46,662 bases of DNA, taken from Actinomortierella ambigua (taxonomy: Eukaryota; Mortierellomycota; Mortierellomycetes; Mortierellales; Mortierellaceae). How positions within the stretch are numbered: the first letter of the stretch is position 1; each line of letters opens with the position of its first letter. The position numbers and the translations under genes were made by a program. Shown here piece by piece: positions 1 to 46,662 of the stretch. Below the pieces are notes generated by a model. The model saw only the letters and a program-made list of their open reading frames with translations. It was not told the origin of the DNA and did no database searches. The DNA is taken from contig JAAAJB010000260.1 in the NCBI GenBank assembly GCA_016098155.1, positions 1-46,662 of the forward strand, read 5' to 3'.

Positions 1-115
1 TTTTTTGGGCCACTACAGAGAAAAGGTGGCCAACAAGCACAAGGCCGTAGAAAGAGAGGGTCACTCTTTGCTGGCGGCACCGCCCAGTGCAGAGCAGGTC
101 AAAGAGAGAGACAGA

Positions 116-171
<56 letters not shown>

Positions 172-933
172 GACAGAGACAGAGAGAGAGAGACAGAGAG
201 AGAGAACAGCCGTTCCCACCTCACAGCAGCCTGTTGTCGGCTGTCTAGCTTGCTGTTGACGACTGTTCGTTGCGAAGACTGCCAGCACGCTAGCGAGGTA
301 CTCGAACCAGCGTATATAGCGCTGTTGGTGGCAGCCCTATTAGGCTGGCATGTAAAGAGAGAGACTCGGCCGATATCTTATATTCACTATTGGTTCGTGT
401 AGATCAAATCCAGACCACACCGGAGCATCCAAAGGCGCAGTGGGGGTGGTAGTCCAATGGCCCTTCCCAGCATCGCACTCACTACGAGAGAGCGAGAGAG
501 AGAGAGAGACAGATAGTCTGTCTCCCCTTCAAACTGGCTGGCACCTTGAATTGTGTATTCAAAAGGAGCCAATTGATCTCCCCAAACTTTGTTTTGAGTG
601 TCCACAAAGTCCCCTCTTTTTTTTTTATCATTTCGCAACCTCACTCATTCTCCCAACACTTTGAATTACTAGTCTACCCGTTCACATTCACTCTTGCCTT
701 CATTCCTCTTTGCAAACTGGGACACGTATTACACCCCTTCCTCCTCACCCACCGATATCCTTTTGTTTGTGTCCACTCTTATTCTTCCTCTCACCAACAC
801 CATTCGCACGTGCGATACCGAGGACCAGGTCTCGCGTCGACTACACCCACGAACACGAACACAGCCATCCATCGCCAAGGACGAGCCTCTTTCGGTGCTC
901 CCTCTCCTTCCTTTCCACTATCTTCTCCTCTCG
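1..933 (+). promoter_or_regulatory. Upstream region and probable 5' UTR of the first gene
   Basis: No convincing gene is visible here. The stretch contains two GA microsatellites and, from about 600 to 930, a pyrimidine-rich sequence typical of promoters and leaders of the other genes in this window. The reading frame of the downstream gene stays open back to 694, but the extra 80 codons look like translated leader (pyrimidine-rich, no domain), so the start is placed at 934. Confidence 0.4.
101..206. repeat. GA/GACA microsatellite
   Basis: About 105 bp of almost pure GA dinucleotide interrupted by CA steps. A shorter GA run lies at 486-512. The strand is all purine apart from the C interruptions. 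Apparent ORFs across it on both strands are low-complexity artefacts. Confidence 0.95.
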
Positions 934-3750
934 ATGGAAATAGCGACAGAGACGAAGCAGCGGATGAAACGCGGGCACAGGCGGCAGCTCTTGTCGGCTT
1001 CTCCTCCGCTGCGACACAATCACGAGAGACACCGAAGCGCGCCCGTGTCGACCATGATCACTCCTAGCACAACAGCCTCGTCTTCATCCTCTCCTGCCGT
1101 GTCTCCTACTTCTTCGGCCTCTGCTCGTTCGCTGACGACGATTATGGTGGCGGTCCCAGCAAAGGAGGCAACAGGCATGATGACCCAGCCAACAATTCTT
1201 CGGGTATGGGACCTACAGCCGGGAACCGAGCGCGAGGCCTGGTTAATCCAGCGGTTGCAGGATCCGGATATCTATGAGGTCCTGAAATATGGTGCATCCG
1301 CGCAGCTGTCGTCAGGAAAAGTCAAAGCACGGGTCGATGTGTATAGGCAGCTTGCGGAAGAGTTTAACGCGCAGCGGTTCCGCAAAACAGCAGAGGAAAT
1401 GGCGGCAGAGTTTTCGTCAACGACTACCACCACCACCACCACCACCACCACCACCACCAGTGCTGCTGCTGCTGGTACTGGTACTGGTGCTGCTTCTTCT
1501 GGGCGCGAGGCGAACGATGGTGATAACGACGAGGCTATCTATTGGCTGAGTTACCACAGTTTCCCTGACAAGATTGCGCGCATCAGGTCGACGTTCAGCA
1601 AGGCTCATTTCCTTCGACATTCGACAAAGATCGTTGCTGCTTCGGATGAAGATGGTGGTCTTGGCCGTAGCCGTGGACGCAGCGGTAGCCGTAGCGGTAG
1701 CCGTAGCCGCCTTCATTATGACTCGTCGGCCATCACTACTACCGATCAAGACAAGAACGACATGAACACATCCAGCAGCAGCAGCAGCAATAATAACAAC
1801 AACAACCAAAACAACAGCACCAGCAGCCACGTTGTTGACGCTATCCTGCGTGAATGTCCTTACTACTTTGATCTGCTTCCGATATGGGGTCAGTTTTGGG
1901 GCGATACTGACTTGGCTATCCGGAAGCAACTTGAGACGGACGAGGAGGAAGGGGAGGAGGGGGGTCATGGTCCTCATCGTGTTCGTCGTGGTCGTGGTCG
2001 TGACGATGATGATGCAAGCGATCGTCGTAACGACAGCCACGACCGTCTTGGACATCATGGACATCATCTTGGTCATAGACTCTCTGTGGAAGGTCAGAGG
2101 GAGCAGGATTCAACGGCGACTATTGGCACCAACGAAGCCCTTGGAAAACGGAGGTCTTTTGGAAGGGTCCGCAAAAGGCCAAAGCGGTATACCGATGATA
2201 TGTTTCACCATGAGATGGCGTGGGAGACACCAGAACAGGAGGATGCAGACGAAGAACAGGAAGAAGTGCATGTAGTCGAGGTTGAGCTGCCAAAGCGTCC
2301 AGCCCTCAGTCAAGTGTTGGATGACGATGACGATGACGAACCCTTGGCGAGGAGAACACGATTGGGCTTGCGGTCAAAATATGCTCCTCGGTCGTCTCCT
2401 CGCTTTGCCACTGGGTCGAAGGCCACCGGCATTTATTCCAGGACCACCGATCGGCTCCATTCTGTCTCAAAAAAGCAGCGTCTTTCAGAGATGGGGCATC
2501 CACAACATCAGAAGCAGCAGAAGCAGCAGAAACAGCAGAAACAGCAGAAACAGCAGAATCAACAGCAATGGCATCTTCAGCAACAACAGGAGCAGCAGCA
2601 ACGGCAACGGCAACAGCATGAGCAACAGCATAAGCAACAGCATGAGCAACAGCATAAGCAGCAGCATGAGCAACAGCACGAGCAACAGCACGAGCAACAT
2701 CGACAGCAGGAGCAGCGACAGCAGCAGCAACATCAACAGCATGAGCAGCGGCAACATCAACGGCAAGAGCAGCGGCAGGAGCAACAGCAACAGCAACAAC
2801 AACAACAACAGGAGCAACAGCAACAGCAACAGGAGCAACAACAACAGCAACAGAAGCTGCATCAGCAACATCGGCAGAGGGAGCAACACCAACTGCAACA
2901 GCAGCAGCAACAGCCAGCGCTACAGCAGCAGCAGAACGCCGTAGAAGGTCAACACGATGGAGAGGTAGGGGCGGAAGATGCGTGGGAAGGGGAAAGGGAC
3001 AGCTTTCTGTCAAAGAAGGAGGGCCTCGGGCGATACCCTCCGGCAGACACCTCCACCACCAACACCGCTACCACGTTCCAGAATCCGATGATCGGCAGAG
3101 TAGCAGCAGCAGCGGCAGCGGCAACAATCGCTCAGCGATCCGCTGCTCCCTGGAGGGTCGAAGATTACGAGTTGAAGCAGATGGAACTGAGGGTGCAGGA
3201 GAAGGCGGTCGAGGCGCGATTAAGACGCAAGGAGCTCGAGGTGAGGCTCCGGGAGAAGGAGCTGGATGTGAGAATGAGGGGAAAGGAGCTGGACTTTAAG
3301 ATGCAGCTGGCGACCATCGAAGCCCAGTTGAAGGAGAGGTTGGCCAAAGTTCAGGCTGACAAGGAGGTTGCGCTGGAACGTGAGCGTTGGCTGGCCACTC
3401 AGCAGTTCCAGCGACAACAGCATCAAGAGGAGGAGGAGGACGAGGGGGAAGAGGAGGAGGAGGACGAGGATGAAGGGGAGATGGAGGAAAAGTATGAGGG
3501 CGAGGACGAGCAGGAGAAGCAGGATCAGGATCGGGGCCACCAGTATCCTCACTTTGACGACAGCGGCAAAGGCGACAGTGACAACGATCAAGTGCCTCAT
3601 CATCAAATACCACCATTACATCGACCATCTTCGTCACCTTCCTCTCGTTACAGGTCGCCTTATCTGCATCAACTGTCTCCTACAACATCTCATAGTTTTA
3701 GTCCTGTCCGACAATCGCCTTCGCCAAATGTCGATCTGCATACCGACTGA
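934..3750 (+). CDS. Poly-Gln, coiled-coil protein with a Myb/SANT-like N-terminal region; probable DNA-binding regulator
   Basis: Single-exon frame of 938 codons from the ATG at 934 (the frame is open from 694; ATGs at 964 and 1054 are alternatives). Residues about 90-325 contain a Trp-anchored helical region (KVKARVDVYRQLAEEFNAQ, then SFPDKIARIRSTF and CPYYFDLLPIWGQFW) that resembles the Myb/SANT-like or trihelix DNA-binding proteins common in Mortierella-type fungi. It is split by a poly-Thr run (about residues 164-175) and by Ser/Asn/Arg-rich insertions. A Gln-rich block covers about 525-667, a charged coiled coil with nine- to ten-residue periodicity (RKELEVRLREKELDVR) about 743-827, and an acidic run about 831-862. 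The layout suggests a nuclear protein that dimerises through the coil. Family assignment comes from motif recall and is moderate; target and pathway are unknown. It converges on the next gene 134 bp away. Confidence 0.6.
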   Translation: MEIATETKQRMKRGHRRQLLSASPPLRHNHERHRSAPVSTMITPSTTASSSSSPAVSPTSSASARSLTTIMVAVPAKEATGMMTQPTILRVWDLQPGTEREAWLIQRLQDPDIYEVLKYGASAQLSSGKVKARVDVYRQLAEEFNAQRFRKTAEEMAAEFSSTTTTTTTTTTTTTSAAAAGTGTGAASSGREANDGDNDEAIYWLSYHSFPDKIARIRSTFSKAHFLRHSTKIVAASDEDGGLGRSRGRSGSRSGSRSRLHYDSSAITTTDQDKNDMNTSSSSSSNNNNNNQNNSTSSHVVDAILRECPYYFDLLPIWGQFWGDTDLAIRKQLETDEEEGEEGGHGPHRVRRGRGRDDDDASDRRNDSHDRLGHHGHHLGHRLSVEGQREQDSTATIGTNEALGKRRSFGRVRKRPKRYTDDMFHHEMAWETPEQEDADEEQEEVHVVEVELPKRPALSQVLDDDDDDEPLARRTRLGLRSKYAPRSSPRFATGSKATGIYSRTTDRLHSVSKKQRLSEMGHPQHQKQQKQQKQQKQQKQQNQQQWHLQQQQEQQQRQRQQHEQQHKQQHEQQHKQQHEQQHEQQHEQHRQQEQRQQQQHQQHEQRQHQRQEQRQEQQQQQQQQQQEQQQQQQEQQQQQQKLHQQHRQREQHQLQQQQQQPALQQQQNAVEGQHDGEVGAEDAWEGERDSFLSKKEGLGRYPPADTSTTNTATTFQNPMIGRVAAAAAAATIAQRSAAPWRVEDYELKQMELRVQEKAVEARLRRKELEVRLREKELDVRMRGKELDFKMQLATIEAQLKERLAKVQADKEVALERERWLATQQFQRQQHQEEEEDEGEEEEEDEDEGEMEEKYEGEDEQEKQDQDRGHQYPHFDDSGKGDSDNDQVPHHQIPPLHRPSSSPSSRYRSPYLHQLSPTTSHSFSPVRQSPSPNVDLHTD
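1426..1459 (+). repeat. ACC trinucleotide run coding poly-Thr
   Basis: In-frame ACC repeat inside the SANT-like region of the first gene, giving about 12 consecutive Thr. It is followed by Ala- and Gly-rich codons. A likely site of length polymorphism. Confidence 0.9.
2508..2935 (+). repeat. CAG/CAA-rich tract coding poly-Gln
   Basis: About 430 bp of in-frame CAG and CAA codons broken by CAT, GAG, CGG and AAG, coding a Gln/His/Glu/Lys-rich block of about 140 residues. The mix of CAG and CAA with interruptions suggests an old tract rather than a fresh expansion. The antisense strand reads as a long poly-Leu frame, which is an artefact. Confidence 0.9.
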
Positions 3751-3767
3751 AATAAATACGGTTTATT
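3751..3767. terminator. Shared bidirectional poly(A) element between convergent genes
   Basis: The sequence AATAAA-TACGG-TTTATT begins right after the stop of the plus-strand gene. It reads AATAAA on the plus strand (3751-3756) and again on the minus strand (3767-3762). It lies in the 134 bp between the two convergent stop codons, so one inverted repeat can supply the signal for both transcripts. Confidence 0.6.
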
Positions 3768-3884
3768 TTTGTCTGTCCAGTCAAGAAAGAATGAGAGGTA
3801 AAAAAAATAGAGAATCACCTACTTGAAGGTTATAGGTGCCACTAGTGCTTCTCGTGTCTCTCACCCTCTCTCTCTCTCTCTTGC

Positions 3885-6024
3885 TCATGTCGGAACAAAA
3901 TACTCTTTCGGATACGGATGGTCAGCACTCTGCTTGGTCACCGTCTCATGACGAGGGTGGCTTTGTGCATGAGAGGCGGGACGAGGGTGAGGGTACGAAC
4001 CTACCGACTCTGGTTCGGCAGCGTCGTTGGCCTCCTGGCCAGCGGTCATTGATGCCGTCGTCGCCTTTGCTGTTATCGTTACAGTCGTTGTGGTCGCTGG
4101 CACTCCGCGCCTGGGTCGCTGTCGCTGTTGGATGAGCCAGTCTCGCCAGGTGGCTCCCCACCGTTCCATCTGGGCCTTCCACCCAGCAACAACAGCGGCA
4201 GCGGTGGTACCATCATTCACATCGGGACCCGAACCGGGCACCACTGCGGCCTTTGTCCATGGCCCAAGCGACTGTCGAGTCCACCACCACCACCATTGGA
4301 CGGTCTGTTGCTGGACGATACGCAATCCAGCGAGGGCGATCCCCGACAACGTCCTTGGGGAGCGTTGGTCACGGTAGGTTGGGTCCTGGTCCAGCAGGTC
4401 GAGGTGGATCAAGTCATGACAGTAGGCAAGGGTCTCCGTTCCAAAGCCATCGTCCGCCACGGTGTAGTAGCCCGGTTGGTCGGCGACATAGTCGCGGTGC
4501 TTGTAGCGAATCAGGGGGAGGCCCTTATGATGATGACGAGGGCCACCCTCCTGCGTGACGGAGGAGGGCGAGTCCTTCCCATCGGAGGGGATGGGTGGAG
4601 AGTCGAGGAAGGTGGGTGTGGGTTGGAAGAGCAGGCCCATGACGACGACCTGGAGGACCAGCGAAACCAACATCCAGAAGCAGAGCTTGGTGAACCACCG
4701 GAGACAATAGGACGTCCATGCGCCGACGCGATGAAGGGTGGTGGAGAGGTATTGTCCTGGGGATCTCTTAAGGAGGAGAAATGAAAGCCAACCACCACGC
4801 CGCCGCCGCCTCCTGTCAGTAGCATGGCCCTTGCCTCGGCCGCGCGCATCACCGTCCTGTTGCCGGTAGATTGATCCCTCGCTACCGGCGGACGAAGCCT
4901 CGGACAGGCTCGACGCATCGGACGCATAGATGGCGAGGTCATTCTCCTTTGATGGTTTCCGTCGCGCCCTCTTCTTATGCTCCATCCTTGCCAAGACATC
5001 CGGCTCGTCGTCATCTTCATTGTCGTAGTCGTCGTCGTCGTCTTTGTCCTTGTCTCCTTCGCCGTCCTCATCCTCGTGATCCTGACGACGGCGTTGTTGC
5101 CGAGGTGGGCTCTGACGTTTGTATTCCAAATGCCGCAATCGAATCTCTGCTTTGGTCAAGGTGGACGAGGACGAGGGTGGCGGCGACGCCATTGATGGCC
5201 CTCCATGCTGATCTTCGTCTTCGCCTTTTACGCTGCTGACGGTGTCTTCTGCCTTGGCCATGGCATCCACTGGCAGCGGTTGGATAGCGGGCATGCTTTG
5301 CGGACTTGCTGCCACGCCACGGTGTTCGGTGTTGACAGGAAAGTCGTGATACTGGGCAAGATGCTGCTGCTGCTGCTGTTGCTGATGCAGTGCCAGAGAC
5401 TGTCGAGCTGCTTCACGAGACTCTTCCAGAAGACGGACAGTGTCACGGTGGTGCTGATCATTCAACTGTTGCTGCTGCAGCAATAGCTGCTCCATCTGGT
5501 TCTTAGACTCGATCCATTGGTTGCGCAGATCTGCTTCGTGGTGTGTGCGTGCGAGGATCCACTGTTGGAGGCTCTGCTGTTCTGCCTAATGATGGTGTTG
5601 TTTAGCGAGCGCGAGAGCGAGGGAGAAAGAGAGAGAGAGAAAAAAAAAGGAGAGCATATGTTTGATTGTCCATGTCATGTGATATGCTACTCTTTTCTCT
5701 GAGGGCCTGATTCTATTTTTTTTTTTTTTTTTTTTTTTTTTCTTTTTTTTTTTTTTTTTGGTCCTTACCTTGGATTGTTCCAAACGATCCAGCAAGAAGG
5801 CAATTTCTTCCCGCACCAAGTCCAAATCTGTCACGCTCGTTGTCGTAGCCTCGTGGCCGCTGTAGTCGCCTCGTGCTCGGTCCATGCTCTCATCCATCGA
5901 CGTCGACCATTCTCGTTCGCGACCACTGTCCTCGAAGCTACCCCTCTCTTCTTCCTCTTCCTCGTCCTCCTCCTCGTCATCATCATCGCCATCATCATCT
6001 TCTTCTTTTTCTCCTTCTTCTTCT

Positions 6025-6056
<32 letters not shown>

Positions 6057-7757
6057 CTCGTCCTCGTCCTCCTCCTCTTCATGATCCCACTCCGCCTTGT
6101 GCACGCCAGCATTGCTACTGTCGCTATCCTCCTCGGCGTCGTACAGTGCCTGGTGGCTGTCATGGCTCAAGGTCACACTGGTCTCGTCGTCAGCAACAGC
6201 CTCGACAGCAGCGGCAGCTCTGGCGCGCCGTCTACGCGCTGGACCTCTCCTTGATGCCGCTTTTGCTGACGCTGTGGACGTTGTCATAGTTTCGCGAGCT
6301 CCTTGTCTGTCCTTGCTCCTGCCCCTGCCCCGGCCCTTGCCCCTGCCCCAGCCTCGACGAATACCCTGCCCCAAACCGACGGGCGTCCTTCCAGGTGCAT
6401 GGTCCGTTGTCGACGATCTTGGAAGAGGATACGTGTGGAGTGATTGATCTTCGTCCCATTCTTCTTCCTGATCCGGTTCCTGGTCCTGTCCCTCTTGCTC
6501 CTCTTCATTGTCATCCTTGTTGTTCTGTGCTGGAGGAGGCTCGTGTCTGGGATGGGGGCGGGTCTGCCGGAACGGGGCCAGGGCGCGACGTGTACGTTCC
6601 TCGAGTGCTTGCAGCTCGAGTTTTTTTTGGCGGTCTTCCTGGGTTGCTTCATCCTCCTCCTCCTCCTCGTCGTCCCCGTGCTCATCGTCCAGTACCTCTT
6701 CTTCTTCTTCTTCTTTAACATGCGGTGGCGATGGTGGCGGTAGTGGTCGCAATGATGGTTGGTCCTGGGCATGGGTCCGGGATACAGCACCGCTCGTCGT
6801 TGTGGTCGATAGCGTGGTTGCTTCACGTCCTCTGATTTCGTCCGCATCGACTTGATCCTCCTCCTCCTCTACCTCGTCATCCTCGTCTACCTCCTCGTCG
6901 CCCTCTTCTTCTTCTTCGTCCTTGTCTTTGTCGTCATCCTCGGTGGTGGTGGTGGTGGTCGTGGCATCGCCCTGGACGATGCCAGGGAGAACACTGTTCG
7001 ACGGTCCTGATGACCGCCGCCTGTAGGTGGAATGGTGGGGCACAGGCGAGACGGGCTGTGTTGTGATTGTCGCCGTTGCCGGGTTTGCTTTTTCTATGGC
7101 TGTTGCTGTCGGTGGCATTGTCGCCGCATGACTATTCATCCATGTGTTTTGAGATGGCGGGACGAGGGTGGTGGTGTATCTCAATCGTCCGGCCGTAGCT
7201 GCAGGCGCACTCTTGGCCGTAGCCGTCGTTGCGGCTGTCGTCCGGCGTGGGATGCTCGATGGATGGCGCTGGAATGACTGGGCCTGTTGGAGTAGCGGCG
7301 GTGGGTGGTCCTGTTCACTGTCTGGAGAGGCTAATGGCGCCATGACGGCTGGTGCAGCGCCTCCAGTGTAGATCATGGCGGGTAAAGGTCCGCCGGCGAT
7401 CCTCCTCCGATCATGTGGGTGCTGTTCATGCAGATGGTGGTTGGGCTGTTGCAGGTGGTGGTTCGAGTCGTAGTGCAAAAGATGGGAAGGCTCCGAAGAC
7501 GGCCGCACGCCTCTATGTCGAGCACGATAGTGCTGGGTGGGAGCTGACTTGGAGCTCCTCGTGACGACGGCCTGTGTTCTTAGTGGTGGTGGCAGTGGTG
7601 GTGCTGGTTCGTCCATGCTGCTGTGGTCGACATGGCCAGTGGCTTCGTGGGCATGCAATGCGCGATGGTCGAGACGTTGGCTCGTTGAAGACGCCTGCGA
7701 CGATGAGGAGGAGCGCGTTCCTGGTGTGCGATGTCGGCTCTGGCCTGGATTGTCCAT
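3885..7757 (-). CDS. Large acidic single-pass membrane protein of unknown function (2 exons)
   Basis: Exon 1 runs 7757-5769 and exon 2 5585-3885. The intron 5586-5768 is GT..AG, phase 0, and contains the long poly-A stretch; joining CAATCCAAG to GCAGAACAG keeps one coiled-coil frame. The product has 1229 residues. The N-terminal half is disordered (His/Pro/Ser/Thr-rich, then several Asp/Glu blocks, one of more than 20 acidic residues). A coiled coil spans the exon junction (LVREEIAFLLDRLEQSK into exon 2, then LEESREAARQSLALHQQ). After more acidic and Arg/Lys-rich sequence comes RRRRRRGGWLSFLLLKR, then one hydrophobic segment at about residues 962-983 (FWMLVSLVLQVVVMGLLF). The last 245 residues include a Tyr/His-rich patch and a poly-Trp run. 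Positive charge before the helix suggests an N-in type II protein. I recognise no family. A nuclear-envelope or secretory-membrane role is only a guess. Confidence 0.6.
5716..5759. repeat. Poly-T tract (poly-A in the minus-strand intron)
   Basis: Two T runs separated by one C fill most of 5716-5759. They lie inside the intron of the minus-strand membrane-protein gene, just downstream of its 5' splice site. Read through, they give a false poly-Lys extension of exon 1. Confidence 0.9.
6000..6075 (-). repeat. GAA/GAG tract coding poly-Glu
   Basis: On the plus strand this is a TTC/TCC run; on the minus strand it codes a run of more than 20 Glu/Asp residues in exon 1 of the membrane-protein gene. 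Similar but shorter acidic blocks lie at about 6650-6720 and 6855-6945. Confidence 0.85.
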
Positions 7758-8089
7758 TGAAGATTCCTTGTGCAGACAAAAAGGGGGTGTCTACCACACG
7801 AAAATGAAAGATTACAAAACATTTTTTTTCTCCTCTTCTTTCAGGAACGATCACAAAAACATTTGTTGGACCGGACTGATTTTCTATTCTCCACTTTTCA
7901 AACCGACTTGCGATCCCATATGTTTCAAAAATAGTATATTCGTACAAACTGTAAAGGAGGGGCAAAATGTAAAGGAATGTGATCATAGGTGGATGGAATG
8001 CGAAGATGGGTAAAATAAAAAAAAAAGAGGTAGCGAGCAGAGAGTCATAATCTTTGTTCAATCCGCTCCTAACTTTTCTTTTCTTTTTT
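7758..8089 (-). promoter_or_regulatory. Intergenic: 3' end of TUF1 and promoter of the membrane-protein gene
   Basis: About 330 bp between two genes on the same strand. It must hold the TUF1 3' UTR and the promoter of the downstream gene. I see no canonical minus-strand AATAAA and no additional gene. Confidence 0.4.
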
Positions 8090-10106
8090 TTACTCGTGCA
8101 GATCGGAGACGACACCAGTGCCGACGGTACGGCCACCCTCACGGATGGTGAAGCGCTGACCCTTCTCCAGAGGGATACCGTGGACGAGCTCGCACTTCAT
8201 GGTAACGTTGTCACCGGGCAGGACCATCTTGTCCTGCTCCTCCTCCTCGGGGTGGGTCAGGGTGACGGTGACATCCGAGGTGCGGACGAACATCTGGGGG
8301 CGGTAGTTGGACAGGAAACCAGTGTGGCGACCACCCTCATCCTTGGACAGAATGTACAGCGAAGCATCAAACTTCTTGTAAGCCTTCACGGTGCCGGGAG
8401 CGGCCAAGACCATGCCGCGACGAAGCTGCTCGCGCTTCACACCACGCAGCAGAGCACCCATGTTGTCACCAGCCTGACCGTGGTCCAGCTATGGATATGA
8501 TTGAAAAAAAAACAAAAAAAAAAAGAGAAGACGGGGGTCAGAAAGAGGTTTGTTTGACTGAGCAGGATAACGCAACAAACCATTATAATCACATATTCTC
8601 TCCTTTTGCCACCCAGTCTGCTCAAAAAATATATCTCTTACCTCCTTGTGGAACATCTCAATACCGGTGAGGACAGTCTTGAAGCTGGGACCCATGCCGA
8701 CAATCTCGATTTCAGCACCCTTGGTGATCTTGCCACGCTCGACACGGCCGGTGGCGACGGTACCACGACCAGAGATGGAGAAGACATCCTCGACGGGCAT
8801 CAAGAAGGGCTTTTCAAAGTCACGGACAGGGGTGTCGATATGGGTATCCACGGCCTCCATGAGCTTCATGATGGCATCCTCGCCAATCTCCTTGTTGCGA
8901 CCCTCCAGTGCGCACAGGGCGGAGCCCTGGATGATGGGGGTGTTCTCACCATCGAAACCATAGGTGGCCAGGACATCACGCATCTCCATCTCGACCAACT
9001 CCAACATCTCGGGATCATCGACGGCATCGACCTTGTTGATGAAGACGACGAGCTTCTGGATGCCGACCTGCTTGGCCAACAGCAAATGCTCACGGGTCTG
9101 GGGCATCTGACCGTCGGTGGCGGCGACGACGATGATGGCGCCGTCCATCTGGGCGGCGCCGGTGATCATGTTCTTGATGTAATCGGCGTGTCCGGGACAG
9201 TCGACGTGGGCGTAGTGGCGGTTGTTGGTCTCGTACTCGACGTGGGCGGTCGAGATGGTGATACCACGGGCCTTCTCCTCGGGAGCCTTGTCGATCTGGT
9301 TGTAGTCGCGGAACTCGGCCTGGCCCAGACCAGCCAGGGTCTTTGTGATGGCCGCCGTGAGCGTCGTCTTGCCGTGATCGACGTGGCCGATCGTACCAAT
9401 GTTCACGTGGGGCTTGGCACGGCTGAACTTGCTGTCAGCGTAGGTGCGACGCAGCGCCATGCGGGGGATCGCGATCGCCGAGCGCATCAGGGGAGCCTTG
9501 GAGGCGACCTACCAGGGGGAAAGGAGGGAGAGGAAGAAGGGTGGTTGAACATGGTTTAGCTTTTTTTTTCCTTTCTTGGGTGGGAGTGTTCAACACACAC
9601 AGACGCGGGAATATTCATAGAGCCGAGGAAGAACACTCACCGAGGTAGCCATCTGCATAGCAGCAGGGCGGGCAGCGACCACTGTTGAGACACAAAGGGA
9701 GGGAGAGAGAGAGAGAGTGCGTTGATTGGCACAGTCAGTGTCAGTATCACGGGCCAGGAACAGACAGTGTATTCAAGAAGATGGGTGTCCATATTCAGGG
9801 GAGGCCCATGGGAGCAGAATCAATACCACGGCATGAAACTGATCCAACGCGAATTGGATTCATGCGAGGGTTAGAGATTCTGCATGGGTTGCCCAGAGGT
9901 AATGCAGGAGGAGAAAGTAATGGAGGAGGGAAAAGGGATGGGAGGAGTGAGAGGGAAATGGGCTGGGTGGTAGCAAGACAGGGTGTGTGAGTTGCAGCTG
10001 GAGAGTGAGGTAGGGGTATGGCTCACTTACAGGAGCGGCCGATGGAGGAGAAGGCGCGCTGGGCGGTGGGAGCACGAATGCGGGAAGCAGCACGAATGGA
10101 GAACAT
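8090..10106 (-). CDS. TUF1: Mitochondrial translation elongation factor Tu (4 exons)
   Basis: Exons 10106-10031, 9681-9641, 9508-8642 and 8488-8090 join with GT..AG introns into 460 codons, close to the length of fungal TUF1. EF-Tu delivers aminoacyl-tRNA to the mitochondrial ribosome as a GTP complex. The P loop GHVDHGKT (residues 80-87), DCPGH, NKVD and the domain II/III sequences [22 protein letters not shown] (across the last intron) are intact. The mature protein should begin near [16 protein letters not shown]. The preceding ~75 residues are Arg/Ala/Ser-rich without acidic residues until near their end, as in a matrix-targeting presequence; several in-frame Met codons there (two in exon 2, others early in exon 3) could give shorter forms. 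Strong codon bias fits high expression. It is divergently paired with the alpha-actinin gene. Confidence 0.96.
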
Positions 10107-10557
10107 GGTGATGAGAGGCGATTGAGAGGAAAGGAAGGGAGAGAGAGTGTTGTTGGAGTTGATTCGGTCCTTTTTTTGCCCAGGAGGTCCGGAGGGCACC
10201 AAGAGTGGGACTGCTTCGGGGATAAACACTGCTGTTATGCATCAACCAACTGTCCAATCCGGAGATCCACTTTCCTTTTTTGGGTGGCCCAATTGCGATG
10301 GTACTTTACTTGCTCTTCCCTCCATCCCCACGTCACAAAGTGCGCTAGGCACAAAGAGAAGAACCTCTGTCCTCCTCTGCTGTGTACTACAAAAGGTACA
10401 AAAGGGGGCGCGCGTGTGCCTCCACTTTTCTCTCTCTTTCATTACTCAAACACAACCAATTCCTTCATTCATTTATTCATTCATTCTTCACCCTCATTCC
10501 TCTCGTTCGCTCTCGCCTTTGCTCTCGCTCTTACCTCACTCTTCTGGACTGCACACC
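10107..10557. promoter_or_regulatory. Bidirectional promoter between TUF1 and the alpha-actinin gene
   Basis: 451 bp separate the two divergent start codons. It contains a CCAAT motif at 10254-10258 and, toward the actinin side, CT-rich and ATTC-repeat leader sequence ending in CACACCATGG at the start codon. No separate gene is visible. Confidence 0.5.
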
Positions 10558-13500
10558 ATGGCATACCACAGCAACTTTACCCCCTCACAGGCCTCTCAGC
10601 AGGTCGTCGAGGACACCGGTACGTCCTTGTGCCCACCCTCCCCCCCTGCCTGCCCTTTGGAGGGGAAAAGGGGGACAAATGTTTTCCACGTTGCTGCTGC
10701 TGTTATGCGTGTGTGTGTGTGTGTGTGGTTATGATGGTGGTGGTTGTGACACCCTGTCATGTCCTCTTACCCCTCATTTCCCTGTCGCTAATACTCATCA
10801 TGCTCTTCACTCTTCTCTTTCTCTCTCTCTTTCTTTCCTTGCGTCCTACCTCTTCTCACTCTCTCCTCCTCCTCTGTCATGGATGTACGGGTCCTCGCTC
10901 ACTCGCCTCTTCCTCATCACCATGGCTTCTTCCCTGGAAAACGAACAGCGAAGATCATGGACAAGACGTGGGAAAACGTCCAACAAAAGAGTAAGACCAC
11001 GTCAGTTTTGCCATTGTGTCGCAATTGCATCAGGCTACCCAATCACTCTTACTGATATCTGGCAACCACACTGCGCTTTTCCCTCTCGATTCGTTCCTTC
11101 TTCTCCTCTCCTTAGCATTCACAAAGTGGTACGGCACTCCCACCTTCAACCAAACCTTCCTTTCACAACCCACCATGCATTACTATGCCATGACGATGTT
11201 CTGTGTGCTTGACGGCAAAAATTACAGTTGGGATTGCTCACTTCATGCATTATGGACTCTATTTTTTTTTATTATGCTTTATATTTTCAGGGTGAACACC
11301 AAGCTTAGTGCAGGTCGCCATAAGGAAATCTCCAATCTCCTTCAAATGTCCGATGGTGTGCCGCTGATCCAACTTTTGGTAATAGTCTAAACATTTGTGT
11401 GATCCGTTTATTCTTGGCAAAAAGAAGAAGAAGAAGAAGAAAAAAAAAAGAGATGACGATCAGCGGGGGAGAAGACGGCAGAAGAACCTGGATCCACTCC
11501 TCCTGTCAGCACAGCCCACTGAGACCCCCACAAAACCTTCTTCTCTCTCTCTTTCTTCCAATTCTTTTTTGGAACGCAATTTATAACAGGAAGTCATCGG
11601 CGATACGTCTCTTGGCAGATACAACAAAGTGGCGAGACTGCGGATTCAGCGCGTCGAGAATGTCAACAAGTGTCTCGAGTTTATCCGTCAGAACGGCGTC
11701 AGCTTGACCAACATTGGTGCCGAAGGTAAGCTGGGCAGGTCAGGTTACCACCCTCACAATGCGCATAGTAGCTGAGAGGCGGTGCAGTCACAATGTCAGG
11801 ATCATCCTGGAAGCAGGGGAGATGGAGAGGCTGGCAGGCAGTCAGGCTGGCAGGCATATGGAGAGACATGCAGAGACAGAGGAAAGGGGAAGGAGAGAAG
11901 GAGAATTAACGCTCTCGTCTATACTTTATTTTTTTTTCGGATGGTGGTCTTGGCGCTCTATAGATATCGTGGACGAGAACCAGAAGCTGATCCTTGGCAT
12001 GATCTGGACACTCATTCTGCGCTTTACCATTGCCGATATCAAGTAAGGAGGAGCCCCCCCCCCCTTCTCGCTCTCTTTCCTTTATTTTCTTCTCCCTTTG
12101 CCTGCCCTTGTGCTCACTCTCTTTGCTTCTTCTTCTCCCCTGCTTGATAGTGAGGAGGGTTTGTCTGCCAAGGAAGGCTTGCTGCTTTGGTGCCAGCGCA
12201 AGACTGCCCCCTACAAAGAGGTGAACGTGCGCGACTTTACATACAGGTTAGTACGAGAGGATGTAGTCTAAGGGTCTACGCAGCTGCATGTCGTCACTCG
12301 GTATGCAGCAACCTATTTTTTTTTCAAGATCGGAGATACTAACTACGTTTATCATTGAACCCTCTCTATCGTTCTCTTTGGTTAGTTGGGCTGATGGCTT
12401 GGCATTGTAAGTGGCGCTACATTTTTCATGACACTGGAATTTCTCGAGTTTTAGCACAGCCCAATTAACCCTGTTTTGTTTGCCCCCCCTCCACCCCGCC
12501 TGCCCCCCCCTTCCTTACCCCCTATCGGGATACTCTTTCCCCTCTATCTCTCTCTCTCTCCACCTTTCAATAGCTGCGCACTGATTCACCGCCACCGCCC
12601 CGATCTCCTCGACTATGACGCACTGGATAAGACGGACCGACACGGCAACACGCAGCTGGCGTTTGATGTGGCTCAGGAGCACCTAAACATTCCCAAGCTG
12701 TTGGATGTGGAGGATGTGTGTGACATCTCCAAGCCGGACGAGCGATCGATTATGACCTATGTGGCGCAATACTTCCACGCGTTTTCAGAGCTGGGCAAGG
12801 TGGACACGGCGGGACGACGTGTGGCCAAGTTTGCGGAGGTGATGGAGTCTGTGTGGGAGATGCAGAACGACTATGAGCGACGGGTGAACGAGCTGATGCA
12901 GGCGATTGACGACAAGAAATCCGAGTGGGAGGAGCGATCGCGGTTCCAGGGAGGGTATGCGGATGCGAAGCGGCAGTCGAACGAGTTTAACAACTACAAG
13001 ACATCGCAGAAGCGCGCTTGGGTGGCGGAGAAGCGCGATATCGATACGTTGCTCGGCAATATCCAGACAAAGCTCAAGACGTATGAGCTCAAGCCGTACC
13101 ACCCGCCTGCGGGCCTGTCTCTGCAGGTAAGGAGAGAGAGTGAGAGAGACAGGGAGATAGAGAAAAAAAAGACAGAAAGACAGAGAGACAGAGAGAGAAA
13201 AAAAAGACAGAGAGACAGAGACAGAGAGATAGAGAGACAGAGACAGAGAGACAGTTGAGACGGAGAGGCAGAGAGGATGCATTCCTATGGCACTCATCAC
13301 ATTGGCATGTTTTTTTTTTTTTTTTTTTTTCAAATCTAGGATCTGGATTACTTCTGGAGTGACCTGCTAGCATCAGAGGAGAAGCGGTATCGATCTATTA
13401 ATGCCACCCTCCGAGAGTAAGTTGCAGGGTACACTGTGCATGGTTACATCCCCCAGCATGCATTGTTTCACCCAACACTAAAGTCTCCGGGAAAAACAAA

Positions 13501-14899
13501 AGAATGGATATGTGTTTGCTCACTCTATGTGCCTCTTTTTTGTCGACTCTTCATACACTCGGGAAATAATAGCATCAAGGAGAAGCTCCGACAAGACTTT
13601 GCTAAGCATGCCAATGACTTTCAGGCCAAAGTCAATGCCCTGTCGAACGAGCTGGCCTCCGTCGAAGGCGATTTGGATGTAAGTTTGTCAAAAAATAATC
13701 GTGTTCGCTCTTGTTAGAATGAGAGAGAGAATGGAAGGGGGAAAAGGAGAGACCAAAGAAAAAAACAGTACAGCCACGAGGGAGTAGAGCGTGTGAAGGT
13801 TGGCCACTACTCTCTCTGTGTGTGTTGCCTTCCCTCTCTATCATGCCCTCCCTCTTCTCCCTCTTCTTCCCTTACAAAATCGTTACGGCGAAGCAGGAGT
13901 TACTAAGACAAGTATGATTTTGTTGTGTGTTTGATGTGTTCTTTACCTTTTATAGTTGCAATTGGCTCGTGTGCGCGACTTGAGCACACGCGCTAGCCCG
14001 ATGGCGCATGATTTGGACACGATCAATCGTCTCCAGCAACAGTGTCTGGAGGCAAATGTGGAAGAGAATGACTACACCATTTATTCTGTAGATGATCTGT
14101 CGTTCGATTTTGGCCTGTTGGAGCAATCAATCCAGAAGAAGTCGGCGTTTATCTCGAACCAGGTAAGAAAAAGAGAGAGAGATAGAGATTATCGTGCTCG
14201 GACTTTCTTTTTCGCTATTGCATCACTACACTTCCTATGCTTGGGGCTAGTCTTTTTTTTTGTGCACAAACACACGCATTCTTTTCCTTCTTTGTGGCGC
14301 ATTTTCAAAGAAGCGAGCATTGTCTACCAAAAAAGCACCAGTCGTCTTTACGACGACTTTTTCTTCCTAGGAAGGTGGGGAAGAAAGCGTGGGAGCTGAA
14401 TATCGGACTCAACATCCTTCATGGTTTTTTTCTTTTTTTTGTCCTGCCGCAATAGATTGTGTCGCGCCAGATGACCAACTTGACACCGGCACAATTGGAG
14501 GAGTTTGAAAGCACGTTCCGATACTTTGACAAGGACCAGTCCAACTCGCTGTCGCCTATCGAGTTCAATGCGGCGCTGGCGTCGTTGGGCATCATGTACG
14601 AGGACGACCAGTTTACGCAGGTGTTTTCCACGTGCAGTCAAGGCACGTCGGAGGTGCTGTTTGAACAGTTTATCAACTTTATGGTGGGCGTTACTGAGGA
14701 CCGGACTTCGGCAGACCAGGTCCGAGAGTCGTTCCGGGTTGTTGCAGGCGAAAAGCCGTTTGTAACGGAGCTTGATTTGAAGCAATCGATGCTTCCAGTC
14801 GCCATTGTCCAGTACCTGACGGACACCATGCCACCCTCCAACGCTGGTCAAGGATATGATTACGAGGGCTATCTGGACACGGTGTTTAGCAACAAGTAG
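10558..14899 (+). CDS. ain1: Alpha-actinin (actin cross-linking protein), 13 exons
   Basis: Exons: 10558-10618, 10949-10990, 11116-11128, 11291-11378, 11590-11725, 11964-12042, 12151-12246, 12386-12406, 12574-13126, 13340-13416, 13573-13678, 13956-14162, 14456-14899. All introns are GT..AG, and the frame closes at 640 residues, close to fission-yeast Ain1. Alpha-actinins cross-link F-actin as antiparallel dimers; fungal ones act at the cytokinetic ring and actin cables. Order: CH1 (about 20-125: [13 protein letters not shown], then FTKWVNTKL), CH2 (about 140-245: [34 protein letters not shown]), a short spectrin-type rod (about 255-490), then EF-hands. The first EF loop, [12 protein letters not shown] near residues 518-529, has Ca-binding residues; the second is degenerate, as often in this family. 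The ATG sits in ACACCATGG. Exons 3 (13 nt) and 8 (21 nt) are microexons, supported by exact restoration of the conserved CH sequences. Confidence 0.94.
13132..13331 (+). repeat. GAGACA repeats followed by poly-T inside an actinin intron
   Basis: The intron after exon 9 starts with about 120 bp of GA/GACA purine repeat and ends with about 21 T residues just before the acceptor CAAATCTAG. The poly-T is likely the polypyrimidine tract. Confidence 0.85.
13901..13907 (+). promoter_or_regulatory. Branch-site motif TACTAAG in an actinin intron
   Basis: A near-canonical branch point 49 nt before the exon start at 13956. It falls in a short open stretch that could be mistaken for a microexon. Confidence 0.5.
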
Positions 14900-17637
14900 A
14901 GGGTGTTTCTGTCTCTCTATCTTTCTTCCCACACCCCACCCGCCTCTCTCCTCTGTCGTACACATGCTTTCTCTTTTTTTTCATGGTCTTTGCTTCCTCT
15001 CTTCTTTGTGGGAAATAAAGATAATCGCCTCCTATCTTATGCATCCATAATTTCATGCACTTTTCAGCAACTCTATCTCCCACCCCTTTGTTTCGATTTT
15101 GAATGTATCTCAACGTGAACTAGGAGGTTCTTTCTCTATGGGCCCTAATTACGATACAATACGATGCGAGGGTATCGCATATGAGCCAAACAGGTCATTG
15201 AGGGAGGGAAGGGAGAGGTTATTTCGTTTATGGTAACGAAAACAAGAATGGCTGTTGAGAGATTTTTAGAACGAAAAACTTTCAAGAGGGGTAAGAAAAG
15301 AGATTGGCTTTTGTGTCCGTGTGTGCGTGCGTTGTGTACCCCTGTGACACGAGAACACATTGGGTAAAAAGAAAAATGGCTAGTTCAACAATGCGCGAGG
15401 GGAGGGCAAAAGCAGGTTTGTCTTTCCTTCCCAAGGGTGGTTCCACGATGAGCACCCTCTCCATTGATTATTTTATCTTACAATGTGGGTACTTTCCACC
15501 TGTGGTGCTAAAGGGTGGGAAAGTAGAAGGAAAAGGTGCGACAGCTGTACGACACGAGGGGAAAGAGAAAGAATTAGAGCCCCTCGAACGCCTATTTTTT
15601 TTTTTTTTTTGTGGGTGCTTGTGCTTGTTGTTGTTGCTGTTGCTGTTGCTCGCGGCATGTCCACGCCATATCAGGAATTCGGCAAGTCGGTCCGAGAGGG
15701 CGAGAGTAAGGAGCGAGGGTATGCAAGGAGAGAGAGACAGGAGATAGAGGGGGACATTGAATACTGTGGCGAGTATCATTGGACGAGAGAGCTTCATAAC
15801 AGTCTGCTGATGGGAGAAAATAGGCGCCCATTTCGTCCACCTAGCCTACACAAAACACCCTCCTAGACAAACCTGCAGTAGTACACTGTACATACAGTTC
15901 TTGTACCTTCTTGTGTACCCCTCGACGAGCCTTTACATTCAGATCGGCCGATCACTATCCCAGTGTGGGGTCTCTGATCATCTCTTGTCACTGTTCACCT
16001 TCGCTCCTTGGAAACTCGAGAAGGAGGATTGTGCCCATGGAGGGTCGACTAGGGCGAGAGGGAAGGCGGAGCAACAAAAATATTTAGGCAAAATAGAATT
16101 GAGGCGCGCTACTCTGTCTACAGCCACGACATGCGATAGTTGTGGTGGGTGATGTTGGAGGATAGGAAAACCAAAAAAAAAAAAAAAAAAAATGCATTCT
16201 GCGAAAGAGAAGGCTGAGAGGAACGAGCAAGTAAGGCGGGGTGAAAGCGAGAGAGTGTGTGTGAGTGAGTGCGAGGGAGAGAGGGGAAATGAGAAAAAGT
16301 GCGACAAGGTTGTATGGATCCAGCAGACGGCCAATGTGCCCAAATATGGGTATGATTTCAGGAGGAGGGGATCACTGATCGTTCCTTACATTGGTCCGCT
16401 GGAGAGAGGAGCCCTGTCAGCAGCACCATTCATCCCACCCTTTTACCTGCTGCTGCTGCCTACCCTTCCTACCTGCCTACCTACCTACCTACCTGCCCAA
16501 TACCAACCTTCCCTGCCAGCAGCATCGCCACCTCCTGCTGCTGCCTGTCATCAAGACAGTCCTTTTGCCCCTCCCCTTCTCTCTCGCCTCCCCTCTCCTT
16601 GCCATATCATTTTTCAATGTTAATAATAATAATAATCTTCAACAATGTGTGTTTGGTTGCAAGAGAGAAAAGGAACAAGTGGCAGGCAGATGTGATCAAT
16701 AGAGAGGCCATCCGAGGGGTGTGCTCTATATTTTTCTTGTCCTTCAGTCGCGCACTTTGTTTCTCAAAGAACGCTGTTTCTTTTGGTAGCGGAGAAAAAA
16801 AAAAGAGTCGAGGGAGACACAAAAGGATGTGTTCGGTGGCATCCTTTTCGAGGCAAGAAAACGTTCCTTCTTGATTCTCACTCACACCCTGTTGCTGGCT
16901 GGACTACACAGACTGGCTCCAGACTTTGAACCCTACTTACTTTCGCAACATCCTTTTTTCCCCTCCATTCATTCTTTCTTGCTCTCCATTGCGTGGCCAA
17001 ACGCACTCACAGGTTGTTGAGTTGTGGCCCTGTTGTCTGTCTTTCACACCGTACTCTCACACACACACATTCTCTCTCTCTATCGCTCTCACCATTGCCT
17101 GTTATCACTTTCTGCCACTTTTTGTTTTCATTGTTGACAACGGTCTATCACTCGCTCTATCCACCAATCTGCCGCGGCAACCGTCCTTTTTTTGTGCTGC
17201 CCTTTTTTTTTTCTTCTCTCTTTCTCTCTTCTACGTCTGCTCCCTCCATTACTCGCTCCCCTTTCTGTCACCCTTTGCATTGTCCATCCTCGCCTCCCTT
17301 CTCTGGTTCACAGTTCTCTCTCTCTCTGTTTCTGTCTCTCTCTCTCTCTCTGTCTCTGCCTCTCTCTCACACACACTCTCTCACCCACTCCCTCAACACT
17401 CACACCCCTTGTCCTGCCACCCATTACTGCCAGCCTTCCCACACCCCTCCATCGAACAGGGCCGCCAGGACATACCGGCAAGGAAACTCATCAGCTCTCT
17501 TGTGTGTGATTTCGACATTTGCCTTTTTGCACTTGAACAGCAACGCACTCTGGACTGGGGATTGTTAGCTTTCAAGTTCAGACAAGAGCCTTGTCTCTCT
17601 TCGAAACGTACAGCGCAGTGTTGTCTGATCCACCATC
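14900..17637. other. Gene-free intergenic region with a poly(A) signal, microsatellites and a long pyrimidine-rich leader
   Basis: The 3' UTR of the actinin gene comes first, with AATAAA at 15014-15019. From about 15100 to 16850 I find only low-complexity frames, poly-T (about 15595-15610), poly-A (about 16172-16191), CCTA repeats (about 16468-16495) and TAA repeats (about 16620-16635). From about 16900 to 17637 CT- and CA-rich sequence resembles the promoter and 5' leader of the ABC transporter. A non-coding RNA or leader intron cannot be excluded. Confidence 0.5.
15014..15019 (+). terminator. Poly(A) signal of the alpha-actinin gene
   Basis: AATAAA 115 bp after the TAG stop at 14897-14899. 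Confidence 0.65.
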
Positions 17638-20600
17638 ATGTCTTCATGGTGTGGCAACGAAGAATGGGTATGTGTGTCTGTGTGTTCCGTCTTTTCTCTG
17701 TGCATGTGTGTGTGTGTGTATAAGCCCAAAAGTCGACAACACACCCTCTCCCCACTGTCTCTTTCTCTCTTGCCTTGTCTCTCCAGCAGCAGTTTTGTTC
17801 AGCTGGTTGCCTCTGTTTTTATTTTGTCACTGTCCATGTTTACTGATTTGAGTGCCGTCCGTTGTGTATGTCACTTCTTCTGCGGTCCTCTTTCTCTCTC
17901 TCTCTCTCTCCCCTTTACGCTTGCTCCCCTCCATTATCATCATCATCATTGTCATCGTCATCGTCGACAGGGTCCTTCGACGGACGACCAGCTGGACCTC
18001 ACACCCTGCTTCCGCGAGGTCGTCCTTGAGACGTCCGTGCCCCTCCTCTTTGTCTTTACTACCATCACATTCTCCAGCCTGAGCCCATGGTTCGCGCGAC
18101 AGTGGGCAAGACGCCGGCGACTGTCCGACCCGCGACTGTCAGGACCAGGTCCCATTGCTCTTGAGGATGATGAGGATACCGCCACCTCTCACGCGACTCC
18201 GCCTCGGAGGATACCCAACGGTGTTGTTGATCCAGGTAAACACCAACGCGAACTATCTCGTTCGCTCAATTTTACCCCCCTCCTTCCCGAGATTCTCGCC
18301 TAGTATACGAGGGAAGCCTGGGTTTTATATGGATTCATGCACGTTTTTTTCGTACCTGGCGTTTCTTTTTTTTTTCTGCGTAATGACATACCACCCAAAA
18401 TAAGAAAACTCGAAGATCTAAGTGCTTTTTTTTCGGCTCTTGCCACTCTTTGCAACCACCTTACTTCTCCCCTTCCCTCTTTCACTCTATTTTAGTCTCG
18501 GCCTCTCTCTTGAATGGCAACGACACAGCCTACACCACGCGGGCAACAACAGCATCGGGCAAGCAAACCCGACCGACGGCGGGTCAGATCGAGGATGTAG
18601 CACTGCTTCTGTCCCCAAAGGACACCACGGACCTTGACGAGCGACCAGAGGACAAGGTCACGCACCCAACCTCGTCCGACATCTTTGCCATCACAGCAAC
18701 GATGCTGCAGTCGCTAAACTTCTTGGCACTCATGATTGTGCGATGGAAGTATCTCGAGTTGGGTGGCCCACATGGCCATCCTGGTCATATCCACCAGCCA
18801 AGCTACCGCTTTGTTATGCCTGTTGTTCAGTGCATTAGTTGGGTACGTATCTGTGTGTGTGTGTGTGTATGTTCGATGTGTCGTGTCTTTCATTTTTTTT
18901 TAAACTCACCCCAACCCCAAACAACAGGCACAAGCAACATTTCAATCGATTATGTTATATTTGTCCAGCACAGTCCAGCGCATGCTGACGATGGTTGCCA
19001 AGACATCCAGCCCTCCCCCGTCCAATGACTGACACGTTTTGAGTTTTTTCTTTCCTCCCTCCCCCCCCCTACTACTCGTGGACCGACCTCATATCTAGCT
19101 GTATGCGCTCGTCTTGTGTATTGCCGCAGCCTTCACACGGAGATTTGTACAGCCGTCCAGGATCCGGAGGATGTTGATTGTATTTTCGAGCTTCATGTTC
19201 ATCAACGCGCTGCTGCGGACACGGACGAGCTACCGACGGTTTCAGGGCAAGGAGCTGGACGACGGCGAAGGCTCGACACCCCGACAGCAGGAGTGGCTTC
19301 AGATGGAACTTATTTTTGCATTGATCAACATGGTGCTGGTGTCGATCTTTGCCGGAGTCATTGGCTTTACGTCCAAGGGACCTGATGTCTACTTTGAAGG
19401 GCGCAAGGTTTCGTCCGAGGTGAATGCGTCGCTCTTCTGCTGGACCACCTATAACTGGATGAACGACCTCATGTGGGAGGGCTATGCACGCGCCCTGGAG
19501 CTCGAGGACTTGCCCAGCCTGACGGATCGCATGCGTGCCAGACCAAGCTATAAGATCTTTGCTCGAACAAGGTATTGAACACTTTTTTCTGGTCTCGGAT
19601 CGTGCAATCAGCACCTCCTTATTTTTCGGCTGTTGTTCCTTTTTCCTTTTTCCCTTTTCCTTTTCCTTTTCCTTTTCCTTTTCCTTTTTTTTTTTTTTTT
19701 TTTTTGGTTTCTTGGCATCGCACGGACGAAAAGATTTCTCATCCCTATTATTTTCATTGAACGGCGGTGAAAAACTGCTTAGAACACACATCAAAGCTGC
19801 ACTGCAACCATCGCTCCTTTGGCGGATATACGAATGTAACCGTCGGGACATTTGGATCAACCTCTTCTTTGGAATCATCTCGTCCATCACCGCCTTTGGT
19901 GTCCCATACTATCTCAAGCTGCTGCTCGAGTACATCGAAGAGCCCAATGGCCCCAAAGAGCTGGCCTATTTGTACGTCTTTGCCATGCTAATCAGCGACG
20001 TGACGCGGAGTCTTGCCTTTGGTCAGAACCTCTACTACGGTCGTCGCGTCGAGGTCCGGCTCAAGGCGATGCTGAGTGCCGAGATCTATGCCAAATCGCT
20101 GCGACGCAAGGACATGACGGGCATTGTGACGGACGATAACAACAGCAACAGCAACGCGAGCGCAACAAAGGCCTCGCCGAGGGGCACCAAATCCGACTCT
20201 GGTATGATTACCAACCTCATGGCGGTGGATGCCAACCGGATCGCCACGTTGTTTTCGTACATCTTTTATCTGTACACATGCCCGATCGAGATTGCGATCG
20301 CGCTCGTGTTGCTGTACCAGGTTCTTGGCCTGTCGTCGCTGGTGGGCGTGGCCATCATGCTGCTGACGATGCCGGCTCATCATTTCGCAGCCAAGAAGTA
20401 TGTCAGGATCCAGGAACAGCTGATGCAGACCCGCGACCGTCGTGTTGGGTTGATGACAGAGTTGCTGCAGGGCATCCGCATGATCAAGTTTTTTGCCTGG
20501 GAGAAGAACATTCAGCGCAAGATCATGGGTAAGGAGAAGAAGGGGAGAGAACATTCATTTGCCCGGCGGTGGTGTAATTATATTTTTTTTTTGTGTCTTG

Positions 20601-23600
20601 GCTAACCGCAATTTCTTCTGTATCCCATTGATAGAAATTCGTGACCAGGAGCTGCGCCGGTTTGTTCGACTGTTCATCATCAACTCGTTTTTCACCTTGC
20701 TCTGGTTTGGCTCGCCCATCCTCGTGACGGTCATGTCCTTCACCTCGTACACCAAACTCGAGCACAAGACGCTGACATCCTCGGTCGCGTTTGCCGCCAT
20801 GGCCCTCTACCTCGTCTTGCGCCAGCCGCTCAACACGTTGCCCGGCATGGTCACGGACTTGCTCGAGGCCAAGGTGAGCCTGCGTCGCATCGAACATTTT
20901 TTGAACGAAGGCGAAGTCTGGAAGTACCGTGAGGAAGCCATCAGCAGCACCGGCAACAGCAACAGCCCTGGTAATATTGAGACGACGGCCATCGTTGAAG
21001 ACGAGTCGATGTCGCCCTTGCTGCAACCACATCAATCCTCTCCACCAACCCACCCAATGTCCTCACAGCAGCAGCAGCATCAACGAGGCATGTCCAACCC
21101 AGACAAGATTGGGTTCACCAACGCCACTTTCCGCTGGCACACTCGCGTGGCCAACAACCTCCCGTTGCCGAACGATGTCTCGGGGACGGCGAACGACCCT
21201 CTCCCGGGCACGTTCATGCTCCGGCATCTAACGCTCCATTTCCCCGTGGGCAAGCTGAGTCTGATCGTCGGACCGACAGGGTCCGGCAAGACATCGCTGC
21301 TGATGGCGCTCCTCCGAGAGATGGATCTCCTCTCGGGCACAGTCCACCTGCCACGGCCGACCTCCAAGATCATCGACGCACGAACGGGGTTGATCCCGGG
21401 CACGGTGGCGTATGTCTCGCAACACCCGTGGCTGCAACAGGCGAGCATCCGGGACAACATCCTGTTTGGGTCGCACTTTGAGCCGGACCGGTACCAGCAC
21501 GTGCTGGAGAGCTGTGGCCTGTTGCCGGACCTGGCGGTCTTTGAACATGGGGACCTCACGGAGATTGGTGAGAAGGGCGTGACGCTGTCTGGTGGGCAAA
21601 AGCAACGGGTGGCGCTGGCGCGAGCCTGTTACTCGCGCGCGCAGCATTTGTTGTTGGACGATTGTCTGTCGGCGGTGGATGCGCATACGGCGCGTCATTT
21701 GTTTGATCGGTGTCTGACGGGACCGTTGATGCAGGGCCGGACGAGGATCTTGGTCACGCATCATGTTCGACTGTGTCTGCGCGATTCCAACTTTGTGGCG
21801 TTGCTCAAGGAGGGCCAGGTCGCTATGTCTGGTTCGCCTTTGCAGGTCATTCGCTCGGGTCTGTTGCGGGAGATCTTGGAACGCGATGGGACGTTGGAGG
21901 AAGAACCCGATCGCTCGGCTTCGTCGACGCTTGTGGGCGGGTTGAGTGGATTGCCCGTCGTCGCTCCTTCTCCCGCCGCCGCTGTCGCGGCTGCTGCAGC
22001 GGCCGCGATCGGCAGCCCCTGTGGTGCTGGTGCAGATGCACTCTCGATCAATAGCGCCATGTCCTCCCCACGCGCCCATGCCAAGCACCCGATCGGCCGT
22101 GGCGCTAATGGTTGCCATGGCCCGGGCTCAGGCACGGGCACGAGCGGTGGTGGGCGTGGCGTCGGATCAGGCAAGACGGCCAAGAAGCTCGTCGATGAAG
22201 AAGAGCGGTCCAAGGGCCGAGTGCGATGGTTCGTCTACAACATGTACCTCAAGGCCTGTGGAGGTCCTGGGTTCTGGGTCTTGCTGGTCCTGATCCCGTT
22301 GATTGTCCGGCTGTTGGGCATGGCGGAGGTGTTTTGGCTCCGTGTCTGGACGTCGGCCTATCCGCTGAACCAGGGCTTTATGGCAGGCAAGGGAAGCAGT
22401 GGTGGCAAGGCCCTGGGCTCGATTTTCAAGATTCGATTGCCAGGCACTGGTGGGGATGGCGATGGCGATGGTGGTGGGGGTGGGGGTGGAGACGACGATG
22501 ACGATGACCTGGATTACTATATTGGCATCTATTGCTTCATTACGTTGATGGCCGTGTTCCTGACGATCGTGCGGATGTTTTGGCAGTTTTATGGCTCGCT
22601 GCGCGCGTCGCGCTCGCTGTACGAGGAGCTCTTGGCGGCTGTGATCCGGGCGCCGATCCGGTTCTTTGATACAACCCCTGTTGGGCGGATTGTGAACCGG
22701 TTCTCAAAGGACTTTGAGGTCATTGACTCGCAGATGATTCAGAAGATGGCCAGTATGCTTATTAATATGCTGGCCATCCTCAGCGTCGTCGTCATCATCT
22801 CGTTTGTGACGCCCGGCTTCTTGATTGCTGCCGTGTTTATATGTAAGGAAGAATGACATGATGCTTCTTTTGTTGGGTCAAGGATGGGGATGCCATTGCG
22901 TGTTTGCTGACCCTTTTATTTCTCTCCCTCTCTCCCTCTCAATTTTAGCCGCGGCATACATTTACGTGGGAATGTTCTATATCACATCGAGTCGCGAGCT
23001 GAAAAGACTCGAATCGATCACGAAATCGCCGCTGTATAGCCATTTCGGCGAGACATTGGTCGGCGTGTCGACGATTCGTGCCTTTGGCGCTGAGCATCGG
23101 TTCATGGAGGAAGTTTTGGTGAAGCTGGACAACAATAATGCCCCCTACTACTTCCTGTGGATGTGCAACCGCTGGCTCTGCATCCGTGTTGATATCATGG
23201 GCGCCCTCGTCAGCTTCATCGCCGGCATCCTCATCTTGATCAACTTGGAGCACCTCGATGCCGGCTGGGCAGGTATCAGCCTTGCATCTGCCTTGAACTT
23301 TATGGGCCTCTTCTACGTAAGTTCATTGGAATTCCTTGGTGTGTTTGTCTATGGGTGTATAATTTGTTTCGTATGCTCATGCCGAGATTTTTTTGTTTGT
23401 TTCCTATGCATTTTTAGTGGCTGGTGCGCATCTACACCGAGATGGAGATGGCGCTCAACAGTGTCGAGCGTGTACATGAATACCTCCAAATGCCTCAAGA
23501 GCCACCGGCTATCATTCCTGGATCTCGACCACCCGCAGGCGTAAGTTTACTCTGTTTCACTCGCTCCTTTACCTGAAAACTCTTTTTTTGTATTGCTCGA

Positions 23601-25203
23601 AACCATGACTCATCATCTCATCGCGCCTTTTTTTAACACTCCACTACCAACTTGCCTTTTCACAGTGGCCTTATGATGGTTCGATCGAGTTCAGAAACTT
23701 GACGGTGCAGTACGCGCACGACCTGGACCCAGCCCTGCGGAATATCACGATCACTGTGCGTCCGAGGGAAAAGATTGGTGTTGTGGGCAGGACAGGGTCT
23801 GGTAAATCCACCCTCGCCCTGTCCTTGTTCCGGTTCATGGACCCCATGTCTGGCTCCATCTCCATCGACGGCATTGATATCTCCAAAATCGGTCTCGAGG
23901 ACCTCCGGCGGCGACTGACCATTATACCCCAAGGTAAACCCATGCTGCAGCATCTGAGCTGTAATTCTTTGAGCTTCTCCCCCCTCCCTCCCAATATGCC
24001 TTTCTTTGTTGGCCTACTCACAGCCCCCCTTTTTTTTCTCAAACACCCTCTGGGGATCGATTAGATGCCGTTTTGTTCAACGGCACCATTCGGTCAAACT
24101 TGGATCCATTCCAGGAGCACGAGGACCACGAGATCTGGGAGGCACTGCGTCGTGTGCATCTGGTCAGCCCCGGTGGTACTCCTTCCGATGCCGCCTCTGC
24201 CCATTCACTCCCATCATCGCCTTACCTGTCTTCACCCCAGGGCACCGATTCTTCTGATGCCTATCTCACCGGCGGTGGTGGTAGCGGAGGAAGTCTAGGT
24301 GGGTCTGGTGCAGCTTCGCCAGCAGTGGTAGCAGCGTCTGTTGTTGCCCCTTATGATGACAGCTTGTGCGATGATCCTCACGCAGCGTGCAACATCGAAG
24401 ACCACGATGGCACAGGCATCAATCTGGAGTACCCCGGCAGCACGCCGATGCACGACGGCTTTGATACCACGCCCGTCCGCGTAGTGAACATGACGACGGC
24501 GGCGGCGACGGCAGCGGCAGCGGTCAAACAACCTATTCACCACCATCACCACCCCTCCCACCCGTTCACCGGCACCTCGGAGGCCGCCGTGCAAGCGCGC
24601 GCTGCGGCAATGGAGGCCGAGATCATGGCCAAGGCCGCAGCGGCGAGTGCCCAAGTGCACCCGAGCGGTGCGTTGCACGCGGATGAGGATGAGCCGTGCG
24701 ACATGTTCTGGAGCCTGGACAGCCCTGTCTCGGACGGTGGACATAATTTCAGTCAGGGCCAGCGTCAGCTCCTCTGTCTGGCACGTGCGCTGTTGCGTGA
24801 GAGCCGGATCATTGTTATGGATGAAGGTAACTATCTTTTTCTGCCAAATCAATGGGAACTTTTTTTTGGATAATTCAAGTTTCTTTGTCCTCTGCCCAAG
24901 ATCTGACTCTATTCCCCTCTCCCAATTTTTTTTGTAGCCACGGCAAGTGTAGATCTGGCCATGGACGAAAAGATCCAAGCGACGATCCGCAACGAGTTGG
25001 GCGATTCGACATTGATTTGCATTGCGCATCGTTTGAGGACGATCATGGACTATGACCGAGTCCTGGTGCTCGACCAAGGACAGGTCATGGAGTTTGACAG
25101 TCCACTCAACCTGATCACCAACCCGTCCTCGCGCTTCAGGGATATGATTGAAAAGAGCGGCGAGTGTGAGGCCCTTTTCGAGATGATTGCTCGGGCGTAC
25201 TAA
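17638..25203 (+). CDS. ABCC-type (MRP/YCF1-like) ABC transporter with TMD0, 11 exons
   Basis: Exons: 17638-17667, 17971-18235, 18496-18842, 19099-19571, 19783-20528, 20635-22842, 22949-23316, 23418-23540, 23666-23933, 24065-24826, 24938-25203. The join is 1951 codons; ABCC proteins usually have about 1500. Family members export glutathione, bile-acid or drug conjugates, often into the vacuole. An N-terminal TMD0 of about five helices precedes TMD1. NBD1 has GPTGSGKT (about 833), LSGGQKQR (about 937) and [12 protein letters not shown], with Asp in place of the catalytic Glu as usual in ABCC NBD1. After an Ala-rich linker, TMD2 spans about 1150-1485. NBD2 has GRTGSGKS (about 1561), FSQGQRQ (about 1837), the intact IVMDEATASVD, and IAHRL. 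Unusual: about 180 extra residues lie inside NBD2 between the Q loop and the signature, and a Gly/Asp-rich loop lies between the first two helices of TMD2. Substrate and membrane are not determined. Confidence 0.93.
19637..19705 (+). repeat. TTTTCC hexamer array and poly-T in ABC transporter intron 4
   Basis: About eight copies of a TTTTCC-like hexamer run into about 20 T residues inside intron 19572-19782. The frame stays open through it and falsely extends the next exon upstream. Confidence 0.85.
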
Positions 25204-25591
25204 GCGGGAAAAGGCATTCATCTTCCCTTTTGCTGAAACGAGTCCTGAGCATGCCTGTTCTTTTTATGCCAAAAGGTGTTATTTTCTTTCTTTCTTTGCT
25301 TTTCTTCTTTCTTTCCTACTTTCTTATTTTACGTTATAGAAGCATTCTTTCCCCCCAGTTGTATTGTTGTTGCTCTTTTCTGCTAACTTTTCCCCCTTTT
25401 CGTCTGGCAGTGACGCCGTTGAGGAAGAGGTGGAGGAAAAAGTGAATACTTTTATCCTGTGCCCCCCCTCATCCTTTGCCTGAACGTGTACAATAAAAAG
25501 AAATCAACGCTCTCCATTTCGTGCTGCCAGTCGGAGTAAACCCCCCACCCCCTTTCACACACATACGCACGCGCGCACACACATACACACA
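25204..25591 (+). other. 3' UTR of the ABC transporter and spacer
   Basis: Pyrimidine-rich sequence after the TAA at 25201-25203, a poly(A) signal at 25492-25497, then a C-rich stretch and a CA repeat ending in an AG at 25590-25591. An isolated open stretch near 25409-25472 (DAVEEEVEEKVN) is probably chance. Confidence 0.45.
25492..25497 (+). terminator. Poly(A) signal, probably of the ABC transporter
   Basis: AATAAA 289 bp after the stop codon, followed by AAG and an A-rich stretch. Confidence 0.55.
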
Positions 25592-25939
25592 TAGGTACAT
25601 TGCCCTCTTGGATTCTCACTGCCATTTATCATCCGCTCGTTTTTACTTCAACGCACCCGAGGCAGAACAATTCTATGTCAATGCACAAGCCTTGTCTCTT
25701 GTCCAAGGTGCGCTGCTCCCCAGCTTCCTTCTGGAACATTATATCCGCAGGTATTTGACCAGCTCTCTCAGCACAATGACTTGGACCAGCTCACACGAAT
25801 CATCTGCTCCGCCCTTTATATTCAGTCGGAGCAAATCATTCCCTACTATTCCCGACCAAAGGTGACCATTTGGATGAACCATGAAGAAACTTTTGGCCCA
25901 CGACAAAGTCGGTCAGACGAAGGCCCCAAAAAAGCCTAA
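25592..25939 (+). CDS. Unassigned ORF, possible terminal exon or gene remnant
   Basis: An open frame of 115 codons plus TAA (25937-25939) begins right after a possible acceptor (CACATAG) and has no ATG at its beginning. It reads, in part, LPSGTLYPQVFDQLSQHND and YYSRPKVTIWMNHEETFG, protein-like composition unlike the flanking low-complexity sequence. A Cys-rich patch (CQC..CPRC) precedes this. A second frame over the same DNA (start about 25600) also looks protein-like, so a hidden splice or frameshift is possible. An AATAAA at 26034 would serve as its 3' end. I recognise no family. It may be the 3' exon of a gene with unrecognised upstream exons, or a pseudogene. Confidence 0.3.
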
Positions 25940-26033
25940 CTTTCAAGCCGTGCGATCAGGGGGATGAGGAAAGGAAGAGGGGGAAGAGGCGGTGGAGGTA
26001 AACATTTCATAACACACATAGCAGCTCGCTTCC

Positions 26034-26039
26034 AATAAA
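26034..26039 (+). terminator. Second plus-strand poly(A) signal
   Basis: AATAAA about 95 bp after the stop of the 25592-25939 ORF and about 540 bp after the ABC transporter's own signal. It suggests a separate plus-strand transcript ends here, convergent with the minus-strand gag-like gene. Confidence 0.4.
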
Positions 26040-26088
26040 GAGAAAAAAAAACACTGGAACTGCATCGATTTTTACCTCTATAGAATTT

Positions 26089-26733
26089 TTATTTGGATCG
26101 ACCACGTCTCGAGGCAGGTCCCTTGACCGAAACTCCGAGAGCGGGTTGCACGTTGTCCATGCGCATTCGGTTGATCATGCCGGCTGTGGCGGCAAGATAT
26201 TCAAGCATGCGTTGTGCAAATTCGATGCTGGCCTCGAGCAACTCTGCCTTATCTGCCTTGTCTTTCTCCCTGTCCTTGCCCGTGCCCTTGCCCTTACTTT
26301 TTTCCAACTCTTGTTTTTGCAAAAACAGTTGGTGCAGGAAAAAGTCGATCGGGCGAGTGAGGTGGGCCAGGTGTTTCTGGATGTCGCGGAGCTGGTTGTC
26401 ATGCTTGCGCATCTGTCTGGGCTTGCTGAGGACGGGTTGGTTGGACGTGGGCGGCTCGTACGATCTGGTGGTGTTTTTGGGGTACTGGCATAGTTGCCTG
26501 TCTAGCTCCGCCTCTGAGATGTCTGTCTTGAAGAAGGCTTGGGGGTCTGAGGGTCGCAATATGGGAAATTGCTTTGCTTCGGCGTCGGAGGGTGTGTAGT
26601 AGCGAAGAGGGGCCTGCTCCTGAATCTGAGGGTCCGTAGTGCGGCGCCGCTGAAGGGCGATGGCCTCGATTTGCTTGGCTATCTCATCCACTTGCTGCTG
26701 GAGAGATTGAAGAAGGACCTTGTTGTCGTTCAT
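26089..26733 (-). CDS. Gag-like protein resembling ORF1 of DIRS/Ngaro-type retroelements; solitary, possibly domesticated
   Basis: 214 codons from the ATG at 26733 (the frame is open to an earlier ATG at 26787). The N-terminus has a coiled coil (LLQSLQQQVDEIAKQIEAIA), then a Pro-rich linker, a conserved-looking block ending in HLTRPIDFFLHQLF, a Lys/Glu-rich spacer, and AQRMLEYLAATAGMINRMRMDN near the C-terminus. The TRPIDFF...RMDN pattern matches, by recall, ORF1 proteins of tyrosine-recombinase retroelements abundant in Mucoromycota. No reverse transcriptase, RNase H or recombinase frame follows on this strand, so it is either a truncated element or an exapted gene. The frame is intact, and the TAA stop overlaps a minus-strand AATAAA (26093-26088), so it carries its own 3' signal. 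It marks the border between single-copy genes and the kinase array. Confidence 0.5.
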   Translation of the reverse strand: MNDNKVLLQSLQQQVDEIAKQIEAIALQRRRTTDPQIQEQAPLRYYTPSDAEAKQFPILRPSDPQAFFKTDISEAELDRQLCQYPKNTTRSYEPPTSNQPVLSKPRQMRKHDNQLRDIQKHLAHLTRPIDFFLHQLFLQKQELEKSKGKGTGKDREKDKADKAELLEASIEFAQRMLEYLAATAGMINRMRMDNVQPALGVSVKGPASRRGRSK

Positions 26734-26787
26734 GGAGAAGCGAACGAGCTTGGGTTTGCACCTCCTGCTAATATTTGTGACGAGCAA

Positions 26788-27501
26788 GCTTATGTCCCAT
26801 CCAAAAATTTCTAATTATCGACTCCGTCCAAATCGTTTCACCCCGCACGACGCGCCAGGATCGCAGTCAATAACCCCCCCCCCTTCCCCATGGATAGCAA
26901 CAGTTTGTTGCTATTGCATATGGATTTCTCACTCCAGGTGATCTCTAGAGGCTGTTGGAAGAACTGCGGATGAGGAAGTGGAGCCTGTGGTCAAAAATGG
27001 TATTGGACACATTCACCTTGAGATTGGAGATGGGAGGAGGCTATGTCACTGTACCTGAACCTGCCGAACAGTCCCTTTTTGTCCCGTGGGGACTCCTGTC
27101 GACGATCGAGTCAAGATTCATCGTGGTCGACAACTCGGCTCCAACCCAGGGATTTCCAAACAAAACGGCAGTTTGGCGCAAATGGCAACAGATGCTCGGG
27201 CCACATAAGCGCGGCCTGCCTTGATCACGTTGCTTGCAGTAGGCTAATGTCTCCAAGTTCCGCACCGAGTGCCTTGTGCCTTCCGCATGCCGATTTAGTC
27301 TCACAAAATCCATCTCGTTCGTCCCACAGCGTTTGAACCGCGGGCGCTGACAATAGGTATTGGCCCGTCTACGCAAACGACAATTTATCCAAGACGCCGA
27401 GCCTGAGACCTAAGAAAAGAAAGAAAAGGAGGGAGAAAGTCAATGAAATGATGGCGGACACAAAAAGGATAGATGCCAGATAAAGTACCCATGCAGGAGG
27501 C
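26788..27501. other. Intergenic region at the left edge of the array; possible decayed coding sequence
   Basis: No intact gene. The plus strand between about 26890 and 27230 keeps short protein-like stretches in different frames (for example KNGIGHIHLEIGDGRR and CPVGTPVDDRVKIHRG), which may be a decayed exon. I cannot name a family. A C-rich run lies at about 26874-26887. Confidence 0.3.
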
Positions 27502-27965
27502 TTAGTGCCCTTCCGATGTCGGTGAGAATCCACCCATACCACCCAGAATAATTTCTCGCAGATCAGGATCCTCGGAGGTGTGAATACCCATGGCTGGTAG
27601 GATGTAGTTGGTCGACATGTCAAACTCGCGACGCCGTTCTCGCTGGACTTGAGTCTGCCTCTTCCAGTCCCGACCCTTTGGGCTGGGGACATACATCATA
27701 GAATAATAATGGCTCCCAGTCAACCCCACCGCAGGCCACCGCCTGCCATCAGCGTGGACCTGGAGCTGCTCGTGGTGAGCCGGTGCCGATCACTCTAGCA
27801 ACCAATGTAAACCGCACCTTCCACTCATCTGGAAAGTCATTGTCACCTTTATCCTTACGCAAGAGCCAGCCCCGAGTGTACAGGTGTAGATCTGGAGCAT
27901 TCTCGTTGACTTTTCACTTTAGACTGTTGAAATACACTCGGGGTCCTATAGACATCAACTGTATT
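27502..27965 (-). pseudogene. Alkaline phosphatase remnant, copy A, with a chimeric 3' end
   Basis: From about 27965 down to 27680 the minus strand matches the other remnants in the array: the shared GACATCAACTG edge, then frame-broken sequence, then VGLTGSHYYSMMYVPSP. Below that the match to the other copies ends, and a different frame continues (STNYILPAMGIHTSEDPDLR) to a stop at 27502. The copy has several frame breaks and lacks the phosphatase C-terminus, so it cannot code an enzyme. The foreign 3' part is not recognised. Confidence 0.5.
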
Positions 27966-28059
27966 GTTGGTGTGACAAGTACATACTACACAAAATGCAA
28001 GAGCAATTTGCAGCCGAAGGTCATGCCAGACCCCCTATTTGTTTGTGAACACAACAAAG

Positions 28060-28159
28060 AATCGAACATTCACAGCCCACCAACCTCGCTCATTGCCATC
28101 TTCGCGATTCTCATCCGCACACTGTCATCTGAACACCTGACTCCACACCATTCTGCAGA
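28060..28159 (+). promoter_or_regulatory. Conserved kinase leader, K1 copy
   Basis: About 100 bp before the ATG share a CATTCACAG...CTCATCCGCACAC...CATCTGAACAC...CTGCAGA pattern with the sequence before K2-K6. Conservation outside the coding sequence suggests a retained core promoter and 5' UTR, although recent duplication alone may explain it. Confidence 0.5.
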
Positions 28160-30449
28160 ATGAACTCCGGAAACACCATTCAAGTAAGCAGAGACCAGCC
28201 GGCACGCTCTGATACTCCCCCGCCACCTCTTTCGCCACGAATACTGACACCTCCTTCTTCACTAGACTGGGCTGGAGATAGGGGAAATCGTCGGTGCTGG
28301 TATGTACGGTGTCGTCTTCCAGGGCCGCTACAACACTCGCAAGGCTGCCATCAAGAAGTTTCGGTTTCAACACACCACATACCAGGTCGAGATCATAGAA
28401 CAAGAGATTGGCTTGCTCAAACGCCTTCAGTACCGCCATATCATTCAGATCTATGGCGTACATCGCCAAGGCAATGAGATCTCTCTTGTCACAGACTTTG
28501 CCGAAGGTGGCAGTCTCAAGCAAGCCATCCAGGATTCAGGCGTCGCTGGTTGGCCTATGAAGAGCCGGATAGCACAGGAGATTGCCTATGGTCTAGCCTA
28601 CATCCATCACGAAGGCATCATCCATCGAGATCTCAGGAGCGATAATGTGCTTCTCACAGGTCTCATGGAGGTCAAGCTCTGTGACTTTGGCCTCGCGGTG
28701 GTCAAGACATCCAGTGGTGGCCATTCGACCGAAGTCATGCGAGGCACAGTCCGATGGATGGCTCCTGAACTGGTTCTCTCAGAGCGACCTCGATACACCA
28801 CCCAGTCGGATATGTACGCGTTTGGAATGGTGATGTGGGAGATGGCAGCCATGTGCACTGTTCCTTTCATAACCATGAGCAGCAACTTGAAGGTGGCACA
28901 GGCTGTCTATAGCGGCCAACGTGAGCAGCTACCAGAAGATACGCCAGCCATCTACCAGCATTGGGTCAATCTATGCTGGAAGCAAGACTCATCCGACCGA
29001 CCAGATGCTCATGACGTGAACATTGTGGATGATACCTCGTCGGCACGTGGAGGTACAAACGCCGCTGGCATCGCGCGGCATGCGATGAACGACAAAGCTC
29101 TTGATCATGACATTATATCTGATGTTTCGCCCTCAAGGTCCTCGGAGACTGAAGAACCAGCTACCAGCCCACTACTGATGGAGTTCGTCAGCCTATATCG
29201 CAGGGCAATGCTCAATGATGTCGATTCGCAAGTGTCTCTTGCAGAGATGTACGAGACTGGTAGTGGTGGTATTCCCAAGGACAACGAAATGGCCTTCACT
29301 TGGTATCTTAAAGCAGCACAGCAAGGCCATCTCAGTGCCATGGATCGTGTTGGTGACATGTATGCCGATGGTCGAGGCACAGAGCAGAGCCACGATGAAG
29401 CAGTCAGGTGGCACAAACAAGTAATGGACCAAAGGAGATCAGTAGTGCAGGCTAGTGCTGGTTTTGCCTTTCAAGAATCTTCGCAAGCAGTAGACCACCA
29501 TTCAGGGGCCATGTCTTGGTTTCGTACAAAATCGCGAGACAGTTTGATAGCCCTGCAGTCCAGCATTCGATTCGCGAAGAACATGCTAGATACAACCCAG
29601 GGCAATTCCAGCGCAACTGCGGGCATTCAGGTCATAGCTAGGGGAGACCCAACTTCACAGTCCGATCCGAGAAGGATGCATGACAATCCCTCTCGAGGCC
29701 CTGAACATAGCGATCTGGAGGTGGTCACATGGTGCTCCAAGGCTGCCAACCATGGGGATCCGAGTGGACAGTTCAACCTCGGCTGGATGTATGAGATGGG
29801 TCGAGGCGTTCAACATAGCGATGTGGAGGCTGTCAAGTGGTACACTAGGGCAGCTAACCAAGGGGATCCGAGGGGGCAGTTCAACCTCGGTTGGATGTAT
29901 GAAATGGGCCGAGGCGTTCAACAAAGCGATGTAGAGGCTGTCAAGTGGTACACTAAAGCGGCTAGACAAGGGAACCAAAATGGACAGATGAACCTTGGAT
30001 TAATGTACTACAACGGCCGAGGAGTCGAACAGAGCGACATCGAGGCAGCCAATTGGTACAACAAGGCGGCCAGTCAAGGGAATCCGGATGGACTGTTCAG
30101 TCTAGGATGGATGTACGAACTTGGCTTCGGCGTTGAAGCAAGTGACAGTCAGGCACTCAATATGTTCCACAAGGCAGCTGACAAGGGAGAGCCTAATTCC
30201 CACTTCCATGTCCAATGGCTGACCTCTCCTGCTCGAAGGATACCAAGAGACAGCTCAGACACTATTGAAGTGCATCGCATGGGAGCCTTGCAAGGATATG
30301 CAGCCGCTCAATACAATCTTGGACGACTATATGAGCGAGGTCGGGGCACTCGCATGAACAAAGAACAGGCACTAGCATGGTACAGGAAGGCCGCAGCACA
30401 AGGTCACGGTGATTCAAAGACGAGTGTAGAGCACCTTCTTAGAACATAA
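28160..30449 (+). CDS. K1: TKL-like protein kinase with C-terminal Sel1 repeats
   Basis: Exons 28160-28183 and 28266-30449 (intron 82 bp, phase 0) give 735 residues. Exon 1 codes only MNSGNTIQ. Kinase domain about 10-275: Gly loop VGAGMYGVV, Lys38 in AAIKKF, Glu in EQEIGLL, HRDLRSDN with catalytic Asp130, DFG at 148-150, and TVRWMAPEL. All key residues are present, so it should be active. The sequence is of the tyrosine-kinase-like type, which phosphorylates Ser/Thr. After a linker comes an early Sel1 pair (SLAEMYETGSGGIPKDNEMA and following), a helical spacer, then one degenerate and four clear 36-residue Sel1 repeats (GVQHSDVEAVKWYTRAA type), and a C-terminal pair ending in EQALAWYRKAAAQGH. 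Sel1 repeats form alpha-solenoids that bind proteins. No signal peptide or membrane segment is seen, so it is presumably cytosolic. Confidence 0.88.
29690..30205 (+). repeat. K1 Sel1 repeat array (108-bp units)
   Basis: One degenerate and four recognisable 108-bp units, each coding a 36-residue Sel1 repeat. Two neighbouring units (about 29755-29970) are nearly identical in DNA. Confidence 0.8.
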
Positions 30450-30890
30450 TGGCTTATTTGTTGGTTAGTGCATTTTCAAAAGCTATTTCTACGGCTCCAT
30501 GATATAAAATATTTGAGGATCATTTTGTAGATTGTTGCGACGCTGGAACTCTTGGACTGCATCTTTCAACAATGGGTACAAGATATTGTCAGAACCTTCC
30601 ACTCAACTTTGAAATCGACGGTGGCTGTGCACTTACTTCTGGGGCTTAAAGACGGAGCTCTAGCGTTGATCTCACCCATTGAAGATTATCATTCAGTATG
30701 TGCAAAAAATGGCAGCATAGCATATTCATTTCCACACATGCTAGACGAGGATAAAGAATGCAGCAATCTCCCAAAAACATTCTTGAAAAGGTATTGGGAG
30801 AATCAACAGCCAATCTCCGTAAGAGATAACTGCGATTCAAATAATCAACGAGAGCTGTAACCACTTCTTTTCGTTTCAATTGCCATCATG
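30450..30890. other. Spacer after K1; flank shared with other array units
   Basis: No gene. From about 30690 to 30890 the sequence resembles 40310-40500 and 44100-44300, that is, the 3' flank of the phosphatase remnants. So the duplicated cassette extends beyond the remnant's stop codon. Confidence 0.5.
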
Positions 30891-31395
30891 CTACTTGTCC
30901 ACGTGCCTGCCTAGCCCCGGACAGCTGCTGCTATGGAATAGTTGGCTTTTGTCCATTATACCTCGGAACAATTCTGACCCAGGGCATGGTGTAAACACTG
31001 GGGTGTCCAGTATGGTGTGGGCCCCAGCGCTTGCAATGACAGGCAGTGTGACCAATTTGTACATGATATTCTGACCTTTGTTAGGATTGGCGACGTGTAC
31101 TTTGTAATGATGATGACTCCCTGTCATCCTCACTACAGGCTGCCGCATGCTATGAGTGTGGACCTGAAACTGAGCGTGGTGAGCCAGTGTCGCCACGATT
31201 CTGGCAGCCAGTGTATGATAAATCGCTACTTTCACTCGTCTGGCAAGCCGTCGCCATCCTTGTCCCCGCATGATGGCCAGCATATGTTCCGATAGCATTG
31301 CGCTCCTGTAGATCCGGACCATCCTCGTTGATGTTTCCCTTCCGATTGCTGAAAAACTCTGTGTTGACGGACCCATAGACATCTACTGTGGCCAT
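30891..31395 (-). pseudogene. Alkaline phosphatase remnant, copy B
   Basis: The minus strand keeps the C-terminal part of the phosphatase in pieces: NTEFFSNRKGNINEDG, then NAIGTYAGHHAG, DKDGDGLPDE, MTGSHHHYKVHVANPNKG, TPVFTPCPGSELFRGIMD and VDK before the stop. These lie in different frames, so there are at least two frameshifts. The N-terminal half with the catalytic Ser and metal ligands is absent. The upper edge ends at the same sequence (ATAGACATC) as the other copies. Confidence 0.6.
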
Positions 31396-31529
31396 CACCA
31401 CACAAACATGCAAAGATCAATTTTGCGACTGAAGGATATGCACAGGCTGCACTACCTCTATTTGTTTCTGAGCACAATAGACAGGTGACCTGAGAAGTGA
31501 GAAATAGCGAATGAGACGTTCGCTGGTCA

Positions 31530-31613
31530 TTAACCTCTCTCATTGACATCTCCTTCAGTGATTCTCATCCGCACACCATCATCTGGACACTTGGCCCACA
31601 TCTCTCTGCAGAA
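31530..31613 (+). promoter_or_regulatory. Conserved kinase leader, K2 copy
   Basis: Shares the CTCTCTCATTG...CTCATCCGCACACCATCATCTGGACACTTGG...CTCTGCAGA pattern with the other five kinase leaders. Confidence 0.5.
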
Positions 31614-33874
31614 TGAACTCCGAAAACACCACACAAGTAAGCAGAGACCAGCCGGCACGCTCCACTTACTCTGCCATCCTCTTCCGCTACGAATACTAAC
31701 ACCTCCTTCTTCACTAGACTAGGCTGGAGATAGGGGAAATCGTCGGTGCTGGTGTGTACGGTGTCGTCTTCCAGGGCCGCTACAACACTCGCAAGGCTGC
31801 CATCAAGAAGTTTCGACTCCATCAACATGCCACAGACCAGGCCAAAATTATCGAACAAGAGATTGGCTTGCTCAGACGCCTTCAACACCGCCATGTCATC
31901 CAGTTCTATGGCGTACATCGTGAAGGCAACGAAATCTCTCTTATCATGGACTTTGCCGAAGGTGGCAGTCTCAAGCAGGCCATCGAGGATTCACGCGTCG
32001 CTGACTGGCGTGTCAAGAGTCGGATTGCACAGGAGATTGCCTATGGTCTCGCCTATATCCATCACGAAGGCATCCTCCATCAAGATCTCAAGAGTGATAA
32101 TGTGCTCCTCACAGGTCTCATGGAGGTCAAGCTCTGCGACTTCGATTTCGCCGTGGTCAAGACATCCAGTGGTGGTTATTCAACCGAAGTGCTGAGAGGC
32201 ACAGTCCGATGGATGGCTCCTGAACTGGTTCTCTCAGAGCGACCTCGATACACCAACAAGTCGGACATGTATGCGTTGGGGATGGTGATGTGGGAGATGG
32301 CAGCCATGTGCACTGTTCCTTTCAAGGCCATGGACAACAGCTATGCCGTGGCGCTGGCTGTTCATGGTGGCAAACGTGAACAGCTACCAGATGAGACGCC
32401 AGCCAACTACCAGCATTGGGTCGAGCTATGTTGGAAGCAAGACCCATTCGACCGACCAGCTGCTCACGATGTGACCATCGTGCAAACTGACATCGTGGAA
32501 GATGTCCCATGGTTGCGTCAGGGTGCTATTACCCCCAGTAGCTTCTGGAGTTCATCGACCGACAGCTTACTGGAGCACGGCATGGTCTCTGAGGTCCCAT
32601 TCCCGGCGTCTTCGGAACCTGAAGAACCAAGAGCCACCCAACCACTTATGACGTTTGTCAGTCTGAGCCGCAAGGCAACGCTCAATGATATCGATGCGCA
32701 AGTGTCTCTTGCAGAGATGTACGAGACTGGCAGTGCTGGTGTCCCAAAGGACAACGAAATGGCATTCGTTTGGTACCTTCGAGCAGCACAGCTAGGCAAT
32801 ATCGGTGCCATGGATCGTATTAGTGACATGTATGCTGAGGGTCGCGGCACAGAGCAGAGCGACAATGAAGCAGCCAGATGGCACAACCAAGCATCGGAGC
32901 AAAGAAAATCGAATCTACGTGGCAATGTTGAGAGCATTCTTACGATGTTAAGAAAAAAGCGACTAGCGGCCATGAAGTCTAGCCTCGGATCCCGGATGCA
33001 TGTGGTAGATACCAACCAGGATGGAGTCAGAGCGGGAGCTGAAATTCAGGCGGCGGAAAGAGGGGACGCAGAAGCCCAGTTCAACCTTGGATTGATGTAC
33101 GAACATGGTCGAGGTGTCGAGCAGAGCGATGTCGAGGCGATCAAGTGGTACACCAAGGCGGCCAATCAAGGGAATTCAAAAGCACAGTTCAACCTTGGAT
33201 TGATGTACAGGAATAGTCGGGGCGTCGGACAGAGCGAAACCGAGGCGATTAAGTGGTACACCAAGGCGGCCAGCCATGGGAATCCAGAGGCACAGTTCAA
33301 AGTTGGATGCATGCACGAGACTGGCCGAGGTGTCGAACAGAGCTATGTCGAGGCAGTCAGGTGGTATACAAAGGCTGCCAGCCAAGGGAACTCAAATGCA
33401 CAGAACAACCTTGGATGTCTGTATGACTTGGGTCAAGGCGTCAAGCAAGACGATATGATGGCTGTGGAATGGTACAAAAAAAGCTCGGCCCAGGGCAATA
33501 CACATGGCCACGGAAATCTTGCGTCGATGTATGAGCTTGGCTTCGGTGTTGAACCAAGTGATGATCTCGCACTCGATTTATTCAACAGGGCCCATGAAAA
33601 AGGGTATCCGATTGCACACTTCCATGTCAAGTGGCTCACCTCGACTGATCGACGTACACCACGCAATGATTCGGATGCTTTTGAGGTGAATCGCATTGGA
33701 GCCGAGAAAGGATATGTGGCAGCCCAGCATAATCTCGGGAGACTCTACGAGCGAGGCCGAGGCGTTCGCATGGATAAGGTCCAAGCGCTTTTATGGTACC
33801 GAAAGGCAGCGGCACAAGGCCACTTTGACTCGCAGCAAAGGATGGAATTCATTCAGAGACAGTACAGAGCTTGA
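31614..33874 (+). CDS. K2: kinase-Sel1 protein with altered HRD and DFG motifs (predicted pseudokinase or weak kinase)
   Basis: Exons 31614-31637 and 31718-33874 (80-bp intron with TACTAAC at 31694-31700) give 726 residues. The Gly loop (VGAGVYGVV), AAIKKF and EQEIGLL are conserved. The catalytic loop reads HQDLKSDN (129-131), keeping Asp but replacing the Arg that normally stabilises the activation loop. The metal-binding motif reads CDFDFAVV (149-151), with Asp replacing the DFG Gly. TVRWMAPEL is intact. Such kinases may be weak or purely scaffolding; this is inference from the motif. The C-terminal part has an early Sel1 pair, a spacer and five 36-residue Sel1 repeats, then the final pair ending VQALLWYRKAAAQGH. 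The frame is intact throughout, which argues against simple decay. Possible AATAAA signals lie at 33925 and 33988. Confidence 0.86.
33067..33610 (+). repeat. K2 Sel1 repeat array (five 108-bp units)
   Basis: Five consecutive 36-codon units beginning with DAEAQFNLGLMYEHGRGVEQ. Unit 5 is the conserved end unit (LASMYELGFGVE) present in every paralog. Confidence 0.8.
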
Positions 33875-34229
33875 TTGGTTCTTAAATTGGTGCTTCTTTG
33901 AACAGCTATTTCCGAGGTGATGCGAATAAATGGGTCGACCGTTGAGCATGTCGATTCAAACGCAGCCACATAGACGGTGGGATACTCAATAAAAGACAAC
34001 CGTGATCCTCGATTCCTTCTCGCAGTTCTGTAGTAAAAAGGACAAAGAAAAATGTGAGGACACGACTTGATAGACTACGAAGACATGCTGAAGCCTTCTG
34101 TGACTTCATATTTTACACAGTTTTTGAGCATTGCTTGTAAATCCAGAGGATCCTCATAAACAATCTTCGTGGAAAGATATCAACAGGCACACATACCATC
34201 TATTTGGGAACACAAGAAAGATTCATTCA
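33875..34229. other. Spacer between K2 and K3
   Basis: The shortest spacer in the array and the only one without a phosphatase remnant. It contains AATAAA at 33925-33930 and 33988-33993 and no gene. Confidence 0.5.
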
Positions 34230-34317
34230 CAGCTCATCAACCATCCCCATTGCAATTCATTCAATTGTCTCATCCTACCACTGTCATCTGGACACTTGAC
34301 TCACACCTCTCTGCAGA
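34230..34317 (+). promoter_or_regulatory. Conserved kinase leader, K3 copy
   Basis: Keeps the CATTCACAGCTCATCAACC start and the CATCTGGACACTTGACTCACACCTCTCTGCAGA end found at the other kinases, written here as separate short motifs with the middle diverged. Confidence 0.45.
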
Positions 34318-37056
34318 ATGGATCCCGGACATACCACTCAAGTAAGCAGATACCGGAGAGTGCCTCCGACAACACCCTCGCCCTCTATCGCCACGGATAC
34401 TATCTAACGCATCTCCCTTCGTTAGGCTGTGTTAGAGATAGGAGAACCCATCGGCGCTGGCATGTACGGTGTCGTCTCCCAGTGCCGCTACAACACCCGG
34501 AAGGTTGCCATCAAGAAGTTTCAGCTCCATCGACATACCACAGACCAGGTCGAGATCATCGAACGGGAGATTGGCTTGCTCACACGACTTCAGCACCGCC
34601 ATATTATCCAGTTCTATGGCGTACATCGTCAAGGCAACGAAATCTCTCTTGTCATGGACTTTGCCGAAGGTGGCAGTCTTAAGGAAGCTATCGAAGATTC
34701 ACGCGTCGGAGACTGGCAAATCAAGAGCCGGATTGCACAGGAGATTGCCTATGGTCTAGCCTACATTCATCACGAAAGCATCCTCCATCGAGATCTCAAG
34801 AGCGACAATGTGCTACTCACAGGGCTCATGGAGGTCAAGCTCAGTGACTTTGGACTCGCCATGGTCAAGACATCCAGTGGCGGCTATTCAACCGAAGTAC
34901 TGAGGGGCACAATCCGATGGCGGGCACCTGAGTTGCTTATGGGAGAGCTACCTCGGTACACCAACAAGTCGGACATGTACGCGTTGGGGATGGTAATGTG
35001 GGAGATGGCAGCGTTGTGCACTCTGCCCTTCAAGACCATTAACAGCAACTTTGTGGTGGCTGGGACTGTTCATGGCGGTGAGCGTGAGAAGCTACCACAC
35101 AACACTCCTCCTGACTACCGGCGTTGGATCGACCTGTGTTGGAAGCAAGACCCGTCCGACCGACCAGATGCTCACGAGGTGATCATTATGGACGATGCCT
35201 TATCGCAGCATCAGCGTGCGTCGACCGAGACCTCACTCGAGCTAGACGCTATATTTGATGATTCGTCGTCGAGATCATCAGAAACTGAGGGGCCGGCCGC
35301 CAGCCAACTACCGATGGAGATCGTCAGCCTGAACCATAGAGCAGTCCTCAATGAAGTCGATGCCCAGGTATCTCTTGCGGAGATGTACGAAACTGGTGGT
35401 GCCATGGATCGTGTTGGCGATATGTATACCGAGGGTCGAGGCTCAGAGCAGAGCCACAATGAAGCAGTCAGGTGGCACAAACAAGCAATGGACCAAAGGA
35501 GATCAGCATCGCAGGCTAGCGCTGGTATTGCCTCTCAAGAAGTTTCGCAGGCAGTGGAACGTATTTTAGGGGCCATGTCTTGGTTTCATACAAAATCGCG
35601 AGACAGTTTAATGGTCATGCAATCCAGTATTCGATCTGCGATGAACGTTCTAGTTATCGCCCAGGGAAGCGCCAGAGCATTCACCAATCTTCAGGCCTTG
35701 ACTAGGGGAGATGAAACTTCTCAGCCTCACCTGGGAAGGATGGAATGTGATATTGCCTCTCGAAGCCCTGAACATAGTGATGTGGAGGTGGTCAGGTGGT
35801 GTGCCAAGGCCGCCAACCAAGGGGATCCGAGTGGACAGGTCAACCTCGGTTGGATGTATGAGATAGGTCGAGGCGTTCAACATAGCGATGTGGAAGCTGT
35901 CAAGTGGTACACCAAAGCAGCTAGTCAAGGGGACCCGAGAGGACAGTTCAACCTTGGATGGATGTACGAGACTGGTCGAGGTGTAAAACAGAGCGATTTC
36001 GAGGCGGTCAAGTGGTACACCAAGGCAGCCATCCAAAGAAATCCAAATGCACAGAACAAACTTGGAGTGATGTGCAATCATGGTCAAGGTATAGAACAGA
36101 GTGATGCCGAGGCGGTCAATTGGTTCATCAAGGCGGCCAGCCAAGGGAATCCAAATGCGCAGTTCAACCTTGGATGCATGTACGAGAATGGTCAAGGGGT
36201 TGAACAGAGCGATGTCGAGGCGGTCAAGTGGTTCAGCAATGCGGCTAGCCAAGGTAATCCAAATGCACAGAATAATCTTGCACTGATGTATGAGACTGGT
36301 CGAGGTGTCGAACAGAGCGATGTCGAGGCGGTCAGGCTGTACACCAAGGCGGCCATCCAAGGCAATGCAAATGCACAGAACAACCTTGCATTGATGTACG
36401 GGAATGGTCGGGGTGTCCTACAGAGCGATGTTGAGGCGGCCAAGTGGTACAGTAAGGCGGCAAGCCAAGGTGATCTAATGGCACAGAAGAGCCTTGGAGC
36501 GATGTACTTGGATGGTCGAGGTGTCGAACAGAGCGATGTTGAGGCGGTCAAGTGGTACACCAAGGCAGCCACTCAAGGGGATTCGAATGCACAGAACAAC
36601 CTTGGATGGATGTATGCCTTGGGTCAAGGTGTCAGGCAAGACGATATATTGGCTGTGGAATGGTACCAAAAAAGCTCTGCCCAGGATAATGCATACGGCC
36701 ACGGAAATCTTGCGTCGATGTATGAACTTGGCTTCGGTGTCAAAGCAAGTGACCTTCACGCACTCGATTTGTTCACCAGGGCCCACAACAAAGGATATCC
36801 GATTGCGCACTTTCATGTCAAGTGGCTCATGTCCTCTGATCGACGGACACCATGCAGTGATTCTGATGCTGTTGAGGTGAATCGCATTGGAGCTGAAAGA
36901 GGATATGTGGCAGCTCAACACAATCTCGGACGGCTCTATGAGCGAGGCAAAGGCGTTCGCAAGGACAGGAGCCAGGCACTTATATGGTACAGGAAGGCCG
37001 CAGAACAAGGCCACACAGACTCACAGCAATGGGTGGAGTTCCTTCAGCGACAATAA
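34318..37056 (+). CDS. K3: TKL-like kinase with the longest Sel1 array
   Basis: Exons 34318-34341 (MDPGHTTQ) and 34426-37056 give 884 residues, the longest paralog. The intron is 84 bp, phase 0. Catalytic motifs are intact: IGAGMYGVV, VAIKKF, EREIGLL, HRDLKSDN (129-131) and DFGLAMV (149-151); the APE region reads TIRWRAPEL. The early Sel1 pair is shortened: YETGG joins directly to AMDRVGDMY, missing about 25 residues present in K1, an in-frame deletion that removes most of one repeat. The main array compensates with nine 36-residue repeats, then the final pair ending SQALIWYRKAAEQGH. The stop codon TAA (37054-37056) lies within AATAAA at 37052-37057. It should be an active kinase with an extended binding solenoid. 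Confidence 0.88.
35760..36790 (+). repeat. K3 Sel1 repeat array (nine 108-bp units after a degenerate one)
   Basis: Nine full units plus one degenerate first unit. Cores of the type GVEQSDVEAVKWYTKAA recur almost unchanged. Compared with K1 (four units), this shows gain or loss of whole units in frame. Confidence 0.82.
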
Positions 37057-37057
37057 A
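37052..37057 (+). terminator. Poly(A) signal overlapping the K3 stop codon
   Basis: CAATAAAAAA: the TAA stop is part of AATAAA. K4 has the same arrangement at 39991-39996. Confidence 0.45.
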
Positions 37058-37144
37058 AAACCTGGTTTGTTTTCAGGTTGGTTCTTTTTTCAAAAGCCGT
37101 CGCTGGAATTCTGTTACGGGATGAGGTGGGAGGTAGGGCCCCCC

Positions 37145-37510
37145 ATCTTGTGCTATGTGACTATTAACCAACATTATCACCATGGCTGTCGATGACAGGC
37201 AGTGTGCCTGATTTGTACGTGTAACATGTACTGATGATGGTTCCTTGTCGTCCTCACCGCAGGCTGCTGTCCACCAGGAGTGTGGACATGGAACCGCGCG
37301 TGGTGGACCGGCGCCAACACCACACAGGCTGTCAATGTGAATCATATATTAAGTCATCTAGAAATTGTCTGCCTTGCTCTCATATAAGGGCCAATCCTGA
37401 GTGAACAAATAATTCGATAGCGTTGTGTTTCTATAGATCTGGAGCATCTTCGCTGATGTTTCCGATCCAGCTGTTGAAGAACTCAGACTGGACCCACAGA
37501 CATTGCTGTG
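37145..37510 (-). pseudogene. Alkaline phosphatase remnant, copy C
   Basis: The plus strand shows GACAGGCAGTGTGCCTGATT, then CCTCACCGCAGGCTGC and a GGAGTGTGGACATGGAACC segment, all matching the complementary strand of copies D and E. It is the most eroded copy, with deletions on both sides and no frame longer than a few dozen codons. Confidence 0.5.
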
Positions 37511-37614
37511 TACATGTCCCAGCAAATAATTTAAGGCCAATTTTGAAATGCTCTCTCGCAACTATTGTTTGTGGTCACAAGAAAGAGGAGGTGACCTAAG
37601 GAGTAGCGAATATA

Positions 37615-37706
37615 CATTCACAGCTCCTCATCCTCTCTCATTGCCCTCTCATTCAGTTTTCTCATCGGCACACCGTCATCTGGACACTTGACTCACTCTC
37701 TGCAGA
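37615..37706 (+). promoter_or_regulatory. Conserved kinase leader, K4 copy
   Basis: Contains the CATTCACAGCTC, CACACCGTCATCTGGACAC and CTCTGCAGA blocks shared with the other paralogs. Confidence 0.5.
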
Positions 37707-39995
37707 ATGAACTTCGGAAACACCAAGCAAGTAAGCATTTACCAACTGGCATGCCCGACCGCCACCAACACCACCCTCCCCCTCTCTCACCACGAATACT
37801 AACACTTCCCTCTCCTATAGGCTGTGTTAGAGATAGGAGAAATAGGAGAACCCATCGGTGCTGGCCAGCACGGTGCCGTCTTCCAGGGCCGCTACAACAA
37901 TTACAAGGTTGCCATCAAGAAGTTTCGGCTTCATCATCACACCACAGACCAGGTCGAGACCATCGAACGGGAGATTGGCTTTCTCAAACGCCTTCAGCAC
38001 CGCCATATTATCCAGTTCTATGGCATACATCGTCAAGGCAATGAAATCTCACTTGTCATGGACTTTGCTGAAGGAGGCAGTCTCAAGCAGGCCATCGAGG
38101 ATTCACGCGTCGCTGGCTGGCATATCAAGAGTCGGATTGCACAGGAGATTGCCTTTGGTCTAGCCTACATCCATCTCGAAAGTATCTTCCATGGCAATCT
38201 CAAGAGCGACAATGTGCTTCTGTCAAGCCACATGGAGGTCAAGCTCTGTGACTTTGGACTCGCAGTTATCAAGACGTCTAGTGGTGGTCATTCGACCGGG
38301 GCCATGCGAGGCACAGCCCGGTGGCTGGCGCCTGGATTGGTTCTCTCAGAGCAACCTCGATGCACCCGAGGCACAGCCCGGTGGTTAGCACCTGAGTTGG
38401 TTCTCTCAGAACGACCTCGATACAGCACCAAGTCGGACATGTACGCATTGGGAATGGTGATGTGGGAGATGGCAGCCATGTGCACGCTCCCCTTCAGGAC
38501 CATAAACAACAACGTTGAAGTAGCGCAGGCTATTTCTCGCGGCCGGCGTGAGCAGCTGCCAGATGCGACACCAGCCATCTACCAGCATTGGGTCGACCTG
38601 TGTTGGAAGCAAGATCCATCCGAACGACCACGTGCTCGCGATGTGTTCATTGTGGAGGATACTTTATCGTTGCATCAGGGTGCTATTACTCGTATCAGCT
38701 TATTGTATGACGACGACGAGCAGTGCGTGGTCCCTGAAGTCTCGTGCTCAGTGTTTTCGATGCCTGAAAAACCAGATCGGCATGGTAGTGCTGACACTAC
38801 TTCTCGAGGTGCTTTGCAAGCGGTAGAGAACGATCCAGGTAACAAGAGCTGGCTTCGTACCACCTCGCAAAAGCGACTAGCGGCCCTGAAGTCTAGCCTC
38901 GGGTCGGTGATGGATTTGCTAGATACCAACCAGGACAGAGTCAGGGCGAGAGCTGAAATTCAGGAGGCGGATAGAGGGGACGCAAGAGCACAGTTCAACG
39001 TTGGATTGATGTACGAGACTGGTCGAGGTGTCAAACAGAGCAATGTCGAGGCGGTCAGGTGGTACATTAAGGCCGCCAGCCAAGAGAATCCAGATGCACA
39101 GTACAACCTCGGAGTGATGTGCAGAAATGGTCGAGGTGTCGAACAGAGTGATGTCGAGGCAGTCAAATGGTTCACAAAGGCGGCTGACCAAGGAAATTCG
39201 GATGCACTGTACTACCTTGGAGTGATGTACGAGAATGGTCAAGGTGTCGAACAGAGCGATATCGAGGCGGCAAAGCGGTACATCATGGCGGCCCACGAAG
39301 GGAATCCAAAAGCACAGTTCAACGTCGGATGCATGTACGAGACTGGTCGATACATCAATCAGAGCGATGTCGAGGCGGTCAAGTGGTACACTAAGGCGGC
39401 CAGCCAAGGGAGTCCAAATGCGCAGTGCAATCTTGGCTTGATGTACGAGACTGGTCGAGGTGTCGACCAGAGTGATGTCGAGGCGGTCAAGTTGTACACC
39501 AAGGCAGCCAGCCAGGGGGATCCAAGTGCACAGAATAACCTTGGATGGATGTATGACTTGGGTCAAGGGGTCGAACAAGACGATATTTTGGCTGTGGAAT
39601 GGTACAAAAAAAGCTCTGCCCAGGGTAATGCACATGGCCACGGAAATCTTGCGTCAATGTATGAACTTGGCTTCGGTGTTGAGGCAAGTGACCATCACGC
39701 ACTCGATTTATTCACTAGGGCTCATGAAAAAGGATATCCGATTGCGCACTTTCATGTCCAGTGGCTCACTTCGCCTGATCGACGTACACCATGCAGTGAT
39801 TCTGATGCTGTTGCTGTGAATCGCATTGGGGCCAAGAGAGGATATGTGGCAGCCCAACACAACCTCGGGCGACTATATGAGCGAGGTCAAGGCGTTCGCA
39901 TGGACAAAGACTTGGCTCTTGTATGGTACAGAAAGGCGGCAGCACAAGGTCACTTCGACTCGCAGCAAAGGATGGGGTTCCTCCAGAGACAATAA
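37707..39995 (+). CDS. K4: predicted pseudokinase with duplicated activation segment and Sel1 repeats
   Basis: Exons 37707-37730 and 37821-39995 (90-bp intron with TACTAAC at 37797-37803) give 732 residues. The Gly loop reads IGAGQHGAV. VAIKKF and DFGLAVI (152-154) are kept, but the catalytic loop is HGNLKSDN (132-134): both the HRD Arg and the catalytic Asp are gone, so phosphotransfer is not expected. A 60-bp tandem duplication (38307-38366 and 38367-38426) doubles the segment from RGTARWLAP to the P+1 region; the first copy reads APG, the second APE. The N-terminus repeats EIGEIGEPIG, a small duplication. There is no early Sel1 pair after the kinase domain; seven 36-residue repeats follow, then the conserved end pair. 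The frame is intact, so the protein is probably made. The stop overlaps AATAAA (39991-39996). Confidence 0.88.
38307..38426 (+). repeat. 60-bp tandem duplication in the K4 activation segment
   Basis: Two adjacent 60-bp copies starting CGAGGCACAGCCCGGTGG, differing at a few positions. Each codes 20 residues spanning the end of the activation loop and the APE motif. No other paralog has it. Confidence 0.95.
38985..39740 (+). repeat. K4 Sel1 repeat array (seven 108-bp units)
   Basis: Seven 36-codon units from DARAQFNVGLMYETGRGV to the end unit LASMYELGFGVE. One unit has lost the usual RGV turn (ETGRYINQSD). Confidence 0.8.
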
Positions 39996-40484
39996 AGAGC
40001 CTGTTTTGTTCCTGGGTGGTTATTTCTTTCAACAGCTGTTTCTGAGGCTTTGCTTCGCGTGTAGATGGGAGGTGGAACCCCTCATGGTGTGTTCTAAAGA
40101 CCAATGCAACAATGAACACCATCATAGTGCGTTACTCTAAAATGTGTACTGGAAGTTGCCAAGCCTTAGACTCTTTGAGCTGAGAGGTGGTGATTTACGC
40201 ACTTGATCTGTTGATCCTGAATGAAGAAGAGGCTCTACCGATGCCCATTTTCACATCATTCAATGCCTTCAAAACAAGCGAAGACAAACAACAATGCTCG
40301 GCCATGTCGTATTCATTAGAGACCTGCTGGAAGTCAAGAGTGATAGCTTTTAAGGAGGCAGCAAGTTCTCAGTGAGCAATGCTGGAAAAGGTATCGGGAG
40401 TGCCAGCGTCTTATTAATCTCTGGAGGAGAGAACTGTGACTCCAACGTTCAATGGGTACTGACCAGTCATGCTCGCCACGGATG
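39996..40484. other. Spacer after K4
   Basis: No gene. From about 40310 it resembles 44100-44300 and 30690-30890, the common 3' flank of the phosphatase remnants. Confidence 0.5.
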
Positions 40485-41010
40485 TGTACCACACTACCCA
40501 CCCACCTGTACGCCTGTCCCAGGACAGCTGCGATGTTGTGGAATACTTGAGTGTTGTCCATCACACCTCGGAACAGTTCTGACCCAGGGCCTTGCGTAAA
40601 CACGGGTACGTCCTGCATGGAGTGAACACCAACGCTTTCGCTGACAGGCAGTGTGCCTGACTTGTACATGCCATCCTGATCTTCGTTCGGGTTGGGGACG
40701 TGTACCGTGTACTGATGATGGCTCCCTGTCATCTCCACTGCAGGCTGCCGCCTGCCATGAATGTGGACCTGGAACTGCTCATGATGAGCCGGTGCCGATA
40801 CCACTCCGGCAGCCAATGTAAATCGCACCTTCCACTCGTCTGGAAAGCCGTCGCCATCTCTGTCCTCATACGAAGGCCATCCCGAATGACCATATGTTCC
40901 GATAGCGTTGCGCTTTTGCAGATCCATACAATCGTCGTTGACGTTTCCGTTCCAACTGTTGCAAAACTCGGTGTCGACTGATGGCGGATCCCTAGACATC
41001 AACTGCATTG
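40485..41010 (-). pseudogene. Alkaline phosphatase remnant, copy D (best preserved)
   Basis: One open minus-strand frame keeps about 170 residues of the phosphatase C-terminus: SVDTEFCNSWNGNVND, KRNAIGTYGHSGWPS, the Asp-rich loop EDRDGDGFPDEW, FTLAAGVVSAPAHHEQFQVH, MTGSHHQYTVHVPNPNED, then SMQDVPVFTQGPGSELFRGV and NTQVFHNIAAVLG. The DVPVF..GPGSELFRG block is characteristic of the alkaline phosphatase C-terminus; the residue pair normally HTGED or HSGED here reads HSMQD. A small deletion shifts the last codons out of frame. The N-terminal catalytic half is missing, so no enzyme can be made. Confidence 0.65.
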
Positions 41011-41114
41011 CTGTGTGACAAGTTACCATGCAAAATATACAAGATAAATTTTGCACTGAAGTACATGCTCGGCTGCAATGCTCTCATCTATTTGTTTGTG
41101 AACACAAGAAATAT

Positions 41115-41212
41115 GTAAATTCACATCTCATCAGCCTCTCTCATTGTAATCTCATTCATTTGTCTCATCCGCACACCGTCATCTGAACACTTGGCCTACA
41201 TCTCTCTGCGGA
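41115..41212 (+). promoter_or_regulatory. Conserved kinase leader, K5 copy
   Basis: Almost identical to the K6 leader at 44890-44984 (CTCATCCGCACACCGTC, ATCTGAACACTTGGCC, CATCTCTCTGCGGA), which marks K5 and K6 as the youngest pair. Confidence 0.55.
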
Positions 41213-43792
41213 ATGAACTCTGAAAACTCCACACAAGTAAGTATATACCGGCCGACAAGCTCGTCTGCCCCTAATACCACCCCCCCCCATCTTTCGCCAG
41301 AATACTAACACATCGCTCTTCTCCACGCTGTGTTAGAGATAGGAAAACTCATCGGTACTGGTGCGTACGGTGCCGTCTTCAAGGGCCGCTACAACACGCG
41401 CAAGGCTGCCATCAAGAGGTTTCAGCTCCATCAACACAACACAGACGAGGTCGAGACCATCGAGCATGAGATTGGCTTGCTCAAACGCCTCCAGTACCGC
41501 CATGTCATCCAGTTCTATGGCGTACATCGTCAAGGCAACGAGATTTCACTAGTTATGGACTTTGCTGAAGGAGGCAGTCTAAAGCAGGCCATCGAGGACT
41601 CACGCGTCGCTGGCTGGCATATCAAGAGTCGGATCGCACAGGAGATTGCCTATGGTCCAGCCTACATCCATCACGAAGGAATCCTCCATCGAGATCTCAA
41701 GAGCGACAATGTGCTTCTGTCAAGCCACATGGAAGTCAAGCTTTGTGACTTTGGACTCGCCGTGGTCAAGACATCCAATAGTGGTCATTCGACTGAAGTC
41801 ATGCGAGGCACAGTCCGATGGCTGGCTCCTGAGCTGGTTGCCTCAGAGCGACCTCGATACACCACCAAGTCGGACATGTACGCGTTGGGGATGGTGATGT
41901 GGGAGATGGCAGCCATGTGCACTGTTCCTTTCAAGGCCATGACCAACAACCTTGTAATGGCAAAAGCTGTTCACGGCGGCCAACGTGAGAAGCTACCCGA
42001 AAAGACACCGGCTATCTACCAGCATTGGGTCGATCTGTGTTGGAAGCATGACCCATCCGACCGACCAGATGCTCACGAGGTGAGCATCGTGGACGATGCC
42101 TTATCGGGACTTGACAGTGCGAACACTGGCACATTATGGTGCACGTTGACCAACACATATGAGGAACGGATAGTCCCTGAGGTTCCGCCCTTGGTGACTT
42201 CAACGCCTGCGAAAACGTCAGCCATCCCGCCACTAATGAGGTTCATCAGCCTGAGCCGCAAGGCGGTGCTCAACGACGCGGATGCACAAGTGTCTCTTGC
42301 AGAGATGTACGAGATTGGCGGTAGTGGTGTCCCAAAGGACAACGAAAAGGCCTTCGTTTGGTACCTTCGAGCAGCACAACTAGGCCATCTCGATGCTATG
42401 GGTCGTGTAAGTGGCATGTATGCCGAAGGTCGAGGCACTGAGCAGAGCGACGAGGACGCAGCCAGGTGGCAACATCAAGCAACGGACCAAAGACGATCGA
42501 ATCTCGCGTCGGTATCGGTAGAGGAAGATTCACGTGACAAAAGTTGGTTTCGTACGACCTCGCGAAAGCAACTAGCGGGCATGAAGTCTAGCCTCGGATC
42601 CGTGATTAATGTGCTGGATACCAACCAGGACATAGTCAAGGCGCAGGCCGAAAGAGGGGGCGCAAGGGCACAGTTTATCGTTGGGTCGATGTACGAACAG
42701 GGTCGAGGTGTCGAACAGAGCGATGTAGAGGCTGTCAAATGGTACACCAAGGCGGCAGGCCAGGGGAATCCGCAAGCACAGAATAACCTTGGAAGAATGT
42801 ACTTGGATGGTCGAGGTGTCGAACAGAGCGATGTAGAGGCTGTCAAATGGTACACCAAGGCGGCAAGCCAGGGGAATCCGCAAGCACAGGATAGCCTTGG
42901 AAGCATGTACAGACTGGGTCGAGGTGTCGAACAGAGAGATGTCGAGGTGGTCAAGTGGTACACCAAGGCGGCCAGCCAAGGGAGTCCAAATGCACAGAAC
43001 AACCTTGGAACGATGTACGCGAATGGTCGAGGTGTCGAACAGAGCGATGTCGAGGCGGTCAAGTGGTACACCAAGGCGGCCAGCCAAGGGTATCCAGATG
43101 CACAGTTCAACCTTGGATGGATGTATGAGACTGGTCGAGGTGTCGAACAGAGCGATGTCGAAGCGGTCACGTGGTACACCAAGGCGGCCATCCAAGGGAA
43201 TCGAAATGCACAGAATAACCTTGGAAGCATGTACCGACAGGGTCGAGGTGTCGAACAGAGCGATGAAGAGGCGGTCAAGTGGTACACCAAGGCAGCCAAC
43301 CAAGGGAATCCATCTGGGTAGTGCAATCTTGGATGGATGTATGACTTGGGTCAAGGGGTCGAACAAGACGATATATCGGCTGTGGAATGGTGCAAAAAAA
43401 GCTCTGCCCAGGGTAATGCATAAGGCCATGGAAACCTTGCTTCGATGTATAAACTTGGTTTCGGTGTTGTGACGAGTGATGATCATGCACTCGATTTATT
43501 CATCAGGGTCCGCGACAAAGGATATCCAAGTGCACACTTCCATGTGAAGTGGCTAACATCGCCTGATCGACGGACCCCATGCAGTGACTCGGATGCTGTT
43601 GAGGTGAATCGCATTGGAGCCGAGAAAGGGTATGTGGGATCTCAGCACAATCTCGGGCGACTGTATGAGGGAGGCCGAGGCGTTCGCCTGGACAAGATCC
43701 AAGCGCCTGCATGGTACAGGCAGGCTGCTGCCCAAGGCCACCTCGACTCGCAGCAAAGGATGGAGTTCCTTCAGAGACATTTAGTAGCTTGA
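41213..43792 (+). pseudogene. K5: kinase-Sel1 pseudogene (lost splice acceptor, two in-frame stops)
   Basis: Exon 1 would be 41213-41236 and exon 2 41327-43792. The acceptor dinucleotide before GCTGTGTTAGAG is AC (41325-41326), where all five paralogs have AG; the branch site TACTAAC (41303-41309) remains. The nearest upstream AG (41299-41300) leads to a stop after 11 codons. Within exon 2 a TAG (43319-43321) replaces a CAG codon in a Sel1 repeat, and a TAA (43421-43423) replaces a CAC codon; downstream the original frame continues to the expected end. The kinase motifs (IGTGAYGAV, AAIKRF, HRDLKSDN, DFGLAVV) are intact, but the normally conserved GLAYIHH reads GPAYIHH. The breaks are few, so inactivation is recent. 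A truncated product from an alternative start cannot be excluded. An early Sel1 pair, six repeats before the first stop, and two after it remain. Confidence 0.87.
42655..43515 (+). repeat. K5 Sel1 repeat array (eight 108-bp units)
   Basis: Six units before the TAG and two after it. Neighbouring units share long identical stretches, for example the two starting near 42700 and 42810, which points to very recent unit duplication or gene conversion. Confidence 0.85.
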
Positions 43793-44289
43793 TTGGGTCT
43801 CGAATTGATGCTGTTTTCAACAGCTGTTTCTTAGCTTTGGCACTTTGGCAGGATGTGGCGTCCAATATCTTGTGTGCTGTAGACTATTGTGACAATGGAC
43901 ACCATCGGAGCGCATCGTCCTCAAATGTTTGCAGGAAATTATCCATGCCTTTGACACAAATTTCGAGTTTGAGAGGTGTTGGTTTACGCAGCTTGTTTTG
44001 TTTCTCTCGAGTGAATAAGGAGCTCTACTGGCACCAAATCTTACCCACATCATGGCATCATTCAATATCTGCAAATAATCAAACAAAAACGTTGACCAAG
44101 TCGTATTCATGAGAGACTTGTTCTGTGGCAAGAGTGCGGGCTAATAAGGAGGCAGCAAACTCTCGGTGAACAATGCTGAACAAGGTATTGAGAGTGCCAA
44201 CCACTGAGTGATCTGTGGAAGAGAGAACTATGACTCTAGCATTCAATGAGCGCTGGCCAGTCACCCACATCATAGCTGTAACCATCCTA
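43793..44289. other. Spacer after K5
   Basis: No gene. About 43930-44289 resembles 40150-40484 and, partly, 30600-30890; it is the shared flank of the duplicated cassette. Confidence 0.5.
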
Positions 44290-44810
44290 CTTGTCCACCT
44301 GCTCGCCTAGTCCCAGGACAGCTGCGATATTATGGAATACTTGAGTATTGTCCATCACACCTCGGAACAGCTCTGACCCAGGGCCTTACGTAAACACGCG
44401 GACGTCCTGCATGGAGTGAACACCAACGCTTTTGCTGACAGGCAGTGTGCCTGACTTGTACATGCCATCCTAATCTTCGTTTGGGTTGGGGACGTGTACC
44501 GTGTACTGGTGATGGCTCCCTGTCATCCCCACCGCAGGCTGCCGCGTGCCATGAGTGTGGACCTGGAGCTGTTCATGATGAGCTGGTGCCGATACCACTC
44601 CAGCAGCCAATGTGAACCGCACCTATCACTTGTCTGGAAAGCCGTTGCAATCCTTGTCCTCATACGATGGCCATCCCGAGCGAGCATATGTTCTGATAGC
44701 ATTGCGCTTCTACAGATCCATACCATCCTCGTTAGCGTTTGTTTCCGTTTCAACTGTTAAAAAACTTGGTGTCGACCGTCAGCGGATCCATAGACATCAA
44801 ATGCATTGCT
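44290..44810 (-). pseudogene. Alkaline phosphatase remnant, copy E
   Basis: Retains the true C-terminus: ELFRGVMDNTQVFHNIAAVL followed by GLGEQVDK and a TAG stop at the lower edge. Two in-frame stops (in the VPNPNED-DGMYK region near 44470 and before GPGSELF near 44390) and a frameshift further upstream break it. The upper edge joins the kinase leader at the same sequence as in copies B and D. Confidence 0.62.
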
Positions 44811-44889
44811 GTGTGACGTTATCAGGTAAAATATACAGCATCCTTGGGCTGCAATGCTCTCATCTATTTGTTTGTGAACACCAGATGTG

Positions 44890-44984
44890 TATTCACAGCT
44901 CATCAGCCTCTCTCATTGCAATCTCATTCATTTGTCTCATCCGCACACCGTCATCTGAACACTTGGCCTACATCTCTCTGCGGA
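44890..44984 (+). promoter_or_regulatory. Conserved kinase leader, K6 copy
   Basis: Nearly identical to the K5 leader, including the CTGCGGAATG context of the start codon, where K1-K4 have CTGCAGAATG. Confidence 0.55.
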
Positions 44985-46662
44985 ATGAACTCTGAAAATT
45001 CCACACAAGTAAGTATATACCGGCCGACAAGCTCGTCTGCCCGGATACCGCCCCCTCTTTCGCCAGAATACTAACACACCCTTCTTCTCCAGGCTGTGCT
45101 AGAGATAAGAAAACTCATCGGCACTGGTGCGTACGGTGCCGTCTTCAAGGGCCGCTACAACACTCGCAAGGCTGCTATCAAGAGGTTTCAGCTCCATCAA
45201 AACAATACAGACCAGATCGAGACCATCGAGCATGAAATTGGCTTGCTCAAACGCCTCCAGTACCGCCATATCATCCAGTTCTATGGCGTACATCGTCAAG
45301 GCAACGAGATTTCTCTAGTCATGGACTTTGCCGAAGGTGGCAGTCTCAGGCAAGCCATCGAGGATTCACGCGTGGCCGGCTGGCATATCAAGAGTCGGAT
45401 TGCACAGGAGATTGCCTATGGTCTAGCCTACATCCATCACGAAGGCATCCTCCATCGAGATCTCAAGAGCGACAATGTGCTTCTCTCAAGCCACATGGAA
45501 GTCAAGCTCTGTGACTTTGGACTCGCGGTGGTCAAGACATCCAGTAGTGGTCATTCGACCGACGTCATGCGAGGCACATTCCGATGGATGGCTCCTGAAC
45601 TGGTTCTCTCAGAGCGACCACGATACACCACCAAGTCGGACATGTACGCGTTGGGAATGGTGATGTGGGAAATGGCAACCATGTGCACTGTTCCTTTCAA
45701 GGCCATGGCTAATAACTATGTAGTGGCGAAGGTTGTTCATGGCGGCCAACGTGAGCAGCTACCCGAAAAGATACCAGCTATCTACCAGCATTGGGTCGAT
45801 CTGTGTTGGAAGCAAGACCCATCCGACCGACCAGATGCTCACGAGGTCATCATCGTCGACGATGCCTCATCGGTACTTGACGGTACGAACACTGCTGGCA
45901 CATTATGGTGCACGTTGACCGATAGCACACACGAGCAAAGCATGGTCCCTGGGGTATCACCCATGGTAACTTCAGCGTTCGCGGAAGCGAGAGCCACCCA
46001 ACCACTAACGGAGTTCGTCAGTCTGAGCCGCAAGGCGGTGCTCAACGATGCTGATGCACAACTGTCTCTTGCGAAGATGTACGAGATTGGCGGTAGTGGT
46101 GTCCCAAAGGACAACGAAAAGGCCTTCGTTTGGTACCTTCGAGCAGCACAACTAGGCAATCTCGACGCCATGGATCGTGTTAGTGGCATGTATGCCGAAG
46201 GTCGCGGCACTGAGCAGAGCGACAAGGAAGCAGTCAGGTGGCAAAATCAAGCAACGGACCGAAGACGATCACATCTGCACGGTGGTGCTGATACTGCTTC
46301 TCACGGCGCGTCGCAGTCGGTAGAGAGTGATCCAGGTGACAAGAGTTGGTTTCGTACGAAGTCACGAACGCGACTAGCGGCCGTGAAGTCTAGCCTCGGA
46401 TCGGTGTTGAATGTGCTAGATACCAACCAGGACAGAGTCAGGGCGAGAGCTGAAATTGAGGCAGCAGAAAGAGGGGACGCAAGAGCACAGTGTAGCGTTG
46501 GATTGATGTATTTGGATGGTCGAGGTGTCAAACAGAGCGATGACGAGGCGGTCAAGTGGTTCACCAAGGCGGCCATCCAAGGGAATCCAAATGCACAGTG
46601 CGGCCTTGGAGCGATGTACCAGAATGGTCGAGGTGTCGAACAGAACGATGCTGAAGCGGTCA
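44985..46662 (+). CDS. K6: TKL-like kinase with Sel1 repeats, cut by the window end
   Basis: Exons 44985-45008 (MNSENSTQ) and 45093 to beyond 46662; 84-bp phase-0 intron with TACTAAC at 45069-45075 and a normal CCAG acceptor. About 531 codons are visible and open. Kinase motifs are intact: IGTGAYGAV, AAIKRF, EHEIGLL, HRDLKSDN, DFGLAVV; the APE region reads TFRWMAPEL, with Phe where the others have Val, Ile or Ala. An early Sel1 pair (SLAKMYEIGGSGVPKDNEKA), a helical spacer and the first two units of the main Sel1 array follow before the sequence ends. It is the closest relative of K5 and appears to be its functional sister. The total repeat number and the 3' end are unknown. Confidence 0.85.

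Follow-up and report, generated by a model that had tools for sequence, protein, structure and literature searches.

A head-to-tail array of kinase-Sel1 genes in Actinomortierella ambigua with diversifying selection in the Sel1 core and a possible role in recognition

Expansions of kinase and Sel1 genes in early-diverging fungi have been described in the literature, in the texts available to us without a tested mechanism. In the arbuscular mycorrhizal fungus Rhizophagus irregularis, PF07714 kinases and Sel1 repeats form very large families and the high-copy genes make up strain-specific accessory sets for which perception roles have been proposed, according to the parts of these accounts used here (PMC8647823, PMC6123716). 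The genes analysed in this study, six TKL-kinase/Sel1 paralogues (K1-K6) in a head-to-tail row in the DFQ27 assembly of Actinomortierella ambigua, likewise belong to expanded PF07714 kinase and Sel1 families. They differ in coming from Mortierellomycotina, in carrying both domains in one chain, in their head-to-tail arrangement and in diversifying selection on a putative Sel1 groove, which the same parts of those accounts do not report. Fungal NLRs with HIC repeats (WD, ANK and TPR, as in HNWD of Podospora) are described, in the sections consulted, as varying in the number of near-identical units and as having a few positively selected positions on the concave face (PMC4986451). The array shares with these, as far as they are described there, a small number of positively selected sites on a putative concave face, and its pattern may be regarded as analogous to that of fungal NLR repeats. 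In contrast to the HIC-repeat receptors, the array proteins pair Sel1 repeats with a kinase, no NACHT, NB-ARC or AAA/STAND domain was detected in K1-K6 in a Pfam scan (E 0.001), and the core units are on average about 68% identical within a gene, which lies below the HIC rule of at least 85% identity over at least 100 aa (Dyrka 2014). The array proteins would thus be NLR-like in their working without being NLRs.

Two further systems are close to this locus. MLKL-like Sel1 proteins reported from Glomeromycotina (PMC8778642) likewise come from an early-diverging fungus and, in the text consulted, join Sel1 repeats to a kinase-like domain. Unlike in MLKL, the kinase profile of the array proteins starts at about residue 9-11, too near the N-terminus for a killing domain to precede it, and the membrane-permeabilising helical domain is absent; unlike in the MLKL-like Sel1 proteins, catalytic residues are kept in five of the six array copies. 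The LRR-ROCO candidate immune receptors of brown algae, with NB-ARC-TPR proteins as the companion candidate class, have a repeat domain that is joined to a signalling domain, with selection acting on sites of its concave face, according to the portions of the study used here (PMC11378527). The array shows the same coupling of selected repeat sites to a signalling domain, whereas the algal repeats are described there as arising by exon shuffling and the kinase and Sel1 repeats of the array genes share one exon.

The six genes lie on the forward strand of the window (the whole stretch of 46,662 nt that was analysed), where the contig end at 46,662 cuts K6, so that K6 is partial and the array is given as the six copies seen within the contig. 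The sequence-only reading had described six head-to-tail paralogues with a common exon structure, a kinase domain and Sel1 repeats, and this was borne out. An 8-codon exon 1 followed by a phase-0 intron was found in 6/6 genes, placing only 8 residues ahead of exon 2, and both domains (PF07714 and PF08238) were above the Pfam cut-off in one chain in all six. A 300-nt kinase segment of K1, taken as reference, is 86-88% identical to that of each of the other five copies, and the array is therefore far beyond chance. The same exon 1/intron structure was observed, using a strict pattern, at 17 of 24 further DFQ27 kinase loci. Another 13 contigs carry kinase domains that share at least 66% identity with that of K6, and the DFQ27 genome yielded 489 first-look TKL candidates, 147 of which were scored; the array is one of several such loci in this genome. 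The Pfam scan showed no signal or membrane domain in K1-K6 and for this reason the putative receptors are read as intracellular. NCBIfam matches for three scanned proteins were all under the cut-off, and Rfam and tRNA scans gave no matches.

The beta-3 Lys, the HRD Asp and the DFG Asp were found to be present in K1, K2, K3, K5 and K6. K1 (28160..30449; exon 1 28160-28183, encoding MNSGNTIQ; exon 2 28266-30449) encodes an intact TKL kinase-Sel1 protein of 735 aa with HRDLR and DFG. K3 (34318..37056; exon 1 34318-34341, exon 2 34426-37056; 884 aa; DFQ27_003737, P0001) and K6 (44985..46662; exon 1 44985-45008, exon 2 from 45093) have intact HRD and DFG motifs, and these three copies are the ones that had been proposed to keep all catalytic motifs. 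Two others had been assigned altered motifs, which holds for K4 as a loss of a catalytic residue but not for K2. In K2 (31613..33874; exon 1 31613-31636, exon 2 31718-33874; 726 aa; DFQ27_003736, P0011) the motifs read HQD (32078-32086) and DFD (32138-32146), yet the Lys and both Asps are retained, and we rejected its assignment as a pseudokinase as unproven. Among 136 scored related domains, K2 is the sole case of DFD, and a residue other than Arg in the middle of HRD occurs in 19. K4 (37707..39995; exon 1 37707-37730, exon 2 37821-39995; an open frame of 732 aa) has HGN in place of HRD (38190-38198) and is the only array member with a clear loss of a catalytic residue, which makes it a predicted pseudokinase. 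Its activation segment also contains a duplication (38307..38426) of two tandem 60-nt copies identical at 51/60 positions, the first with APG and the second with APE.

It had also been suggested that live kinases and pseudokinases work together as a module, with K2 or K4 regulating the neighbouring copies. We consider this very improbable. The intact frame of K4 and its terminal branch (N 42.5, S 27.5, w about 0.44) are compatible with such a module and indicate that K4 was constrained during at least part of its history; its kinase domain showed no significant relaxation of selection (Fisher p=0.11). In relatives, two kinase domains also occur in 25 of 185 proteins, the second being degenerate in 9 of the 25 as judged by a rough pattern; regex motif counts in the relatives are noisy (36/177 domains) and were not used as a rate. 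Against the module, K2 retains its catalytic residues and one pseudokinase in six copies is close to the family background of 15/138 domain rows (K4 counted in), so that enrichment of pseudokinases in the array was rejected and the theme is left weak. Genome-wide, HxNLKxxN is rare, with 10 matches against 284 for HxDLKxxN and 4 and 4 for the backward-pattern controls, where the patterns overlook genes changed elsewhere, K1 (HRDLR) among them.

K5 (41213..43792; exon 1 41213-41236) is the copy that had been called a pseudogene. The damage is present, as its splice acceptor dinucleotide (41325-41326) is AC and in-frame TAG (43319-43321) and TAA (43421-43423) codons follow, but none of the three lesions is a frameshift, the two stops lying in one frame, and the kinase residues are kept. 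The NCBI annotation retains the gene (P0029, 668 aa) by using an acceptor 12 nt downstream. Upstream DNA was duplicated together with the array genes: the segment before K6 (44560..44984) has 28 matches on 9 contigs, and DNA like it was found over its whole length before K2 and K5, in pieces before K1, K3 and K4, and also at other loci.

The paralogues differ in the number of units in the variable Sel1 core, which is 3 in K1 (29766..30089), 3 in K2 (33074..33397), 7 in K3 (35833..36588), 5 in K4 (38988..39527), 6 in K5 (42668..43315) and at least 2 in K6 (46485..46662, one complete unit and one cut). In K3 the core is modelled as helix pairs and is followed by the C-terminal Sel1 units. Five positions of the core unit (36, 3, 7, 10 and 11) were observed to be hypervariable and all are located in helix 1, where the AF2 model of K3 also places them (core pLDDT about 98). 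The variability profile of the 25 K1-K6 core units matches that of 37 units from 15 other clade loci (Spearman 0.86). On an ideal helix the five positions fit a 100-degree arc, and an equally tight fit was found in 8 of 1287 choices. The concave face of solved Sel1 proteins is made by helix 1 (PMC3851747, PMC10868440) and is less conserved (PMC3851747), as stated in the parts of these papers used here; the concave placement of the five positions is taken from these structures, the AF2 model giving helix 1 only.

The same variability could result from neutral turnover, where duplicates drift, repeats are shuffled by gene conversion and the variable positions are an unconstrained surface. Several observations are in line with this. 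Helix-1 positions are also more variable in other Mortierellaceae proteins (HV/other 1.36-1.60) and in the one scorable non-kinase Sel1 protein (1.49), the core units have their nearest neighbour in their own gene in 15/62 cases as compared to a shuffle mean of 3.1, and K5 has decayed. For the K1-K6 core alone, the bootstrap interval of dN/dS (0.85-2.80) includes 1. Furthermore, the two flanking units change more at the five positions, with 0.41 versus 0.17 elsewhere in the unit directly after the core (4 copies) and 0.60 versus 0.24 in the N-terminal unit (3 copies), and constraint at these positions is therefore demonstrated just for the final pair of Sel1 units. Nevertheless, we regard neutral turnover as improbable, since within these very genes the final two Sel1 units are constrained at the five positions, with dN/dS of 0.13 in K1-K5 and 0.28 in the other loci, in a control made by alignment of 19 rows of which several are partial or overlapping and one is core-type. 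The hypervariable positions were picked on K1-K6 and then tested in the held-out clade loci, where dN/dS was 1.78 at the five positions (gene bootstrap 1.40-2.26) and 0.23 in the rest of the unit, a lower bound of 1.40 that also speaks against neutrality. M1a, which allows neutral sites, was rejected in favour of M2a in the held-out loci (2dlnL 55.2, p about 1e-12), with 2dlnL of 8.3 (p=0.016) for K1-K6 and 85.8 for both sets together, bearing in mind that unit-to-unit recombination, as seen in the same-gene neighbours, can inflate site models. With one random unit per gene (21 genes), dN/dS remained above 1 in 3/3 draws (p<1e-5). Support for single sites is uneven, as position 11 did not exceed 0.5 in the joint run whereas positions 35 (0.99, joint) and 13 (0.88, held-out) scored highly. 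Site-specific diversifying selection thus acts in the Sel1 core. For the kinase domain the site-model test gave no significant signal (p=0.67 for K1-K6; p=0.051 for 24 genes), and pairwise dN/dS of 0.18-0.37 among the K copies shows purifying selection. Within the open-access PMC texts consulted, we found no description of fungal kinases whose Sel1 repeats are under positive selection.

The groove might instead select the substrates or scaffold partners of each kinase, and its diversification would then be a division of labour among duplicated kinases in ordinary signalling. The held-out dN/dS, the AF2 model and the M1a/M2a comparison fit this too, as does the purifying selection on the kinase domain, and eEF2 kinase offers a precedent in which the substrate is bound by Sel1-like C-terminal repeats. 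We nonetheless judge this explanation unlikely, because the excess of dN/dS with a single unit from each of 21 genes suggests a moving target, and a clade seen in just one of two close assemblies is a poor fit to fixed housekeeping wiring. The tree clade containing K1-K6 has 19 tips, corresponding to 16 distinct genes, all of them from DFQ27. No protein of this clade was found in DFQ26 among the matches listed (annotated proteins of 399-1270 aa in draft annotations), where kinase-domain similarity to the closest proteins is 68-75% and in no case above 75%, while three other kinases match at 98-99% between the two assemblies and DFQ26 proteins within the sister clade are 85-92% alike. The isolates therefore appear to differ in gene number, within the limits of draft annotations, and the birth-and-death evolution proposed for the array gains support. 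In the reverse direction, DFQ27 contains no close copy of DFQ26 P0038, for which the match is 68% along most of the protein and reaches no more than 83% within the kinase portion. P0060 of DFQ26 was rejected as absent from DFQ27, being 77% alike over its length but 92.5% in the kinase part.

Taken with its selected core, the array looks like a fast-evolving recognition receptor set, beyond a mere pile of duplicated enzymes. The explanation that we favour, with modest confidence, is that the array is probably one locus in a large, isolate-variable repertoire of intracellular receptor-like TKL kinases, with a diversifying Sel1 groove as the sensor and the kinase as the output. The C-terminal Sel1 superhelix would act as the sensor: its variable-number core would offer a groove, and every unit would contribute its helix 1 to the lining. 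Positions 36, 3, 7, 10 and 11 would be driven to diversify so that each paralogue meets a different putative partner, and the signal may be passed on by the N-terminal kinase together with the last Sel1 units, which are constant. Duplication of the genes would carry their upstream DNA along, and the copies would acquire or shed repeats and decay, as in K5, or lose catalysis, as in K4. We infer ligand binding by the groove, output through the kinase and recognition of non-self or of microbes and viruses. Diversifying selection on the core, controlled against the final two Sel1 units, lends indirect support to the recognition role raised by the sequence-only reading. More tentatively, Mortierellomycotina may possess a kinase-based counterpart of the NLR repertoire without a nucleotide-binding domain, its Sel1 groove under positive selection and its genes coming and going between isolates, for recognition of microbes, viruses or non-self, in which rare dead members would be decoys or regulators. 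That a few positions in the putative groove of the core are under selection, whereas the last two Sel1 units show no such selection, points to ligand binding as a concrete candidate function. If this is true, a recognition repertoire in this fungal phylum would be built on kinases in place of NLRs, and its key positions are known.

Six head-to-tail TKL kinase-Sel1 genes (K1-K6) occupy 28160-46662 of the 46,662-base contig C180 of the DFQ27 assembly (33.8 Mb, 846 contigs) of Actinomortierella ambigua, a fungus of the Mortierellomycotina. The TKL kinase and the Sel1 repeats exceed the Pfam cut-offs in each gene, and an exon 1 of eight codons followed by a phase-0 intron was observed in all six, which bears out the sequence-only reading of six paralogs sharing exon structure, kinase and Sel1 parts. 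Under a strict pattern, this exon layout is also present at 17 of the 24 other loci. The kinase copy-to-copy spacings from K1 to K6 are 3455, 2708, 3404, 3497 and 3766 bases. DNA upstream of K6 has 28 matches on nine contigs, including upstream of the other K copies, and therefore the upstream regions were duplicated too. A second upstream segment also occurs on C794 (11,270 bases; loci L011, L040 and L043), a contig which carries the closest K5/K6 relative (90% to K6) and may be the continuation of the array past the end of C180. Elsewhere on C180, Pfam identified a mitochondrial-type EF-Tu (8489-9508, minus strand), alpha-actinin-like CH-domain and EF-hand exons (12455-14899) and an ABC transporter exon (20484-22856); an ORF without a Pfam match (26089-26814, minus strand) adjoins the array.

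The frames of K1, K2, K3 and K4 are open and K6 is truncated by the contig end. K5 was found to be damaged, with the splice acceptor AC instead of AG and two in-frame stops, in agreement with the one pseudogene proposed earlier; despite these lesions, its NCBI gene model yields a 668-aa protein. Two copies had also been proposed to carry altered catalytic motifs in intact frames. This holds for K4, where HRD is replaced by HGN and the activation segment contains a 60-nt duplication. K2 is altered as well (HQD and DFD), yet the catalytic Lys and both Asps are retained. The Lys, HRD Asp or DFG Asp is missing in 15 of 138 kinase-domain rows, K4 included (the rows being the kinase domains of the best 120 of 853 K3 matches, window proteins among them), so one copy in six without such a residue is ordinary. 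Pairwise kinase dN/dS among K1-K6 was 0.18-0.37, and the terminal-branch values of K4 (0.44) and K5 (0.16) did not differ significantly from those of other tips (p=0.11 and p=0.13, respectively). The public K4 model (P0030, 642 aa) departs near its end from the frame, which is open to 39995 (gene 37707-39995).

The Sel1 units identified in K1-K6 number 42, of which 25 are complete units of the variable-number core (K1 3, K2 3, K3 7, K4 5, K5 6 and K6 1 plus a cut second), a count that leaves out N-terminal units and C-terminal units past the core. The most variable core-unit positions were 3, 7, 10, 11 and 36, followed by 31; the first five were left free by the unit-search patterns, which fix certain consensus positions. 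Fifteen other loci supplied 37 core units with the same profile (rho 0.86), left from 41 after removal of duplicates and units without Ser-18. The five positions were picked on K1-K6 and then tested on the other loci, where their dN/dS was 1.78 (1.40-2.26) compared with 0.23 for the rest of the unit; in K1-K6 it was 1.54 (0.85-2.80). Our own implementation of M1a/M2a gave core p values of about 1e-12 for the held-out loci, 0.016 for K1-K6 and 2e-19 for both. Posteriors above 0.5 were found at sites 3, 7, 10, 35 and 36 in the joint run, at site 11 in both separate runs and at site 13 in the held-out run only. When a single unit was drawn at random from each gene, p<1e-5 was obtained in three of three draws, and 17 independent close pairs gave a weaker ratio of 1.27. 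The site-model test of the kinase domain was not significant for six genes (p=0.67) or for 24 (p=0.051, one site).

In the last two Sel1 units of these genes, which follow the core and are constant, dN/dS at the five positions was 0.13 in K1-K5, 0.28 in the other loci and 0.21 over all 19 rows; the remainder of these units gave comparable values (0.15-0.30). The five positions are constrained there, and the core signal is therefore not a general property of these Sel1 positions. Counting against a role in recognition, these positions differ more than the other positions in the unit adjoining the core (0.41 vs 0.17, four copies) and in an N-terminal unit (0.60 vs 0.24, three copies). They also show comparatively high variability in proteins of other Mortierellaceae and in a single Sel1 protein that lacks a kinase.

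The AF2 model of K3 was built from 45 sequences (mean pLDDT 78, core about 98), and its pTM of 0.53 does not fix the kinase-Sel1 orientation. In the model, helix 1 runs from position -1 to 11 of the unit and helix 2 from 19 to 31; helix 1 contains all five variable positions, with 36 counted as position 0 of the following unit. Placed on an ideal helix, they span an arc of at most 100 degrees, a tightness reached by 8 of 1287 choices. Foldseek ranked Sel1 proteins first, followed by tyrosine and RAF-type kinases; plant CTR1 was also among the matches by sequence. Helix 1 lies on the concave face in solved Sel1 proteins, according to two reports (PMC3851747, PMC10868440), and by placement borrowed from such structures the five positions would line that face.

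Relatives were taken from the best 120 of 178 matches to the K1 kinase domain (proteins of 399-1270 aa) and the best 120 of 853 to K3; no public protein equal to K1 was found among them. Two kinase domains in one chain were observed in 25 of the 185 related proteins listed (e.g. P0109, P0119, P0125, P0118, P0014 and P0051). Judged by a rough pattern, nine of these 25 have a degenerate second domain (HRN/GFT, DFA and HQN/NFG, for example). A double-kinase form of 783-794 aa is shared by DFQ27, DFQ26 and A. wolfii, which makes an artificial fusion of gene models unlikely. JAKs and cereal tandem kinases have a kinase-pseudokinase layout of this kind.

In a tree of 160 kinase-domain tips, 19 tips representing 16 distinct genes make up the K1-K6 clade, and every one is from DFQ27 (support 0.82; some inner nodes weak). 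Among the matches listed, the nearest to K1-K6 from DFQ26, the assembly of a close isolate, reach 68-75% in the kinase domain. For 18 K-like DFQ27 proteins the best DFQ26 match listed is 69-76%, apart from 44% for K4, one of the 18, whose kinase domain is split by an insertion; a nineteenth (P0128) has a match at 88%. DFQ27-DFQ26 identity is 98-99% for three other kinases, and 11 of 67 DFQ27 kinase domains, a set biased towards K-like proteins, have a DFQ26 partner of at least 85%. Since the sister clade has DFQ26 members (P0024, P0060, P0087 and P0110) at 85-92% in the kinase domain, the gap concerns the K clade. DFQ26 P0038 has no close DFQ27 copy (68% overall, kinase part 83% at best). P0060, by contrast, reaches 92.5% in the kinase part against DFQ27 and 77% overall. 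Between it and the sister-clade gene on DFQ27 contig C808 (L028, L063), identity is about 92% in the kinase part and 78% over the aligned length, a divergence that on these alignments is mostly in the linker and Sel1 part. K1-K6 differ from each other by 8-26% in the kinase domain, far above 1-2%, which suggests that most K duplications should be older than the split of the isolates; absence of the clade from DFQ26 would then reflect either gene loss or a region missing from the assembly or its annotation. The EF-Tu of DFQ27 shares 99% identity with one further A. ambigua entry (probably DFQ26), 91% with a second (BGZ73) and 90% with A. wolfii, so the species name of BGZ73 may be wrong. The BGZ73 kinase nearest to K1-K6 (P0043) and an A. 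ambigua EF-Tu (P0199) each come from a contig of 184,228 bases; as EF-Tu and the array also share a contig in DFQ27, synteny is possible.

In HIC-repeat NLRs of other fungi, to which we liken the K array although it is not itself an NLR, the selected TPR positions and most selected ANK positions lie on the concave side, as stated in one study (PMC4986451). Strain-specific kinase and Sel1 sets are described for Rhizophagus in another (PMC8647823). Within the literature searched, the signature of selection within the Sel1 core seems to be new. A putative recognition repertoire best accounts for the combination of a kinase joined to a diversifying Sel1 groove with a family whose members differ from one close isolate to another.
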